Of a stretch of 64,000 bases of DNA, positions 1 to 64,000 are shown piece after piece. The notes under the pieces were generated by a model, which saw only the letters and a list, made by a program, of their open reading frames with translations, had not been told where the DNA came from and did not search any database. A program made the position numbers and the translations under genes. The stretch comes from Salipiger pentaromativorans. Lineage in GTDB: Bacteria; Pseudomonadota; Alphaproteobacteria; Rhodobacterales; Rhodobacteraceae. The stretch lies in the NCBI RefSeq assembly GCF_024721115.1, contig NZ_JAMDHK010000005.1:124001-188000 (forward strand), given 5' to 3'. How positions within the stretch are numbered: the first letter of the stretch is position 1; each line of letters starts with the position of its first letter.

Positions 1-2
1 TT

Positions 3-1322
3 TCGAGTATTTTTCAGCCCGCGATCTGCTGGACAGTTGTCACAACCGGCCGCAACGGATTTAGGCTTCACTCTGATGGTTTTATATTCGATGCCGCAGC
101 CGGTCTCTGCCAGCCAAAGACCGACGTCGAAATCGAGTATCTGCTCGGGCTGTTGAACTCAAAGATCACAGAAGCAGCTTTGCCTTTGATCAATCCAACG
201 ATCAACCTTCACCCGGGTTATCTATCTTCACTTCCCGGCCTCGCGGTAAAACAGAACGATCAAGTTCGATCCCTTCGAGATCTCGCAAAATCCGACTGGG
301 ACGCCTACGAAACCTCCTGGGATTTCACCACGCTTCCGCTGCTATCGCCCGATCACCGGGAAGAGACGCTGGAGGCCAGCTATGCCAACCTCCGCGCCCA
401 CTGGCAGGGCATGACCGATGTAATGCAGCGGCTGGAGGAAGAAAACAACCGCATCTTCATCGATGCTTATGGCCTTCAGGACGAACTCACCCCCGAAGTG
501 CCGATCGAGGAAATCACGCTCACCTGCAACCCTGCCTATCGCTATGGCGTGAAGGGTTCGGAAGAGGACCGTGAGGCACGGCTGCGCGAGGATACGGTGG
601 CCGAATTCCTCCACTATGCCGTGGGCTGCATGTTCGGACGCTACAGCCTCGACGCGCCCGGCCTGATCCTCGCCAATCAGGGCGAAGGGATTGAGGACTA
701 TCTGGCGCGCGTGCCGGAACCCAGCTTCGCACCCGACCGCGATAACGTCATCCCGGTGCTGGATGCTGACTGGTTCGCCGATGACATCGTCACCCGCGCC
801 CGCGATTTCCTGCGCGTCACCTTCGGCGAGGCGAAGTTCCGTGAAAACCTCGCCTTCATCGAAGCCGCCCTCGGCAAGGATCTGCGCCGCTGGTTCACAA
901 AGGATTTCTTCGATTATCACGTGCGTCGCTATAAAAAGCGCCCGATCTACTGGATGTTCTCCAGCCCCAAGGGCAGTTTCAATGCGCTGATCTATATGCA
1001 CCGCTACCGGCCCGACACGGTCTCGGTCGTGCTGAACCAATATGTGCGTGAATTCATCCATAAGCTGGAGGTGGAGCGCACACGGCTGGAAAAGCTGGCC
1101 GTCGATCCTGCCGCTACGCCTGCCCAGCAGACAAAGGCGCAGAAGGAAACGGCCACGGTCATCAAGCAGATCGCCGAGCTGACCGAGTGGGAACGCGAAG
1201 TCGTCTATCCGATGGCGCAGCAGAAGATTGCCATCGATCTCGATGACGGGGTGAAGCGCAACTATCCGCTGTTCGCCGGTGCGCTGAAGCCGATCAAGGG
1301 GCTGGAGGCTGCGGATGACTGA
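3..1322 (+). CDS. pglX: BREX type 1 DNA methyltransferase PglX, C-terminal part (5' truncated by window)
   Basis: PglX is the adenine-specific DNA methyltransferase of BREX; it marks host DNA so that phage DNA can be told apart. The frame is open from base 3 and has no start in the window. A TTG near base 153 is internal, because the sequence before it (GLLNSKIT context) is typical of the target-recognition region of large N6-adenine methyltransferases. The visible part holds the C-terminal region, including YSLDAPGLILANQGE and YKKRPIYWMFSSPKGSFNAL, which I know from BREX-1 PglX. The catalytic NPPY motif would lie upstream, outside the window. It overlaps pglZ by 8 bases, so the two are probably translationally coupled. 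brxA, brxB and brxC should lie to the left. Confidence 0.9.
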   Translation, partial: SSIFQPAICWTVVTTGRNGFRLHSDGFIFDAAAGLCQPKTDVEIEYLLGLLNSKITEAALPLINPTINLHPGYLSSLPGLAVKQNDQVRSLRDLAKSDWDAYETSWDFTTLPLLSPDHREETLEASYANLRAHWQGMTDVMQRLEEENNRIFIDAYGLQDELTPEVPIEEITLTCNPAYRYGVKGSEEDREARLREDTVAEFLHYAVGCMFGRYSLDAPGLILANQGEGIEDYLARVPEPSFAPDRDNVIPVLDADWFADDIVTRARDFLRVTFGEAKFRENLAFIEAALGKDLRRWFTKDFFDYHVRRYKKRPIYWMFSSPKGSFNALIYMHRYRPDTVSVVLNQYVREFIHKLEVERTRLEKLAVDPAATPAQQTKAQKETATVIKQIAELTEWEREVVYPMAQQKIAIDLDDGVKRNYPLFAGALKPIKGLEAADD

Positions 1323-3822
1323 CCGCATCACCGCCGGCCTGATGCGCCTTTATGAGGATCAGGGGCACCGCATCGTCTTCTGGTATGACGCCGCCCGTGA
1401 TCTCCGCGGGGCGTTCGATTCGGTGGACCTGCCCGGCGTCACCAAACTGGAGATCGCCAACAACGAATTCGGCCTGAAATACCGCATGTTGCGGCAGGAA
1501 CCGAAGGCGCGGTTTCTGCTCTACAAGGATGGCCCTGAGCCACCGATGCCTGAGAACTGGCTGCTGGATGTACAACTGGCCAGCGCCATCTTTCGCGCCG
1601 ATCAGGCAGCGATCTGGGTCGCGGATCTCGGCATTCCGGCGAAATACGAAGCCGCCGTGCGCGATCACGCCGAATTCTACCGTTCCGGCAAACGGTTGGA
1701 AGCGCTGCGCGCGATCGAGCGCGAGCGGCCTTCGCAAAGCGCCAATGATGTCCGCCGCAAGATGCTGGCAGTCTGCGCTGGTGCGGATGGCGATCTCGAT
1801 ACGGTGATCGAGGCGTTGCTGGCCGAACTGGCCGAAGGCTGTGATGACGCGCTGAAGCTGATGGATCGGGTCGGGCTGACAGAGTTCTTCTGGAAGGACG
1901 TGGCCGCGCGTTATGGCTATGCGGCGGATGCGCCGGATTTTCAGGATTTCGCCATCACGCTGTTTTCCAGCGCTTGGGCGCGGGCCATGGGAGAAGCTGC
2001 CCCCCTGAACACCGATGCCGCGCTGATGTTCCGCCGCTGGAGCGCCTCGCGCCGGTGGGGTGAAGCGTTCGAGAAGCTGTCGGGCGATTATCAGGACGTG
2101 CTGAAGATCAGGGACAATCTGGCCTCCCGCGATTTTCGCACCCTCATGCCGCATGATCACTTCGAGGAAGTGGACCGGAGGATCGTTGTCGCCATCGTTG
2201 AGGGGCTTGCCCGGCAGAGCCTGTCGGCGACAGATGTGCTGAAATGGGTACGCGATCGCCGCCAGAGCCATTGGTATAGCCGTTACGCGGATGTCTATCA
2301 GGCCATTGGCTATGCGACCGAGTTTCAGCAGGCGCTAGCCGAGGCTGATCTGACGATGACCAGCCTGTCCGATGGTGTGAAGCGCTATTCCGCAAGCTGG
2401 TTTCGACTGGACCAGCTCTATCGCAAGTTCATCTATCACATGCAGAAAAGCGGTCAGTCGGGGCTGCTGTCCGCGCTCTATGAGGCGGTTGAGAACCGCT
2501 ACACCACGAATTTCGTGCTCAAGTTGAACGATGCCTGGCAGGATCAGGTGGCTCGCCTCACGGACTGGGCGGTCCCGGGCTTTCCACGTCAGGTGGATTT
2601 CTACCGGGGGCAGGCTGCTGAATACCGGCGCAAGGATCAAAAGGTCGTTGTCATCATCTCGGATGCGCTGCGCTATGAGGTGGCCGAAGAGGCGCTGCGC
2701 GAGATCCGCAAGCTCAATCGGTTCGATGCTGAACTGAAGCCGATGATCGGGGTTTTGCCGAGCTACACCCAGCTCGGCATGGCGGCACTCTTGCCGCACC
2801 GACAACTGGGGATTCGCGATGACAATGATCTGGTGCTGCTGGATGGTGAAAGCACCATGGGGGCCGCCGCTCGTGAAAAGGCGCTGGCTGCGGGCCGGGC
2901 TGGAGACCGGGTAAAGGTTCTCGCGGCGAAGGATTTCATGAATCTGGGATCATCGGAGGGTAAAGACCTCTTCCGGGATCATGATGTCCTCTATCTGTAT
3001 CACAACCAGATCGACGCAATTGGCGACAAGCTCGCCACGGAGGAAAATGTCCCCGCCGCGGCAGAGACTACCATCGAGGATCTGGTGAAGCTGGTGCGGA
3101 AGCTGACCTCGGCCAATTTCTCGAACATCTTGATCACCGCCGATCACGGATTCCTGTGGCAGCACAAGGCTCTGGAAGAGAGCGGCTTCGCGCTGAGCGA
3201 GCCGGAAGGCGAGATTGTTACACGAAACCGGCGCTTCGTGATCGGCCGGGGCCTTAACAGCAGTGGCGGCATGAAGAAGTTCTCTGCCGCACAGCTTGGG
3301 CTGGAAGGTGAGCAGGACATTCTGATCCCGAACTCGATCAACCGCCTGCGGGTTAAAGGATCAGGCAGCCGCTTTGTCCATGGCGGGGCGAGCCTGCAGG
3401 AGATTGTCCTGCCGGTTCTGCGTGTCGGCAAGCAGCGCAAGGAGGATGTCGGGCAGGTGTCTGTGCAGATCATTCCGCCACCCCGCGCTCAGATCACCAC
3501 GGGCCAGATCCAGGTCACCTTCTTTCAGGCGGAGCCAGTGACCGACAAGCAACAGCCCCGGCAGGTGCATACAGCCATCTTTGCTGACGATGGAACACTC
3601 ATCTCTGACGAAGCCGAGTTGGAATTCGATTTCACGTCTGAGAACCCGCGCGAGCGCGAGCTGTCGCGGAGCTTCCTGCTGTCCAAGGCGGCAGACGCCT
3701 ATAACAATCAGACAGTCTTCCTGAAGCTGCGAACGCGCATCGGCAAGACCAGCCATTTCGAAGATCACGCTTCGCAGCCGCTGCTGCTGAAACGCGGGAT
3801 CAGTACAGATTTCGATTTCTGA
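1315..3822 (+). CDS. pglZ: BREX-1 alkaline-phosphatase-fold protein PglZ
   Basis: PglZ is the core alkaline-phosphatase-superfamily protein of BREX, needed for both methylation and phage exclusion. The 835 residues match the usual length of BREX-1 (type A) PglZ. The N-terminal IVFWYDAARDLRG stretch is typical. The metal-binding fold is seen in VVVIISDALRYEVAEE (about residues 445-460) and ILITADHGFLW (about 605-615), which supply the Asp and His ligands. A beta-rich C-terminal region with LQEIVLPVLRV follows. It starts inside the end of pglX (ATGACTGA overlap) and stops 7 bases before brxL, placing it mid-operon. Confidence 0.93.
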   Translation: MTDRITAGLMRLYEDQGHRIVFWYDAARDLRGAFDSVDLPGVTKLEIANNEFGLKYRMLRQEPKARFLLYKDGPEPPMPENWLLDVQLASAIFRADQAAIWVADLGIPAKYEAAVRDHAEFYRSGKRLEALRAIERERPSQSANDVRRKMLAVCAGADGDLDTVIEALLAELAEGCDDALKLMDRVGLTEFFWKDVAARYGYAADAPDFQDFAITLFSSAWARAMGEAAPLNTDAALMFRRWSASRRWGEAFEKLSGDYQDVLKIRDNLASRDFRTLMPHDHFEEVDRRIVVAIVEGLARQSLSATDVLKWVRDRRQSHWYSRYADVYQAIGYATEFQQALAEADLTMTSLSDGVKRYSASWFRLDQLYRKFIYHMQKSGQSGLLSALYEAVENRYTTNFVLKLNDAWQDQVARLTDWAVPGFPRQVDFYRGQAAEYRRKDQKVVVIISDALRYEVAEEALREIRKLNRFDAELKPMIGVLPSYTQLGMAALLPHRQLGIRDDNDLVLLDGESTMGAAAREKALAAGRAGDRVKVLAAKDFMNLGSSEGKDLFRDHDVLYLYHNQIDAIGDKLATEENVPAAAETTIEDLVKLVRKLTSANFSNILITADHGFLWQHKALEESGFALSEPEGEIVTRNRRFVIGRGLNSSGGMKKFSAAQLGLEGEQDILIPNSINRLRVKGSGSRFVHGGASLQEIVLPVLRVGKQRKEDVGQVSVQIIPPPRAQITTGQIQVTFFQAEPVTDKQQPRQVHTAIFADDGTLISDEAELEFDFTSENPRERELSRSFLLSKAADAYNNQTVFLKLRTRIGKTSHFEDHASQPLLLKRGISTDFDF

Positions 3823-3829
3823 GGTGCCG

Positions 3830-5911
3830 ATGTCGACCCTTGATGACAAGATCAATGAGCATTTTGCCGGTTTCGTGGTCCGTAAGGACCTGGTGAAGGC
3901 CGTGAAGGGGAACGCCATTGTCCCCACCTATGTGCTCGAATACCTTCTCGGCCAGTATTGCGCGACCGATGACGAAGCCTCGATTGCGACAGGCATCGAA
4001 ACGGTCAAGGACATCCTGCGCAAGCACTACGTCCATCGTTCCGAAGCGGGGTTGGTACAATCAACGATCAAGGAGCGTGGCCGCTACAAGGTCATCGATC
4101 AGGTTAGCGTGGCGCTGAATGAAAAGACCGATGCCTATGAGGCGGTCTTTGAAAACCTCGGTATCAAGCGGGTTGCCATCGACAGCGCCACGGTAAAGGC
4201 GCACCCGAAACTGCTGGTTACGGGTATTTGGTGCATCGCCGATGTGCAGTACGAGTTTTCGGAAGACAGCCGGATCTCCCCCTGGATCATCGACACGTTG
4301 AAGCCGATCCAGATCGCCCGTGTGGACTATGACGGCTATCGCGAGACGCGGGACAAGTTCACCACCGAGGAATGGATCGATCTGCTGATGCAGAGCATCG
4401 GCTTTGATCCGTCACTGTTCGGGCGCAGGTCAAAGCTTTTGCAACTGTTGCGCCTGGTGCCATTTGTTGAGCGCAACTACAACCTCATCGAGCTTGGTCC
4501 CAAGGGGACGGGAAAATCTCATATCTATTCCGAGTTCTCACCCCATGGTCAGCTGATCTCGGGCGGTGAAATCACGGTTCCCAAGCTTTTCGTGAACAAT
4601 TCCAATGGCCGGATCGGATTGGTCGGCTTTTGGGATGTCGTGGCCTTTGACGAATTTGCCGGCCGCGAGAAGACGGCCAACAAGGCGCTTGTCGATATCA
4701 TGAAGAACTACATGGCAAACAAGCAGTTCTCTCGTGGTGTAAATCCGATGGGCGCCGAGGCCAGCTTCGCCTTCGTCGGCAACACGGACCATAACGTGCC
4801 TTGGATGCTGAAAAATACGGACCTGTTCGAAGCTCTGCCGCCGCAGTTCCACGACAGCGCCTTTATTGATCGATTGCATGCCTATCTGCCCGGATGGGAG
4901 GTCGACATTATCCGGGGTGAGATGTTCACATCTGGCTATGGGTTCATCGTCGACTATCTGGCCGAAATCCTGCGCCATCTGCGTGCGGAGGATTTCTCAC
5001 ACCGGCCAGATCGCTATTTCACCATTCCGGTTCAGACCCATATCCGGGACCGTGCGGCGATCAACAAGACCATGTCAGGTCTGCTGAAGCTGATCTTCCC
5101 GAATGGAGGCGAGACTGAAGCCGAAGTTGAAGAACTGCTGCGCTTTGCGATTGAATGCCGAAAGCGGGTGAAGGATCAGCTCCTGCGGATCGACAGCACC
5201 TTTGAGGCAGCAGATTTCCATTACATCGCATCGGATGGCGCAAAGCGCGCCGTCGCCACGCTGGAGGAAGAGGAGTTCCCCCAGTTCTACCACCGTCGAT
5301 CAACCGACGATGGAAGTGAAGGTGTGAATCAACGAGAGATTGGGTTGGTAACGGCAGAACCGGTCTCAACGGTGGCTGCTTCCGCAGCACCTGCCGTTGC
5401 CGCTGCCCCGCACTCACCCCCAACTCCCGGACATGTCGTTTTCACAGAAAACCGCAAGGGCATCAGTTTCGACAAGATCTTTGGTCCTTGGACGGATGGT
5501 GCGACGCGGATTATCATCACAGACCCCTATATCCGGAAGTTCCATCAGGCACGCAACGTGATGGAACTGATCGAGATGCTAATCCGGCGTAAACAGCCTG
5601 AAGATCAGATCGCTGTGCATCTTGTCACGGCTCCGGACGATGGGAACATCCAGGAGCAGCGAGAGTGCTTGGACGGGATTGCTGAAGCCTGCACAGGCAC
5701 GGGCGTCGATTTCACATGGGCCTTTGATGGGAGCGGCACTCTCCATGCACGCGACATCACGACGGATAACGGCTGGAAGATGGTTCTGGATCGCGGATTG
5801 GATATTTTCCAGCCAACGCCTCGCAAGATGAACGGTTTCTCGCTCGGAGAACGGATGCAGGAGCACCGGATGGTCCGTGGTTTCTACGTGACTTATGTCG
5901 AGAACCTTTAG
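3830..5911 (+). CDS. brxL: BREX AAA+ protein BrxL with a MIT_C-like C-terminal domain
   Basis: BrxL is the AAA+ factor of type 1 BREX. I chose ATG 3830 over GTG 3824 because GAGG at 3821-3824 sits 5 bases before it; this gives 693 residues. The AAA+ core has Walker A ELGPKGTGKSH (about residue 225), a Walker B-like VVAFDEFAG and FAFVGNTDHN. Canonical BrxL then ends in a Lon-like peptidase domain. Here, after a Pro/Ala-rich linker (about residues 515-540), I see instead FGPWTDGATRIIITDPYIRK, NGWKMVLDRGLDIFQ and FSLGERMQEHR, the signature of the phospholipase-D-like C-terminal domain of eukaryotic MITD1 (MIT_C). The identity as BrxL is strong. The domain swap is my reading and would change how the protein binds its target. 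Confidence 0.9.
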   Translation: MSTLDDKINEHFAGFVVRKDLVKAVKGNAIVPTYVLEYLLGQYCATDDEASIATGIETVKDILRKHYVHRSEAGLVQSTIKERGRYKVIDQVSVALNEKTDAYEAVFENLGIKRVAIDSATVKAHPKLLVTGIWCIADVQYEFSEDSRISPWIIDTLKPIQIARVDYDGYRETRDKFTTEEWIDLLMQSIGFDPSLFGRRSKLLQLLRLVPFVERNYNLIELGPKGTGKSHIYSEFSPHGQLISGGEITVPKLFVNNSNGRIGLVGFWDVVAFDEFAGREKTANKALVDIMKNYMANKQFSRGVNPMGAEASFAFVGNTDHNVPWMLKNTDLFEALPPQFHDSAFIDRLHAYLPGWEVDIIRGEMFTSGYGFIVDYLAEILRHLRAEDFSHRPDRYFTIPVQTHIRDRAAINKTMSGLLKLIFPNGGETEAEVEELLRFAIECRKRVKDQLLRIDSTFEAADFHYIASDGAKRAVATLEEEEFPQFYHRRSTDDGSEGVNQREIGLVTAEPVSTVAASAAPAVAAAPHSPPTPGHVVFTENRKGISFDKIFGPWTDGATRIIITDPYIRKFHQARNVMELIEMLIRRKQPEDQIAVHLVTAPDDGNIQEQRECLDGIAEACTGTGVDFTWAFDGSGTLHARDITTDNGWKMVLDRGLDIFQPTPRKMNGFSLGERMQEHRMVRGFYVTYVENL

Positions 5912-6035
5912 CTTCGTCGGTCGTGTTGGCGGGGCAGGTCCGGCTACGCGCTCGGCGGGAAGCGAGAAGTCGACCTCGATGCCCAAGCCCTCATCCTCGT
6001 TACAGTTTTCCTGATCAGCAGATTGCAGGCCATTC

Positions 6036-8582
6036 ATGCACTACCCCTTCCTCGTCATTGATCCGCGCTCCGGCCTGCAATACCGCCTAACCGATACCGG
6101 TCTTGCCGAATTGTCCCTTGCCCCCATTTCTGCCGAATGGGCGCCGGGGCGTGCCATTGCCGAGGCGCCTGACCCGGTCTGGGCCGAAAGTCTTGCCAAT
6201 GCGCCTGTCGAGACGATCTCGGCGGTGACCGCCGCGCTGACGGATCTTGTGCTGGCCACGCCGGATCTGAAGGTGCCGAACGTCGATCACCTGCCAGACA
6301 GCCGCGCCAAGCGGCATCTCTTGGCGCTGGTCGCGTTGTGGCAAAGGTTGGGGGATGCGCTGCCAGAGGGGCTGGCACCGATTTCCCATGTGCTGGCCCT
6401 GCCGCATGGGGCGTTCCTGGGCTCGTTGCCGGTGGTTGAAGGTTCGCTGGATCCTCTAGCTCCTGCGGCGCTGCAGGCGCTTTTTGCCCGGTTGCGGGAC
6501 GAGTTCGGCACTGTTCCCGCAAGCGCCTATACGCCCCGGGCCGCAATCGGCAGCCGTCTGCACGCGCTGCAGGGCGGTGTTTCAGCGCAGGATATCGAGG
6601 CCGGGGTTCTGGATGACAGCCTCGCGTTCTATGGTCTGCGCGATCCCGCCGCCTGCGCCGATTTCGCCGCCGCCCAAGCCCGGGCGCTGATTGAGTCCGG
6701 CGTTTCGGCCCGTGAAATCGCCGTGCTGTCGGGCGATGATCTGCGCCAGATCGCGCGCGCTTTCTCAGCCCAGGGAGTGCCGCTCTCGGGCCTTCCGGGC
6801 CAATTACCCGAGCGAGATGTCATTGGCGAGACCGCGCTACATCTGGCGCTGGCCAAGCGACCGCCAACTCCGGCTATGGTCTTGGCGAGCCTCGCGCTTT
6901 CTCCTTTGATGCCCTGGGCGGCACAGACCGCACGCGATCTTGCCGAAAGCCTCATGGGTGGCGATTTCCGAGGCGCCATCCTCACGGACACGCCCGCACA
7001 TAAGGAACTGTGGGACGATATCCGCGCCTCGGCCGGCAGCTTGCCGCAGCTGCGATTCCTGCTGGACCGGATCTGCGAGCGGATCGGAAAAGGCGATCAG
7101 GTCCGCGCGCGGCTGACTGTCCCCCCCGGCGAAGGCACGCCGGATTGGGAGATAATCCTGCGTGGCATTCAGATCGCGCCGCCCATGGTTGCGGACCCCG
7201 ACCGCAATCTTGAAGGCGTCAGCCTCTGGTCCGCGCATGAAAGCCCGTGGCGCCCATGCCGCCATCTGATCGTCAGCGATTTCACCGACGGGCTTTACCC
7301 AACTCGCCCGCGTGCCAATCCGCTGTTTCTTGACAGCGAGATCGCTGCGATACACGCGGGAACCGGCGTTCACCTTCGCGGTCGGGCCGAGGGGCTGGCG
7401 CAAAGCCTCGCGTTACTTGATCAACAGCTTCAGGCGGTTTCCGGCAGCGTCACCTTCCTCATCCCATGGCGCGATCTGGCGGGCGGGCGCTTGCAACCTT
7501 CGGCCGGGTTGTCGCTGGTGGCGCGGGCGGTGGCGGGCGTTGAGGATGCCAGCGATCTGATCACCGATCTGTCGCGTCAGAGCCCTGCGGAATGGCCGAT
7601 TGCGTATCACCATCTGATGCCGGTGTCGGAACCCGCGGAATTGCCTGAGGAGCTTACTTTCCCGGGGCATCACCTTCTGTCCCTTCGTCGGCGCGATGAC
7701 GGCACCGCCAAACCGCAATCGCCCTCACGGCTCGAGACGCTGCTTGTCAGCCCGCTCGCCTGGCTTCTGGCCGAGGTTGGGGCCGAGGATATGTCTTGGT
7801 CGACCGAAGAACTCGACGTGATGGCAAGGGGCAATATCGCCCATGATGTCTTTGAGCATGTCTTCCTGAAGGATCAGCCGTTCCCGGAAACCGAGGCGCT
7901 GGCAGAACTGATCCCCGAGGCCTATGACCGCGCGCTCACCCGTCACGCGGGCTATCTGCGCAGCCCGTCATGGGAGATGGAGCGCCGCGGTTTGGAGCGT
8001 GAGATCATGGCGGCGGCCCTGCGCTGGCGCGACCACTTGCTGGCGCTCAATGCCAAGATCATCGGCAATGAAATCTGGCTGGCCGGTGAGGCGCATGGCA
8101 TCAATCTGCATGGCAAGGCCGACGCGATCCTTGAACTGCCTGATGGTGCGCTCTTGATCATCGATCACAAGAAAAGCGGCACCAAGGGCCGGCGGCAGCG
8201 GATGGAGGCGGGCTGGGATCTGCAGGCAGGGCTTTACGCCGATATGATAGCGCGGCCCATGCGGCGCGAGGGTGACGGCATGGACCCGCTGATCGGCCGC
8301 AAGGTGGCGGTCGCCTATCACCTGATGAATGATGGCGGGCTGCTGACTTCGGGTCTGGTCTTGCCCGAGGGCTCGCCCGCTCGCGACATGGGCGATGCGG
8401 TGAATGCCGGGGCGGTAGCCAAGCTGGCGGAACGCTTGGCCGAACTTGGTGCAGGCCGGGTCGTGCTGAACACCTCTGAGGATGCGGCCTTCTTCAAGAA
8501 AGAAGCCGGCTTCACCCCCTATGCGCTGACCGATGGCTCGGCCCTGGTCACCGCCTTCATCCGCACGCTCGAGGAGGAATGA
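6036..8582 (+). CDS. AddB-like inactivated helicase with PD-(D/E)XK nuclease domain
   Basis: 848 residues, resembling the AddB subunit of AddAB-type helicase-nucleases. The middle has the UvrD-like C-terminal fold without a working ATPase: HLIVSDFTDGLYPTRPR followed by NPLFLDSEI is the AddB-type motif. The C-terminal PD-(D/E)XK nuclease shows GNIAHDVFEH (about residue 600), GKADAILELPDGALLIIDHKKS (Asp, then Asp-x-Lys, about 695-715) and LQAGLYADM. I see no Walker A motif and no obvious iron-sulfur cysteine set. It is the first gene of a five-gene overlapping operon and lies 124 bases after brxL. The Shine-Dalgarno sequence is weak, so readthrough from BREX is possible. It is a defence-island paralogue, not obviously the housekeeping recombination AddB. 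Confidence 0.75.
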   Translation: MHYPFLVIDPRSGLQYRLTDTGLAELSLAPISAEWAPGRAIAEAPDPVWAESLANAPVETISAVTAALTDLVLATPDLKVPNVDHLPDSRAKRHLLALVALWQRLGDALPEGLAPISHVLALPHGAFLGSLPVVEGSLDPLAPAALQALFARLRDEFGTVPASAYTPRAAIGSRLHALQGGVSAQDIEAGVLDDSLAFYGLRDPAACADFAAAQARALIESGVSAREIAVLSGDDLRQIARAFSAQGVPLSGLPGQLPERDVIGETALHLALAKRPPTPAMVLASLALSPLMPWAAQTARDLAESLMGGDFRGAILTDTPAHKELWDDIRASAGSLPQLRFLLDRICERIGKGDQVRARLTVPPGEGTPDWEIILRGIQIAPPMVADPDRNLEGVSLWSAHESPWRPCRHLIVSDFTDGLYPTRPRANPLFLDSEIAAIHAGTGVHLRGRAEGLAQSLALLDQQLQAVSGSVTFLIPWRDLAGGRLQPSAGLSLVARAVAGVEDASDLITDLSRQSPAEWPIAYHHLMPVSEPAELPEELTFPGHHLLSLRRRDDGTAKPQSPSRLETLLVSPLAWLLAEVGAEDMSWSTEELDVMARGNIAHDVFEHVFLKDQPFPETEALAELIPEAYDRALTRHAGYLRSPSWEMERRGLEREIMAAALRWRDHLLALNAKIIGNEIWLAGEAHGINLHGKADAILELPDGALLIIDHKKSGTKGRRQRMEAGWDLQAGLYADMIARPMRREGDGMDPLIGRKVAVAYHLMNDGGLLTSGLVLPEGSPARDMGDAVNAGAVAKLAERLAELGAGRVVLNTSEDAAFFKKEAGFTPYALTDGSALVTAFIRTLEEE

Positions 8583-11500
8583 CCATGGCCCCCGTCAATG
8601 CAGATCAAGGTCTGGTCATCGTTCCCGCGGGTGCCGGCGCGGGCAAGACCCACCGCATCAAGACCCAGCTGTCCGATTGGGTGAAACGCGGCATTGTCCG
8701 GCCCGAACGTATCCTTGCCGTCACCTTTACCGAAGCCGCGGCTGGCGAGTTGCGCGAAAGGATCCGTGCCGGCCTTCTGGCCGATGGACTGGTCGCCGAG
8801 GCGATGGCGGTCGAGCGCGCCTATGTCTCGACCATACATGGACTGGGCCTGCGGCTTTTGACCGAACATGCTCTGGCGGCTGGCGCCTCGCCGCAGCCGC
8901 GTCATCTGGGCGATGCCGAGCGGGATCTGCTGATCCGTCAGGCACTGGCACATGCCAAGGCGCTGGACCCGATCAAGGCCGCGCCCGAGCGGTTCGGTTA
9001 CGCCCCGAACTTCGTGAAGGGCGAGACGGTCGAAGACAGTTTGCGCGCCCGGGTGCTATCGATGATCGACCTCTTGCGCGGCCTTGGGGACAAGGGGCGC
9101 GACGCTGGCCTGATCGCTCCGGCACTGACGCGGCTGGATGCGGTTTACGGGCCGGTTCTGGATGACCCTATCGCCGCGACCACCGCGTTGCAGACGGCCG
9201 TGCAGGTCATGATCGCAGCCTTTCCCGAGGGAGGCATGGCCGGGATCACCGCCAAAACCAATGTCGAGAAGCTGGAGAAAAACCTCGCGCTTTTCAAACG
9301 TGTTGATCGCGCGCCCGATCTTCTGGATTGGGATTGGCAGGTCTGGAACGATCTGCGCAGCCTGTTCATCTCTAACCGCTCCAGCAAGACGCCTGCGGGA
9401 TATGACGACCTTGCCACGGCGATCATGGCGGCGGCGGATGTGCTGCCCTGCCATCCCGGCCCGCTGGCCGATGCTAAGCTGCACCTGTCCTGCCTGATCG
9501 CCTGCGCGCAAGAGGTGATGGCGGCCTATGAGACCCGCAAGAAGGCGCTCGGCCTGATCGACTTTGCTGACATGATCACCGGGGCTGAGCACCTGCTCCG
9601 CACCGACCTCGCCGTGCGGCAAGCGGTGCTGGACGAGATCGACTGTGTCATCATCGACGAATTCCAGGACACCAACCCCGTGCAATTCGCGCTTTTATGG
9701 CAGTTGGGCCAGCACGCGCCGCGCACACTGCTGGTGGGCGATGTCAAACAGTCGATCATGGGGTTTCAGGGTGCCGATCCGCGCCTATCGACAGCGCTGG
9801 CGGCGGCAAATCCCGATGCGACCCAGCCTTTGGACCGCAACTGGCGCTCGACCCCAGCCATCATGCAATTCGTCAATGCGATGGGGGCTGGCCTCTTTGG
9901 GCAGGGCTATAACCCGCTGGCGCCGACCCGCGATGCGGTCGCAGCTCCCGCGATCGAGGTTCTGAACGCTACGCAGGGACGGCGCTCACAAAAGTATTCG
10001 CAGCCCCCAGAACACATCGCCGAGCGCATCGCCCGTATCCTGACTGATACTGAGACCATCACCGACCGCCACACGAAGGCCGTCCGGCCGGCGCGGCCTT
10101 CGGATATCGCGCTCTTGGTCTGCCGCCACACCACCGCCGCCCGCTATGCCGAGGAATTGCGCGCGCGCGGCGTTCCGGTGCGGATCGCCGAGGATGGCTG
10201 GGCGAAAAGCCCGGTGATTGTTGCCGCCCGCGCCGCGCTGGCCTTTGCCGCCAATCCGGCGGATATCCATGCCGGGCTGCTCTTGCGCACGCTTGGCCCG
10301 GACCCGCTGCCCTTGCAGGAGGCGCTATCCGCCCAGATCGAAGGGCGGTTGGTCGATGACCCGGTGCTGATGCTGCTGGCCGCGCTCTCGGACATTCTGG
10401 CCCGCTCGCCAGTGGGGGCGGGGCTTGATCTGGTGCTGGATGCCGCCGACCTGCGTCTCTGGGCCGAACGTCAGCCCGATGCCGCCCAGTCCCGCGCCGA
10501 TCTTCTGCGGCTAGAGGCTGAGGCGGGTGAGTTCGAAGCCGCGCATCGCGATCTCAAATCCGCCTCGGGGTTCCACGGCGAGACTGCCAAGGTCTTTCTC
10601 GGCTGGCTCGACGCCCGTGGGGGCGAGCGCGATTTCGACCGTCATCCCGATCCTTCCGCCAACAGCGCCGAGGCCGTGGAGATCGTCACCTGGCATGCCT
10701 CCAAAGGGCGGGAATGGCCGATCACTGTCGTCGCAGAGTTCGACTATGGTATCGAGGAACGTGCGGGGGCCACTGCGACCCGTTTCGATGCCTTGGACCG
10801 CATCGACGATATGGCGGTGGTGCTGGGGTCCGCGAGCCTGATCCACACGCCCGGCTTTGCCGCGCCCGAGGCGACCCGCCGTTTCATCGAAGACCGTCGC
10901 GCCGATTTTGAAGCCAATGCGAAAAACCTTCTCTATGTCGCTCTGACCCGTGCCCGTGACCGGCTGGTGCTGGAATGGCCGGGTTTTCTGAAGGACCGCG
11001 AAGAAGACGCGCCCGAGGCTACGAACCTGTTTCATATCCTGTCCGATACTTGCGCGCCGCAGATCGGGGCGGGCAGCCTGCGCATCAATGGCGTGGATTG
11101 CCCGGCGCTGATCACGCAACTGCCTGAAGAGGCGGGATTTACCGAGTACGCAGGCGGTGCGGCAGCGTCAGCGCTGCGATTCGGTGCCGCTGCGCCGTTG
11201 CCCGTGACACCGCTAACGCCCTGGCGGCTGCAGCCCTCGCAAACCCGTAGTGCGGGGGTACCGCCCGTGTCCCGCCGTATCAACATCGGAGCACCCTGGC
11301 CAAAGGCACTGAACGATGCCTACCGCGGCACAGCACTGCATCTGGCGCTGCGCACATACCTGACCCGGCCCGATCTGGCCCCGGCTTTGGCTCTCGCGAC
11401 CGGGCTTGACGACGCCACTCTTGCGCTAGTGGCCGAGCGCGCCACGGCGCTGAAAGCCTGGCTTGCCGATCAGGGCTATACGGATCTGCGCGCTGAGATT

Positions 11501-11785
11501 CCGGTGCTTGGCCACACGCCCGAGGGTGCAGAGATCCCCGGTGCCCTCGACCTTCTCGCCATCGGCCCGGCAGGCGCGATGCTGATCGACCATAAATCCG
11601 GCGGCGGCGGTGACGGGTTTGGCCCCTATTGGCCACAGCTTTCCAGCTATGCCGGACTGTTGGCCGGACTATACCCGCAGCATCCGCTGCAGGGCGTGGC
11701 GGTGTTCTGGGTCGATCACGGTTGGCTGGAACTGGCAGATGAGGGCGCGTCAGCGGGAGCTTGCGCACAGGCCAGAGTTAACTGA
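8579..11785 (+). CDS. AddA-like UvrD/SF1A helicase with C-terminal PD-(D/E)XK nuclease
   Basis: 1068 residues with a full set of UvrD-family motifs in order: Walker A GAGAGKTHRI (about residue 20), Ia AVTFTEAAAGELRERI, II VIIDEFQDTNPVQF, III LLVGDVKQSIMGFQGADP, IV LDRNWRSTP, V EIVTWHASKGREWP and VI LLYVALTRARDRLVL. A PD-(D/E)XK nuclease closes the protein: GTALHLALR, GALDLLAIG and MLIDHKSGG. This is the AddA layout, so together with the preceding gene it forms an AddAB-like two-nuclease helicase. Its ATG overlaps the previous stop (ATGA). By analogy it would unwind and cut DNA ends, here probably phage DNA. The biochemical role is inferred. Confidence 0.85.
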   Translation: MTMAPVNADQGLVIVPAGAGAGKTHRIKTQLSDWVKRGIVRPERILAVTFTEAAAGELRERIRAGLLADGLVAEAMAVERAYVSTIHGLGLRLLTEHALAAGASPQPRHLGDAERDLLIRQALAHAKALDPIKAAPERFGYAPNFVKGETVEDSLRARVLSMIDLLRGLGDKGRDAGLIAPALTRLDAVYGPVLDDPIAATTALQTAVQVMIAAFPEGGMAGITAKTNVEKLEKNLALFKRVDRAPDLLDWDWQVWNDLRSLFISNRSSKTPAGYDDLATAIMAAADVLPCHPGPLADAKLHLSCLIACAQEVMAAYETRKKALGLIDFADMITGAEHLLRTDLAVRQAVLDEIDCVIIDEFQDTNPVQFALLWQLGQHAPRTLLVGDVKQSIMGFQGADPRLSTALAAANPDATQPLDRNWRSTPAIMQFVNAMGAGLFGQGYNPLAPTRDAVAAPAIEVLNATQGRRSQKYSQPPEHIAERIARILTDTETITDRHTKAVRPARPSDIALLVCRHTTAARYAEELRARGVPVRIAEDGWAKSPVIVAARAALAFAANPADIHAGLLLRTLGPDPLPLQEALSAQIEGRLVDDPVLMLLAALSDILARSPVGAGLDLVLDAADLRLWAERQPDAAQSRADLLRLEAEAGEFEAAHRDLKSASGFHGETAKVFLGWLDARGGERDFDRHPDPSANSAEAVEIVTWHASKGREWPITVVAEFDYGIEERAGATATRFDALDRIDDMAVVLGSASLIHTPGFAAPEATRRFIEDRRADFEANAKNLLYVALTRARDRLVLEWPGFLKDREEDAPEATNLFHILSDTCAPQIGAGSLRINGVDCPALITQLPEEAGFTEYAGGAAASALRFGAAAPLPVTPLTPWRLQPSQTRSAGVPPVSRRINIGAPWPKALNDAYRGTALHLALRTYLTRPDLAPALALATGLDDATLALVAERATALKAWLADQGYTDLRAEIPVLGHTPEGAEIPGALDLLAIGPAGAMLIDHKSGGGGDGFGPYWPQLSSYAGLLAGLYPQHPLQGVAVFWVDHGWLELADEGASAGACAQARVN

Positions 11786-12999
11786 TGCCCTGGGGAATAC
11801 TTGCGCCCGATACCGTGGTTTCGCAACGACGCCAGCAGAACCTTGGGCTTGCGGCGGCGGTTCGTCATTTCAATGACCGGGCGGTCCCCGGAATCGGCGG
11901 CATGTGGTTTCCCATGCCCATCCTTTGGTCGGTTCTGGCGATCTCTATCGCCGAGGAACTTGGTGTGCCGGCACTGCCTGTCGGCAACGCGGTCGAAGCG
12001 CGCGTCATGCTTGAAGTCATCGCGGGCCCGCAGGATCGCCGCGTGCGAGGGGCGAGGAAGATGCAGGGCTTGAAGGATAGCAGTTTCCACAATCTCAGGC
12101 GTCGCGGAACTTATGTGGTTCAGCCGATCCGCATGGCGATGGTGCAGCCTCTGGTCGCACTCGGGTTCGTGCAGGGCAGCCGCTACGGCGCGTTCCGCAT
12201 ACATAGCGCTGGCAGAGAGCTGTTGGAGCTGAATGCGATGAAAGAACCGCGCCGTTTGCTTGGTGCCTGGGCGCATGGCAGACAGCCACATGGCCTGAAG
12301 GAGGCCCTAGCAGTGCTTTCCCCGGTTGGGGCTGTCCCGGAAGCGGTGCGTAAACTGATCCTTGCCCGATTGCTCGACGGAAATGATCCCGGCTCGACCC
12401 GGCGCCGGGAGCTGGCGCGCCTCGGCACGGGCCCCAGTTCCACGCATTTGGACCAGGAAACCGCATTGGCGGGGGTTGCGCCGGATCACTGGTCGGATCT
12501 GCGCGCCGGAGCGGCTTTTATGGATATTCGCGATGCCGCGTTGACGGTGTTGGACCAGTTGGAACAGCACCTGCTGAAGCTTCGCGACGATAATCAGCCT
12601 GTGCGCCTGTCAGAAGCGGAGGCAGCCGAAGTCGCCGCCGAGCCGCTGAAACAATTGCGAGATCTGGCCTCGGCAAAAGGCGCGCTTGTCGATCAGGGCA
12701 ATGAGGAGACTAGCCGCAGATTTATCGCGGAAATCCGACATCTGTCCGATCAACAGCTGATCCAGAGGCTGGCCGAGCGCGATTCTACCGTGATTTGTCA
12801 GCGCGAAGGCCACATTTTTCTCGGGCCGGCTGCGAGCGAGTTGCGGGGCAGCTCGGAGACCCAGGACGAGAACCGGCCCCCTCAGGACGAGGCCTTCGCG
12901 CCGCAGCTTTTCCGGCTGCACAATCTTCATTGTCTGGTGACAGAGCTGTCCGGAAAGGTGAACCCGGGCAGCCGTGACGCGGGATCGGAGGCCGTCTGA
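11785..12999 (+). CDS. Unrecognised protein of the coupled helicase-nuclease operon
   Basis: 404 residues that I do not recognise. The first third is the most motif-like: LAAAVRHFNDRAVPGIGGMW, a hydrophobic helix (MPILWSVLAISIAEEL), RRVRGARKMQG and YVVQPIRMAMVQPLVALGFV. It suggests a folded winged-helix-like or scaffold domain. The second half is Glu/Leu/Arg-rich and predicted helical, with no signal peptide, membrane segment or catalytic signature. Start and stop overlap both neighbours by one base (TGATG), so it is made together with the AddA-like protein and the phospholipase-D protein and is likely a structural or specificity subunit of the same system. That role is inference from position alone. 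Confidence 0.7.
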   Translation: MPWGILAPDTVVSQRRQQNLGLAAAVRHFNDRAVPGIGGMWFPMPILWSVLAISIAEELGVPALPVGNAVEARVMLEVIAGPQDRRVRGARKMQGLKDSSFHNLRRRGTYVVQPIRMAMVQPLVALGFVQGSRYGAFRIHSAGRELLELNAMKEPRRLLGAWAHGRQPHGLKEALAVLSPVGAVPEAVRKLILARLLDGNDPGSTRRRELARLGTGPSSTHLDQETALAGVAPDHWSDLRAGAAFMDIRDAALTVLDQLEQHLLKLRDDNQPVRLSEAEAAEVAAEPLKQLRDLASAKGALVDQGNEETSRRFIAEIRHLSDQQLIQRLAERDSTVICQREGHIFLGPAASELRGSSETQDENRPPQDEAFAPQLFRLHNLHCLVTELSGKVNPGSRDAGSEAV

Positions 13000-14801
13000 T
13001 GCAGAACACGACGCTCTACTCCCTCTTCATGCCGCCCGAAGATTGTTATGGCGACTTTGGTCTTATGTGCGGCTTCACCGCGACGCGGCAGGTCCTGGGG
13101 CAGATCCGCCGAACATTCACAGGCGAGATGGCGCGCCCGGTGCTGGCCGCCTTCATCCATCCAACCATGAATGCGATCTCGGACGTTCCGGGACTTGCCT
13201 GGATGTGGATGCGCCTCGAGGGACGCGGCTACAACCTTCTCCATCCCAAGGTGGCGCTTCTGGGTTTTCGCAAGCGCGGCGGAGATGGCTATGTCATTCG
13301 CCTCGCTGTCAGCACGGGGAACTGGACACAGGATCCGCTTACTCGCAGCATCGACCTGTTCTGGTCGATCGATCTGGACTCTGCTGTGCCTGACGCACAG
13401 GACATTGCCGATATCCGCGCTGCGCATGAGATGTTTGGATGGCTGCGCGAGCGGGCAGATTGCGCCCTGATCGAACGCAGTTTTGACGGGCACCGGCCAG
13501 ACGCCCTGCTGGAGGCCGCGATCACAGCCTTGCCCACGTCATCCGCGCGTCCCCGCTTCATCGACAGCCGCAATCAGGCGCTGTTTCCTCAGGTGGTCGA
13601 GCGCCTGGGTACCAAAAAGAAGGCCGACCGTCTCATCCTCGGGTCTGGCTATTTCGAGAGCGACGGCGATGGTGCTGCTGGCCTGCCAGAGCGACTGCGC
13701 CGCGCATTGGTGCAGGAGAAATCCCTGACGAAAACAGCGGCTCTCGACCTGTTTCTCAACCCGTCCTCCTGTCAGGGGCTTGCTGCCCGGGCCGGTGCCT
13801 TGATTGACGCAGGCTGGAACTTGCGCCCTCCGCGCTCTGTCTTGCATGGAACTGATGGGTGCCTGCATGCAAAATTTGTGGTGCTGGCGTCGGGCGAGAC
13901 CGAGGCCTCGGGACGGGCTTATCTTGGATCCGGCAATCTGAGCATGAACGGGTTTGAGCGTGCCGCAAGCGCCGGGGGAAACCTTGAGGCAGGTGTGATC
14001 GTCGATCTGCCGGGAGGACTGAAATGGCCGCGACGCAGAGACACGCGGAACGGTATCGCCGCTGTTTTTCCGATCCAGTTCACTGATGTGGTGACGCCCG
14101 AGGCCCTGCAGCAAGGGGAAGGCTTTGTGCGCCCCGATGAGCCAGAAACCCAGCCGCCAGTTGCGTGGTTTATATGGCAAGACGGGGTGCTCTCGGCCCC
14201 CGAAGACAAATCGGTGATGGTGATTGGTGTCGATGCGGCTCAGGCCCAGACACCTTGTCCATGGCCTGCACCGGCTCCAGCGATTGTGACCCTCGCGGAG
14301 GGCGGCTGGCGGCTGCCTGTCATTTCTTCCGGCGCACTTGTTGTCGCTCGCCCCTCCGATATGTCGGTCGAAGATATCCTTGCCAGCCTTGGATCATTTC
14401 CCGAGCCTGGTGATGCTGACAGCGAAGATGAGGGTGAGGAAGGCGAAGAGCCGCTCACCGACGCCTCAGATACCACCGAAGCTCCGCCAGCTGCCTATCC
14501 CATTCGCAGGATGATGGAACTTCTGGTGCGTCTTTGTGAGACACAGGCAAGGTTAGACCCGCGGGACTGGCAAAGGTGGTGTCGGGAGTTGCAACAGAAA
14601 CTTTGCGCTATCGCGTCTCGCGAAAAAACGATGCTCGAGTTCTTCCGGAACGCCAGGGCAAATCCTCTGCCTGCTCTGGCAGATCCGCGTATGCGCCCGG
14701 AAGGGGTTTCGCCAGACCTATTGAGAGATGCGCTTTTGGCAGTGTCCGTCGCGTGGGAGCTCAGCGCTTACCCATCGCTCTGGGAACGGGAGGCCGCGTG
14801 A
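12999..14801 (+). CDS. Phospholipase-D-fold protein (putative nuclease)
   Basis: 600 residues. Two half-sites of the phospholipase-D fold are visible: LLHPKVALLGF with LAVSTGNWTQD near residues 80-110, and LHAKFVVLASG with AYLGSGNLSMNG near residues 285-315. Each has the H-x-K core and a following S/G-rich GN motif. PLD-fold proteins in defence islands usually act as nucleases without metal. The C-terminal part has an acidic linker (about residues 465-490) and a helical tail. Both ends overlap neighbours in TGATG junctions. The partner is the SNF2-type helicase downstream, a pairing also seen in other defence systems (DISARM has a PLD protein and helicases), but the other DISARM genes are absent here. 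Confidence 0.82.
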   Translation: MQNTTLYSLFMPPEDCYGDFGLMCGFTATRQVLGQIRRTFTGEMARPVLAAFIHPTMNAISDVPGLAWMWMRLEGRGYNLLHPKVALLGFRKRGGDGYVIRLAVSTGNWTQDPLTRSIDLFWSIDLDSAVPDAQDIADIRAAHEMFGWLRERADCALIERSFDGHRPDALLEAAITALPTSSARPRFIDSRNQALFPQVVERLGTKKKADRLILGSGYFESDGDGAAGLPERLRRALVQEKSLTKTAALDLFLNPSSCQGLAARAGALIDAGWNLRPPRSVLHGTDGCLHAKFVVLASGETEASGRAYLGSGNLSMNGFERAASAGGNLEAGVIVDLPGGLKWPRRRDTRNGIAAVFPIQFTDVVTPEALQQGEGFVRPDEPETQPPVAWFIWQDGVLSAPEDKSVMVIGVDAAQAQTPCPWPAPAPAIVTLAEGGWRLPVISSGALVVARPSDMSVEDILASLGSFPEPGDADSEDEGEEGEEPLTDASDTTEAPPAAYPIRRMMELLVRLCETQARLDPRDWQRWCRELQQKLCAIASREKTMLEFFRNARANPLPALADPRMRPEGVSPDLLRDALLAVSVAWELSAYPSLWEREAA

Positions 14802-17341
14802 TGGTGGACTGGAACGAAGTCGCGAGCATTCTGGATCGTATCGCAGGGACGTCTGATGATACCGTGCTAGATCATGGCCAGAAGGCGAGTGTCACAGAAC
14901 TAGCGTGCCGTATCCGGGCGGGCCAACGCTCGGCCCTGTTGGCTGATGAGGTGGGTATGGGCAAGACCCGCATTGCGGCGGCGCTGATCGCAGCGGTGCG
15001 GGAGGCGGGCGGGCGCAGCGCCATTGTTCTGCCCGCGGGCCTTGGGGCACAATGGCAACAGGAACTGAAACGGTTCAACACCGACGACAAGACATTGCTG
15101 CCGCTGCGCAGCTATGATGGTTTCATCTCCGGTTTTTTGCACGATACCGATGCGGAGGGGAGCGCAAGACGGTTACACAGCCATAAGGAGTGGCTTTCGG
15201 ATCGCCGCAAGCAGCGTGAGTTGCCGGAGAACGGCTGGGCCGCCGAAGAGATCATAATGATATCTCATTCCTTCGCGAACATGCAGTTTCCCAATCGTGG
15301 AGAAGGCCCCGCTGGAGGCTGGCGCCGGGAACTCTTACCCAACGTCGCCCGCCTGATTGACGGCCGACGGCGCAACTTCATGCGCGAAAATTTCCATTCG
15401 GGTGAGGTGGGCTATGTATATGCCAGTCGCCGTGCGGCGCGGCACATTGCCCAAACGATTCTGGACCACGAACTGCCGCGCGATGCCATTAACGGCGATC
15501 AGAAATGGCTTTCGGCGGACGATTACAAGAACAGGATCCTGCCGCTGATCGGCTATGGCCTGGGTCAGTTTGATCTCATAGTCGTTGACGAAGCCCACAA
15601 GGCGCGCGGCGCAGATTCAAGCCTTTCGCGCATTCTCGGCCCGGTAAGCTGGGAAGCGGATGATCCTTTTCGTCTGGGCATGACCGCAACCCCGGTCGAG
15701 CTGGACTCCAGCCAGTGGATCGACACGCTGGAGCGACTCAATGGTCGCGATGATGATCAGGATATTACTGCGCTCGCAGAGCTGACGGAATGGATCACCG
15801 GCTATGTGGATGTTGTTCGTCGGATTCAAACCGAAGAACTGGACGAGACGCTGACCGGGGAATTCGAGACCTCCGCCCGGCAGTTCTACGCAGCATTGCG
15901 ACCACACGTCCTGCGCCGGGACAAACGAAGTGACCCCGAATTCTGCGTCTTCAAAGACAGTCATGGTGATTATCGTGAGGTCACCGATATCCCGGTTTCA
16001 CCGGAGGCAGAGGGTTTTACCCGTGACTGGTTGCGCCGCTTTTGTGCGGCTGAGGCGCTGTCGTTACTCCCTCAGGATGATCCGCGTGTGAAACGGGTCA
16101 GGCTCGCCGTTGCCCAGGGGTATGGGTTCGGCTTTGGAGAGGATGAGGAAGACAGCCATTCTGGCATGACAGATGCAAACCTCGTTGGTCCGGCGGGGTT
16201 TTGGACGGAAGCTTTTACCGCTGAGAGCAACGACATCTATAGCCACCCTGCGATCCTGGCGGCAGTGAGACAAATCGAGGCCTATACACGGGCCGGCGAG
16301 AAAGTGCTCGTCTTCGGCAGGTTCCTGACGCCGATGAATGTGCTGACCAGACTGCTGGACGCGCGTGAGATGCTGCGTCGTTTGCGAGACGGACAGCACT
16401 GGCCTGCCAGTGGGATCGGGGAAAGCAATATAGCAGCCGTCATTGCGGCGATGAGAGATCCTGATCTTGCGGTGGCGGGTGGGGTCGACGAAATCGATGT
16501 GATGTTGAAAACCCGCTATCAGGAGTGGGCGAGCGAGCGACGGGCTGAACTCGCACGGCTTCATCGGGAGTTGGAAGACCTTGCGCTGGAGGGAGGAGCT
16601 GCTGCATTTCTGTCAGAGATTCTGCGCCATGAGGACGGCAAACAAGACCTTCAATTCGGGGCTTTGCTCGAGGCACTTGGTGGCAGGCGGGAAGTTGCGG
16701 GCGCTTCCTGGACGGGGCGGGAAATGCTCGGGCTGTTCGAAAAACTGCTCCTGGAGCTTGCCGGCGATGATGAAGCAGAGAACAACGATACGCAGAAAGC
16801 CCGGCTGGATGCCTGGCTGAACGATTATTCCGGGCGCGAGGGCAACTTCGCCAGGATGATGTCAGGTGCAACCGCACCGCAAACGCGGCGTATGCTGCAA
16901 TCTGCATTCAACCGGTCGTCCAGTTGGCCGATGGTGCTCCTCGCGCAATCCCGCGTCGGGCGTGAGGGCCTGAATCTGCATGAGGCCTGTCGCACAGTGA
17001 TTCTACTGCACGCGGAGTGGAATCCCGGCATTGTCGAGCAGCAGATTGGGCGTGTGGATCGCAAGAACAGTCTTTGGCTTCGCGAATGGCGGAAATGGAG
17101 GGATCATGGTGATGGTCTCCCGCCCCGCATTCGGGTTCACCCTGTTGTCGTCAGTGGCACATACGACGATCACAACTGGCAGGTTCTCAAGGCGCGTTGG
17201 CTGGAACTGAGGGCGCAGTTGCATGGCGATGTCCTGCGTCCCGTTCCAGGTCGGTCAGAGGTGATAGATGACAAACGAACCTGCGCTGACCGCGTTCGGC
17301 GCGCAGTGCCGGATTTTTCGCCGGGAAGACGTGGCGGTTGA
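14801..17341 (+). CDS. SNF2-type SF2 helicase
   Basis: 846 residues from the ATG at 14801, which overlaps the stop of the preceding gene by one base; an upstream in-frame extension is only the other frame of that gene. SF2/SNF2 motifs: Walker A ALLADEVGMGKTRIA (about residue 45), Ia IVLPAGLGAQWQQEL, II LIVVDEAHKARG, III LGMTATPVELD, then a long insertion, V QSRVGREGLNLHEA and VI EQQIGRVDRKNS. This layout is typical of RapA/SNF2-like DNA translocases in defence islands. It is the last gene of the operon. No nuclease domain is visible in it; the coupled PLD-fold protein could supply cutting. Confidence 0.87.
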   Translation: MVDWNEVASILDRIAGTSDDTVLDHGQKASVTELACRIRAGQRSALLADEVGMGKTRIAAALIAAVREAGGRSAIVLPAGLGAQWQQELKRFNTDDKTLLPLRSYDGFISGFLHDTDAEGSARRLHSHKEWLSDRRKQRELPENGWAAEEIIMISHSFANMQFPNRGEGPAGGWRRELLPNVARLIDGRRRNFMRENFHSGEVGYVYASRRAARHIAQTILDHELPRDAINGDQKWLSADDYKNRILPLIGYGLGQFDLIVVDEAHKARGADSSLSRILGPVSWEADDPFRLGMTATPVELDSSQWIDTLERLNGRDDDQDITALAELTEWITGYVDVVRRIQTEELDETLTGEFETSARQFYAALRPHVLRRDKRSDPEFCVFKDSHGDYREVTDIPVSPEAEGFTRDWLRRFCAAEALSLLPQDDPRVKRVRLAVAQGYGFGFGEDEEDSHSGMTDANLVGPAGFWTEAFTAESNDIYSHPAILAAVRQIEAYTRAGEKVLVFGRFLTPMNVLTRLLDAREMLRRLRDGQHWPASGIGESNIAAVIAAMRDPDLAVAGGVDEIDVMLKTRYQEWASERRAELARLHRELEDLALEGGAAAFLSEILRHEDGKQDLQFGALLEALGGRREVAGASWTGREMLGLFEKLLLELAGDDEAENNDTQKARLDAWLNDYSGREGNFARMMSGATAPQTRRMLQSAFNRSSSWPMVLLAQSRVGREGLNLHEACRTVILLHAEWNPGIVEQQIGRVDRKNSLWLREWRKWRDHGDGLPPRIRVHPVVVSGTYDDHNWQVLKARWLELRAQLHGDVLRPVPGRSEVIDDKRTCADRVRRAVPDFSPGRRGG

Positions 17342-17487
17342 ATTGTAGTGTAACCGATACTCACGCTGCTGTTCGGAATAGGACGGAATGAAAGCTGCTA
17401 TTTTTAGCAACCATTCTCCCCGAGTTGGATTTGGCGTTGATAGGAAAATGGATGTTAGTAGGTCGCAAGTAATGGTGGTTGCAGCCT

Positions 17488-17599
17488 CCCGCAACCATCT
17501 TTACCGGCGTCGATTGCAAGTTGTGATCGATGCCGGTCCCCGCAACCATCTTTACTTGCTCGGGCAACAAGTGAAGATTAGATCCAGCCCCCGCAACCA
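17488..17599 (+). repeat. Tandem 51-base repeats with initiator-tRNA 3'-end motif (att-like)
   Basis: CCCGCAACCA begins at 17488, 17539 and 17590, exactly 51 bases apart. The first two copies share 17 bases (CCCGCAACCATCTTTAC). The third copy, with its left flank (GATCCAGCCCCCGCAACCA, 17581-17599), resembles the T-arm, acceptor and CCA end of bacterial tRNA-fMet, which typically ends AATCCTGCCCCCGCAACCA. Islands integrating at tRNA genes leave such 3' ends at their far border, so these read as nested attachment-site remnants. No complete tRNA is present. The tRNA-fMet assignment rests on known tRNA sequences; the att role is inference. Confidence 0.6.
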
Positions 17600-17626
17600 A
17601 CACTATCGCGTTTCGCAACGCTTGCA

Positions 17627-17646
17627 CGCCGCCCCTCGGGGCGGCG
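17627..17646. terminator. GC-rich hairpin after the att-like repeats
   Basis: CGCCGCCCC and GGGGCGGCG form a perfect 9-base inverted repeat around TC. It stands 27 bases after the last tRNA-like 3' end, where a tRNA or rRNA operon terminator would be, and also 61 bases beyond the stop of the converging LysR gene. No clear T-run follows on either strand, so termination is only likely. Confidence 0.45.
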
Positions 17647-17707
17647 TCTGCATTTGTGTCTCCGCCGGGCCGCGCCCACCGCAGAGGTGTGCGCCTATGA
17701 CCGCAGG

Positions 17708-18586
17708 TCAACCCTCTGGTTCCAGACCGAATTCCGACAGAATCCACGTCACGGTTCGCTTCAGCGGCCTCTCATGCGCATATTGTCGGGCCCAGGACAG
17801 GAAGAGATATTCCCCCGATGCCTCCGGGCTGTGCCAGATCTCCACAAGGCGTCCGGCGCGCAAATCCGGCTCGATCATGAAGGTCGGCGCGATGGCGACC
17901 CCGTGACCGTGGATCGCCGCATCCAGCGCCAGGGCGGAGCGGTCGAAATTCAGCACCGTGGGCGCGCCGCGAGACCCGGTCTCGCCGATCAGACGATCCC
18001 ATCGGCGATGAGCGTCCTGAAGCAGCGGAAAGGACAGCAGGGTGTCCGTGTCGACAGGCGCGCCGGGTCGATGGATGTCGGGGCTGCACACCGCGACAAG
18101 CCGCAGCTCGCAAAGTCGCCGAAGATGATGCGCCGGATTGTGTCCTGGCGTTCTGGCGGGCCAGAGCGCGATCTCGTTGCGCCCGAGGCTGCGCTCCAGC
18201 GGGGTGTCGTGGATCTCTGTCGCCAGAGACATCTCCGGAAACCGGGCGTTAAAGCCCTTCATCCTCGGCATGAGCCACTTGGCGGCAAAAGACGATCCGA
18301 TATGCAGCGTGATCCGGCGGGCGGGCCGTGTCAGCTCGGCGGTTGCCGCCGAGAGGGTGGCCAGCGCCTCCTCGACCGCGGCGTGATAGCTCTTGCCTCT
18401 GGGGGTCAGCACCACGCCACGGGGTTTCCTGTCGAACAGGACGACTCCCAGATCGGACTCGAGCTGCTTGATGCGCTGCGACACCGCGCCATGCGAGATG
18501 TGCAGCGCCTCTGCCGCGCGCTGAAAGCTGCCATGACGTGCCGCCAGCGCGAAGACGCGCAGGGCATTCAGGTTCACCTTCTCCAT
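17708..18586 (-). CDS. LysR-family transcriptional regulator (GcvA-like)
   Basis: 292 residues from the second of two tandem ATG codons (18586; 18589 is also possible). The N-terminal winged helix reads NLNALRVFALAARHGSFQRAAEALHISHGAVSQRIKQLE, the form seen in GcvA-type LysR proteins. The C-terminal co-inducer domain fills the rest. It is divergent from a double-GNAT gene across 127 bases that contain a T-N11-A palindrome, so it probably controls that gene and itself. Ligand unknown. Confidence 0.85.
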   Translation of the reverse strand: MEKVNLNALRVFALAARHGSFQRAAEALHISHGAVSQRIKQLESDLGVVLFDRKPRGVVLTPRGKSYHAAVEEALATLSAATAELTRPARRITLHIGSSFAAKWLMPRMKGFNARFPEMSLATEIHDTPLERSLGRNEIALWPARTPGHNPAHHLRRLCELRLVAVCSPDIHRPGAPVDTDTLLSFPLLQDAHRRWDRLIGETGSRGAPTVLNFDRSALALDAAIHGHGVAIAPTFMIEPDLRAGRLVEIWHSPEASGEYLFLSWARQYAHERPLKRTVTWILSEFGLEPEG

Positions 18587-18602
18587 CATGGGGACCACAA
18601 GC

Positions 18603-18617
18603 GTTAGGTTTTCTAAC
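18603..18617. promoter_or_regulatory. Probable LysR operator
   Basis: GTTAG-GTTTT-CTAAC is a perfect inverted repeat that also satisfies the LysR T-N11-A rule (T18604 to A18616). It begins 17 bases upstream of the lysR start, in the divergent intergenic region with the GNAT gene. Confidence 0.5.
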
Positions 18618-18713
18618 AGCTCTGGCAAATTTGCTGCTTTGTCAAATCTCCCCGCGTCTGCAATCGGTGGCATGCCGCGCCTCACCACCCCGCCGCCGAC
18701 AAGAGGACCCGTC

Positions 18714-19718
18714 ATGAGCCTGACCATCCGCCCCGCCGAAATTTCCGATCTCGATGCCCTCACCGCCCTGCTGCTGGCCGATGCGGAAGATCGCCACACC
18801 GCCGAACCCAAGCTGTGGCAACTGGACGACGCGGCGCAGAGCAAGACCCGCGCAGCGCTCGAATCTGTGCTGGGCGCCGCACAGCCACCCCTTCGGCAAC
18901 ACTGGCTCGTCGCAATTTCCGAAGGCCGGCTGGTCGGCGCGACGCATTCCCTTCTGCTCCCGGTTCCGCCGATCTATGCCGGCGCCTTCGGTCCACCCGG
19001 CCTGCTCATGGAAGACGGTGCCGTCACGCCCGATGCACCGCGCGGCACGCGGCGCGCATTGCTGGAAGCCGCCGAAACCGACCTGATCGGCACGGGCGCG
19101 CGGATCCTGCTGGCCTCCAGCGTGCCCGGGGGCGCCTGGGAAAGCGCCTATGCCCGGCGAGGATATGCACCGCTCACCCTCTATTTCGCAAAGACCGGTC
19201 TGGCCCGCCCGGTCGCATTTGCGGCTGTGCGGCAGGCCACCGCAGAGGACGTGCCGGAAATCGTCGCCTCGAGCGCCGTGAACAGGCGGATCCTGGAGTC
19301 GTTGCATCCGCCGTTCTGGAAACCGCATGACGAGGCAGACGACCGCTTTGGCGCCTGGATGCGGCGCAGCCTCAGCCTGGAGGATCGCGACATGTTCGTG
19401 TCCCAGGCGGATGGCCGTGTCCGGGGCTACGCGATCTCGCAGCCGGCAACTTCCCTGCATATCCCGGCAGCGCATAACATCGCCGGCATCGGGGTGATCG
19501 ACGATTTCTTCGACGATGCGCTGGCGCAGCCCGCACGGCTCGGCCCGGAGGCGCCTCGCGCCGGGGCTCTGCTGAGTGCCGCCGAGGCGGCGCGCAGAGA
19601 ACGCGGCGATCATTCGGTTCTGGTGGTCTGCCCCGCAGCCTGGCACGGCAAGATCGACCTGCTGGAGCGATATGGCTACCACAACGCAATCACCTGGCAC
19701 ATCCGGCAGGTGACCTAG
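18714..19718 (+). CDS. Double GNAT-domain acetyltransferase
   Basis: 334 residues. The ATG at 18714 has AAGAGGA about 7 bases upstream; longer in-frame versions run back into the regulator and lack support. Two GNAT-like halves are visible, starting LTIRPAEISDLDALTALL and AFAAVRQATAEDVPEIVASS (about residue 165). The first ends with YARRGYAPLTLYFAKTG and the second with LLERYGYHNAITWHI, the usual last strand of the fold. The substrate is unknown. The divergent LysR gene is the likely regulator. Confidence 0.72.
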   Translation: MSLTIRPAEISDLDALTALLLADAEDRHTAEPKLWQLDDAAQSKTRAALESVLGAAQPPLRQHWLVAISEGRLVGATHSLLLPVPPIYAGAFGPPGLLMEDGAVTPDAPRGTRRALLEAAETDLIGTGARILLASSVPGGAWESAYARRGYAPLTLYFAKTGLARPVAFAAVRQATAEDVPEIVASSAVNRRILESLHPPFWKPHDEADDRFGAWMRRSLSLEDRDMFVSQADGRVRGYAISQPATSLHIPAAHNIAGIGVIDDFFDDALAQPARLGPEAPRAGALLSAAEAARRERGDHSVLVVCPAAWHGKIDLLERYGYHNAITWHIRQVT

Positions 19719-19889
19719 AACGTTCCGCCTGCCAGCGCCTCCCTCACCGCCGGACCCGCCCCCGGGCGTTCGCGGATCGGCACGAAAGAGGCGCCTTGCG
19801 CCGCGCGTCTCGTCCGACCCCGGCGGATCCTGCAGACGTCCCCGCCCATCGCGGTTAAAAGACCCAAAGACCGCACACACACATGGAAC

Positions 19890-20540
19890 ATGGACGGGCA
19901 GATGCACAGGCAGTTCTCCAACCCCGCTCTCGCCGAGGCCCTGCTGCCACATGCCTTCGACGCGCGGGACGGGGCGCATGACGAGGCGCATCTTCTGCGC
20001 GTCTGGCGCAACGTGTTGCGGATCTCCGATATCGAGGGCGGCGACCTGGAGATCCTGCTTGCCGCCACGCTGCTGCATGATGGCGTCTGGATCGACAAGG
20101 GCTCGCCGCAGCGAGGCATGGCCTCGCGCTTCGCAGCCGAGAAGGCCCGGAACGTCCTCTCCGATCTGGGCTGGAACGCGGAGCGGAGCGGACAGGTCTG
20201 CCATGCCATCGAGGCGCACAGCTTTTCCGCGGGCATCGCGCCCCAAAGCCTGGAGGCGCGCATTCTTCAGGATGCGGACCGGCTGGATTCGATTGGCTTT
20301 ATCGGTGTGGCGCGATGTTTCTATGTCGCGGGCCTGCGCAGGAGCTCGATTTGCGATGCCGTGGATCCCCCCGCACGCCACAGGCCGCTTGATGACAGCC
20401 GCTTCGCGCTCGACCACTTCCGCACGAAGCTGATGACGCTCGGCGACCGGTTTTGTACCGCGACAGGCGCCCGGCTCGCGGCGGAACGTTCCGCCCAGAT
20501 CGAGGCGTTCTATCACGGCATGCTGGCCGAGATCGGATAA
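19890..20540 (+). CDS. HD-domain phosphohydrolase (YedJ-like)
   Basis: 216 residues. HD-superfamily metal ligands are seen in AHDEAHLLRVWRNVL (first His, about residue 30), AATLLHDGVW (the His-Asp pair) and LQDADRLDSIG (the last Asp). The spacing resembles YedJ/YpgQ-type HD hydrolases, which act on small nucleotides or phosphate esters; the substrate here is unknown. ATG 19890 and ATG 19902 are both possible starts and neither has a clear Shine-Dalgarno sequence. It converges on argC, with a hairpin in the gap. Confidence 0.78.
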   Translation: MDGQMHRQFSNPALAEALLPHAFDARDGAHDEAHLLRVWRNVLRISDIEGGDLEILLAATLLHDGVWIDKGSPQRGMASRFAAEKARNVLSDLGWNAERSGQVCHAIEAHSFSAGIAPQSLEARILQDADRLDSIGFIGVARCFYVAGLRRSSICDAVDPPARHRPLDDSRFALDHFRTKLMTLGDRFCTATGARLAAERSAQIEAFYHGMLAEIG

Positions 20541-20567
20541 TCGCTGGCAACGGACCGCTTGGGCGTC

Positions 20568-20600
20568 CAGGCGGGCGGCCGTGGCCGAGACGCCCGCCTG
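20568..20600. terminator. Hairpin between converging HD hydrolase and argC
   Basis: CAGGCGGGCG (20568-20577) pairs perfectly with CGCCCGCCTG (20591-20600). It lies between the two converging stop codons and may act as a bidirectional terminator; there is no T-run. Confidence 0.4.
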
Positions 20601-20653
20601 CGCCCTCTACGGACCGCAAGGCGAAACCCGCAGAGAACGATCTTGCCGATATG

Positions 20654-21631
20654 TCACGGCCAGACGGGCGCGCCGTCCAGTCCGGCGGTTTCGGGCAGCC
20701 CGCAGATCAGATTCGCATTCTGCACCGCCTGCCCCGCCGCGCCCTTGCCGAGATTGTCCACCACGCCCATCGCGATCACCAGATTGCGCGCCGGATCCGC
20801 CGCATAGCTGACAAACGACAGGTTCGAGCCGGTCGCCCATTTGGTCTGCGGCGGCGTGTCGGTCACACGCACGAAAGGACGGTCCGCATAGAAGCTCCGC
20901 GCGGCATCGAGGCATTGCTCCGTGGTCGCGCTGCCCCGACAATAGAGGGTAACCAGCACGCCCCGGGTCATCGGAACCAGATGCGGTGTGAACACCAGCC
21001 CGGTGGCTTTCCCGCCGCTCAGGCGCTCGATCGTCGTGGCCATCTCGGGCATGTGGACATGCGTGAGCAGGCCATAGGGCTGTAGGTTTTCATTGCTTTC
21101 GGCATAGCCGAACCTGCTGTCGCCACCACCGCGCCCCGCACCGGAAATGCCGGTCTTGGCGTCGATCACGATATTGCCGGGCTCGATCAGCCCGCCTGCC
21201 AGAAGCGGCGCGAGGGTATTCAGCGTGGCGGCGGGAAAACAGCCGGGGTTGGCGATCCGGCTTTGTCCGCGGATCCGGTCGGGCCAGATGTCGGCCAGGC
21301 CATAGGTCCACCCCTCGGCATAGCGGTGGTCGCCGCCGATATCGACGATCCTGACCTCTTGGGGAACCCGTGCCAGGGCCTCGGCGGACGCCCCTGTGGG
21401 CAGCGATGCGAAGAGCAGATCGAGCTTTGGCAGGGTTTCGGGGGGCCATTTCTCGATCACCAGCCCGGCGAGCTTGCCCGGCACCCCGGGAAAGCGGTCG
21501 ATCAACCGGCTGCCGGCGCTACCATCGCCCGCGGCGTAGACAAGTTCGAATGACGGATGGCTCGCAATCAGGCGCAGCGCTTCTCCGCCGCCAAAACCGC
21601 TGATGCCGACGATACCGACACGAATACTCAT
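20654..21631 (-). CDS. argC: N-acetyl-gamma-glutamyl-phosphate reductase
   Basis: ArgC reduces N-acetylglutamyl phosphate to the semialdehyde using NADPH, the third step of arginine synthesis. 325 residues from the ATG at 21631, chosen because GAAGGA lies about 7 bases upstream and the N-terminal Rossmann motif IRVGIVGISGFGGGEALRL follows at once. The catalytic cysteine is in IANPGCFPAATLNTL (about residue 145), and the second-domain motif HVHMPEMATTIERL is present. It stands alone, away from other arg genes, among accessory genes, so it may be a second copy in this genome. Upstream lies a full attenuator with an arginine-rich leader ORF. Confidence 0.93.
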   Translation of the reverse strand: MSIRVGIVGISGFGGGEALRLIASHPSFELVYAAGDGSAGSRLIDRFPGVPGKLAGLVIEKWPPETLPKLDLLFASLPTGASAEALARVPQEVRIVDIGGDHRYAEGWTYGLADIWPDRIRGQSRIANPGCFPAATLNTLAPLLAGGLIEPGNIVIDAKTGISGAGRGGGDSRFGYAESNENLQPYGLLTHVHMPEMATTIERLSGGKATGLVFTPHLVPMTRGVLVTLYCRGSATTEQCLDAARSFYADRPFVRVTDTPPQTKWATGSNLSFVSYAADPARNLVIAMGVVDNLGKGAAGQAVQNANLICGLPETAGLDGAPVWP

Positions 21632-21654
21632 GATGATGTCCTTCCACATTTGGG

Positions 21655-21682
21655 AAAAAGAAAGCCCCCGAAGCCGAGGGCT
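21655..21682 (-). terminator. Attenuator terminator in front of argC
   Basis: Read on the minus strand, AGCCCTC (21682-21676) pairs with GGGGGCT (21669-21663, one T-G pair) around GGCTTC, followed by TTTCTTTTT. This is a classical intrinsic terminator only 24 bases before the argC start, where it would block argC unless prevented from forming. Its 5' arm, together with the adjacent bases (CGCAGCCC, 21685-21678), is perfectly complementary to GGGCTGCG at 21777-21770 inside the leader ORF, giving a competing antiterminator. Confidence 0.82.
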
Positions 21683-21741
21683 GCGGGGGTTCAGGAACGC
21701 GGGTCGGAGGTGCTCCGGCGGCGGTAGCTATGGAAAACCGG

Positions 21742-21840
21742 CTACCACGCCCAATAACACTCATCGACGCGCAGCCCGAGAGGCCGCAGCTTCGCTGTGC
21801 GGCGTCGGCGTCGGTCAAAGAGGTTTTGGGTCCTGAACAT
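21742..21840 (-). CDS. Arginine-rich leader peptide of argC (attenuator)
   Basis: A 32-residue ORF starting MFRTQNLFDRRRRRTAKL and ending ECYWAW. Eight codons are Arg, five of them consecutive (21813-21799). There is no Shine-Dalgarno sequence; a TTGACC box lies about 30 bases before the ATG, so the transcript may be nearly leaderless. A hairpin (GCCG...CGGC with CAGC-GAA-GCTG inside) follows the Arg block. A ribosome stalled there would leave GGGCTGCG (codons 22-24) free to pair with the terminator arm. The peptide itself is not expected to have a function after synthesis. Confidence 0.65.
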   Translation of the reverse strand: MFRTQNLFDRRRRRTAKLRPLGLRVDECYWAW

Positions 21841-22127
21841 GGCTTGATGCAGTGTCGGCAAGCCCGTTCAAGGTCAAGCGGAATGTTGACACATCCTGCG
21901 CGTCTCGTGGCCCGGATCACCGGAGCGACCGTCTGCCTCGGTGAAGGATTTTCGATGCGGGCTGCGGCGCAAGTATGCTGCGCGGTGCCTCATCGGCCCG
22001 CCTCGGGACTTCCTCACCTGAGCCGCGGTTCGTGCGATACGGGTTTTCTGCGCGGCAGCCGTCCAGACCGGGCGGGCATGCACCGCAGGGGCATTATCCT
22101 CGCCTCATCTACGAATGCTCCTGCGTG
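21841..22127. other. Gap upstream of the argC leader
   Basis: About 290 bases between the leader ORF and the end of the next GNAT gene. The minus strand carries TTGACC and TTGAAC boxes (about 21866-21880) that could serve as the argC promoter, without a convincing -10 box. A + strand reading frame covers part of the stretch but resembles nothing I know and looks like chance. I see nothing else. Confidence 0.4.
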
Positions 22128-22151
22128 AAGGAGGGCTATCGCCCTCCCCTT
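22128..22151 (-). terminator. Terminator of the GNAT gene
   Basis: GGAGGGC and GCCCTCC form a perfect stem around TATC, flanked by AA and TT, directly after the stop codon of the minus-strand GNAT gene. The T-run is short. Confidence 0.5.
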
Positions 22152-22608
22152 AGATCTCGATCTTGTATCCGATATGGGTCGGCTCGAAACCCAGACGCTC
22201 ATAGAAACGATGAGCATCTGGCCGGGCCTTGTCCGTGGTGAGCTGAACCAACGAACACCCTTTTGCCCGGCATTCGCGGATGGCCCAAGCGAACATCGCT
22301 TCACCAAGCCTGCCGCCCCGACGATCGCTCGCGATCCGCACCGCCTCGACCTGTCCACGCTTGGTGCCATTGCGAGAAAGGCCCGGGATGAAGGTGAGCT
22401 GCAAGGTTCCGACAATCTCCTGCCCATCCTCGACCACACACAGAAACTGGTTCGGATCGGCATCAATCTCCGCAAATGCAGCCCGGTAGCCATCATCGAC
22501 CGCCGGCGAAGCGTTTTCCCGCAACGCACCAAGCACGTCATCGGCCAACATCCCGACAATCGCCTCCAGATCCGCTGCGGTTGCTCGGCGGTAACGCAGT
22601 TCCCTCAT
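22150..22608 (-). CDS. GNAT-family N-acetyltransferase
   Basis: 152 residues from the ATG at 22608, which follows the purine-rich AGAGGGGG by 9 bases. The single GNAT domain begins LRYRRATAADLEAIVGML. The acetyl-CoA-binding loop lies in VRIASDRRGGRLGEAMFAW (R-x-x-G-x-G/A form, about residues 90-105), and the end reads AHRFYERLGFEPTHIGYKIEI. The spacing and the AVDDGYRAAFAEI stretch recall small-molecule or antibiotic-type GNATs, but no substrate can be named. Confidence 0.85.
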   Translation of the reverse strand: MRELRYRRATAADLEAIVGMLADDVLGALRENASPAVDDGYRAAFAEIDADPNQFLCVVEDGQEIVGTLQLTFIPGLSRNGTKRGQVEAVRIASDRRGGRLGEAMFAWAIRECRAKGCSLVQLTTDKARPDAHRFYERLGFEPTHIGYKIEI

Positions 22609-22766
22609 GAGTTTGATCCCCCTCTTTTCATTGCTGATCGCCTCAACAGGAGATGGGCCCCGGCGGACAGGGCTCACCTCCGCTTTACGTCGCAGGGCGC
22701 CCCCATGATGCGATTCAGTGTTCAAGCCATCTGTGCAAAAGACCGCACCACGCCGCCGCGGCGGGC

Positions 22767-23195
22767 TCAGTATGTGGGCTGCGCCGTGGAAAGGCCGGCT
22801 GCCGACTTCCAAAGACGGCGGCGGAAGGCCGCGAGGCAGAGCGCGGCGATGATCAGTTCCACGACGAGGGCGCCGATGGCGCTGTCGGACGGCATTCCGT
22901 CCATCGCAAGCCCGACCAGCCGTCCGGCGGGAAAGGCGATGAAGACCGTCAGGGCCACCGCCATACCAAGGGGCAGGGCCGCGTGCCGCCAGATGCCGCG
23001 CAGCATCAAAAGGCCGAACCCCGCAAGACCGGCGCCGGGTGCGCGCAATTCGCTCAGCAGGTTGGCGTCTTCCCCGAGCGTGATGCCGTAGCCGGCGTAG
23101 AAGGCGTGCGGGATGAACAGGATGAAAGCACCGATGGTGAGCGCTGTGAGGCCGGAGAGACCGAGTGCGATCTTCTCGAAGAGGGTGGGTTTCAT
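22767..23195 (-). CDS. DUF4345-family membrane protein
   Basis: 142 residues from the ATG at 23195 (MKPTLFEKIALGLSGL). It has four hydrophobic segments, about residues 8-28, 48-68, 75-95 and 110-130, and the ELRAPGAGLAGFGLLML stretch typical of DUF4345 proteins, for which no function is known. It starts 26 bases after the NmrA-like gene stops, in the same direction, so the two are probably co-transcribed. Confidence 0.78.
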   Translation of the reverse strand: MKPTLFEKIALGLSGLTALTIGAFILFIPHAFYAGYGITLGEDANLLSELRAPGAGLAGFGLLMLRGIWRHAALPLGMAVALTVFIAFPAGRLVGLAMDGMPSDSAIGALVVELIIAALCLAAFRRRLWKSAAGLSTAQPTY

Positions 23196-23220
23196 GTCAT
23201 ATTCCCTTCGTCGGGCGATG

Positions 23221-24048
23221 TCAGGCGGCGCTTGTCCAGGCGCCGGTTCGAGCGGCGGCCAGGGCGAAGTCCGCAAAGTCGCGCGGGGAACGGCCAAGCG
23301 CACGCATCACACCGTCCGTGGTCTGGGCGTTGCGCCCGTCCAGCGTTTCGCGCGCGATGGCGGTGAAGACATCGGCAACGAAGGCGCCGCCAGCCTGCGC
23401 GATGGTCGCGTGGAACTCCTCGAAGCTGATCGGAATATGCCGGATATTGCGCCCGGTTGCCTGCGAGAGACCAGCCGCCATATCCGCGAAGGTCATCAGT
23501 CGCGGGCCGGTCACCTCATAGAGTTCGCCTTTGTGACCCTCTTCGGTCAGCGCCGCGACGGCGACCTCGGCAATATCGTCGATATCAACGATAGGCTCCG
23601 CGACATCGCCGCCGGGCATCGGAAGAACGCCAGCCAGGATCGGATCGCGCAGATAGCCTTCGGAGAAGTTCTGAGCGAACCAGGCGGCCCGGACGATTGT
23701 GAAATCGACGCCGGACTGTTGCACCACCTCTTCGCCCAGCCGCGCGTGGTGTTCGCCGCGGCCGGAGAGCAGCACGAGATGCTCGACATCTACGTCGCGG
23801 GCCGTCTCGCAGAGGGACTCGAGCTTTTCCACGGCGCCGGGAAATGCAAGATCGGGGAAGTAGGTGACATAGGCCGCACGGGACCCGCGCAACGCCGCCG
23901 CCCAGGTCTCCGGCGCGTCCCAGTCAAAGGGCGTTGTAGAGCTGCGCGAACCACGGCGCACGGGAACGCCCCGCGCCTCAAGGCGGCTGGCGACGCGGCG
24001 GCCGGTCTTGCCGGTTGCGCCGATGACGAGAATTTCCTGGTCTTTCAT
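23221..24048 (-). CDS. NmrA-like NAD(P)-binding protein
   Basis: 275 residues with an N-terminal Rossmann motif ILVIGATGKTGRRVASRL (G-x-x-G-x-x-G) and the atypical short-chain-dehydrogenase layout of the NmrA/HSCARG group: HLVLLSGRGEHH, VDFTIVRAAWFAQNF and PIVDIDDIAEVAVAAL. Such proteins bind NAD(P) and often sense redox state or act on small quinones; no catalytic Tyr-x-x-x-Lys is clear. It is followed by a DUF4345 gene and preceded by an AraC gene, all on the minus strand, a set that looks like one unit. Confidence 0.83.
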   Translation of the reverse strand: MKDQEILVIGATGKTGRRVASRLEARGVPVRRGSRSSTTPFDWDAPETWAAALRGSRAAYVTYFPDLAFPGAVEKLESLCETARDVDVEHLVLLSGRGEHHARLGEEVVQQSGVDFTIVRAAWFAQNFSEGYLRDPILAGVLPMPGGDVAEPIVDIDDIAEVAVAALTEEGHKGELYEVTGPRLMTFADMAAGLSQATGRNIRHIPISFEEFHATIAQAGGAFVADVFTAIARETLDGRNAQTTDGVMRALGRSPRDFADFALAAARTGAWTSAA

Positions 24049-24156
24049 GGGGGGTCTCCCTGGCTTCGCTTTCGTCAGCCGAGGGATTAGCGCGGGAATG
24101 CCGCGCGGTATTGACCGGCGATGCCAGTCTTTTGACCGCTGTCGCCAATGCGCCCG

Positions 24157-25170
24157 TCAGCGGTGGACCATCTCCTTGCGGTAGGTCGCGGGCGTCTTGC
24201 CGACCCAGCGCTTGAACGCGCGGGTAAAGGCGCTCTGTTCGGAGAACCCGGTGAGAAACGCGATTTCAGCCAGTGAATGGCTCTCGTCCCGCAAGAGGCC
24301 CTCGGCAAGGTCGCGGCGGGTTTCCTCGGTGACGCTCTGAAAGCTCATGCCATGCTCGGAAAGGCGCCTGTGAAAGGACCGCGCACTGAGCCCGAGGCTC
24401 CAGGCGATCTCGGGCATTTTCGGCGCCCCTTCGCTGAGGGCCTGGGCGATTGCGGCTTTGGCCTGCATGACAAGCGCGGGCTCCCGGGTGATCTCGGAGA
24501 TTTCCGCGTCGAGATGCGTGGTGAGGTAGTGCGAGATCCCCTCGTCGCCGAGGATGTTGGGCCGGGCCAGGGTTTCGTCGGCATAGAGGATCGCGTCGAG
24601 TTCGGCCCCGAAGCGCACCGGGCAGCCGAACCAGTCCTCATGCGCCGCGATCGAGCGCGGGGCGGGATGCCGGACCAGCACTTCCAGGGGCGTCAGCGGC
24701 ACCGGGCAAACCTGCCTCGCGATCGAGACCGCGCTGGCGAGGGTCGCCTCGTTCGACAGCCGCATCCCGAGGCGCCTCTTGCCCGCCCGATGCAGGATGA
24801 AGAGCGTGCCCCCGGGCGCTGGCCGCAGCTCGTATTCGACAACGCTGGTCCAGAGACGCGCATAGCGTTCCACCCGCGCATAGGACGCCCGGAGCGTTGT
24901 TGCCGCCTTGAAGGCCAGCCCGAGTGCGCCGTATTCGTCAAGCCGCATGGAGGCACCGGTGCGGATCGGAAGATCGGTCACGTCGATCTGGTCGGCGAGC
25001 CTTTCAAGCATGTCGTAGTAGCGCTCGGCGGAAACCATCCGCCCGGCATCGAAGGGCTCGTCGGCGGCGAGCCCGACACTGGCCAGCATCGCCGCCGCAT
25101 CAACGCCGCCATCCGCCGCGGCGACCACCTTTCTCGCGAAGAGCGACGTCACATACCCCATGCTCCGCAT
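24157..25170 (-). CDS. AraC-family transcriptional regulator
   Basis: 337 residues from the ATG at 25170 (MRSMGYV); the ATG at 25161 is also possible, and longer forms lack support. The N-terminal half matches the arabinose-binding-like domain of OruR/ArgR-type AraC proteins (PIRTGASMRLDEYGALGLAF). The C-terminal double helix-turn-helix includes MPEIAWSLGLSARSFHRRL and LAEIAFLTGFSEQSAFTRAF, closing with KTPATYRKE. It lies 108 bases upstream of the NmrA-like gene on the same strand and is its likely regulator. The effector is unknown. Confidence 0.88.
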   Translation of the reverse strand: MRSMGYVTSLFARKVVAAADGGVDAAAMLASVGLAADEPFDAGRMVSAERYYDMLERLADQIDVTDLPIRTGASMRLDEYGALGLAFKAATTLRASYARVERYARLWTSVVEYELRPAPGGTLFILHRAGKRRLGMRLSNEATLASAVSIARQVCPVPLTPLEVLVRHPAPRSIAAHEDWFGCPVRFGAELDAILYADETLARPNILGDEGISHYLTTHLDAEISEITREPALVMQAKAAIAQALSEGAPKMPEIAWSLGLSARSFHRRLSEHGMSFQSVTEETRRDLAEGLLRDESHSLAEIAFLTGFSEQSAFTRAFKRWVGKTPATYRKEMVHR

Positions 25171-25349
25171 TCTACGATGCAGGCGGTTAGCAGCCAAGCG
25201 CGCAATGGATCCGGGCGCGCGGCGGATTGGGGCCCCTCTTTCCGCCAGCCCTGTCATTCAGCCTGCACGTGCAGCAACGGCTTTGTATGGATGGCTCCCG
25301 CGTCGCGAGGCTTAAATGAGATCGCAGGCACTTTTTCAGAAGCGATCTT

Positions 25350-25625
25350 GTGTCCGGCCTGTTCGCGCGGTCATCGTCGCTGGTCCTGGTCGGATCCGCG
25401 GATCAGGATCCTGTCTGTTTCTCGGGCAATTGCGCCCACGTCCTGCGGCACACCGCTGCCGTGCAGATGGCGGAGGCAGGCATTCCGATGGACATGATCG
25501 CTCAGTCTCTAAGACGTTCCAATACGGGGCTCACCGCCCCGAGCTATGCTCGATACAGGCCCGAACATCTTCGCAAGGCAGCGAAGGTCCTGGCGTTCGA
25601 TCGGGCGTCAGGTTCAACGGACTAG
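25350..25625 (+). pseudogene. Tyrosine recombinase (integrase), C-terminal remnant
   Basis: Only the last catalytic boxes of a phage-type integrase survive: HVLRHTAAVQMAEAGIPMDM (box with His and Arg) and a tail SYARYRPEHLRKAAKVLAF carrying the nucleophilic Tyr. The intervening LGH-type motif is degraded to LRRSNTG. The catalytic domain upstream and the N-terminal DNA-binding domain are missing. The remnant ends 51 bases from the 3' end of tRNA-Pro, the usual place for an integrase at its attachment site, and marks an old insertion. Confidence 0.75.
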
Positions 25626-25648
25626 GGGGAACTGTCTCAGAAACGAAA

Positions 25649-25668
25649 AAGGCGCCCGAAGGCGCCTT
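25649..25668 (-). terminator. Terminator of tRNA-Pro
   Basis: On the minus strand AAGGCGCC-TTCG-GGCGCCTT is followed by TTTCGTTT, 8 bases after the CCA end of the tRNA. The stem is perfect. Confidence 0.85.
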
Positions 25669-25675
25669 GTTTCAT

Positions 25676-25752
25676 TGGTCGGAGTGAGAGGATTCGAACC
25701 TCCGGCCCCTGCCTCCCGAAGACAGTGCTCTACCAGGCTGAGCTACACTCCG
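25676..25752 (-). tRNA. tRNA-Pro (anticodon CGG)
   Basis: 77 bases including an encoded CCA. The acceptor stem CGGAGTG pairs with CACTCCG, the D-arm reads GCTCAGCCTGGTAGAGC, the anticodon stem-loop is CTGTC-TTCGGGA-GGCAG with CGG at positions 34-36 (reads CCG, proline), and the T-arm is GGAGG-TTCGAAT-CCTCT. All stems fold. A terminator follows, and an integrase remnant lies just beyond it. Confidence 0.95.
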
Positions 25753-25797
25753 ACCGTGGCGGGCGGGATACCCCACGTCCGAGGGTTTGGCAAGAGC

Positions 25798-26763
25798 TCA
25801 TTCCACCGACTTTTCGCGCCGCCGCATCGCCCGCAAAAGCGGGCCGACGCGCAGGGTCGTGCCGGTCTCGAACCGGGTGCGGGTCCGCAGCACCGGACGG
25901 TTCTCCGAAACCGTGCCGCGGCCCTCACGCAGCACGATGTACACCCCCGAGCCGATGATCAGAACCGCGCCCGCCAGAGTCATCCCGTCGGGCCATTCGT
26001 CAAAGAACAGCGCCCCGTAAAGCGTGGCCCAGAGGAGCTGCGAATATTGCATCGGCGCCACGATCACCGCCTCCCCGGCCTTGTAGGCCGAAATCAGCAC
26101 GAAAGAGCCGGTCAGCGCCAGCGCCGCCATCAGCCCCACCCCCGCCAGATGCGCCAGCGGCATCGGCTGGTAGACGAAGGGCTGCGCGCAGGCCATGAGC
26201 AGGAAATTCGTCATCATCGGATAGAGCAGCAGCACCACCGAACGCTCCTCATGCCCGATCTTGCGCACCACGATCGAGGCCAGCGCGCCGCCGACCGCCG
26301 CGACCAGCGCCGCCGCATGGCCCAGCGTCAGCTCGGTGCCGCCGGGGCGCAACACCACAAGCACGCCCGCAAGCCCCACAAGCACCGCGATCCAGCGGCG
26401 CAGGCGGACCTGTTCGCCCAGGATCGGAATCGCCAGAACCGTAATCAGCAAAGGCTGTGCAAAGAGAATCGCATAGGTCTGCGCCAGCGGCAGAACCGAG
26501 AAGGCGTAAAAGGCGCAAAGCCCGGTGATCACCGCCGCCACGGTGCGCAGCGCCGTCCACCAGGGATGGATCGGCCGCAGATGGCCCGGGGTGGTGTCCC
26601 GGATCAGCATCAGGCTGACCAGCGGAAAGCTGAACAGGACCGAGAAAAAGACAATCTGGAACGGGCTGTAGCTTGCGCCCAGCAGCTTCACGATCACGTC
26701 GTGGCTGGAAAACACCGCGAAGGAGAGCAGCGCGAAAATCGCGCCTTTGGCATTGTGGCCCAT
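25798..26763 (-). CDS. EamA-family drug/metabolite transporter
   Basis: 321 residues with ten hydrophobic helices arranged as two EamA repeats (first starting AIFALLSFAVFSSHDVIVKLL, second about residue 150 at AAALVAAVGGALASIVVRKI), the standard DMT layout. The motif IPILGEQVRLRRWIAVLVG, with the conserved Glu after helix 4, is present. The last 40 residues form a basic, Arg-rich cytoplasmic tail. The substrate is unknown; such proteins often export amino acids or nucleosides. It is a separate transcript from leuB, with two hairpins in between. Confidence 0.88.
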   Translation of the reverse strand: MGHNAKGAIFALLSFAVFSSHDVIVKLLGASYSPFQIVFFSVLFSFPLVSLMLIRDTTPGHLRPIHPWWTALRTVAAVITGLCAFYAFSVLPLAQTYAILFAQPLLITVLAIPILGEQVRLRRWIAVLVGLAGVLVVLRPGGTELTLGHAAALVAAVGGALASIVVRKIGHEERSVVLLLYPMMTNFLLMACAQPFVYQPMPLAHLAGVGLMAALALTGSFVLISAYKAGEAVIVAPMQYSQLLWATLYGALFFDEWPDGMTLAGAVLIIGSGVYIVLREGRGTVSENRPVLRTRTRFETGTTLRVGPLLRAMRRREKSVE

Positions 26764-26868
26764 GGGAACGTCCCGGCTTGTCTCGCTGCGCGGCCCGCCG
26801 GGGCGGCGGCCACGCGAATCAACGCAATCTTGCGTTTGCTCTGCGAGAATACAGGCACCGGGTCAATC

Positions 26869-26893
26869 GTGCGGCGGCCAATATCCGCCGCAC
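26869..26893. terminator. Hairpin in the leuB-transporter gap
   Basis: GTGCGGCGG (26869-26877) and CCGCCGCAC (26885-26893) form a perfect 9-base stem with a 7-base loop. It is the second of two tandem hairpins downstream of leuB, with no T-run. Confidence 0.4.
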
Positions 26894-26918
26894 CCGCGTT
26901 TCCGACCGGAAACCGTGC

Positions 26919-26949
26919 GCGCCGCCCCCACGATGGGCAGGGGCGGCGC
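26919..26949 (-). terminator. leuB terminator hairpin
   Basis: GCGCCGCCCC and GGGGCGGCGC form a perfect 10-base stem around an 11-base loop, 5 bases after the leuB stop. There is no T-run, so it may act mainly to protect the 3' end. Confidence 0.5.
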
Positions 26950-26954
26950 CTGTC

Positions 26955-28058
26955 TCAGAGGCTGGCGTCGAGCGCGGCGAGGATCGCGCTGCCCATTTCC
27001 GAGGTCGAGACCGGGGTGACGCCCTCTTCGCCCAGCAGGTCGGCGGTGCGCACACCATCCGCCAGCACCTTGGACACGGCGCCTTCCAGGCGGTCGGCCT
27101 CGGCACCCATGTCGAAGCTGTAGCGCAGCGCCATGGCAAAGCTGAGGATACAGGCGATCGGGTTGGCCTTGCCCTGACCGGCAATATCCGGCGCCGAGCC
27201 GTGCACCGGCTCGTACATCGCCTTGGGACGGCCGTTCGGCATCGGCGCGCCCAGCGAGGCCGAGGGCAGCATGCCCAGCGAGCCGGTGAGCATCGCGGCG
27301 GCATCCGACAGCAGATCGCCGAAGAGGTTGTCGGTCACGATCACGTCGAACTGCTTGGGCCAGCGGCAAAGCTGCATGGCGCCGGCATCGGCGTACATGT
27401 GGCTCAGCTCGACCTCGGGATACTCCTTACCGACCTCGGTCACCACCTCGCGCCAGAGGATGCCCGATTCCATCACATTGGCCTTTTCCATCGAGCAGAG
27501 CTTCTTGCTGCGCTTCATGGCGAGCTCGAAGGCCGAGCGGGCCACGCGGTCGATTTCCGACTCGGTGTAGCGCTGGGTGTTGATGCCCACGCGCTCGTTG
27601 CCCTCTTCGATGATGCCGCGCGGCTCGCCGAAATAGATCCCGCTCGTCAGCTCGCGCACGATCATGATGTCGAGCCCGGCGACCACATCGCGTTTCAGCG
27701 ACGAGAAATCGGCCAGCGCGTCGAAACACTGCGCCGGGCGCAGGTTGGCGTAAAGGTCCATCTCCTTGCGCAGACGCAGCAGTCCGCGCTCGGGCTTCAC
27801 CGAGAAATCCAGCACGTCGTATTTCGGCCCACCCACGGCGCCCAGCAGGACGGCATCGACCTCCTGCGCCTTGGCCATGGTCTCGTCGGTCAGCGGCGTG
27901 CCATGGGCGTCATAGGCGGCACCGCCCACGAGATCCTCGCTCACATCGAAGGTGATGCCGCGCTTGTCGCCGTACCAGCCGATGATCCGGCGCACCTCGG
28001 CCATCACCTCGGGGCCGATGCCGTCACCCGGCAGGATGAGAAGCGAAGGGTTGCTCAT
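26955..28058 (-). CDS. leuB: 3-isopropylmalate dehydrogenase
   Basis: LeuB oxidises and decarboxylates 3-isopropylmalate to 2-oxoisocaproate with NAD, the third step of leucine synthesis. 367 residues from the ATG at 28058, preceded by GAGAGGA. Family motifs: [19 protein letters not shown] at the N-terminus, [21 protein letters not shown] with the substrate-binding Arg, [16 protein letters not shown] with the metal-binding Asp residues, and [15 protein letters not shown] for NAD. leuD and leuC lie about 6 kb away on the same strand, as is common in this group. Confidence 0.96.
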
Positions 28059-28114
28059 GGGAATATCCTCTCCTCGAAACGTCCCGCACCGGGTATCCGA
28101 GGGGTCGGGGATGG

Positions 28115-29011
28115 TCAAGAAAACAACGGCGCAAGCCCCTGTTCCAGCAGATCCCAGACCCGGCGGATGCGGGGTGTGTGCCGCATCGCCTCATGTGCCG
28201 CCAGATAGACCGGAAGCGCCGGAAGCGGCAGTTCGGGAAAGAGCCGTTCAAGCCCCGCGTCCCGGTCCGCGAGATTGCATTGCAGCACCCCCGCGCCGCA
28301 GCCCGCGCGCACGAGCTGATAGCTCGTGACGAAATCGTCGCAGCGCGTCGCGAACCAATCGCGGGTCGCCGGCACGCCCATCTCGCGCATGGCCCGGATC
28401 ATCACATCGCTGCGGTCGAGCCCGACCATATCGCGACGCCAGAGCGCCTCCAGCGTCTCGGGTCGCCCGACCCGGTCGAGATAGCTGCGCGCCGCATAGA
28501 TCCCCATATCGAGATCGCCCAAATGCTTCATGACGATGTCGAGCTGATCGGGCAGGTACATCCGCACGGCAATGTCCGCTTCGCGGTAGAGCAGATTCTC
28601 GGTCTGGTCCGTGGGCACGAGGTCGATGGCGATCTCGGGCTCGCGCGCGCGGATGCGGGCAAGGATCGGCGGCAGGTGGAAATGCGCCGACATCACGCTG
28701 GCGGTGATGCGCACCGTGCCGGCCAGCCGCTCCGACCGTCCGGCGGCGGCGAGGTTGAGCGCCTGCATGCTGTCGCGGATCGCCCGCGCATGCGGCAGCA
28801 GCGCGGCCCCGGTTTCGGTCAGTGTCAGGCCCCGCGGCTGGCGCTGGAACAGCGTCACGTCCAGCACCGCCTCCATCTGCCGGATCTGCCGCCCGACCGT
28901 CGGTTGGCTCAGGCCCAGCCGACGTGCCGCCTCGGATAAAGAGCCGGTTTCGGCAACGCCGAGATAGGTCCGCACCAGCGACCAGTCGAGGGAGTGAAAA
29001 ACGGCATCCAT
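28115..29011 (-). CDS. LysR-family transcriptional regulator
   Basis: 298 residues. The N-terminal helix-turn-helix [27 protein letters not shown] and [18 protein letters not shown] are typical; the co-inducer domain follows. It reads toward leuB, 56 bases away, but also faces a divergent epimerase-like gene. A perfect palindrome covers its own start codon, suggesting autoregulation. The target is more likely the divergent gene, as is usual for LysR pairs. Confidence 0.88.
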
Positions 29012-29023
29012 TCATTTATGAAT
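29010..29023. promoter_or_regulatory. Palindrome over the lysR start codon
   Basis: ATTCAT-TT-ATGAAT is a perfect inverted repeat overlapping the start codon of the LysR gene (29009-29011). It is a plausible operator for autorepression. Confidence 0.4.
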
Positions 29024-29107
29024 AGGAGATGCAGAAATTTTGGCAATATTCTTTTACCTGCGAATGGAAGACCCTGCCGTCCAAACATATGACCGGAGGG
29101 TGACGTT

Positions 29108-30019
29108 ATGGGAAAAGCGCTTGTTCTGGGTGGACATGGCCGGTTCGGAAGCCATGTCGCAGAAGCATTCTGGAACGCCGGCTGGGAGGTCTCTTTGTAC
29201 CAGCGCGGCACCGATCTGATGGCGGCGGCGCGCGGTGCCGATGTGATCGTGAACGGCTGGAACCCGCCCTATCACCTCTGGGCCGCCGAACTGCCGGGCC
29301 TCACCGATCGGGTGATCGCCGCGGCCCGGGTATCGGGGGCGACCGTCCTACAGGCTGGAAACCTCTATGTCTATGGCGCCGGATCGCCGGAATGCCTGTC
29401 CGTCGATACCCCGCATCGCGCGCGCAACCCGCTGGGGCGGCTGCGGATCCGGACGGAGGCGCAGCTTCGCGCCGCCGGGGTGAAGGTGATCCTGCTGCGG
29501 GCGGGCGATTTCCTGGACACGGAGCCCTCGGGCAACTGGTTCGACCGGATCCTCGCGCCGAAACTGGCGAAAGGGGTGCTGACCTATCCCGGCGCGCCCG
29601 AGATCCCTCATGCCTGGGCGTTCCTGCCCGATGTCGGGCGCGCCGCCCTGGCGCTTGCCGAACGGCGCGGCGACCTGCCATCCTTCACCGAGGTTCTGTT
29701 TCCCGGAAGCCCCCTGTCGGGACGGGACATCGCGGCGCATCTGGAAACCATCACCGGCCACGATGTGGCGTTGCGCGGGTTTTCCTGGTGGCCGCTGCAT
29801 CTTGCCCGTCCGGTCTGGCCGATGGCGGGTGACCTTCTGGAGATGCGCTATCTGTGGAACATGCCGCACCGGCTCGACCCGGCGCCGTTCCGGGCGTTGC
29901 TGCCGGAATTCCGCACGACCCCGGCGGAGGAGGCGCTGCGCGCCGCCACCGCCCATCTCATGGATCCTCCAGCGTCACGAGCACCATCCGGTGCCGCTGC
30001 CCCGGCACGGGCGGCCTGA
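29108..30019 (+). CDS. NAD-dependent epimerase/dehydratase-like protein
   Basis: 303 residues. The Rossmann motif is ALVLGGHGRFGSHVAEAF, and VNGWNPPYHLW and NLYVYGAGSPE follow the extended short-chain-dehydrogenase pattern; the Tyr of VYG may be the catalytic residue. ATG 29108 follows GGAGGGTGACGTT at a fair distance. The gene is divergent from a LysR regulator. Its last 62 bases overlap the end of the converging phosphatase-fold gene, and its Ala/Pro-rich C-terminus looks added on. Substrate unknown. Confidence 0.75.
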   Translation: MGKALVLGGHGRFGSHVAEAFWNAGWEVSLYQRGTDLMAAARGADVIVNGWNPPYHLWAAELPGLTDRVIAAARVSGATVLQAGNLYVYGAGSPECLSVDTPHRARNPLGRLRIRTEAQLRAAGVKVILLRAGDFLDTEPSGNWFDRILAPKLAKGVLTYPGAPEIPHAWAFLPDVGRAALALAERRGDLPSFTEVLFPGSPLSGRDIAAHLETITGHDVALRGFSWWPLHLARPVWPMAGDLLEMRYLWNMPHRLDPAPFRALLPEFRTTPAEEALRAATAHLMDPPASRAPSGAAAPARAA

Positions 30020-31010
30020 CCTCGGCCGCCCTCACCGTCAGACCCGCCGCAGGCAGCAGATAGCTGACCCGCATCGGGCCGGTCTGCTCCCAGTCCACCG
30101 TCGGCACGTCCGGCAGCGGATCCTGAAGGCGCGGATCGTTCAGAACGGCCCGCATCGCCTCGTGCCGCCCCTCGCCCCGCGCGGGGTCGAGATTGGCATT
30201 TCCGATCAGTACCGGGCGGTCGGGCGCCGCGCCGAACGCCCCGTCCAGATACCGCTGCCAAAGCGCCAGCTCATCGCGGTTGCGCCGCCCGTTGCGGTCG
30301 CCGGGCCCGTCGAAGACCGGCGGCGTCGCGTGCCAGGCCAGCAGGGTCAGCCCCCCGCCCCCCGCCCCCAGCGCAACCGCCCAATGCCCCGAGGACGACA
30401 GCCGCTGGATCTCTGGCGCGGGATCGCCGGGCAGTCGCAGATGGCCGGGCAGCGCCTGCCAGAGCAGATCCGAGAAATCCCGCCGAAGCTGCAAGGGTAT
30501 GCGCGACAGCAGCGCCATGCCCCCCTGCCCGGCGAACTGCCCGTACCCTTGGGCGTCCCGCGGCCCGCCCAGCCGCCCGTCGCCATCGAGATCGCGCCCG
30601 GTCGTCATGCCTGTATTGGACCGCAAGGCAAAGCGATGCGGATAGGCGGCACCCGCAGCCTCCAGCCGCGCGGCCAGCGCCTCCAGCGCCACCGCACCGT
30701 GATCGTAGTCGATATCCGTCAGCAGCAGCACATCGGGATCGGCGGCGGCAATCTCCGCCACCACCGCCTGCGCCTCGCCCTTCAGCAGATCCCGCAGCAA
30801 CAGCCCCGGCCCGGCGCGCGACAGATCCGCGTGCCATGTGGCCAGCCGCAGCGTCCCGGCGGCGACCGGCACCGCCAGAAGACAAAGCAGGATCAGACCG
30901 CTTGCAAATCCGCCTGCGCATAGGCGCGGCGGCGCTTTTCCTCGATCAGATCGGCGATGCGCATCAGCGCCACGCCGCGCATGATCAGACTTGCGGGAAG
31001 GAAGGCCCAT
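29958..31010 (-). CDS. Endonuclease/exonuclease/phosphatase-fold protein, exported
   Basis: Belongs to the endonuclease/exonuclease/phosphatase (DNase I-like) fold: TLRLATWHADL at the start of the domain, ADPDVLLLTDIDYDHG, LTLLAWHATPPVF and VLIGNANLDPARGEGRHEAM. The usual catalytic GDFN reads GNAN here, so activity may be altered. A signal-peptide-like stretch (GLILLCLLAVPVAAG) lies about 40 residues in. The only in-frame ATG (31010) sits 118 bases inside the upstream membrane-protein gene, and no GTG or TTG is nearer, so the true start is uncertain (a CTG near 30900 is possible). The 3' end overlaps the converging epimerase gene. Confidence 0.7.
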   Translation of the reverse strand: MGLPSRKSDHARRGADAHRRSDRGKAPPRLCAGGFASGLILLCLLAVPVAAGTLRLATWHADLSRAGPGLLLRDLLKGEAQAVVAEIAAADPDVLLLTDIDYDHGAVALEALAARLEAAGAAYPHRFALRSNTGMTTGRDLDGDGRLGGPRDAQGYGQFAGQGGMALLSRIPLQLRRDFSDLLWQALPGHLRLPGDPAPEIQRLSSSGHWAVALGAGGGGLTLLAWHATPPVFDGPGDRNGRRNRDELALWQRYLDGAFGAAPDRPVLIGNANLDPARGEGRHEAMRAVLNDPRLQDPLPDVPTVDWEQTGPMRVSYLLPAAGLTVRAAEVRPPVPGQRHRMVLVTLEDP

Positions 31011-31723
31011 GCGCTCATCGTCCAGATCAATGTCTGCGGATCGGTGAGCGAAATCGGGTCGATCATCGCCGACGCCAGCTTCATCACCGCCGGGATCAGG
31101 AATGGCAGAAGAAACCCTAACGCAATGTTAACATGACCGTCCCGTTTGAGACGATACAGGATATCCGCCCCCACGGTGGGGTCGAAGAGCGGCAGGTTGA
31201 CCCAGAAATTGAAGGCGCCGTTGCGGATCGGCCAGTTGAGCAGCCGCACCATCACGACAAAGGCCGCCATGGTGACCAGCGAGATGAGATAGGACAGGCC
31301 CGCATGGGTACGGATCAGATCGACCTGACGGGCGCTCATGTCGTCGGTGGCCACAAGCACCATCAGCCGGACCGGCGAATAGGGAAAGTCGAGCAGATCG
31401 CCCACGGCGGTCCCAAGCGACTCCAGCGCCTGGCTCAGCGCGGTCGGATGGGTGTCGCCCCGGCAGATCAGCGTCAGCACCAGCACGGTCGCGAACAGCG
31501 CGACAAAGCGCATCCGGTTGAAGGGCGGCGCGTCGCGGAACTCGATGATCGAGGGGTATTCGCCGATATATTCGACAAAGGTCAGCAGCGCGGCCACCAG
31601 CGACAGCAGCGCAATCATCTGCGTGGTATCCGCCGAGCTTCCGGACAGAAAAAGCGCCGGCATTGCAATGAGCAATGCCATGAGAACGGCCCGCACGCCG
31701 GCTTTCACCATCCGCTTGATCAC
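30893..31723 (-). CDS. Conserved membrane protein of unknown function
   Basis: 276 residues that I do not recognise as a named family. I see about six hydrophobic segments (roughly residues 12-30, 36-54, 72-90, 145-165, 205-225 and 240-262), several charged loops and a basic C-terminal tail (EEKRRRAYAQ). There is no signal peptide and no catalytic motif. It lies upstream of, and partly overlaps, the phosphatase-fold gene on the same strand, so they share a transcript. Confidence 0.7.
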   Translation of the reverse strand: MIKRMVKAGVRAVLMALLIAMPALFLSGSSADTTQMIALLSLVAALLTFVEYIGEYPSIIEFRDAPPFNRMRFVALFATVLVLTLICRGDTHPTALSQALESLGTAVGDLLDFPYSPVRLMVLVATDDMSARQVDLIRTHAGLSYLISLVTMAAFVVMVRLLNWPIRNGAFNFWVNLPLFDPTVGADILYRLKRDGHVNIALGFLLPFLIPAVMKLASAMIDPISLTDPQTLIWTMSAWAFLPASLIMRGVALMRIADLIEEKRRRAYAQADLQAV

Positions 31724-32091
31724 TGATCCTGCCCTTTCGGTCCGGCCGGACCCGGTTCGTTGCCGTGCCCTTGTTTCAACCTGACCCCGCCTTTGTGGCG
31801 GTCTGCCTCATTCTTGCCCAATTTCTGCCCACTTTCTCTCGACACGGCAAGGATCAGTTAAGAAAGAGCGCGGGAATCTGGCCCTTTCATGAAGAAATCG
31901 GTGCGTTTTTGCATCATTGTTGCTGCGCGCTTGCGCATCCAACGGTCTCGACCACAAGATCTTGAAAACTGAGATCTCTTTACCCGCTTTCCATGTTTTA
32001 TGGTCAGGTTTGACCTGCCGCATGGCCGGGACGGGCAAACCGGCATGGAACCTGTCGCGGACGCACAGGTGTGAACAGGAGGGACTGACAG
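31724..32091. promoter_or_regulatory. Divergent regulatory region before the CoA-transferase genes
   Basis: 368 bases between two divergent genes with no gene of its own. It is AT-richer than its flanks. It holds a hairpin (TGCGC-GCTT-GCGCA, about 31925-31938, with outer GTTG/CAAC), an AGATCT-centred partial repeat near 31960-31978, and an operator-like palindrome at 32002-32015. AGGAGG stands 11 bases before the first CoA-transferase ATG. Confidence 0.5.
32002..32015. promoter_or_regulatory. Operator-like palindrome upstream of the CoA-transferase operon
   Basis: GGTCA-GGTT-TGACC is a perfect 5-base inverted repeat 77 bases before the start of the CoA-transferase alpha subunit. GGTC/GACC half-sites are common among GntR-type operators. 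No regulator gene of that kind is adjacent. Confidence 0.35.
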
Positions 32092-32745
32092 ATGCATTTG
32101 GCGATATCGCTGGACGAGGTCGTGGAGATGATCCCCGACGGCGCGCGCGTGATGCTTTCGGGCTTCATGGGGGTCGGCACGCCGGACGGGATCGTCCGGG
32201 CGCTGGCCGCGTCCGGCAAGAAGGATCTGACGATGATCGTGAACGACGCGGCCCGCCCGCATTGCGGCGTCGGGCCGCTGGTCAAGGCGGGCTGCGTGAA
32301 GAAATTCATCGGCAGCCACATCGGCGTGAACCCGGATGTGCAGGAACAGATGCGCGCCGGCGTGCTCGAGGTCGAGCTGGTGCCGCAGGGCACCCTGGTC
32401 GAGCGCATCCGCGCCGGCGGCATGGGGCTCGGCGGTGTGCTCACGCCCACGGGGCTCGGCACGCTGATCGCCGAGGGCAAGCCCACGGTCGAGGTCGAGG
32501 GCAAGACCTATCTGCTGGAAACCCCGCTGCGCGCCGATTTCGCGCTGATCGCGGCGCGAAGCTGCGACTATGTGGGCAATCTGACCTACATGCTGACCGC
32601 GACGAATTTCAATCCGATCATGGCGCTTGCCGCGGATGTGGTGATCGCCGAACCTGAGGAAATCGTGCCCGTGGGGGTGATCCCGCCGGATTCGGTCAAG
32701 ACCCCGGGCGTGCTTGTGGACCATGTGATCAAGAGGGCGGCGTGA
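32092..32745 (+). CDS. atoD: 3-oxoacid CoA-transferase, alpha subunit (AtoD-like)
   Basis: 217 residues. Class I CoA-transferase alpha subunit: it moves CoA between acyl-CoA and a 3-oxo acid such as acetoacetate. Visible are the glycine-rich VMLSGFMGVGTPDGIVRAL, the KFIGSHIGVNPDVQEQM region and the NPIMALAADVVIAEPEE motif. The ATG at 32092 follows AGGAGG. It shares one base with the beta subunit (TGATG). Acetate, butyrate or succinate may be the partner; the exact acyl group cannot be told. Confidence 0.88.
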   Translation: MHLAISLDEVVEMIPDGARVMLSGFMGVGTPDGIVRALAASGKKDLTMIVNDAARPHCGVGPLVKAGCVKKFIGSHIGVNPDVQEQMRAGVLEVELVPQGTLVERIRAGGMGLGGVLTPTGLGTLIAEGKPTVEVEGKTYLLETPLRADFALIAARSCDYVGNLTYMLTATNFNPIMALAADVVIAEPEEIVPVGVIPPDSVKTPGVLVDHVIKRAA

Positions 32746-33434
32746 TGAAGGATCTGATAGATTTCACCACCATGGACCCGAAAGAGATCATCGCGCGCCG
32801 CGTCGCGATGGAGATCCAGCCGAAATCGCTGGTCAATCTCGGCATCGGCATTCCGACGCTGGTCTCGGATCATCTCGACGAGGGCATGGGCGTGTTCTTC
32901 CAGGCGGAGAACGGCGCCGTGGGGATGGGCCACCGCCCGCCCGAAGGCATGACCGACCGGCACCTGACCGATGCGGGCGGCAGCTTCGTCTCGGCGGTGC
33001 CGGGCGCCTCGACCATCGACTCGGCGTTTTCGTTCGGCCTGATCCGCGGCGGCCATCTCGATCTGACGGTTCTGGGCGGGTTGCAGGTGGATGCGCAGGG
33101 GCATCTCGCCAACTGGATGATCCCCGGCCAGTTCGTGCCCGGGATGGGCGGCGCGATGGATCTGGTCACCGGCGCGAAAAAGGTCATCGTGGCGATGATC
33201 CACAGCGCCAAGGGCAAGTCGAAGATCGTGCAGACCTGCGATCTGCCTCTGACCTCGCAGCGCCGCGTGAACCTGATCGTCACAGAGATGGCGGTGATGG
33301 AACCGCGCGACGACGGGCTCTACCTGCTGGAGACGGGCCCCGGCATCAGCGTCGACGAGGTGGTCGCAGCCACCGACGCAACCCTGGTGATCGACGGCGA
33401 CATTCCCGAGATGGATCTGTCGCGCTCGGTCTGA
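32745..33434 (+). CDS. atoA: 3-oxoacid CoA-transferase, beta subunit (AtoA-like)
   Basis: 229 residues from the ATG at 32745 (AGAGGG 7 bases before; a GTG at 32742 would add one residue). The catalytic Glu lies in FFQAENGAVGMG (about residue 47), and the family motifs IGIPTLVSDHL, LGGLQVDAQGHLANWMIPG and VIVAMIHSAKGKSKIV are present. It forms the heterodimer with the preceding gene. A thiolase gene 4 kb downstream on the same strand could supply the same short-chain acyl-CoA pathway. Confidence 0.9.
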   Translation: MKDLIDFTTMDPKEIIARRVAMEIQPKSLVNLGIGIPTLVSDHLDEGMGVFFQAENGAVGMGHRPPEGMTDRHLTDAGGSFVSAVPGASTIDSAFSFGLIRGGHLDLTVLGGLQVDAQGHLANWMIPGQFVPGMGGAMDLVTGAKKVIVAMIHSAKGKSKIVQTCDLPLTSQRRVNLIVTEMAVMEPRDDGLYLLETGPGISVDEVVAATDATLVIDGDIPEMDLSRSV

Positions 33435-33465
33435 GACGATCGGATCGCCGGCGCGATCCGACCGG

Positions 33466-33482
33466 GGCGGGGGCTCTGCCCC
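33466..33482 (+). terminator. Hairpin after the CoA-transferase operon
   Basis: CGGGGGC-TCT-GCCCCCG, a perfect 7-base stem, 32 bases after the beta-subunit stop. No T-run follows. Confidence 0.4.
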
Positions 33483-33592
33483 CGTCTCCCTGCGGCAGAC
33501 TCCCCCGGACACCTTGGCGCCAGCGGCCCCCATCGGGACAGGACGGCCCCGCCAGACGCAGGCGGAGGGCGCCAAGCGATCCCGGAAACGCA

Positions 33593-33621
33593 AAAGGCGG
33601 AGGACATCCGCCTCCGCCTTT
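33593..33621 (-). terminator. Terminator of leuC-leuD
   Basis: AAAGGCGGAGG and CCTCCGCCTTT form a perfect 11-base stem around ACATCCG; on the minus strand TTTTGCGTTT follows. It lies 20 bases after the leuD stop. Confidence 0.82.
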
Positions 33622-33640
33622 CCCAACTCTCAAGCCCGGT

Positions 33641-34246
33641 TCAGACCCAGGGGCGGCTCTGCCCGGCCTGTGCCTCGAACGTGTCGATGGCACCGACCTT
33701 CTCCATGGTCAGCCCGATGTCGTCGAGCCCTTCCAGCAGGCAGTGCTTTTTGAACGGGTCGATCTCGAAGGGGAATTCCTCGCCGTCCGAGGTGGTGATG
33801 ACCTGGTTTTCCAGATCCACCGTCATCCGCGCGTTGGCGCCCTTCTCGGCGTCCTTCATCAGCACATCGACCACCTCTTGCGGCATGACGATGGGCAGCA
33901 TGCCGTTCTTGAAGCAGTTGTTGTAGAAGATGTCGGCGAAGGAGGTCGAGACGATCGCCTTCACACCGAAATCCGCCAGCGCCCAGGGGGCGTGTTCGCG
34001 CGACGAGCCGCAGCCGAAATTGTCGCCGGCGACGATCACCTGCGCCTCGCGATATTGCGGTTTGTTCAGCACGAAATCGGGGTTTTCCGAGCCGTCATCG
34101 AGATAGCGCATCTCGTCGAAGGCATGCACACCAAGGCCCGAGCGCTTGATCGTCTTCAGGAACTGCTTGGGGATGATCATATCGGTGTCGATGTTCACCA
34201 GCGGCATCGGCGCCGCGATCCCGGTCAGCTTTTCAAACTTGTCCAT
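33641..34246 (-). CDS. leuD: 3-isopropylmalate dehydratase small subunit
   Basis: 201 residues, the swivelling small subunit of the isopropylmalate isomerase that turns 2- into 3-isopropylmalate. Motifs: [19 protein letters not shown] at the N-terminus and [21 protein letters not shown] (substrate-binding loop, about residues 75-95). It starts 11 bases after leuC ends and is followed by a strong terminator, so leuC-leuD are one operon. Confidence 0.96.
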
Positions 34247-34257
34247 CGGGTCTCTCC

Positions 34258-35682
<1,425 letters not shown>

Positions 35683-35758
35683 GGGTGTCTCTCCGGAATA
35701 GGGAAAATAGCTTGGGCTGGGCGCGGTCGATCCCGCGCCGGGGCGGGCGAAGACAGGC

Positions 35759-35845
35759 TTATAGCCGCGCAAGCACCGAGAAGGTGGCGCCGTAGAACCG
35801 TTCGCGCAGACGCACGCGGTCTCCGAGGTCGAGAACCCGAGTCAT
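35759..35845 (-). CDS. Possible 28-codon leader ORF of leuC
   Basis: A short ORF starting [15 protein letters not shown] and ending FSVLARL, with five Leu codons, the last a rare CTA directly before TAA. No Shine-Dalgarno sequence is seen; a TTGATC-N17-TATCTC box ends 6 bases before the ATG, so a transcript would be nearly leaderless. A GGCGCGG/CCGCGCC hairpin lies between it and leuC, with only a weak T-run. It may be an attenuator leader or chance. Confidence 0.35.
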
Positions 35846-35851
35846 GCAGGC

Positions 35852-35880
35852 GAGATACAGGGAGTCCCTCTTTCGATCAA
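35852..35880 (-). promoter_or_regulatory. Probable leuC promoter
   Basis: On the minus strand TTGATC (35880-35875), a 17-base spacer and TATCTC (35857-35852) fit a sigma-70-type promoter. It is about 170 bases upstream of leuC. The rest of the 350-base gap up to the MscS-type gene holds only the short leader ORF. Confidence 0.5.
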
Positions 35881-36034
35881 GGGGCGCGACGCGCAACGCC
35901 CCGCAGGCCCCCGGCATCCACCCCGCGCGGAATGACCGGATTTCCACCTTTCAGAGCCGCCCCACTGCGCGCTCGTCTCTTGCCCCCTGTCCGCGCCGGT
36001 GTAACTCTTGCCGCAAGAGGAGGGCCGCAATCAC

Positions 36035-37378
36035 ATGACCCCGACCGACGCCACGGGCTCCGGACAGACGCCGTTCGAAGCACTGCAAGCGACAGCGCTG
36101 GCCTTGATGGCACAGGCAGAGAGCTTTCTGACCAGCTTCCTGCGGCCCTGGAATTTCTATCAGATCGGCATCGCGCTCGGGGTCTTTGTCGTCGCCCATG
36201 TGCTGGCGCATTACCTGACCCCGGTGCTGCGCGACTGGATGCGCGCGCGCGAGGGCTGGCCGACCTGGCGGATGCGCGTCCTGATCGTCCTGCAACGGCG
36301 TCTGCGGATGATCTTCTTCGTGATCCTGATCTGGCACGTGGTCGGCGTCATGCGGCAGGTCACCTGGCCGTCGCGGTCCTATCTTCTCGAGATCATCGCC
36401 GAGCTGGGGAGCGCCTGGCTGCTGATCGCGCTGGCCACGCGGCTGATCGCCAACCCGGCGCTGCGGCTGCTGGTGCGCTACGGCGCCTGGACCTGGGTGA
36501 CGATCTCGATCCTCGGGCTCACCGACGAGACCGAGGCGCTGCTGGACAGCATCGCCATCGACCTGGGCGGGGCGCGGCTGTCGCTCTGGCTGGCGGTGCA
36601 GGCGGCGGTGCTGTTGCTGGCGCTGATCACCCTGGCGCGGTTTCTCGCCGGCGCCAGCGCCGCGAGCATAAGGCGCAACGAGAATATCAGCCCCTCGATG
36701 CAGGTGCTGGCAGTCAAGTTCCTTCAGGTGATGCTCTATGGCGCCGCCTTCTTCCTGGCGCTGAAACTGGTGGGGGTGGATCTGACGGGGCTTGCGGTGC
36801 TCTCGGGCGCGATCGGCGTCGGGCTGGGCTTCGGCCTCCAGAAAGTCGTGTCGAACCTGGTGTCGGGGGTGATCATCCTGCTCGACAAGTCGATCAAGCC
36901 CGGCGACGTGATCTCGCTGGGCGAGACCTTTGGCTGGATCAACGCATTGGGCGCGCGCTATGTCTCGATCACCACCCGGGACGGCAAGGAATACCTAATC
37001 CCGAACGAGGACCTGATCACCGGGCAGGTGGTGAACTGGTCGCATTCCAACGATTTCGTGCGGCTCGACATCTATTTCGGCACCTCTTACGGCGACGACC
37101 CCCACGCCGTGCGGCGCATCGCCGTCGAGGCCGCCAAGGGCGTGACGCGGGTGCTGACCGACAAACCGCCGGTCTGCCATATCGTGGGGTTCGGCGACAG
37201 CTCGGTCGATTACATCCTGCGGTTCTGGATCTCGGACCCGACCGGCGGGCTCACCAACATCCGCGGCAATGTCTATCTCGCGCTCTGGGATGCGTTCCGC
37301 GAGAACGGCATCAGCATCCCCTTCCCCCAGCGCGAGGTCCGGGTGCTGAACGACACGCCGCCGCGCGCGCTCGACTGA
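36035..37378 (+). CDS. MscS-family mechanosensitive channel
   Basis: 447 residues from the ATG at 36035, preceded by AAGAGGAGGG. Several N-terminal membrane segments (about residues 38-58, 90-110, 120-140, 165-185) lead to the pore-lining MscS helix LVGVDLTGLAVLSGAIGVGL GFGLQKVVSNLVSG (about residues 250-285). The beta-domain follows with LLDKSIKPGDVISLGETFGWI and the C-terminal domain with GTSYGDDPHAVRRIAVEAA. Such channels release solutes on osmotic downshock. It stands as a single gene divergent from leuC. Confidence 0.9.
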   Translation: MTPTDATGSGQTPFEALQATALALMAQAESFLTSFLRPWNFYQIGIALGVFVVAHVLAHYLTPVLRDWMRAREGWPTWRMRVLIVLQRRLRMIFFVILIWHVVGVMRQVTWPSRSYLLEIIAELGSAWLLIALATRLIANPALRLLVRYGAWTWVTISILGLTDETEALLDSIAIDLGGARLSLWLAVQAAVLLLALITLARFLAGASAASIRRNENISPSMQVLAVKFLQVMLYGAAFFLALKLVGVDLTGLAVLSGAIGVGLGFGLQKVVSNLVSGVIILLDKSIKPGDVISLGETFGWINALGARYVSITTRDGKEYLIPNEDLITGQVVNWSHSNDFVRLDIYFGTSYGDDPHAVRRIAVEAAKGVTRVLTDKPPVCHIVGFGDSSVDYILRFWISDPTGGLTNIRGNVYLALWDAFRENGISIPFPQREVRVLNDTPPRALD

Positions 37379-37517
37379 GCGGAACGCGCTGGCCACGCCG
37401 CCCGGGCGGAGGCGGAACCGCCCCTTTCCTCGCCGTAGTGACGGGACGTTGCGGCTGACAAGCGCCGCCGCCTCCGCTCATACTGCGCCGCGAACCGGGG
37501 TAAGGAGAGAACTCGCA

Positions 37518-38696
37518 ATGTCCGACGAAATCGTCATTCTGAGCGGCGCGCGCACCGCCATCGGCACCTTTGGCGGTGCGCTGGCGGGGCTGCCGCCCAT
37601 CGAGCTGGGCACCGTGGCGGCCAAGGCGGCGCTGGAACGTGCCGGTGTCGAGGGCGGGCAACTTGGCCATGTGGTCTTTGGCCATATCATCAACACCGAA
37701 CCCCGCGACATGTATCTCAGCCGGGTCGTCGGCATGCAGGCCGGTGCGCCCGACAGCGTTCCGGCGATGAATGTGAACCGGCTCTGCGGATCGGGTGTGC
37801 AGGCCATCGTCTCGGCGACACAGTCGCTGATGCTGGGCGACGCCGACTTCGCGCTGGCGGGCGGCGCGGAATGCATGTCGCGCGCGCCCTTCATCATTCC
37901 CGATCAGCGCTGGGGCAAGAAGATGGGCGACATCAAGACCATCGACATGATGGTCGGCACGCTGAGCTGCCCCTTCGGCACCGGCCATATGGGCGTGACC
38001 GCCGAAAATGTCGCGACAGAGCACGGCATCACCCGCGCCGCGCAGGATGCCTTTGCCGCCGAAAGCCAGGCGCGCGCCGCGCGGGCCATCGAAGCCGGGC
38101 ATTTCAAGGAGCAGATCGTTCCGGTCGAGATCGCCTCGCGCCGCGGCACGGTGGTCTTCGACACCGACGAGCACCCCAAGCCCACCACGGCCGAGGGGCT
38201 CGCCGGGCTGCGACCCGCGTTCCAGAAGGACGGGAGCGTCACCGCCGGCAACGCAAGCGGCATCAATGACGGCGCTGCGGCGCTGGTGCTGGCGCGCGCC
38301 GATGCGGCAGCGGCGGCGGGGCTGACACCACGGGCGCGGATCCTGGGCTATGCCCATGCCGGTGTGCGCCCCGAGGTGATGGGCATCGGCCCGATCCCCG
38401 CGGTACAGGCGCTGCTGAAGCGCACCGGGCTCGCGGCGTCGGATTTCGACGTGATCGAGTCGAACGAGGCCTTTGCGGCGCAGGCCCTGGCGGTAAATGC
38501 CGAGCTGGGTCTGGATCCGGCCAAGGTAAACCCCAACGGCGGTGCCATCGCGCTGGGGCATCCGGTGGGCGCCACCGGCGCGATCCTCACGGTCAAGGCG
38601 CTGTACGAACTCGAGCGCACCGGCGGCTCGAAAGCGCTGATCACCATGTGCATCGGCGGCGGTCAGGGCATCGCGCTCGCCATCGAGCGGATCTAA
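37518..38696 (+). CDS. Acetyl-CoA C-acyltransferase (thiolase)
   Basis: 392 residues from the ATG at 37518 (AAGGAGAG 8 bases before). Thiolase active sites: Cys in NRLCGSGVQAIVS (about residue 90), His in ALGHPVGATGA and the second Cys in MCIGGGQGIALAIERI, with the helical NEAFAAQAL. The N-terminus ILSGARTAIGTFGGAL is typical of acetyl-CoA acetyltransferases (AtoB/PhaA/BktB type). It may work with the CoA-transferase pair 4 kb upstream in acetoacetyl- or beta-ketoacyl-CoA metabolism. Confidence 0.9.
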   Translation: MSDEIVILSGARTAIGTFGGALAGLPPIELGTVAAKAALERAGVEGGQLGHVVFGHIINTEPRDMYLSRVVGMQAGAPDSVPAMNVNRLCGSGVQAIVSATQSLMLGDADFALAGGAECMSRAPFIIPDQRWGKKMGDIKTIDMMVGTLSCPFGTGHMGVTAENVATEHGITRAAQDAFAAESQARAARAIEAGHFKEQIVPVEIASRRGTVVFDTDEHPKPTTAEGLAGLRPAFQKDGSVTAGNASGINDGAAALVLARADAAAAAGLTPRARILGYAHAGVRPEVMGIGPIPAVQALLKRTGLAASDFDVIESNEAFAAQALAVNAELGLDPAKVNPNGGAIALGHPVGATGAILTVKALYELERTGGSKALITMCIGGGQGIALAIERI

Positions 38697-38732
38697 CGCA
38701 CCGCGTTTGCGGGCGGTCTTCGGCAAGGCCGC

Positions 38733-40754
38733 CTAGCGCAGTTCGATCGAGACGCGCCCGGCCTGCCCGGTCGCGTCGATCACCGACAGGGTTGTGAACC
38801 CCGGCCCCGCAACCGGGGCCAGCAGTTCAGAGGCGTGCTGGCGGGTCGCGATCACGTCACCATCGGCCAGCAGCGTATAGGGGGGCGTTCCGCCCCGCAG
38901 CTTCACCGGCACGCCGCGCGGATCGGCGGCGAGACGCGCGCCCTCGGGCGGGAAGGTGACGCGCAGCGCCGGCGCCGCGTCGGGCCCGTCGCCGAAGCGC
39001 TGAAGATGCGGCGGCAGCGCGGCGTTGCCGACCAGCAGGGTATCCGGCGGCGGCACCGGCAGCGGTTCGGGCGTTGCACGGGCCCGACCCAGCGCCTCGA
39101 AGAGCAGCGGCGCGGCAAGCTGCCCGCCGAAGGCCCCGGGCACCGGCGTGCCATCGGGCCGCCCGATCCAGACCCCCGCCACATAGCGCCCGTCGAACCC
39201 CAGCGCCCAGGCGTCGCGATGCCCGTAAGAGGTTCCGGTCTTGTAGGCCACCCGCCCCGGCGGCCCCGCCTGCGGCGGCGGCGCCAGCCCGGCCAGAATA
39301 TGCCCGACCTGCCAGGCGGACCGCGCAGTCATCAGCCGTGCGGGCGCCGTCGCCGCGCTGTCCGCCATCCAGCGCAGGGGCCGCGCCTCGCCGCCATGGG
39401 CCAGCGCGGCGTAAAGCGTCGTCATGTCCCAAAGCGTCAGCCCGACGCCGCCCAGGCTCACCGCCAGCCCGGGCGCCCCGCCTTGCGGCAGCTCGGGGTG
39501 CAGCCCGGCCTTGTCCAGCGCCGCCATAAGATGCGCCGGACCCATCGCCTCGGTCAGCCGCACCACCGGGATATTGAGCGAGAGCTGCAACGCGCGCGCG
39601 ATCCGCAGCTCGCCGCGAAACTGGCCGTCGAAATTCTGCGGCGCATAGGTGCCGAACTGCACCGGCGTGTCGGAAATCAGCGTTTCGGGATGCGCCAGCC
39701 CGCGGTCGAAGGCCAGCCCGTAGACCAGCGGTTTCAACGTCGAGCCCGGCGAGCGCAACGCCTGTGTCATATCGACAAAGCCCTGCCCCCTGGTCTCGGA
39801 ATAGGCGGGCGAGCCGATACTGGCCAGCACCTCTCCGCTTTGATGGTCCGCCAGGATCAGCGCCATGGAAAGCCGCGGATCCCGACGCGCCATATAGGTG
39901 GCGGCGAGCCGCTCCAGGCTTTCCTGAAGCGCCCGGTCGATGGTCAGATCGTGCCGCCCGGCGCCAAGCGCCAGGGCGCGGTCGGCCAGATGCGGCGCGA
40001 TCAGGGGAAAGTCGCGCCGGTGCTCCGGCGCCGGGTCGCGCAGCGATACGCGCGCCGTTTCGGCGTCGATCACCCCGGCGCGGGCCATCCGCGCCAGAAC
40101 CCGGTCGCGCGCCGCCCGGGCGGCCTGCGGGTGCCGGTCGGGGCGGCGCGATTCCGGCGCCTGCGGTAAGGCCACGAGCAAGGCCGCCTCGGCAGGCGTC
40201 AGCCGCGCCGGTTCCTTGCCGAACCAGGCCAGTGTCGCCGCGCGCAGCCCCTCGACATTGCCGCCATAAGGCGCAAGCTCAAGATAAAGCTGGAGGATCT
40301 CCGCCTTGCTCAACCGGCGCTCCAGCGCCAGGGCCAGCCGCATCTGCCGCAGCTTGCCGCGCCAGGCGCCGGTCGTGCCGTCCTCCAGCAGCCGTGCCAC
40401 CTGCATGGTCAGCGTCGAGGCCCCGGACACAATCCGCCCCGCCCGCAGCCCCTGCCAGACCGCCCGCGATGTCGCGACAACGTCCACCCCCGGATGGGCA
40501 TAGAACCGTTTGTCCTCATAGGCGACGAGCATGTCGAAGAACAGCGGATCGACCCGGTCGAGCGACAGCGCCATGCGCCAGAGCCCGTCCTCGACCGTAT
40601 AGGCCCGCAGCAGCCTGCCGTTGCGGTCGCGGACCTCGGGCGCGGTGGCGTGCACCAGCACCGGGATTTCGGTGGCCTCGACCCAGCGCTCGGCCGCATC
40701 CCGCGCAACCGCCACAGACCACAGCAGCGTCACGAGGAGGACAAGCCTACGCAT
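38733..40754 (-). CDS. pbpC: Penicillin-binding protein 1C (bifunctional)
   Basis: 673 residues from the ATG at 40754 (MRRLVLLVTLLW, a signal anchor). The glycosyltransferase (GT51) domain shows VAYEDKRFYAHPGVDV and GASTLTMQVARLL; the transpeptidase domain shows the serine motif GSTLKP (about residue 350) and the KTGTSYGHRDAW triad; a C-terminal beta-domain (PbpC/BiPBP type) ends the protein. It overlaps the upstream gene by 8 bases and belongs to an operon with an alpha-2-macroglobulin gene, the pairing known from Escherichia coli yfhM-pbpC. Confidence 0.94.
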   Translation of the reverse strand: MRRLVLLVTLLWSVAVARDAAERWVEATEIPVLVHATAPEVRDRNGRLLRAYTVEDGLWRMALSLDRVDPLFFDMLVAYEDKRFYAHPGVDVVATSRAVWQGLRAGRIVSGASTLTMQVARLLEDGTTGAWRGKLRQMRLALALERRLSKAEILQLYLELAPYGGNVEGLRAATLAWFGKEPARLTPAEAALLVALPQAPESRRPDRHPQAARAARDRVLARMARAGVIDAETARVSLRDPAPEHRRDFPLIAPHLADRALALGAGRHDLTIDRALQESLERLAATYMARRDPRLSMALILADHQSGEVLASIGSPAYSETRGQGFVDMTQALRSPGSTLKPLVYGLAFDRGLAHPETLISDTPVQFGTYAPQNFDGQFRGELRIARALQLSLNIPVVRLTEAMGPAHLMAALDKAGLHPELPQGGAPGLAVSLGGVGLTLWDMTTLYAALAHGGEARPLRWMADSAATAPARLMTARSAWQVGHILAGLAPPPQAGPPGRVAYKTGTSYGHRDAWALGFDGRYVAGVWIGRPDGTPVPGAFGGQLAAPLLFEALGRARATPEPLPVPPPDTLLVGNAALPPHLQRFGDGPDAAPALRVTFPPEGARLAADPRGVPVKLRGGTPPYTLLADGDVIATRQHASELLAPVAGPGFTTLSVIDATGQAGRVSIELR

Positions 40755-41298
40755 CGGCCTCCCAGAGCCCCGGATAGCTCGTGACGAAGCCGTTGGCGTC
40801 CACGGCAAGCTGCGTGCTGTCGTCGTTCTGCTCGGACCGGTAGCCGACAAGCTGGCCGCGCTCTCGGGTATAGCTCTGCTCCACCGCCGAGATCGCCGGC
40901 CCCGGCAGGCGCAGCCAAGCCGCGCGGGTGGTGAGCCGCCCCACATCGGGCAGGCGGCGCAGCGGCATGAGATTGGTGGCCGGCGTGAACGCGAAATCCA
41001 CGTCCTCGCAGCCCGCGAGCTGCGGCTGCGGTGCGCCGTTCAGCGCCCAGTCCTGCCCGCTGCGGACCAGCTTCACCGCCATATCCGCACCGCCATAGCT
41101 GCCGGTCAAATCGGCGCTGAGCGTGCGCCAGTCGGCGCCGATCCGCACCACATAATCCAGTGCCGCCCAGCCGGTGCCGTCCCGGAACCGGGCATGCCCG
41201 ACCAGCATGTAACCGCCATCCAGATGCGCCAGCCGGCATTTGTCCTCGCCATCGCGGTCGAGCGCGCGCCAGCGGGTTGTGGCAATGGTCCCGGTCAT
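40747..41298 (-). CDS. Putative glycolipid-binding protein
   Basis: 183 residues with no signal peptide. The layout (VRWRALD..., a beta-sandwich, and the closing RSEQNDDSTQLAVDANGFVT followed by SYPGLWE) matches the putative glycolipid-binding family (Pfam PF06475), for which little is known. It overlaps both neighbours (4 and 8 bases), sitting between the alpha-2-macroglobulin and pbpC genes. A cell-envelope role is inferred from this position. Confidence 0.72.
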   Translation of the reverse strand: MTGTIATTRWRALDRDGEDKCRLAHLDGGYMLVGHARFRDGTGWAALDYVVRIGADWRTLSADLTGSYGGADMAVKLVRSGQDWALNGAPQPQLAGCEDVDFAFTPATNLMPLRRLPDVGRLTTRAAWLRLPGPAISAVEQSYTRERGQLVGYRSEQNDDSTQLAVDANGFVTSYPGLWEADA

Positions 41299-44200
41299 TC
41301 GATCACCATCGTGCCCGAGGCAGTGGTCGCGCGATAGTCCGGACGGTACATGTCCTCGACCAATGCGGCGGGGTGGTGGAACACCCCGGGAGAGACCGCG
41401 CGAACGATATAAGCCAACCGGATCGGGTCGCTTCCGGACTGGTTGACCGCCGCGAGGAACCGGTCGCTGCGAAATTCGGAATACTCCGTCTGCGCCGGTT
41501 TCAGCCAGTCGAGCCCGCGAATATCGCCGGCGCGGATCAGGTTGGGGTTGTCGATCTCGAAGCCGGCGGGCAGCGCATCGTTGACCATGAGCCGCGCCCC
41601 CCCGGGTTCGGCCGGGCGAACCGTCAGCACCGCCACCAGCCGGTCGCCCTGCCGCACGGGGCCCGAAAGCGGCGTCCCGTCCATGGCGAAATACTCCCGG
41701 GTCAGGGAATAGCCGTACCCTCCGGCCTCGGTCTGCCCGTCGGGCACCCCCAGCGCCGTCAGGGTGATCGGCGTGGGGCCGGTGCCGGTATTGGCGATCT
41801 GCACGGGATCCAGCGCCTCGCCCGCGATGCGCCGCAGGAACGGCCCCGAAACGGGCGTTCCGTCCAGCGCGATCCCCGAAGAGGACGGATCCTGCACCAG
41901 CGCGTGCGCAGCCAGCAGAGACCAGGCTTGCTCCTGCGTCGACATCGACCGGGAAACCGCCGCGATGCGCGTCACCAGCGCCTCGCGATCCACCGCATCC
42001 GAACGCGCCTCGACCGCCAGCGACAGCAGCCCCGCCGCATCGCGCAGGACCGAGCCGTAATCGGCCCGCCAGACCCGCGCGGGGCTGCTTTGCCCGGCAA
42101 TCCGGGCGGCAGCCTTGGCGAACATCCGGTCGGCGCGGGTCTGGTCGCCATAGCTCGCCAGCGCGGTGCCGAGCTGGGCCTGCGCCAGCGGCGAGGCAAA
42201 GGCATCGGCGCGCTGGTCGGCGTAATAGCGCAGATCGCCGATGGCGGCCTGCCCCTCGCGCGCCAGCACCATCAGCGCATAGGCGATGTCCTCGCCGCCG
42301 CTGTCGAAATCGGGCGCATAGGCGATGCGGTTCTTGAGATTGTCGAGCGCCGCGCGCAGCGCCAGCTCGGGCACGTCCTGGCCCGCCGCGCGGGCGCGGG
42401 TCAGGAAATCGCTGACATAGGCGTCGAGCCAGAAATCCCCCGACCCCGCGCTCCAGAGCCCGAAGGCGCCGTTCGCGGCCTGCCGGGTCAGCAGCTTGGT
42501 GATGGATTGCCCTACGCGCCGGTCGATCTGCGCCTTGCCGCCCAGCCCCAGCGGCTCGGTGAGCGCGCTCATGTAAAGCAGCGGCAGCGCCTGCGAGGTC
42601 ACCTGCTCGGTGCAGCCATAGGGATAGCGGTCGAGCGAGGCCAGCAGCCCCGGCGCGTCGAACCGCGCCAGCGGGCCGGCGGAGACGACCAGTTCAGAGC
42701 CCTCGCGGCGGAACCCCGACAGCGCCGCGCCGTCGAGTGTAAAGCTCTGACCGGGATCGAGAGTGAAGCGGCGGGTGCGGCCCACCGGCGGATCGTTGGC
42801 GCGGATGCCCACGGTCAGCGTCTTGGTCAGACGTTTGCCATCGGGCGTGGTCAACGCCAGCGCAATCTTGTGATCGCCGGGGTTGCCCGCCGTAAGCGGC
42901 AGGCTCAGGCGCTGCGTCTCGCCCGCCCCCAGCGTGACCGCGCCCGGCACCGACAGCGCGTCGAGGGTCAGCCCCTCGGCGCTGATCCGCAGCGGCATCT
43001 CGCCGGTCGGGCCCGTGGCATGGGTGATCTCGAGCAGCATCCGCGTGGAATCGCCCGGCGCGAGGAAGCGCGGCAGCGAGGCGCTCAGCACCACCGAATC
43101 GCGCACCAGCACATCCTGTTCCGCCTGCCCCACGGCGCTGCCCGTCCAGGCCACGGCCATCAGCCGCACGGTGCCGTTGAAATCGGGCATGTCGAAGCTG
43201 ACCTCGGCGCGCCCATCCGGCCCGACGGTCACCGGACCGGAAAACAGCGCCACCAGTTCCTCGGTCGGCGGCGGCGATTGCAGCCGGGCGGAGGCGTCGG
43301 CATCGCCCCCCGAACGGATCGTGCCCATGGCACCGTTCATCCCATCGATGAGCCGCCCGTAGAGATCGCGGATCTCGACCCCGAGCCGGCGCTGACCGAA
43401 ATAATGCCCCGAGGGATCGGGGCTGTCGAACCCGGTGAGATTCAGGATCCCCAGATCGACGGCGGCCACGGTGACATGCGCGGTCTCGCCCTCGGCCACA
43501 CCGTCGACAAGGAGCGCGGCGGTCAGCGGCCCGCGCGGGGCGCTTTCGGCGGGCGCTTCGAAACGGACGGCAAGCTGACGGTCGCCCGGGTCGATGCCCG
43601 CATGGGCAAGCCCCAGGCTGCGGGCCGGGTTCTGCCCGGCGGCGGTGTCCATCGGCCGGATGACCTGCGCGGTGACATAGGCCCCGGCGCCCCAGTCCTC
43701 GGTGACCGGCAGGTCGATGACGCTTTCGCCCTCGGGCAGCTCGACCGCTTGCATGGCGATCACCCGGTCGGCCAGAACGGTGATCAGCGCCTTGCCGGCA
43801 TAGCGCGGCACAAGCCGGAGATGGGCGGTCTCGCCCGGCGCGTAGGCGGGCTTGTCCAGCGACAGGTCCAGCGTGTCGGGCGTGGCCATGGCGTCGGCCG
43901 GGGCGTACCACCCCGCGCTGAACCCGACCGAGGAGGCGACATAGGCGCCGTCCGACCGCTCCACCACCAGTTCGTAGCTGCCCCAGTCCACATCCGCCGT
44001 CACGCGCAGCGGCTCGGCGCCCAGCGCGGCGCTGCCGCTGGCAACGGTGCTGCGGGTGGTGACCGGCTCCCAGTTCCAGTTGCCGTAAAGCTGATACCAC
44101 TGATAGCGGGTGGTTACACGGTTCACCCGCCATTCCACCGCCATCGGAACCGGCGTCAGCGCGGGCCCCACCGCCTGTAGCAGAAACGCCGCCTCGCTGC

Positions 44201-46718
44201 CTTCCGGCAATGTCCCGTCGAACTCCGGGCGGATCCCGATCATCGGGCCCGCCGGGGCCACGGCACGGGTCAGCGACCGCTCCACCGGACGGCCCGAGCC
44301 TTCGGCGACGCGCAGCGTGATGCGGGCGTCCTGCGGCTGCCCCTCCATCGGTCCGGGCAACGGCAGCGCAAGCTGCGCGACACCCGCCGCGTCGGTGCGC
44401 AGATCGGCGGGGAAGGCCCGGGTCTGCGGGCTGGCGCTGCCGTCATGGCGGCCGAAGCGATAGCCGGGCAGCGCCTCGAGCGTGGTCCGGGGCAGCAGCG
44501 TCAGCTCACCCTCGATCGGCAGATCCGTCCCCGGCGCGCCGAAAAGATAGCGCGCCTCCACATCCAGCAGCGGCGGCGCGCTGCGCCGGATCGGCGCGTC
44601 GGGCAGCGACAGGGTCACGTCGATGCGCTCGGGGACAAAATCCTCGACCAGAACGGTCTGCGTCGCGAGCGCGGGCGCCTCGGGATCGGCGAACAGCGCC
44701 AGCCGCCAGGTGCCGCGCGGCACCGAAGGCGCCAGCGGAAGGGCAAAGACATGACCGCCATCGACATCCTCGGCGGACACGATGCGCGCATGCTCGACCC
44801 CGTCGGGCCGGGTCAGAACCGCCGTCACCGGCACCCCCGCCACCGCCGCGACCTTCTGGTCGCGCAGCAGCGCGGTGGCATGGATCACCTCGCCCGCGCG
44901 ATAGGCACCCCGGTCGGTGGCGAGGAACGCGTCGAGCGGGCCGCCGGGGTCGCGCCCCTCGACACCCCGGTCTGACAGATCGAAGGCCGGGTCCGAAAGC
45001 GACAGGAAGGCGAGATCCTCCTCGCCCCGCGCTGCGGTGACAAGCACCGGTTCGGCCCCGCCGGTGCCGCGTGTCAGACCCGGCGCAAAGCGCGCGACGC
45101 CCATCGCATCGGTCAGGACACTGCCCAGCGGACGGTTGGCCCGCGACAGCAACGTGACCTCGAGCCCCTCCAGCGGCGCGGCATCGGACAGCGCCCGGGC
45201 AAAGACCGTCAGCCCGTCGGTGCCCGCCAGCGTGGTCAGGCCGATGTCGGACAGCACGAACCATTGCGTGGCCCCCGGATCGTCATAAGGATCGGCCCCC
45301 GGCACCGAGGCGGTCAGCGCATAGATGCCCGCCGGCAGATCCGCCACCACCTCGCCCAAAGGCAGGCGGGTCGTCACATCGGCGTTCAGGCGGTTCTCCA
45401 CCTCGCCGGTGCCGGTCCAGATCTCCTCGGCCAGTTCCTCGGAAAAACGCTGGTCCTGCCAGCCGGAAAGCGGCCGGCCGAAATAGCTGTCCTGCATCGC
45501 GCGGATCAGGTTTCGGTCGGACAGGCGGCGCAGTTTCAGCGCCACTTCGGACAGGTTGACCGTCTCCACCGGCAGGCCCGCATCGGCGGCTTTCGGCAGC
45601 ACATAGGCGCGGCCCGGAAAGCTGACCTTGGGCGCGCGGTCGCGCACATAGGCGGTGATCGGCACGTCGCGAACCAGTTCCTCGCCCTCGGCCGAGGGCA
45701 GACCCGCGCGGAAGGTCAGCGTGTAACGCTCGCCATGCGCCACCCCCGTGACACAGACACGGCGGTCGTCGGACGTGACGGCGAGCCGGGGATCGGGCAG
45801 GCGCACATAGGGCGTGTAATCCTCGCCTGCCCGGATCAGCGGTTCGGAGAACTCGGCGCAGATGCGCGGCGCGGCGCTGTCGGCCTCGACCGCATGTTCG
45901 GTGATGCGGAAGCCGTATTTCTGGATGGCGCGGTCAAGCGCCTGTGCGATGTCGTCGCGCGCGCCAAGGCGCTCGGCCAGCCGCAGCGCCGGGATCATCA
46001 GCCGCCCGCGTCCCGACTCCTCCAGCGCCTCGGAAAGCTGAAGCATCGCATTGGCGCGCTGCGGCGCCGGACCCGCGCGCAGATAGCCGTTGACCGAGGC
46101 CAGCGCCGCGCGGCGGATCAGATCGCGTTTTTCGCTGCCGTTGCGCTGCCCGGCATATCGCAGCGACAGCCGCCCGTATTCGAGCCAGAGATCCGCCGCA
46201 TCGCTTTGCGCCAGCGCCGCGCCGGTCCAGTGCAGCGCATCGCGCAGATTGTTCTGCGCGGCCGCATTGCCCGCCGCGTCCAGCAGCGACTGCACCGACC
46301 ATTTGCCGCCCGCATGGCGCAGCCCCAGCGCCTCGGCCTCGGCGCGGGCCGCCACCAGCTCGCCGGCGCCGAGAAACGCCAGATCCGGGCGCCGTGCCTC
46401 GGCCTCGGCCCTCACCGCCGGATCGGCGGCAACCACCTGCGCCGAAATCGCGCCCTCGTAGGCGCTCCGCTCGGAGACGCCGGTTTTCGGGAAACAGGCG
46501 TTGGAACGGCTGTTGAAGGTGAAGGCGCCGCAGGCCGGATCGTTGAGGCACAGGGCCTGGCAGGCATCCAGCGTGGTGTCGAACAGGGCCTGAAGATCGC
46601 CGCCGTAGAAATCCATGTCGCGGCTCACGACAAGCCGCCGCTCGGGCATCGCCTCCTGGGCGGTGCTGACGGTGGCGGCACAAAGGCCGGCGGCAAGGGC
46701 CAATAGAAAACGGCGCAT
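41295..46718 (-). CDS. Bacterial alpha-2-macroglobulin (YfhM/YfaS type) with PAN domain
   Basis: 1807 residues, a large periplasmic protease trap. A signal peptide (MRRFLLALAAGLCAATVSTA) is followed by a PAN/apple-like domain with paired cysteines (ACQALCLNDPACGAFTFN, about residues 52-70). Many macroglobulin repeats follow, among them FLATDRGAYRAGEVIHATAL. The thioester motif GCTEQ (Cys about residue 1369) is kept, so covalent trapping is expected. It is the first gene of an overlapping operon with the glycolipid-binding gene and pbpC; it would guard the periplasm when the cell wall is breached. Confidence 0.92.
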   Translation of the reverse strand: MRRFLLALAAGLCAATVSTAQEAMPERRLVVSRDMDFYGGDLQALFDTTLDACQALCLNDPACGAFTFNSRSNACFPKTGVSERSAYEGAISAQVVAADPAVRAEAEARRPDLAFLGAGELVAARAEAEALGLRHAGGKWSVQSLLDAAGNAAAQNNLRDALHWTGAALAQSDAADLWLEYGRLSLRYAGQRNGSEKRDLIRRAALASVNGYLRAGPAPQRANAMLQLSEALEESGRGRLMIPALRLAERLGARDDIAQALDRAIQKYGFRITEHAVEADSAAPRICAEFSEPLIRAGEDYTPYVRLPDPRLAVTSDDRRVCVTGVAHGERYTLTFRAGLPSAEGEELVRDVPITAYVRDRAPKVSFPGRAYVLPKAADAGLPVETVNLSEVALKLRRLSDRNLIRAMQDSYFGRPLSGWQDQRFSEELAEEIWTGTGEVENRLNADVTTRLPLGEVVADLPAGIYALTASVPGADPYDDPGATQWFVLSDIGLTTLAGTDGLTVFARALSDAAPLEGLEVTLLSRANRPLGSVLTDAMGVARFAPGLTRGTGGAEPVLVTAARGEEDLAFLSLSDPAFDLSDRGVEGRDPGGPLDAFLATDRGAYRAGEVIHATALLRDQKVAAVAGVPVTAVLTRPDGVEHARIVSAEDVDGGHVFALPLAPSVPRGTWRLALFADPEAPALATQTVLVEDFVPERIDVTLSLPDAPIRRSAPPLLDVEARYLFGAPGTDLPIEGELTLLPRTTLEALPGYRFGRHDGSASPQTRAFPADLRTDAAGVAQLALPLPGPMEGQPQDARITLRVAEGSGRPVERSLTRAVAPAGPMIGIRPEFDGTLPEGSEAAFLLQAVGPALTPVPMAVEWRVNRVTTRYQWYQLYGNWNWEPVTTRSTVASGSAALGAEPLRVTADVDWGSYELVVERSDGAYVASSVGFSAGWYAPADAMATPDTLDLSLDKPAYAPGETAHLRLVPRYAGKALITVLADRVIAMQAVELPEGESVIDLPVTEDWGAGAYVTAQVIRPMDTAAGQNPARSLGLAHAGIDPGDRQLAVRFEAPAESAPRGPLTAALLVDGVAEGETAHVTVAAVDLGILNLTGFDSPDPSGHYFGQRRLGVEIRDLYGRLIDGMNGAMGTIRSGGDADASARLQSPPPTEELVALFSGPVTVGPDGRAEVSFDMPDFNGTVRLMAVAWTGSAVGQAEQDVLVRDSVVLSASLPRFLAPGDSTRMLLEITHATGPTGEMPLRISAEGLTLDALSVPGAVTLGAGETQRLSLPLTAGNPGDHKIALALTTPDGKRLTKTLTVGIRANDPPVGRTRRFTLDPGQSFTLDGAALSGFRREGSELVVSAGPLARFDAPGLLASLDRYPYGCTEQVTSQALPLLYMSALTEPLGLGGKAQIDRRVGQSITKLLTRQAANGAFGLWSAGSGDFWLDAYVSDFLTRARAAGQDVPELALRAALDNLKNRIAYAPDFDSGGEDIAYALMVLAREGQAAIGDLRYYADQRADAFASPLAQAQLGTALASYGDQTRADRMFAKAAARIAGQSSPARVWRADYGSVLRDAAGLLSLAVEARSDAVDREALVTRIAAVSRSMSTQEQAWSLLAAHALVQDPSSSGIALDGTPVSGPFLRRIAGEALDPVQIANTGTGPTPITLTALGVPDGQTEAGGYGYSLTREYFAMDGTPLSGPVRQGDRLVAVLTVRPAEPGGARLMVNDALPAGFEIDNPNLIRAGDIRGLDWLKPAQTEYSEFRSDRFLAAVNQSGSDPIRLAYIVRAVSPGVFHHPAALVEDMYRPDYRATTASGTMVIE

Positions 46719-46854
46719 CTTGCAAACTCCTGTATTCCAATGCGCGCATGGTGCCCCCCGGGGCCGCCGATGGCAACGATTCCCCGGAGCGTCCTTAAGC
46801 GGATCTTCACCAAACCCGCCCCATCCTGCCGCCGCTCAAGGAGGCGACGAGGGC

Positions 46855-49401
46855 ATGAGTCTCACGGCACGACTGGCCGAGGAACGCCGCGCGCGGCTGG
46901 CGGCGGAGCGTCTGCTTGAACTCAAGCAGGCCGAGCTGTTTGCGGCCAATCGCAAGCTCGACAAACACGCCCGCGCGCTCAGCCACGAGATCCACGAAAC
47001 CCGTGCCGAGATCACCGAGGTCCGGACCGAGAACCGCCTGGTGAAATCCCAGCTCGGTCAGGCGCATCAGAAGATCGAGCTGGTCGAGGGGCAGCTCTGG
47101 AAGGCGTTGCAGACCATGCGCGACGGCTTTGCCATGTTCAGCGCCGACCGGCTGATGGAGCTGGCCAACCCCGCCTATCTCGCTCCTTTCGAGGATCTCG
47201 ACTCGGTCGGGCCGGGCGCCAGCTACCGCCACGTTCTGGAGATGATGGTCGAGGAAGGGATCGTCGATCTTCAGGGCGAGGGCCGCCGCGCCTGGCACGA
47301 GCGGATGATCGCCCGCTGGGACCGCGACCCGATCCCCTCCGAGACGATCCGCCTCTGGAGCGGCCAGTTCATCAAGATCCAGGACCGGCACATGCCCGAT
47401 GGCGGTATCGTCTCGCTTTGCTTCAACATCACCGAGCTGATGCGCATGTGGTCGGCCATCGAAGAGCTGCCCGACGGCTTTGTCATCTACGATGCCGAGG
47501 ACCGGCTGCTGATGTGCAACGAGCCTTACCGCCGGATCTACGAGACCAGCGCCCCCGCGATGGTGCCCGGCGCCAGTTTCGAGGACATCCTGCGCTATGG
47601 TCTGGAGCAGGGCCAGTATCCCGAGGCGGTGGGCCGCGAGGAGGACTGGCTCGAGATACGACTCGCGGCCCATCGCGATGCGGTACAAGAGCTGGAACAG
47701 CAGCTCGACGACGGGCGCTGGCTGCGGATCTACGAGCGGCCGCTCTCCGATGGCGGCCGGGTCGGGCTGCGCATCGACATTTCGGACATCAAGCAAACCC
47801 AGCTCGAGCTGGAAGAGGCCAAGCAGCGCGCGGAGGCGGCGAACCGCGCCAAATCGGCCTTTCTCGCCAATATGAGCCACGAGATCCGCACGCCGATGAA
47901 CGGGGTGGTCGGCATGGCCGAGCTGCTGCGCGAATCCAGGCTGTCGGACGAACAGTTGCTCTATGTCGATACCATCCGCAGCTCGGGCGAGGCGCTGCTG
48001 GTGATCATCAACGACATTCTGGACTATTCCAAGATCGAGGCGGAGAAGCTCGAGCTGAAATCCGAGCCCTTCGATCTGGAACACGCGGTGCATGAGGTGC
48101 TCTTGCTGCTGCAACCCAGCGCGCGGCACAAGGGCATCGACCTGCTGGTCGATTACGACCTGTTCCTGCCCACCCATTTCACCGGCGATCCGGGCCGGGT
48201 GCGGCAGATCCTCACCAATCTCGTCGGCAACGCGGTGAAATTCACCATCGAGGGCCATGTGCTGGTACGGGTGACCGGCGCCGCCGACGCGACGGGCAGC
48301 GCCGCGGTGCATGTAACGGTCGAGGACACCGGGATCGGCATCGCGCCCGACAAGATCGCCCATGTCTTCGGCGAGTTCAATCAGGCCGAGGACGACCGCA
48401 ATCGCCAGTTCGAGGGCACCGGCCTGGGCCTCGCGATCACCCGGCGGCTGGTGCAGCTCATGGGGGGCGAGATCTGGGCCGAATCCGAACCGGGCAAGGG
48501 ATCGTGTTTCGGCCTGCGCCTGCCGCTGGTGCTGGACGAGCCGGGCGAGCTTCAGAACCCCCTGCTGCCCGCCGGGCTACACAGGGTGCTGCTGGTCGAT
48601 GACCACGCGCTGAACCGGGCGATCCTGCTGCGGCAGCTCGAAGGTGTGGGGCTGCGGGCCAGGGTGTGCAAGACCGGCGGCGAAGCGCTCGACCATATGT
48701 CCGATCCGCCGGATCTGGTGATCGCCGCGCAGGAGCTGCCGGACATGACCGGCACCGAGCTGGCGCAACGGCTGCGGCAGACGCCCTCCGGCCCGCCGAT
48801 GATCCTGCTGGCGCCGGACCCCCAGACCATCGCGGCCGAGGCCAAGGCGCTCGGCGTGCGGGCGGTGCTACAGAAGCCGGCGCCGCGGCGTGCGCTCTTT
48901 GCCGCGCTGGAAACGGTGCCGGGCGCAAGTGCGGACCCCGCTCCGCAGGCAGACCCCCTGCCCGCCTTCCATCACCGTACCGCCGAGCCGCAGGTCTCGG
49001 CCGATGCGGCCACGCTCAGCGTGCTTCTGGCCGAGGACAACCGCACGAACCAGCTTGTCTTCCGCAAGATGGTGCAGCGTCTGGGCCTGCCGCTCGACCT
49101 GCGCCTTGCCGGCAACGGGATCGAGGCGGTGGCCGCCTATCGCGAGGCGCGTCCCGACCTGATCTTCATGGACATCTCGATGCCCCGGATGGACGGCAAG
49201 GAGGCCACCCGCGAAATTCGCGCCCTGGAAGGGGACGGCCCCCGCGTTCCGATCATCGCGGTCACCGCCCATGCCATGGCCGGCGACCGCGACGGCATTC
49301 TGGCCGCGGGGCTCGACGATTACCTCACCAAACCGCTGCGCAAATCCGAGTTGATGGCGCTTTTGCAGAAATGGGGCGGGGTCCGGGCTCAGTCGCCGTA
49401 G
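46855..49401 (+). CDS. Hybrid sensor histidine kinase with two receiver domains
   Basis: 848 residues from the ATG at 46855 (AGGAGG upstream); longer in-frame readings cross the divergent gene. Order: coiled coil (residues 1-80), two PAS-like domains (about 90-200 and 205-330), HisKA with NMSHEIRTPMNG (His342), HATPase with GNAVKF, DTGIGIAPDKI and GTGLGLAI, then two receivers. The first receiver keeps LVDDH and QKP but has Ala625 where the phospho-Asp belongs (DLVIAAQELP), so it is degenerate; the second (LIFMDISMPRMDG) is intact. There is no membrane segment, so it senses something in the cytoplasm. Its end overlaps the converging yaaA by 13 bases. Confidence 0.9.
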   Translation: MSLTARLAEERRARLAAERLLELKQAELFAANRKLDKHARALSHEIHETRAEITEVRTENRLVKSQLGQAHQKIELVEGQLWKALQTMRDGFAMFSADRLMELANPAYLAPFEDLDSVGPGASYRHVLEMMVEEGIVDLQGEGRRAWHERMIARWDRDPIPSETIRLWSGQFIKIQDRHMPDGGIVSLCFNITELMRMWSAIEELPDGFVIYDAEDRLLMCNEPYRRIYETSAPAMVPGASFEDILRYGLEQGQYPEAVGREEDWLEIRLAAHRDAVQELEQQLDDGRWLRIYERPLSDGGRVGLRIDISDIKQTQLELEEAKQRAEAANRAKSAFLANMSHEIRTPMNGVVGMAELLRESRLSDEQLLYVDTIRSSGEALLVIINDILDYSKIEAEKLELKSEPFDLEHAVHEVLLLLQPSARHKGIDLLVDYDLFLPTHFTGDPGRVRQILTNLVGNAVKFTIEGHVLVRVTGAADATGSAAVHVTVEDTGIGIAPDKIAHVFGEFNQAEDDRNRQFEGTGLGLAITRRLVQLMGGEIWAESEPGKGSCFGLRLPLVLDEPGELQNPLLPAGLHRVLLVDDHALNRAILLRQLEGVGLRARVCKTGGEALDHMSDPPDLVIAAQELPDMTGTELAQRLRQTPSGPPMILLAPDPQTIAAEAKALGVRAVLQKPAPRRALFAALETVPGASADPAPQADPLPAFHHRTAEPQVSADAATLSVLLAEDNRTNQLVFRKMVQRLGLPLDLRLAGNGIEAVAAYREARPDLIFMDISMPRMDGKEATREIRALEGDGPRVPIIAVTAHAMAGDRDGILAAGLDDYLTKPLRKSELMALLQKWGGVRAQSP

Positions 49402-50159
49402 GGACGCACGAAGGCCGGCTTGTCCGGCGTCGACAGCGCTTCGGAATAGGCATAGCCGCCGCTGTCGAAATCGCGCAGCGCCGCCGGGTCGGTCAGCCGG
49501 TGCTGCACGATGTAGCGCGCCATCGCGCCCCGGGCGCGCTTGGCGTAAAAGCTGACGATCTTCGGCGTGCCGCTCTTGTCCTCGAGGAACTGCGGCGTGA
49601 TCACCCGCAGCCGCAGCGCCGTCTCATCCACCGCGCCGAAATATTCCTGGCTGGCGCAGTTCACCAGCACATCGGTGCCCAGAGTCACCGCCTCGTCGTT
49701 CAACGCCTTTGCGATCTGGTCGCCCCAATAGTCGTAAAGCGAGGCCCCGCGCCGCGTCTTCAGCCGCGATCCCATCTCCAGCCGGTACTGCTGGATCCCG
49801 TCAAGCGGGCGCAGCAGGCCGTAGAGCCCCGAGAGAATGCGCAGATGATCCTGCGCCCAGGCCATCTCGTCCGCGTCGAGAGAGGCGGCTTCAAGCCCCT
49901 GATAGGTGTCGCCGGCAAAGCCCAACGCGGCGGGGCGCAGCGTCTCGGGGTCGGGGGTTTCCGCGAAATCGCGGAACCGGTCGCGGTTCAGCTTGGCAAG
50001 ATCGTCGGACAGCTTCATCAGCGATTTCAGATCGCCCAGCGAGAGGTTGCGCGCCGTCTTCGCCAGCCGCACCGCATCCGCGCCAAAGCGCGGTTCGGTC
50101 ATCTCCACATCGCGTTCCGACCAGTCCAGCCGTTTGGCCGGAGACACCACAACCAGCAT
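49389..50159 (-). CDS. yaaA: Peroxide stress protein YaaA
   Basis: 256 residues, full length for the family. YaaA lowers free intracellular iron under peroxide stress. Motifs: LVVVSPAKRLDW at the N-terminus, FAGDTYQGLEA, HLRILSGLYGLLRPLDGIQ and NCASQEYFGAV. It runs opposite to the hybrid kinase gene and overlaps its end. Single gene; nothing unusual. Confidence 0.95.
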   Translation of the reverse strand: MLVVVSPAKRLDWSERDVEMTEPRFGADAVRLAKTARNLSLGDLKSLMKLSDDLAKLNRDRFRDFAETPDPETLRPAALGFAGDTYQGLEAASLDADEMAWAQDHLRILSGLYGLLRPLDGIQQYRLEMGSRLKTRRGASLYDYWGDQIAKALNDEAVTLGTDVLVNCASQEYFGAVDETALRLRVITPQFLEDKSGTPKIVSFYAKRARGAMARYIVQHRLTDPAALRDFDSGGYAYSEALSTPDKPAFVRPYGD

Positions 50160-50214
50160 GTCTCATATCCCCCTTCGGTTCATGACATTCGGCTTCCCGA
50201 ATGCTTCCCCCGAT

Positions 50215-52269
50215 CTAATGCGCTTCGTTCAGCACGTCCAGAAAAGCCGGACCGAACCGTTCGAACCGGCGCTCGCCCAGCAGCCGGGCCATCTCGTCCG
50301 GACGCCCGGCGGGCATCTGCGCCACCTTGGCCAGCAGCGACGCCGAACAGGACAGCGGCTTTTCCGTGCCATCGGCGCCGCGGGCCAGATCCGCCTGCGC
50401 GGCCATCAGCGCATCATAGACCGACCCGGCCTCGCTGCCGGCGAGCCGCCGCCGCGTCGGGTGCATCTCTTCGGTGTCGCCGGTGATGACCGACAGGAAT
50501 TCGGCGCCGTAGCGTTCGAGCTTCTTCGCCCCCACCCCGTTGATCCGCGCCATATCGTCGAGCGTGGCGGGCCGCGCCTCGGCCATCTCGATGAGCGTGC
50601 GGTCGGGAAAGATCATATAGGCGGGCAGCGAGGCCGCCTCGGCCAGCGCCCGGCGCTTGGCCTTCAGCGCCGAAAGCAGCGGCGCGTCTTCCTCCGAGAC
50701 CAGCGTCTTGACCTGCGGGCGGCGCTCGGCGGCGCGGTCGATCACGTCACGGCGGAGCTGGATGCTCTCCTCGCCGCGCAGGATCGGCAGGGCGTCGTCG
50801 GTCATGACCAAGGCGCCATGGCGCTCGGGATCGGGGCGCACGAGATCGCGGCCCATCATCTGCCGGAATACCGCCTGCCACTGGCCTTTCTTCAGATCCC
50901 GCCCGACCCCGAAGGTCGGCAATTGATCGTGCCGCCGCTGGCGCACCTTGTCGGTCTCGTTGCCGAGCAGGATGTCGATCAGATGCCCGGCGCCGAAATT
51001 CTCGCCCGTGCGCAGGGCCGCCGACAGCGCCTTGCGCACCGCCTCGGTGCCGTCGAACACCTCGGGCGGCTTGTCGCAGAGATCGCAATTGCCGCAGGGC
51101 TCGGAGGATTCCCCGAAATAGCGCAAGAGCTGCTGGCGCCGGCAGCCCAGCGCCTCGGCCAGCCCCAAGAGCGCGTTCAGCCGGCCATGATCGGCGACGC
51201 GGCGCTCGGGCGGCGCCATGCCCTCGTCGATCTGCGCCCGGCGCAGGCGGATGTCGTCGGCACCGTAAAGCGTCAGCGTTTCCGCCGGCGCCCCGTCGCG
51301 CCCGGCACGGCCGATCTCTTGATAATAGGCCTCGATCGACTTGGGCAGATCCGCATGGGCCACCCAGCGGATATCGGGCTTGTCCACCCCCATGCCGAAA
51401 GCCACCGTCGCGACCACGATCAGCCCGTCCTCGGTGGCGAAACGTTCTTCCACGCGGCGACGGTCCTCGGCCTCCATCCCGCCGTGGTAGTAGCAGGCGC
51501 TGTGCCCGTCCTCGCGCAGCGCCTGGGCCAGACTTTCGGTCTTGGCCCGTGTGCCGCAATAGACGATGCCCGACCGGCCCTTGCGCGCGGCGGCAAAGCG
51601 CAGGATCTGCGCGCGCGGGCCGTCCTTGGGCATGAAGGCCAGATGGATGTTCGGCCGGTCGAAACCGCGCAGAAAGGTCTGCGGCGCCTCGCCATCAAAG
51701 AGCCGCTGGACGATCTCGCCCTGGGTTTCCTGATCGGCGGTGGCGGTGAAGGCCGCCAGCGGCACGCCCAGCGCACGGCGCAGCTCGCCGATGCGCAGGT
51801 AGTCGGGGCGGAAATCGTGGCCCCATTGCGAGACGCAATGCGCCTCGTCGACCGCGATGAGGCTCACGCCTGCCTGCGCCAGCATCCGCTGCGCCCCGCC
51901 CGAGGCAAGCCGTTCCGGCGCCAGATAAAGCAGTTTCAGCGTGCCCTCGGACAGCATGTCCCAAACCGCGTCGGTTTCTTCCTGGGTGTTGCCCGAGGTC
52001 AGCGCGCCGGCGGCGACCCCCGCCTCGCGAAGCCCGCGCACCTGATCCCGCATCAGCGCAATCAGCGGCGAAATCACCACAGTGACCCCGCCGCGCATCA
52101 GCGCCGGAAGCTGATAGCATAGCGACTTGCCGCCGCCCGTGGGCATGATCGCCAGCACGTTCTGCCCACGCGCCACCGCTTCGACGATCTCGCCCTGACC
52201 GGGGCGGAAGGCGTCGAATCCGAAGACCTCTTTCAGCAATGCCTCACCGGGCATATGATCGCGGGGCAT
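50215..52269 (-). CDS. recQ: ATP-dependent DNA helicase RecQ
   Basis: 684 residues. Helicase motifs: Walker A IMPTGGGKSLCYQLPAL (about residue 42), SPLIALMRDQV, DEAH box AVDEAHCVSQWGHDFRP, TATADQETQ, GRAGRDG. The RecQ zinc site is in EPCGNCDLCDKPP (about residues 375-390), and a C-terminal HRDC domain with IFPDRTLIEMAEARPATLDD is followed by a further C-terminal stretch longer than in E. coli RecQ (610 residues). It works in recombination and fork repair. Confidence 0.95.
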   Translation of the reverse strand: MPRDHMPGEALLKEVFGFDAFRPGQGEIVEAVARGQNVLAIMPTGGGKSLCYQLPALMRGGVTVVISPLIALMRDQVRGLREAGVAAGALTSGNTQEETDAVWDMLSEGTLKLLYLAPERLASGGAQRMLAQAGVSLIAVDEAHCVSQWGHDFRPDYLRIGELRRALGVPLAAFTATADQETQGEIVQRLFDGEAPQTFLRGFDRPNIHLAFMPKDGPRAQILRFAAARKGRSGIVYCGTRAKTESLAQALREDGHSACYYHGGMEAEDRRRVEERFATEDGLIVVATVAFGMGVDKPDIRWVAHADLPKSIEAYYQEIGRAGRDGAPAETLTLYGADDIRLRRAQIDEGMAPPERRVADHGRLNALLGLAEALGCRRQQLLRYFGESSEPCGNCDLCDKPPEVFDGTEAVRKALSAALRTGENFGAGHLIDILLGNETDKVRQRRHDQLPTFGVGRDLKKGQWQAVFRQMMGRDLVRPDPERHGALVMTDDALPILRGEESIQLRRDVIDRAAERRPQVKTLVSEEDAPLLSALKAKRRALAEAASLPAYMIFPDRTLIEMAEARPATLDDMARINGVGAKKLERYGAEFLSVITGDTEEMHPTRRRLAGSEAGSVYDALMAAQADLARGADGTEKPLSCSASLLAKVAQMPAGRPDEMARLLGERRFERFGPAFLDVLNEAH

Positions 52270-52360
52270 GAGAAAACCTGCGGGATTTTAGCTAAATCTG
52301 CTCTATCCCAGACAGTCTCATACTAAGATTTGGTGAACAAGGCCGCAGGCGGCGGAAAAA

Positions 52361-52645
52361 TCATCCGAAGAACAGCGTCGGCAGGATGTAGTCGCGCAGC
52401 GAGATGATGATGATGAACAGCACCAGCGGCGCCAGATCCAGCGGATGCGTGTTTGGCAGGATGCGGCGGATCGGCTGATAGATCGGCTCCAGCAGACGGT
52501 TGAGGCCGGTCCAGATCTGGCCGACGATGGGCTGACGCAGGTTCAGCACGTTGAAATTGATGAGCCAGCTCATGATGATATGCACAATCATGATGAAGAA
52601 GATCACATCGAGGATCAGCTTCAGCGGGCCGTAAATCGCCATCAT
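52361..52645 (-). CDS. YggT-family membrane protein
   Basis: 94 residues from the ATG at 52645 (AAGGA upstream). Two hydrophobic segments, about residues 10-32 and 68-88, with the signature INFNVLNLRQPIVGQIWTGL and EPIYQPIRRILP typical of the YggT family. Its members are linked to osmotic tolerance and cell division, but the exact function is not known. Confidence 0.9.
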   Translation of the reverse strand: MMAIYGPLKLILDVIFFIMIVHIIMSWLINFNVLNLRQPIVGQIWTGLNRLLEPIYQPIRRILPNTHPLDLAPLVLFIIIISLRDYILPTLFFG

Positions 52646-52773
52646 CGGTGTCGTTTCCTTTGCCTGAACGGGGTCAGAGGTAAGCATCCCTGGCCGCGAG
52701 GGCAAGAGTGCCGCGAGGTCTTGGTTGACGCTGCGGCGCGGCGGGCGCTTTTTGGCGGCAGAAGGAGGTGCCG

Positions 52774-53310
52774 ATGTATCCGTTTATCCGCATGGCCAAA
52801 GAGATCTGGCTCACCCGCAAGCTGCCGCCGCTGGAGCCCAACGGCGTGCATGTCTCGCATCACATGTGCTGGCCCTGGGATCTGGATATGTGGAACGAGT
52901 TGAACAACGGCCGCACCCTGACGCTGCTCGATCTCGGGCGCTTCCCGCTGGCGATGCGCGCGGGGCTGATGGCCGCGCTCAAGCGCGAACGCTGGCGGAT
53001 GACCATGGCGGGGGTCGTGGTGCGCTATCGCCGCCGCATCCAGACGTTCGAAAAGATCGAGATGCGCTCGCGGCTGATCGGCTGGGACCACCGCTTTCTC
53101 TATATCGAGCAAAGCCTGTGGAAGACCGACGGGGAATGTGCCAACCAGGCCGTCTACCGCGCCGCCGTGACCGATCGCAAAGGCATTGTGACCACCGACA
53201 GGGTGATGGCGGCGCTGGGGGCCGATCCGGTGTCGCCCGAACTGCCGATCTGGGTGCAGCACTGGCTCCGGGCGGAAGACGAACGCCCCTGGCCGCCGGC
53301 GCGCGACTGA
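52774..53310 (+). CDS. Acyl-CoA thioesterase-like (hot-dog fold) protein
   Basis: 178 residues from the ATG at 52774, with AAGGAGGTG 5 bases before; the GTG at 52768 is less likely. It has a single hot-dog domain with MWNELNNGRTLTLLDLGRF (the Asn-x-x-Asn/Asp region) and VVVRYRRRIQTFEKIEMRSR, as in thioesterase/4HBT-2 family proteins. It would hydrolyse acyl-CoA, but substrate and chain length are unknown. Single gene upstream of an MFS transporter. Confidence 0.78.
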   Translation: MYPFIRMAKEIWLTRKLPPLEPNGVHVSHHMCWPWDLDMWNELNNGRTLTLLDLGRFPLAMRAGLMAALKRERWRMTMAGVVVRYRRRIQTFEKIEMRSRLIGWDHRFLYIEQSLWKTDGECANQAVYRAAVTDRKGIVTTDRVMAALGADPVSPELPIWVQHWLRAEDERPWPPARD

Positions 53311-53414
53311 CCGTGCGGCAGGCATCCGCCCCCGCGTGCCGCCGCTGCGGCGCATTTCGGCTTGCCACCCTCCACCCCCGCCTGTTCTATCGCGCCGGAC
53401 ACAGGGGGGGTAGC

Positions 53415-54785
53415 ATGGCCTGGCAATCTTCGCGCCGACGCATCTGGGGCTGGATGTTTTTCGACTGGGCGCAGCAGCCCTATGCGACGCTGGGCCTGAC
53501 CTTCATCTTCAGCCCCTATTTCGCTGCTGTCGCCGCCGAATATTTCCTCGGCACCGGCATGGCCGAGGACGCCGCCAAGGCACAGGCGCAGGGGCTTTGG
53601 TCCTCGGCGCAGACCGTCTCCGGGCTGTTCATCGCCTTCACCGCACCGCTGCTGGGCGCCTGGGCCGATGCCTCGGGGCGCAAGATGCCGTGGTTCTGGG
53701 GCTTTACCGGCCTGGCGGTGATCTGTGCTGCCGCGCTTTGGGGGCTGCATCCGGATGGAACCGGGCTCATGCTGGCGCTGATCGCTTTCTGGGTCGGTTT
53801 CACCGCCAGCGAATCCGCCTTCAACCTGAACAACGCCACCCTGCCCAGCCTCGGCACACCCGAGGAGGTGGGGCGCATCAGCGGCAGCGCCTCGGCCTTC
53901 GGCTATTGGGGCGGTGTCGTCTCGCTGTTCCTGATGCTGCTGTTCTTTGCCGAGACCACCACCGGCACCACACTGATCGGGCTTGCCCCGGCCTTCGGTC
54001 TCGATCCCGAGACGCGCGAGGGCACCCGCTTCGTCGGGCCGTTCATCGCGCTGTGGTTCGCGCTTTTCATGGTGCCCTTCTTCCTGTGGAACCGCGATCC
54101 GAAAGGCGTACGGCAGGAGCGCCCCGGCACCGGCCAGATCCTGCGCGGCCTGCGCGCCAGCCTGCGCGACATGGCCGAGCGGCCCTCCTACCGCAGCTTC
54201 CTGCTGTCCTCGATGCTCTACCGAGATTCGCTGGCCGCGCTTTACGCCTATGGCGGGATCTATGCCCGGCTGGTTCTGGGCTGGGAGATCACACAGATCG
54301 GCGTCTTCGGCATCATCGCGGCGATCGCCGCGGCGGTCCTGTCCTGGGCCGGGGGGATCGCCGACCAGCGGTTCGGACCGAAACCGGTCATCCTGACCAG
54401 CATCTGGCTGCTGATCCTGGTCGGGATCGTCATCATCGGCATGTCGCGCGACCATATCCTGTTTGTCACGCTGCCCGAAGGCTCGGCCCTGCCCGACATC
54501 GTCTTCTATCTCTGCGGCGCGATCATCGGCGGCGCCGGCGGCGCGCTTTATTCCGCGTCGCGCTCGATGATGGTGCGCCACACCGACCGCGACCGCGCCG
54601 CCGAGGCGTTCGGCCTCTTCGCGCTGACCGGCAAGGCCACCGCCTTCCTCGCGCCGGCGCTGATCACCTTCTTCACGCTTTGGACACAAAGCAATCAGTT
54701 CGGCTTTCTGCCGGTGATCTTCCTTTTCCTCGGGGGGCTGGTTCTGCTACGCTGGGTGCAACCAGACGGAGACCGAGCAGCATGA
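53415..54785 (+). CDS. MFS transporter, UMF1-like
   Basis: 456 residues with twelve predicted membrane helices. The N-terminal WGWMFFDWAQQPYATLGLTF and the ISGSASAFGYWGG stretch resemble UMF1/Atg22-type MFS proteins, thought to export amino acids. The ATG at 53415 has only a run of G upstream. It overlaps mepA by four bases (ATGA), so the two are coupled. Confidence 0.86.
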   Translation: MAWQSSRRRIWGWMFFDWAQQPYATLGLTFIFSPYFAAVAAEYFLGTGMAEDAAKAQAQGLWSSAQTVSGLFIAFTAPLLGAWADASGRKMPWFWGFTGLAVICAAALWGLHPDGTGLMLALIAFWVGFTASESAFNLNNATLPSLGTPEEVGRISGSASAFGYWGGVVSLFLMLLFFAETTTGTTLIGLAPAFGLDPETREGTRFVGPFIALWFALFMVPFFLWNRDPKGVRQERPGTGQILRGLRASLRDMAERPSYRSFLLSSMLYRDSLAALYAYGGIYARLVLGWEITQIGVFGIIAAIAAAVLSWAGGIADQRFGPKPVILTSIWLLILVGIVIIGMSRDHILFVTLPEGSALPDIVFYLCGAIIGGAGGALYSASRSMMVRHTDRDRAAEAFGLFALTGKATAFLAPALITFFTLWTQSNQFGFLPVIFLFLGGLVLLRWVQPDGDRAA

Positions 54786-55705
54786 TCCGCACCCTCTTCG
54801 CCCTCGCCCTGGCCGCCACCGCCCTGACCGGCTGCGGTGGAGAGCGCCCCACGCCCGCCGCGAAACAGCAAACCGTGCAGCCGCGCGTCACCGGCGTGCT
54901 TTCGACGAAGAACGCCAAGGCGCTGTTCGGCGCAGAACACCGAAGCTCGGCGCAAAAAGCCGCGTCTTACGGCAGCTATGCCAAGGGCTGCCTTGCCGGG
55001 GGCGTGCAACTGCCCCAGTCGGGCCCCACCTGGCAGGCGATGCGGCTCAGCCGCAACCGCAACTGGGGGCATCCGGTCTTGGTCGATTTTCTCGAAGATC
55101 TGTCGCGCAAGGCGGCCGCCCAGCCGGGATGGAACGGGCTTTATATCGGCGACCTGAGCCAGCCGCGCGGTGGCCCGATGACCTCGGGCCATGCCAGCCA
55201 CCAGATCGGACTCGATGCCGATATCTGGATGCGCCCGGCCAACGACCTGACCCTCAGCACCGATGCGCGCGAGAATATCTCGTCGATCTCCATGTGGCGG
55301 TCGTCGGGCGCCTATACCAACGACAAATGGACCCGTGCGCATCACGAGATCATCAAGGCTGCCGCCAAGGACCCGCGTGTCGCACGGATCTTTGTCTTCC
55401 CCGGCGCCAAGGTGCAGATGTGCAACGATGAAACGGGCGACCGTGCCTGGCTGCGCAAGATCCGGCCCTGGTACGGGCACCACTATCATTTCCACGTCCG
55501 GCTGAACTGCCCCGCAGGGGCCGCCGGCTGCGTCGATCAGACGCCGCCGCCCGCCGGCGACGGCTGCGCCGATGCGCAGGCCTGGGTGAACAACATCCTG
55601 AACCCGCCGCCGCCCGACCCGAACGCGCCCAAGCCCCAGCCCAAGCGCGAACTCACCATGGGAGACCTTCCGGCTCAATGCGCCTCCGTACTCGCGGCGC
55701 AATAA
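54782..55705 (+). CDS. mepA: Penicillin-insensitive murein endopeptidase
   Basis: 307 residues. A lipoprotein-like signal (ALTGC lipobox, Cys about 18) leads to the LAS-type metallopeptidase domain: GHASHQIGLDADIWM (metal His and Asp, about residues 140-155) and WYGHHYHFHVRLNC (about 235-250). MepA cleaves D-Ala-meso-DAP cross-links in the cell wall. A Pro-rich C-terminal tail follows. Its end overlaps the next gene by 28 bases. Confidence 0.93.
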   Translation: MIRTLFALALAATALTGCGGERPTPAAKQQTVQPRVTGVLSTKNAKALFGAEHRSSAQKAASYGSYAKGCLAGGVQLPQSGPTWQAMRLSRNRNWGHPVLVDFLEDLSRKAAAQPGWNGLYIGDLSQPRGGPMTSGHASHQIGLDADIWMRPANDLTLSTDARENISSISMWRSSGAYTNDKWTRAHHEIIKAAAKDPRVARIFVFPGAKVQMCNDETGDRAWLRKIRPWYGHHYHFHVRLNCPAGAAGCVDQTPPPAGDGCADAQAWVNNILNPPPPDPNAPKPQPKRELTMGDLPAQCASVLAAQ

Positions 55706-56589
55706 GCGCGGCACTGGCGGGGTTTCTGGCGCTTGCCGCCGCGGCCAGCGGCGGCGAGGCCCGTTTCTCCGGCAGCTTCACCTGGAAAAGCGCCGATCCG
55801 GCGTTCGGCGGATTCTCGGGCCTCGAACTCTCGGAGGACGGCAGCCGCTTCACCGCGATCAGCGACCGGGCCGGCATCGTCTCGGGCCGGCTGCTGCGCG
55901 AGAACGGCCAGATCGTGGGCGTCGAGGCCGGGCCGCTCGCGCCGCTGCTCGACACCAAGGGCCGCGAACAGCGCACCCATCTCGGCGATTCCGAGGGGCT
56001 TGCGGTGGCGCCCGACGGGCGGCGCTTCGTGTCCTTCGAGGGGCGCGGCCGCGTCTGGGTCTATGACGCGCAGGGCGTGGCCACCCGGCTTCCACGCGCC
56101 GAGGCGTTCCAGAACCTTCAGGGCAATTCCGGCCTGGAAGCACTGGCCATCGACGCCGAAGGCCGGCTCTACACCCTGCCCGAACGCTCGGGCGAGCTGA
56201 CCCGGCCCTTTCCGGTCTGGCGCTACGACGGCCGGGGCTGGACCCAGCCCTTCGAGATTCCCCGCCGGGGCGGCTTTCTGGCGGTGGGCGCCGACATCGG
56301 CCCGGACGGGCGCTTCTACCTTCTGGAACGGGAATTCACCGGCTTCGGCTTCCGCAGCCGGGTGCGCCGCTTCGACATGACCGACACCGGTCTGGACGGC
56401 GAAACCACGCTGTTCGAAAGCCATCTCCTGCGCCACGACAACCTCGAAGGGCTGTCGGTCTGGCGCGAGGATGGCGGGGCGATCCGGCTCACGATGATCT
56501 CGGACGACAATTTCAACGCCTTCCAGCGCACACAGTTCGTCGAATACACGGTGCCGGAATCGCTTGCGTCACCGCAGGACAAGCCTTAA
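55678..56589 (+). CDS. Esterase-like protein of the phytase family, exported
   Basis: 303 residues with an N-terminal signal peptide (AALAGFLALAAAASGGEA). The beta-propeller-like repeats FGGFSGLELSEDGSRFTAIS, THLGDSEGLAVAPDGRRFV and GNSGLEALAIDAEGRLYTLP are typical of the esterase-like activity of phytase family (PF13449). Substrate unknown. It overlaps the end of mepA and lies directly before a hairpin that leads the queuosine-transporter gene. Confidence 0.83.
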   Translation: MRLRTRGAISAALAGFLALAAAASGGEARFSGSFTWKSADPAFGGFSGLELSEDGSRFTAISDRAGIVSGRLLRENGQIVGVEAGPLAPLLDTKGREQRTHLGDSEGLAVAPDGRRFVSFEGRGRVWVYDAQGVATRLPRAEAFQNLQGNSGLEALAIDAEGRLYTLPERSGELTRPFPVWRYDGRGWTQPFEIPRRGGFLAVGADIGPDGRFYLLEREFTGFGFRSRVRRFDMTDTGLDGETTLFESHLLRHDNLEGLSVWREDGGAIRLTMISDDNFNAFQRTQFVEYTVPESLASPQDKP

Positions 56590-56626
56590 GGGGACGCGTC
56601 CGCCGATCCGGGCGGACCAAGTCCCC
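56590..56626 (+). promoter_or_regulatory. Nested hairpin leader of the queuosine-transporter gene
   Basis: GGGGAC (56590-56595) pairs with GTCCCC (56621-56626), enclosing GTCCGCC (56598-56604) paired with GGCGGAC (56611-56617), with an internal loop GC/CAA. It starts directly after the upstream stop codon and ends 28 bases before the transporter ATG. There is no T-run. It could be a terminator or a structured 5' leader; it does not match the preQ1-I pattern I know. Confidence 0.5.
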
Positions 56627-56654
56627 GCAACCTTGTCAAAACGGGTCACAGATC

Positions 56655-57296
56655 ATGACGCGCAAACATCTTCCCGGCATTCTTGCCATGGCCATCATCG
56701 TGCTGGCCTCCAACATCCTCGTGCAGTTCCTGTTCGGACAGTGGCTGACCTGGGGTGCCTTCACCTATCCCTTCGCCTTTCTCGTCACCGATGTGATGAA
56801 CCGCCTCTACGGCGCGCCTGCCGCACGCAAGGTGGTGTTCTTCGGCTTCATCGTGGGCGTGATCTGCTCGCTGATCGGCACGCAGATCATGCTTCAGGGC
56901 GACGGCTACACCTATCCGGCGGTGACGCTGCGCATCGCCCTGGGCTCGGGGCTGGCCTTCCTCACCGCCCAGCTCATGGACGTGGCGATCTTCGACAAGC
57001 TGCGTGAAGGCTCCTGGTGGCGCGCGCCGCTGGCCTCGACGCTGGTGGGCAGCTCTCTCGACACGGCGATCTTCTTCACGATCGCGTTCTCCGGCACGCT
57101 GACCTTCCTCGAGCCGTCCAACGATGTGAGCTGGGCTGGCGAGGCGCTGCCGATGCTGGGCGCCGGGCCGATGGTGCCGCTCTGGGTGTCGCTTGGCGTT
57201 GCCGACTGGCTGGTGAAACTCTCGCTTGCCATCATCGCGCTCGTGCCTTTCCGTTTGATCGTTTCGAAGGCACTTTCCGCCCGCGCACCGGCCTGA
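56655..57296 (+). CDS. Queuosine precursor transporter (YhhQ-type)
   Basis: 213 residues with about six membrane helices. Family signature: ASNILVQFLFGQWLTWGAFT, FAFLVTDVMNRLYGAPAARK and FTAQLMDVAIFDKLRE-like stretches of the VUT/YhhQ family, which imports preQ0 or preQ1 for queuosine synthesis. The ATG at 56655 has no clear Shine-Dalgarno sequence; a nested hairpin lies upstream. Confidence 0.9.
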   Translation: MTRKHLPGILAMAIIVLASNILVQFLFGQWLTWGAFTYPFAFLVTDVMNRLYGAPAARKVVFFGFIVGVICSLIGTQIMLQGDGYTYPAVTLRIALGSGLAFLTAQLMDVAIFDKLREGSWWRAPLASTLVGSSLDTAIFFTIAFSGTLTFLEPSNDVSWAGEALPMLGAGPMVPLWVSLGVADWLVKLSLAIIALVPFRLIVSKALSARAPA

Positions 57297-57362
57297 GCTA
57301 CAGAAAACGTTTTGAGGATGTGCCTTTCCATGGCACCCTGAACTTGCGTTTTTCAACAGCTG

Positions 57363-57378
57363 AAAGGAGGTGATCCAG
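57363..57378 (+). promoter_or_regulatory. Extreme Shine-Dalgarno sequence
   Basis: AAAGGAGGTGATCCAG is the exact reverse complement of the last 16 bases of the conserved 16S rRNA tail (CTGGATCACCTCCTTT); the base before it (G57362) also pairs with alphaproteobacterial tails ending in TTTC. Normal Shine-Dalgarno sequences pair over 4-7 bases. It stands 7 bases (from AGGAGG) before GTG 57378. Confidence 0.7.
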
Positions 57379-57434
57379 TGTCTAGAGAAACATTGGAGAG
57401 AGGTGTCGGAACAGTTCGGAGGGCAGAGCGCTAG
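57378..57434 (+). CDS. Possible 18-residue peptide ORF
   Basis: GTG start, then codons for MSRETLERGVGTVRRAER and TAG. The extreme Shine-Dalgarno sequence stands at ideal spacing. The peptide is basic and helical and resembles nothing I know. It may be a leader or mini-protein, or the start may be coincidental. Confidence 0.4.
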   Translation: MSRETLERGVGTVRRAER

Positions 57435-57502
57435 GGCAGCCCCTGGCGTAAAGGAAACCCGAATTGGCATTGCCTAACCGGCACGCCTCCTTGACGTCTC
57501 GA

Positions 57503-57541
57503 ATGGGTCGCCCGACAGGCAGGGCGGCCCATTTCTTTTCG
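57503..57541 (+). terminator. Intrinsic terminator of the small transcript
   Basis: ATGGGTCGCCC (57503-57513) pairs with GGGCGGCCCAT (57522-57532) with one T-G pair and an 8-base loop, followed by TTTCTTTTCG. It lies 15 bases before the arfB start. Confidence 0.85.
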
Positions 57542-57556
57542 TGCTAATACTGTCTC

Positions 57557-57979
57557 ATGCTGACGATCACCGACCACATCCATATCGAAGACTGGGAAAT
57601 CACCGAGCAGTTCATCCGCGCCTCCGGCCCCGGCGGGCAGAATGTGAACAAGGTGTCCACCGCCGTCGAGCTGCGCTTCGAGGCCGAACGCTCGCCCAAC
57701 CTGCCCGCACCGGTGAAGACCCGGCTGCGCAAACTGGCGGGGCGCCGCTGGACGAAGGAGGGCGCGATCGTGTTGCAGGTGGATGAGACCCGCAGCCAGG
57801 CGCGCAACCGCGAGATCGCCCGCGAGCGGCTGGCGGAATTGATTCGGAAGGCGCTGGAAAAACCCCGGCGCCGGATCCCGACCAAGCCGACGCTCGGTTC
57901 GAAACGCCGCCGGCTGGACGCGAAAAAGGCGCGTGGCGAGGTGAAATCCCTACGCGGAAAGATCACGCCCGACGGCTGA
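57557..57979 (+). CDS. arfB: Alternative ribosome-rescue peptidyl-tRNA hydrolase ArfB
   Basis: 140 residues, full length. The catalytic GGQ is in RASGPGGQNVNKVSTAVEL (about residues 24-42), followed by the RF-1-like domain and the basic C-terminal tail (KPRRRIPTKPTLGSKRRRL) that enters the mRNA channel of stalled ribosomes. It releases peptides from non-stop ribosomes. The terminator of the preceding small transcript ends just before it, so arfB probably has its own promoter overlapping that terminator or depends on readthrough. Confidence 0.94.
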   Translation: MLTITDHIHIEDWEITEQFIRASGPGGQNVNKVSTAVELRFEAERSPNLPAPVKTRLRKLAGRRWTKEGAIVLQVDETRSQARNREIARERLAELIRKALEKPRRRIPTKPTLGSKRRRLDAKKARGEVKSLRGKITPDG

Positions 57980-58094
57980 GGCCCGGAAGCGTCGGGCGCG
58001 GTGCGCATCGGGAAGCGCCGCTCCTTGCCACGCTTCGCCCCGCCCCCGCCAAAGCCGGGTCCAGTGTCTCATGACGACAGACGCCGCAGCGCGC

Positions 58095-58625
58095 TCAGTT
58101 CGAGCAGCGCTTCTCCGCATCCTCGACCGCGGCGGTAAAGCCCAGCAGAGAGAAGGTGTCCTTGGTCAGCGTGCCGCGCCCGGAACGCGCGGTCAGCACC
58201 GCATCGGAGCCGCGCTTCATCGCGGTGATGATCTTGCTGTCTTCCTGCGGGGTCGCGGGCCAGGCCCATTCGCCCTCGGTATACAGCTCGAACTCCGAGC
58301 CGCCGATGTTCACATTCACCGTCGAGCCGTTCGCAAAGGGATAGCCGCCGGTAAAGGCCACCTGCCCCGACACATTGGCGCCCGGACGATAGAACACCAT
58401 CAGCAGGATGTCGCCCCGCCGCACCGAGACGACGCGGCCGTCCTTGGTGTTCACGCTTTCCTTGTAGGTGGTCACGGCCCAGCACTCGCGCGGGTCGTTG
58501 CCTTCGAACACGGACCAGTCGGTGATCGCGTTCACACGGTTCTGGCTTTCTTCCTGGGCCAGCGACGCCGTCGCGGCAAACGCCAGAAGGGCTCCGCCCA
58601 GAACTCCACCGAGAAATGACTTCAT
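58095..58625 (-). CDS. Invasion-associated locus B (IalB) family protein, exported
   Basis: 176 residues from the ATG at 58625, with a signal peptide ending ATASLAQE. The IalB-family core shows ITDWSVFEGNDPRECWAVTT with a Cys, then GSEFELYTEGEWAW and a C-terminal Cys (EKRCSN) that may form a disulfide. IalB proteins are periplasmic or outer-surface proteins, named after Bartonella and common in free-living alphaproteobacteria; function uncertain. Confidence 0.87.
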   Translation of the reverse strand: MKSFLGGVLGGALLAFAATASLAQEESQNRVNAITDWSVFEGNDPRECWAVTTYKESVNTKDGRVVSVRRGDILLMVFYRPGANVSGQVAFTGGYPFANGSTVNVNIGGSEFELYTEGEWAWPATPQEDSKIITAMKRGSDAVLTARSGRGTLTKDTFSLLGFTAAVEDAEKRCSN

Positions 58626-58795
58626 ACCTGCAGCCTCCAGCTGTCCTTGCCTCAATGCCTGCGGTCAGCGCCTTACCTGTTCCGGCTTATTCACAAGCGC
58701 AACCATTTTCTACTCGACGGCGGGAGGATAGCCTGAAAAACACGTGATCATAAACCCCCCGTTGGCAAGTTATCGCTTAGATGTGAGGTCCACCG

Positions 58796-59785
58796 ATGCC
58801 TGGCGCGCCAGAACCTATGGTTGAAATCCACCGTGGACCGCTCGCCGAGAGCTTTCACAGCGGCCATGCGGTGATCTGCGACAGCGCGGGGCAGATCGTC
58901 CGGGCCTGGGGCGATCCCGAGGCGCTGATCCTGCCGCGCAGCTCGGCCAAGATGATTCAGGCGCTGCCGCTGGTGGCCTCGGGCGCCGCCGACACGCACG
59001 GGCTGACCGTGCCGCAGCTGGCGCTGGCCTGCGCCTCGCATCAGGGCGCGCCGGTGCATGTGGCGGCGGTGACCGCCTGGCTCGCCGATCTGGGGCTTGG
59101 CGACGACGACCTGCGCTGCGGGCCGGAGCCGTCGCGCGACAAGCAGCTGCGCTTCGCGATGATCCGCGACGGGCAGAGCCCCTGCCAGGTGCACAACAAC
59201 TGCTCGGGCAAACACGCGGGCTTTCTGACGCTGGCCCGGCATCTGGGCGCGGGGCCGGAATACGTGGAGCCCGACCACCCGGTGCAGACAGCGGTGAAAG
59301 AGGCGTTCGAGACGGTGACCGGGCAGGACAGCCCCGGCTTCGGCATCGACGGCTGCTCGGCGCCGAATTTCGCCACCACCATGCACGGCATGGCCCGCGC
59401 CATGGCCTGGTATGCCGGGGCGGGGCAGCGCGACGACACGCTCAGCCGGGCCGCCGCGCGTCTGGTCGAGGCGATGATCGCCCATCCCCTGCTGGTCGCG
59501 GGCGAGGGCCGTGCCTGCACGCTGCTGATGCGCGCCGCGAAAGAGCCGGTGGCGATCAAGACCGGGGCGGAGGGGTATTTCATCGCCATCCTGCCGCAGC
59601 GCGGGCTGGGTGTGGCGCTCAAGATCGCCGATGGCGCCACCCGCGCCTCGGAAGCCGCCTTTGCCGCCATTCTGGTGCAGCTGGGGGTGCTCGACGCGGG
59701 CCACCCGGATGTGAAGCGCTTTCTGAACCCCGAGATCCGCAACAAGCGCGGCATCGTCACCGGCGAGATCCGCGCGGTGCTGTAG
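58796..59785 (+). CDS. ansA: Asparaginase (AnsA, Rhizobium type II)
   Basis: 329 residues from the ATG at 58796 (GAGGT 6 bases before). Hydrolyses L-asparagine to aspartate and ammonia. The family core is visible as LPRSSAKMIQALPLVASG (Ser-x-x-Lys), ALACASHQGAP, VHNNCSGKHAGFLTLARHL and GIDGCSAPNFA, the pattern of the PF06089 asparaginase (ReAV type), with catalytic Ser-Lys pairs and paired cysteines. Its stop codon is part of a palindromic repeat that also ends serB. Confidence 0.92.
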   Translation: MPGAPEPMVEIHRGPLAESFHSGHAVICDSAGQIVRAWGDPEALILPRSSAKMIQALPLVASGAADTHGLTVPQLALACASHQGAPVHVAAVTAWLADLGLGDDDLRCGPEPSRDKQLRFAMIRDGQSPCQVHNNCSGKHAGFLTLARHLGAGPEYVEPDHPVQTAVKEAFETVTGQDSPGFGIDGCSAPNFATTMHGMARAMAWYAGAGQRDDTLSRAAARLVEAMIAHPLLVAGEGRACTLLMRAAKEPVAIKTGAEGYFIAILPQRGLGVALKIADGATRASEAAFAAILVQLGVLDAGHPDVKRFLNPEIRNKRGIVTGEIRAVL

Positions 59786-59849
59786 GGTGGGCAATCTGCC
59801 CACCATTCGCTGATGCATCCCGGAGCGGTGGGCAGATTGCCCACCCTAC
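59782..59849. repeat. Palindromic repeat pair ending ansA and serB
   Basis: A 23-base unit (59782-59804, starting GTAGGGTGGGCAATC) and its exact reverse complement (59827-59849) form a long inverted repeat with a 22-base loop. Each unit is itself palindromic (GGTGGGC/GCCCACC). The stop codons of ansA (59783-59785) and serB (59846-59848, reverse) lie inside the units. It probably acts as a bidirectional terminator. Confidence 0.75.
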
Positions 59850-60709
59850 GCGAAATCGTCCTGCATATAGCCCTGAAGGTAGAGCAGCGCGGTCAGGTCG
59901 CCGTGGTTCACCCGCAACGCGCATTGCGCCTGCACCGAGGGTTTCGCGTGCAGCGCCACGCCGAACCCCGCGCGGCCCAGCATGCCCAGATCGTTGGCCC
60001 CGTCGCCCACCGCAATCGCATCTTCCTCGGCAATGCCCAGCCGCGCGGTGATCTCCTCCAGCGCGCGGATCTTGGCCTCGCGCCCGAGGATCGGGCGGGC
60101 CACGTCGCCGCTCAGCTTGCCGCCTTCGGTCAGCAGCGTGTTGGCGCGGTTCTCGTCGAAGCCCACAAGCGCCGCCACCTTCGCGGTAAAAGCGGTGAAG
60201 CCGCCCGAGACCAGGGCCGTATAGGCCCCCTGCGCCTTCATCGTCGCCACCAGCGTCTTGCCGCCGGGCATCAGCGTGATGCGCTCGGCCAGCACCTTGT
60301 CGATCACGCTTTCCGGCAGGTCGCGCAGCAGCGCCACGCGCTCGGTCAGCGCGCCCTCGAAATCCAGCTCGCCGTTCATTGCCCGCGCGGTGATGTCCTT
60401 CACATGCGCGCCGACACCCGCCTCCTCGGCCAGCTCGTCGATGCATTCCTGCTGGATCATGGTCGAATCCATATCCGCCAGCAGCATCCGCTTGCGCCGC
60501 CCCACGGCGGGCAACAGGTTCAGGTCGGCCTGATCGGCGACCGAGGCGCGGAGGTCCTCGAAATGGCCCGGCACGGTCTCCAGCGGAAACTCCGCCGCCT
60601 CGCCGCGCGCCAGCCAGAGCGCCTCGCCGCCGCCCAAAGCGTTGCGCAAGGCCGAGACCAGCGCGGTTTCGAGCGTTCCCGGACGGGCGATGAGCGAGAC
60701 GATATACAT
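59846..60709 (-). CDS. serB: Phosphoserine phosphatase
   Basis: SerB removes the phosphate from phosphoserine, the last step of serine synthesis. 287 residues from the ATG at 60709 (MYIVSLIARPG); longer forms run into the repeat region. HAD-family motifs: LLADMDSTMIQQECIDELA (Asp nucleophile, about residue 85), ALVSGGFTAF and DAIAVGDGANDLGMLG. The N-terminal 75 residues form an ACT-like domain. Its stop lies in a palindromic repeat. Confidence 0.95.
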   Translation of the reverse strand: MYIVSLIARPGTLETALVSALRNALGGGEALWLARGEAAEFPLETVPGHFEDLRASVADQADLNLLPAVGRRKRMLLADMDSTMIQQECIDELAEEAGVGAHVKDITARAMNGELDFEGALTERVALLRDLPESVIDKVLAERITLMPGGKTLVATMKAQGAYTALVSGGFTAFTAKVAALVGFDENRANTLLTEGGKLSGDVARPILGREAKIRALEEITARLGIAEEDAIAVGDGANDLGMLGRAGFGVALHAKPSVQAQCALRVNHGDLTALLYLQGYMQDDFA

Positions 60710-60809
60710 GGGCAGAGCCTCCGGATCCGATGCGAGGCGCTTCTGGCACGACGCGGCGCCTTTGGCCAGCCCCGCGTGGGGTGGTCCATCCTGCCCGCCG
60801 ATCCCGTCC

Positions 60810-60833
60810 GTAGGGTGGGCAATCCTGCCCACC
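60810..60833. repeat. Further copy of the palindromic repeat
   Basis: A 24-base copy starting GTAGGGTGGGCAATCCTG, one base longer in its loop than the copies at 59782 and 59827. A weaker relative (TGGGGTGGTCCATCC) lies about 33 bases before. It sits between serB and the OmpA-like gene, 12 bases after the latter's stop on the minus strand. Confidence 0.7.
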
Positions 60834-60845
60834 ACGACCGCGCCG

Positions 60846-62708
60846 TCAGCGCTCGGTCAGCTTCAGCTCGATCCGCCGGTTCTGCGCCCGCGCCTCGGGC
60901 GTGTCGGCGGGGTTGATGGGCTGGTACTGACCAAAGCCGTTGGCCGAGAGCCGTTCCGGCGGGATGCCGAGGAAATTGACCAGATAGCGCACCACCGACA
61001 GCGCCCGCGCCTGACTCAGCTCCCAGTTATCGGCAAAGGCCGCGCCGGGGCGCAGCGGGATATTGTCGGTATGGCCGTCGACCCGCAGCACCCAGTCGAT
61101 GCCATCGGGGATGTCGTCCATCACCCGGCGCAGGATGCCCGCGATCTTGGCGATCTCGCGTTCGCCAGCCGTGGACAGCTCCGCCTCGCCCGGCGCGAAC
61201 AGCACCTCGGAGGAGAAGACAAAGCGGTCGCCCTCGATACGGATGCCTTCCTGGCTGCCGATCACATCGCGCAGCCGCCCGAAGAACTCGGAGCGATAAC
61301 GCTCCAGATCCTTGGTCTCGGCTTCCAGCCGCTTGCGCTCTTCCTCTTCGAGCTGCCGCCGCCGCCGCTCCTCGGCGGCCACGCGCGCCAGAGCCGCATT
61401 CAGTTCCGAACCGAGGTTCTGCACCTGCACCTGCGCCGCCGCATCGCGCGCCCTGGAATCGTCGAGCAGCGCCTGCAACTCGCCGAGCTGCCTCCGCAGC
61501 GCCGCGACCTGCTGGTTCAGAAGCTCGGTCTGCTTCTCGGCCGTGCCCGCGCGCGCCTCGGTCGCATCCAGCTCCGAGCGCGCCTGCGCCAGCAGCACCG
61601 CGCGCTGTTCGGCCTCCGACAGCCGCGCTGCGGCCTCCGCCTCGGCGGCCTTCTGCGCCGCCAGCGCGGCGGCCAGACGATCGCGCAGCGTCTCCGAGGT
61701 CAGCTCGGCATCGCCCTGCGCGGCCAGCGCCGCTTGCAGCCGCGCCTGCACCCCCTCCGCATCGCCTGCCGCCTCGCGGGCGGTGGCCAGCGCCTTGGCC
61801 GTCTCGCCCTGCTGCACCAGCGCCGCCGCCAGCCTGGCGTTGAGATCGTCCTCGGCCTCGCGTGCGGCGGCCAGCAGGGTCAGCGTCTCCTCGGCCTGTC
61901 GGCGCTGTTCCTCCAGCGCCATGGTCATCGCCGTGAGTTCGGCATCCGCATTCTCCAGCCGCTGGCGCAGCGCCGCCGCCGCTTCGGCCTCGGCCAGCCG
62001 CTGCGCCTCTTCCTCGCTCAGTGCTTGCTGAAGCTCGACCACCTGCGCGGAGAGCCCGCCCATCGCGGTCTCCTGCGCGGCGGCCTGCGCGCGCAAATCC
62101 TGCACCAGCGCTTCCAGTGCCTCGCGCCGGGCGGCAGCGAGGCGCGCCGCCTCTTCCTGCGCATCGACCTCTTGACGCGCCGAGGCCAGCGCAAGATCGA
62201 GCGCGTCGCGCTCCGACATCAGCGCCTCGCGGGCCGCCTGCAATTCGTCGCGCGTGGCGGTCAGATCCGCCACCGCGCCGCGCGCCGTGTCGCGCTCGGA
62301 CAGCAGGGTGGCAACCTGTTCCTCGAACGAGGCGATCCGGTCCTGCGCGGCCGCCAGCTCTCCGGCCTGCCGGTCGCGGGTATCGGTCAGGGCGGAGATG
62401 ATGCTTTGCTGTTCGACAAGCCGCGTCTCGGCATCGCTCAGCGTCGTCTCCAGCTCACCCAGCCGGTTGGTCAGCGCAGTGTTGCGCCGCTCTTGCAGGC
62501 CGAGTTTCTCCGCAAGCTGCGCCACCTCCGAGGACAGCCGGTCGAGCTGGCTTTCCTGCCCGGTGATCGTGTCGCGCAGCACCGACTGGATGACCATGAA
62601 GATGGTCAGCACGAACATCAGCACCAGCAGCAGCCCGGTCATCGCATCGACGAAACCGGGCCAGATATTGGCCTGGAACCGCGCGCCGGTGCGTCGCGAC
62701 AAGGCCAT
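60846..62708 (-). CDS. OmpA-domain coiled-coil inner-membrane protein (MotB-like)
   Basis: 620 residues. A short cytoplasmic start and one membrane helix (FVDAMTGLLLVLMFVLTIFM, about residues 19-40; the Asp of VDAMTG sits like the proton-path Asp of MotB/TolR) lead into a very long coiled coil (about 55-470, Ala/Glu/Gln/Arg-rich). An OmpA-type peptidoglycan-binding domain closes it (VDGHTDNIPL, LSQARALSVVRYL and RIELKLTER). It starts 3 bases after the ExbB-like gene stops, so they form a stator-like pair of unknown job. Confidence 0.85.
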   Translation of the reverse strand: MALSRRTGARFQANIWPGFVDAMTGLLLVLMFVLTIFMVIQSVLRDTITGQESQLDRLSSEVAQLAEKLGLQERRNTALTNRLGELETTLSDAETRLVEQQSIISALTDTRDRQAGELAAAQDRIASFEEQVATLLSERDTARGAVADLTATRDELQAAREALMSERDALDLALASARQEVDAQEEAARLAAARREALEALVQDLRAQAAAQETAMGGLSAQVVELQQALSEEEAQRLAEAEAAAALRQRLENADAELTAMTMALEEQRRQAEETLTLLAAAREAEDDLNARLAAALVQQGETAKALATAREAAGDAEGVQARLQAALAAQGDAELTSETLRDRLAAALAAQKAAEAEAAARLSEAEQRAVLLAQARSELDATEARAGTAEKQTELLNQQVAALRRQLGELQALLDDSRARDAAAQVQVQNLGSELNAALARVAAEERRRRQLEEEERKRLEAETKDLERYRSEFFGRLRDVIGSQEGIRIEGDRFVFSSEVLFAPGEAELSTAGEREIAKIAGILRRVMDDIPDGIDWVLRVDGHTDNIPLRPGAAFADNWELSQARALSVVRYLVNFLGIPPERLSANGFGQYQPINPADTPEARAQNRRIELKLTER

Positions 62709-62711
62709 GGA

Positions 62712-63923
62712 TCAGGTTCCGCCCTTGTTGCCGCCGGGGCGCACGGGGCGGATGGTCACCGACTGCGGCTGCGGCTGGCTGGCAAGCTTGCCAAGCGTCC
62801 GGTTCAGCGCAGTCAGATCTGTGCGCAGCTCGGCCATGCTCTCCTGCCGCCCGGCCGAGACCTCTTCCAGCAGCCGTAGCATCTGCACGTCGATCGAACG
62901 CAGCCGCATCCGGCTTTCCGCGTCGAGCCCTTCGGCGGTCTCACGCTCGGCCAGCACCTCGGCCAGCCGCTCCTGCCCCTCGGCGATGCGTGCGAGAGAA
63001 TTGGACGACGGCGCCGTGGCCTCCAGCCGTTCGGTCATGCGCTCGAGCGAATCCGCAAGCTGGCCCAGCCGCGCATCGACCTCGTTCTGACCTTCCTGCG
63101 TACGGGCGAACATGAGCGTCAGACGTTCCATCTGATCGGTCATCTGGTCGAGCACCTGCGCCACGATCCCGGCCTCACCGCCACTCTCTCCCTCGCCGGA
63201 GAAACTGAGCTTGGTGATCGAGCTCAGCCATTCCTCCAGCTCGCGGTAGAACCGGTTCTGCCCATGCCCGGCGAACAGCTCCAGCAGCCCGACGATCAGC
63301 GAGCCTGTCAGCCCCAGCAACGACGAGGCAAAGGCCACGCCCATGCCGCCAAGCTGGCTTTCGAGCCCCGACATCAGGCGCGAGAACGTGTCCATATTGC
63401 TCTCGCCCTCGGCGGGGGCGAGACTGCGGATCGTATCGACCAGGGCGGGCACCGTGGTGGCAAGCCCGTAGAACGTGCCGAGCAGCCCCAGGAAGATCAG
63501 CAGCGAGACGATGTAGCGGGTGATCTCGCGCGCCTCGTCGATGCGCGTGGCCACCGAGTCGAGGATCGAGCGGGTCGAGGTCGTGGTGATCTGCATCCGC
63601 CGGTCGCGGCGGCGCAGCAGCGCGGCGAGCGGCGCCAGCAGGCGCGGCGCCTGCGCGCCTGCATCGCGGTCGCCGGCAAACCCCTCGATCCAGCGCACAG
63701 ACTGCACGAGCTGTCCCATCTGCCAGAAACAGGCCACGACCCCCAGCACGAAGACGAAGAGGATGACACCGTTCAACCAGGGGTTCGCCTCAAACACCGG
63801 CAGCACCCGCGGCAGGGCGAGAAAGGCCCCGGCCCCGGACAGGCCGAGCACCGCCAGCATCAGCGCGATCTGGCGAAACGGTTGACTGAAATGCGGCTCG
63901 GCCTCGAGGTCGGGCTTGTCCAT
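62712..63923 (-). CDS. ExbB/TolQ/MotA-like proton-channel protein
   Basis: 403 residues. Membrane segments lie about residues 17-37, 45-65, 140-160 and 195-220. The MotA/TolQ/ExbB core is visible in YIVSLLIFLGLLGTFYGLAT and GGMGVAFASSLLGLTGSLIV, including the conserved Thr/Gly residues of the proton path. A long helical cytoplasmic C-terminus (about 250-390) is unusual. It forms an operon with the OmpA-domain protein, like ExbB/TolQ with ExbD/TolR. The same pairing is conserved in related marine bacteria, so a household envelope role is likely. Confidence 0.85.
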   Translation of the reverse strand: MDKPDLEAEPHFSQPFRQIALMLAVLGLSGAGAFLALPRVLPVFEANPWLNGVILFVFVLGVVACFWQMGQLVQSVRWIEGFAGDRDAGAQAPRLLAPLAALLRRRDRRMQITTTSTRSILDSVATRIDEAREITRYIVSLLIFLGLLGTFYGLATTVPALVDTIRSLAPAEGESNMDTFSRLMSGLESQLGGMGVAFASSLLGLTGSLIVGLLELFAGHGQNRFYRELEEWLSSITKLSFSGEGESGGEAGIVAQVLDQMTDQMERLTLMFARTQEGQNEVDARLGQLADSLERMTERLEATAPSSNSLARIAEGQERLAEVLAERETAEGLDAESRMRLRSIDVQMLRLLEEVSAGRQESMAELRTDLTALNRTLGKLASQPQPQSVTIRPVRPGGNKGGT

Positions 63924-64000
63924 TTTGGACCCTGACGGGGTTATTCGCGTTGGCCCGAGCCTATTGCGGCGGATGTTTCAAGCCAAGCGGTTATCCGTCA

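Follow-up and report, generated by a model that had tools for sequence, protein, structure and literature searches.

The five genes at positions 6036-17341 of the window (the whole 64,000-nucleotide stretch of Salipiger pentaromativorans DNA analysed here) turn out to be two separable modules that are mobile between bacteria and swap partners: an AddB-AddA pair (genes 1 and 2, module 1) and a triad (genes 3-5, module 2). The reading we prefer, at a probability of about 0.6, is that an Azaca-like DNA-degrading triad and an exchangeable end-processing helicase-nuclease cooperate against invading DNA; the role in defence is inferred. As part of the same reading, the AddB-AddA pair is probably an exchangeable partner that also occurs with true Azaca or alone with WYL regulators. 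What emerges is a conserved triad, the first protein of which belongs to no Pfam, NCBIfam or PADLOC family; the analysis also ties this triad to Azaca and brings out an AddAB-like pair that passes from one immune system to another.

Layout of the locus

Five ORFs are open on the + strand across 6036-17341, encoding an AddB-like nuclease (gene 1, 6036..8582, 848 aa), an AddA-like UvrD helicase (gene 2, 8579..11785, 1068 aa), a 404-aa protein with no family match (gene 3, 11785..12999), a Tdp1-fold PLD-superfamily protein (gene 4, 12999..14801, 600 aa) and an SNF2-type motor (gene 5, 14801..17341, 846 aa). All four junctions overlap by 1-4 bases each, read directly in the DNA as ATGACC from 8579 and TGATG at 11785, 12999 and 14801. 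The 846-aa SNF2 protein is counted from the ATG at 14801, the counterpart of the annotated Haematobacter start, and not from the GTG at 14576 with which the listed ORF opens. In three relatives (L004, L006 and L008) the frames are kept and the junctions are tight (an overlap or a 1-base gap), and the five-gene arrangement is therefore not due to chance. Neither a promoter nor a terminator was found in a scan of 5600-6400.

Upstream on the same strand lies a complete type I (BREX-1) locus. The window holds the 3' part of pglX (3..1322, PADLOC PglX 2.6e-154), the 5' end of which is upstream of the window (full-length gene, L150:15811-19323), followed by pglZ of BREX-1 type A (1315..3822, TIGR02687 769.5 bits against a cut-off of 270.35) and brxL (3824..5911, PADLOC BrxL E=0), whose product carries a C-terminal PLD-like MIT_C domain (PF16565 at 546-692). 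With brxL ending at 5911, 124 bases separate it from the start of gene 1 at 6036. The ORFs, the junction DNA and this distance confirm the original prediction of five overlapping genes directly behind BREX. Conjugation (trb) genes lie upstream of the BREX-1/five-gene locus, and conjugation genes are also found upstream in pOT1-2. A block of DNA that is 95-99% identical is shared here between alphaproteobacteria, and it is one block that has moved between them.

Two modules and their separate histories

Through gene 4 we collected 89 loci from 67 lineages. Genes 3-5 were found in order on one strand in 81/89 loci (61/67 lineages); of the remaining eight loci, five run off their contig and three have a broken gene. 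Length limits were passed by 77 of the 84 loci holding all three triad genes. Gene 3 is shortened in L014 and L024, both among the 81 ordered triads, and in Paracoccus versutus genes 3 and 4 are found in one ORF. The tblastn queries with gene 3 and gene 4 hit the same seven plasmids, four of which were typed conjugative. The prevalence searches scored few candidates per genome, so that an undercount is possible. A second match in the prevalence search (53 residues, E 9e-4) was taken as chance.

Gene 1 has a PDDEXK_1 domain (Pfam, 65.6 bits against a cut-off of 22; 8.9e-18) and gene 2 a UvrD-helicase domain (Pfam, 4e-44), together with what is presumably a C-terminal RecB-type nuclease, its motif recognised by eye. 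The pairing of a UvrD helicase with a PD-(D/E)XK AddB-like protein is that of the AddAB/RecBCD-type helicase-nucleases, but both proteins fall far below the equivalog cut-offs (TIGR02784/TIGR02786), with 148.3 of 860.75 bits for gene 2 against addA_alphas and 21.7 of 486.5 bits for gene 1 against addB_alphas. A Walker A motif is present in 27/27 AddA-like homologues, whereas neither of two Walker A patterns was found in the AddB-like protein (0/27 homologues). In a search for AddA only, the genome was found to carry a separate copy (1221.7 bits against the cut-off of 860.75). With these scores and the second AddA copy, an identity as housekeeping AddAB was rejected, and module 1 appears to be something other than the genome's own housekeeping AddA.

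AddB and AddA both accompany the triad in 27/89 loci (11/67 lineages), and AddB-AddA occurs without genes 3-4 in 5 of 11 AddB-positive plasmids (fetched stretches of 10-16 kb on each side). The pair lies downstream of the triad in L007, L031 and L090, and on the opposite strand in L028. Across 11 non-redundant five-gene loci, distance matrices correlated at 0.97-0.99 within modules and at 0.19-0.24 between them. In Mantel tests, three pairs from within a module gave p = 0.0001, and two pairs spanning the modules gave 0.19 and 0.14. The cross-module correlation was 0.43-0.44 (p 0.03-0.04) without L004, 0.05-0.10 without L063 and 0.30-0.32 (p 0.09-0.11) without both. Judged by these distances between sequences, the histories of the two modules appear weakly or not correlated.

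From the overlaps at all four junctions it had been proposed that the subunits are made in fixed proportion, as for one complex. This claim is overstated, as the modules occur apart, in another order and, in L028, on opposite strands, and their histories seem to have little or no correlation. Gene overlap is the norm at this locus: the upstream BREX locus (WYL gene included) has overlaps at 4/6 junctions, using mechanical ORF starts, and the reading of overlap as a sign of one complex is corrected here. What favours a single five-subunit complex, besides the junctions, is a quick, midpoint-rooted tree of the triad, in one clade of which AddA or AddB is present in 27/29 rows, so that in that clade AddAB looks more obligate than exchangeable; on co-occurrence we nevertheless judge such a complex to be quite unlikely. 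The same verdict, again on co-occurrence, applies to the proposal that the genes form a BREX accessory module, for example one degrading DNA stalled by BREX. In the lineage of the window the five-gene set lies directly behind brxL on the same strand in 10/15 loci (window counted; three of the other five end at a contig edge), and in Ochrobactrum L146 an AddB-AddA pair without the triad lies ~8 kb from other BREX genes, which makes a looser AddAB-BREX link possible. Within the fetched flanks, however, BREX genes are near the triad in 11/89 loci but only 2/67 lineages, far from a constant association across lineages despite the co-location on one strand here. The five genes do occur without BREX. 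In a Gluconobacter MAG (L019), where the identity of 95% begins at base 5946, all five are retained and brxL is absent, and the copy on a Leisingera plasmid has no BREX gene within the 24.8 kb retrieved. The original prediction had left the choice between a new defence system and a BREX accessory; the genes are not a complete known system and are plausible defence cargo, but the accessory half of that proposal is improbable.

Proteins of the triad

No match to gene 3 was found in Pfam (E<=0.1), NCBIfam or PADLOC (E<=0.01). Its AlphaFold2 model (pLDDT 88.0) is mainly helical, with a putative winged helix at residues ~100-147, and matched no fold in PDB or BFVD at E<=0.001; the single match to PDB sequences (E 0.74) is unrelated. 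Any role given to gene 3 is a guess because no known fold matches.

Gene 4 matched one family, PADLOC ZacB (1.5e-9), and no PDB sequence at E<=1. Searching its AlphaFold2 model (pLDDT 88.6) against the PDB with Foldseek, the 35 best matches were all Tdp1 chains (E from 1.2e-9, probability 1.00), followed by polyphosphate kinase; the Tdp1 matches cover part of the model (TM 0.44-0.53 by target and 0.33-0.40 by query). The HKN motif is a mark of Tdp1. Gene 4 has two, which with the predicted fold place it in the Tdp1/PLD superfamily: motif I (H82, K84, N108; 13242..13322, + strand) and motif II (H290, K292, N313; 13866..13937, + strand) are each invariant in 52/52 aligned homologues. The conservation of motif I is partly by selection because the loci were found through its region, while motif II lies outside the search patterns.

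Gene 5 has ResIII, Helicase_C and SNF2-rel_dom domains above the Pfam cut-off, and all five helicase motif patterns tested are present. Among the SNF2 homologues GxGKT is found in 84/84, DEAH in 83/84 and QxxGRxxR in 84/84.

Among known defence systems, single helicase cores are shared with Gabija (GajB, 118 bits to gene 2), DISARM (DrmD 60 and DrmA 39 bits to gene 5) and Zorya (ZorD, 43 bits to gene 5). GajA, DrmB/DUF1998 and ZorA/ZorB were unmatched among the PADLOC matches listed (gene 2, best 25/52; gene 5, best 25/30), and Pfam, whose lists are complete for all five, gave no DUF1998, OLD or TOPRIM domain. DISARM, Gabija and Zorya were rejected, their partner genes being missing, and the earlier statement that the locus lacks the DISARM DUF1998 gene and the full Gabija and Zorya sets was borne out.

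Relation to Azaca and probable function

The closest known system to the triad is Azaca, reportedly first described by Millman in 2022, which consists of ZacA (DUF6361), ZacB (PLD) and ZacC (SNF2). Its three genes follow the order of the triad and encode proteins of similar size (~370-410, 610-710 and 980-1080 aa), and the two systems share an SNF2 motor and a PLD protein with twin HKN motifs (6/6 ZacB). Gene 4 is, like ZacB, a PLD protein of ~600 aa, its PADLOC match being partial; hhalign aligned the two at 94.3% and 1e-7 over 115 columns, and the matches to ZacB extend over only 43-115 columns. In addition, the WYL-AddB-AddA cassette stands upstream in 2/6 fetched Azaca loci (L103, L104), with AddB (844, 837 bits) and AddA (1336, 1360 bits) of the families of module 1. 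The pair common to both thus raises a testable question, whether a shared resection module boosts different PLD-SNF2 systems. The original prediction had matched the operon to no system it knew; a closely similar layout does exist in Azaca, but the first subunits of the two cannot be recognised as the same protein. As a side observation, weak ZacA/ZacB-like pairs are present in L117 and L118.

All of these likenesses would fit a true, very diverged Azaca in which gene 3 is a ZacA beyond sequence recognition, as would an N-terminal gene 3/ZacA alignment of 21-22 columns, which is not significant. Gene 3, however, has no DUF6361 match at E<=0.1 (the model is present in the Pfam library) and no PADLOC match, and its hhalign probability with ZacA is 0.1-0.2%, no better than unrelated control pairs (0.1-0.3%). 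The SNF2 protein resembles ZacC over no more than 69-75 columns, and the PADLOC ZacC score (53 bits over the motif region) is exceeded by the PDC-M27C, DrmD and BrxH models. Since no relationship between gene 3 and ZacA is detectable by sequence, we do not count the triad as Azaca, and regard a diverged Azaca as a doubtful candidate. Less probable still is DNA repair or adduct removal serving a conjugative element. The Tdp1 fold, the AddAB-like pair, the upstream trb genes and the conjugative plasmids carrying gene 3 are all consistent with it, but the genome already has its own AddA, some triads are on contigs of 1.3-3.6 Mb (L027, L068 and L070, judged by size alone) and defence genes are among the neighbours.

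In the preferred reading of a triad and a helicase-nuclease acting together, the two modules, behind a complete BREX-1 locus and beside trb genes, probably cooperate against invading DNA. The gene 3 protein may be a DNA-contacting adaptor or sensor, and the SNF2 protein, whose motifs are observed, would be a motor translocating on dsDNA. The Tdp1-fold protein, for which we have a predicted fold and candidate catalytic residues, would cut or unblock foreign DNA via a covalent histidine intermediate, and the AddAB-like module most likely resects DNA ends made by module 2 or BREX. If it belongs to an immune operon, the Tdp1-fold enzyme represents unusual defence chemistry. More speculatively, genes 3-5 could form an immune system of their own that has no name yet, its first subunit having a new fold and its Tdp1-type enzyme acting on foreign DNA that is recombining or blocked by protein. 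In this view AddB-AddA would be a portable resection plug-in recruited independently by several PLD-SNF2 systems (triad, Azaca), a modular effector new to description. Among the papers listed in the literature searches, which covered few subscription papers, titles, abstract openings and passages gave no description of the triad or the AddAB pair, and DUF6361 was unmentioned in the literature searched. A 2026 review (PMC12926258) still lists the mechanism of Azaca as unknown.

No modification gene belonging to either module was seen. Among 92 neighbour proteins (of 102 listed), raw counts for the best 25 of 37 defence families were four for LeoA, two each for LeoBC and NERD+UvrD, and one each for Lmu, Hhe, SoFic, Avs1a, RTasMBL, RmrA and RmrT. 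The Pfam families of the neighbours (best 25 of 83) are mostly ordinary, and when unlabelled neighbours were clustered the largest group occurred in seven loci.

Reading frames, linkage and spread of the five genes

Reading of the ORFs and junction DNA confirmed the predicted five-gene run behind BREX: genes 1 to 5 (AddB-like, AddA-like, a 404-residue protein, a PLD protein and an SNF2 motor; window 6036-17341) are all open on the + strand, and gene 1 starts 124 bases after the end of brxL. Genes 1 and 2 join through ATGA at 8579, and the remaining junctions are TGATG (11785, 12999 and 14801), the ATG at 14801 being the best start for the SNF2 gene. Upstream lies a complete BREX-1 locus (WYL regulator, brxA, brxB, brxC, pglX, pglZ, brxL), its part outside the window being taken from the upstream DNA. 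With mechanical ORF starts the BREX locus genes overlap too, at 4 of 6 junctions; overlap alone therefore does not set the five genes apart. Downstream of the cargo (window 17400-30000), the nameable ORFs look ordinary (LysR regulators, semialdehyde dehydrogenase), six of the ten ORFs scanned had no Pfam match, and a tRNA-Pro lies at 25676-25752.

Searching 72,556 plasmid records by tblastn found the same seven plasmids with gene 3 and with gene 4. The gene 4 alignment gave 111 confirmed stretches in 84,980 species genomes, and a viral collection yielded one gene 4 locus. The best 80 of the 111 stretches, the seven plasmid loci, the viral locus and the window make up 89 loci (L-numbers, in their own coordinates), or 67 lineages when grouped at 90% gene 4 identity. 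The order 3-4-5 of these genes, the triad, is conserved on a single strand at 81 of the 89 loci (two of them, L014 and L024, with a shortened gene 3) and in 61 of the 67 lineages. Five of the eight exceptions are cut by a contig edge (L046, L069, L078, L081, L088) and three have a broken gene (L009, L020, L074). Among the hosts are Alpha-, Beta- and Gammaproteobacteria, Desulfovibrionia, Acidobacteria (Terriglobia) and Planctomycetes; when 398 genomes of the phylum were searched, the gene 3 family was found in two, our own included. Plasmid pBEN of Paracoccus versutus encodes genes 3 and 4 as a single ORF of 1004 residues (L007:15980-18994), which suggests that the two proteins are in contact. 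In the Novosphingobium pSA1 copy an insertion of ~2.5 kb interrupts the PLD gene (L009:17625-20064); outside it the cargo is 99-100% identical to the window where aligned.

Gene 3 had no match in Pfam, NCBIfam or PADLOC. Its AlphaFold2 model, from 44 aligned sequences, is confident (pLDDT 88.0) and mainly helical, with a putative winged helix around residues 100-147, and found no structural match in PDB or BFVD at E<=0.001. For gene 4 the sole match in PADLOC, Pfam and NCBIfam was a weak one to ZacB (1.5e-9, PADLOC). The gene 4 model (52 sequences, pLDDT 88.6) is also confident; its 35 best PDB matches are tyrosyl-DNA phosphodiesterase 1 (Tdp1) chains (E from 1.2e-9), with TM-scores of 0.44-0.53 by target and only 0.33-0.40 by query, followed by polyphosphate kinase. 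Two HKN motifs, which we take to be a signature of Tdp1, are invariant in the 52 aligned sequences (H82, K84, N108 and H290, K292, N313), and the strict patterns are kept in 76 and 81 of 88; since the genome scan patterns covered motif I, motif II alone is an unbiased test of conservation. Gene 5 is an SNF2-type motor, with GxGKT and QxxGRxxR in all 84 homologues and DEAH in 83.

BREX and AddB-AddA as neighbours of the triad

BREX genes were found in the fetched flanks of the triad at 11 of 89 loci, only 2 of the 67 lineages: the window, nine near copies, and L076, a remote locus from a Planctomycete in which BREX lies on the opposite strand. The near copies (Haematobacter, Novosphingobium, Brucella, Pseudochrobactrum, Nitratireductor, Rhodopseudomonas, Kaistia, Rhizobium and Paracoccus) are 95-99% identical to the window at the DNA level until roughly position 17.3-17.6 kb, and one piece of L009 is 100% identical. 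In L008 and L009 homology extends back into pglX; the other seven start in pglZ because the fetched flank stops there. On whether the five genes exist without BREX, a question raised by the original prediction, L019 keeps all five without brxL (95% identity from base 5946). Upstream of the window the order is trbL, trbG/CagX, trbI, TetR and LysR genes, then BREX; Haematobacter pOT1-2, typed conjugative and the one other locus compared for trb context, repeats this order with trb, TetR, LysR, BREX and then the five genes. Given these few lineages, the near copies, L019 and the shared order, BREX appears to have come along as a co-traveller within a single recent cargo. L008 and L009, the sole copies reaching that far, leave window 3-281 unmatched and match from about base 282. 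Their PglX is 79-81% identical to that of the window versus 98-100% for PglZ and BrxL, as if the target-recognition part had been swapped. BrxL (window 3824-5911) ends in a PLD-like MIT_C domain and resembles the HKD-DNase BrxL variant of PMC12839542, a survey from 2026 of the genes around BREX. That survey describes auxiliary nucleases beside BREX, but no word in its text starts with AddA, AddB or RecB.

Gene 1 scores 65.6 bits for a PD-(D/E)XK domain (cut-off 22), and gene 2 is a UvrD helicase by domain match. A housekeeping AddB/AddA identity is unlikely, both scoring far under the equivalog cut-offs; a separate AddA elsewhere in the genome scores 1221.7 bits, over its cut-off. AddB alignment matches occurred in 16 of 337 genomes of the class, at full length in our own copy alone.

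AddB and AddA together accompany the triad at 27 of 89 loci and in 11 of 67 lineages, placed before it, after it (L007, L031, L090) or on the opposite strand (L028). According to a quick tree of the triad (77 rows, midpoint-rooted), the label AddA-or-AddB needs 5 changes against a shuffled mean of 23.7, and one clade carries it on 27 of 29 rows. Eleven plasmid records bear AddB: five have the triad (L009, with its interrupted PLD gene, among them), one has a fragment only, and in five the AddB-AddA pair has neither gene 3 nor gene 4 within the 10-16 kb retrieved to its left and right (Komagataeibacter, Agrobacterium, Ochrobactrum, Novosphingobium humi, Sinorhizobium). The Komagataeibacter pair could be what is left of a larger set, since its AddB is split over two frames and adjoins a short SNF2-like ORF (46 bits); BREX genes lie ~8 kb from the Ochrobactrum pair. 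In Fuscovulum, the AddB and AddA proteins share 88-89% identity with those of the window, whereas the triad shares only 29-34%. Across 11 non-redundant five-gene loci, distance matrices correlate at 0.97-0.99 within the triad and 0.99 for AddA-AddB (Mantel p 0.0001 for HYP-PLD, where HYP is gene 3, PLD-SNF2 and AddB-AddA), versus 0.19-0.24 across modules (PLD-AddB p 0.19, SNF2-AddA p 0.14). The cross-module value is 0.43-0.44 with locus L004 left out (p 0.03-0.04), 0.05-0.10 without L063 (p 0.30-0.39) and 0.30-0.32 without both (p 0.09-0.11), so weak co-inheritance is possible. AddB-AddA is a persistent partner of the triad, yet one also replaced by homologues. At L006:8557-10125, AddB-AddA has as its neighbour a fusion of an ADP-ribosylglycohydrolase with a phosphatase-like domain, a family present in 12 of 89 loci. 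A family annotated as HEPN in Fuscovulum recurs beside AddB-AddA pairs or remnants without the triad (L146:19757-20494, L148:11895-12581, L149:13305-13997).

Comparison with Azaca and a proposed mechanism

The nearest known layout is Azaca (ZacA, ZacB, ZacC), for which a PLD-like domain is listed in PMC10952713; ZacC is named among defence helicases in PMC12278908. The PADLOC ZacB and ZacA models found six Azaca loci in genomes, and ZacA occurs in 6 of 398 genomes of the phylum, strongly in 4. In layout and gene sizes these loci are similar to the triad; all six encode a ZacB with two HKN motifs, and in two of them ZacABC follows a WYL-AddB-AddA set belonging to the same families. In hhalign, PLD and ZacB reach 94.3% over 115 columns, and SNF2 and ZacC 92.3% over 69 columns. 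Gene 3 and ZacA give 0.1-0.2%, no more than unrelated pairs at 0.1-0.3%, and the Pfam model of DUF6361, the ZacA family, does not detect gene 3. The triad thus seems to share the way of working of Azaca but does not show one of its defining features.

The analysis shows the fold of gene 4 with its candidate catalytic residues, the motifs of the gene 5 motor, a nuclease domain in gene 1, a helicase domain in gene 2 and the linkage of the genes. In the inferred mechanism, the gene 3 protein would contact DNA, the SNF2 motor would travel along invading DNA, the gene 4 protein would cut or unblock it and AddAB would resect DNA ends.

WYL regulators occur in the flanks of 31 of 89 loci and dual-AAA ATPases in those of 20. 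Among 92 of 102 listed neighbour proteins, scanned as raw match counts with no control set as baseline, LeoA matched four and several other defence families one or two each (best 25 of 37 families); Pfam families were mostly ordinary (best 25 of 83). At L117:3113-7046 and L118:3294-7210, a protein of ~787 residues with very weak ZacB similarity is paired with one of ~525 residues weakly similar to ZacA, perhaps another branch of PLD systems.
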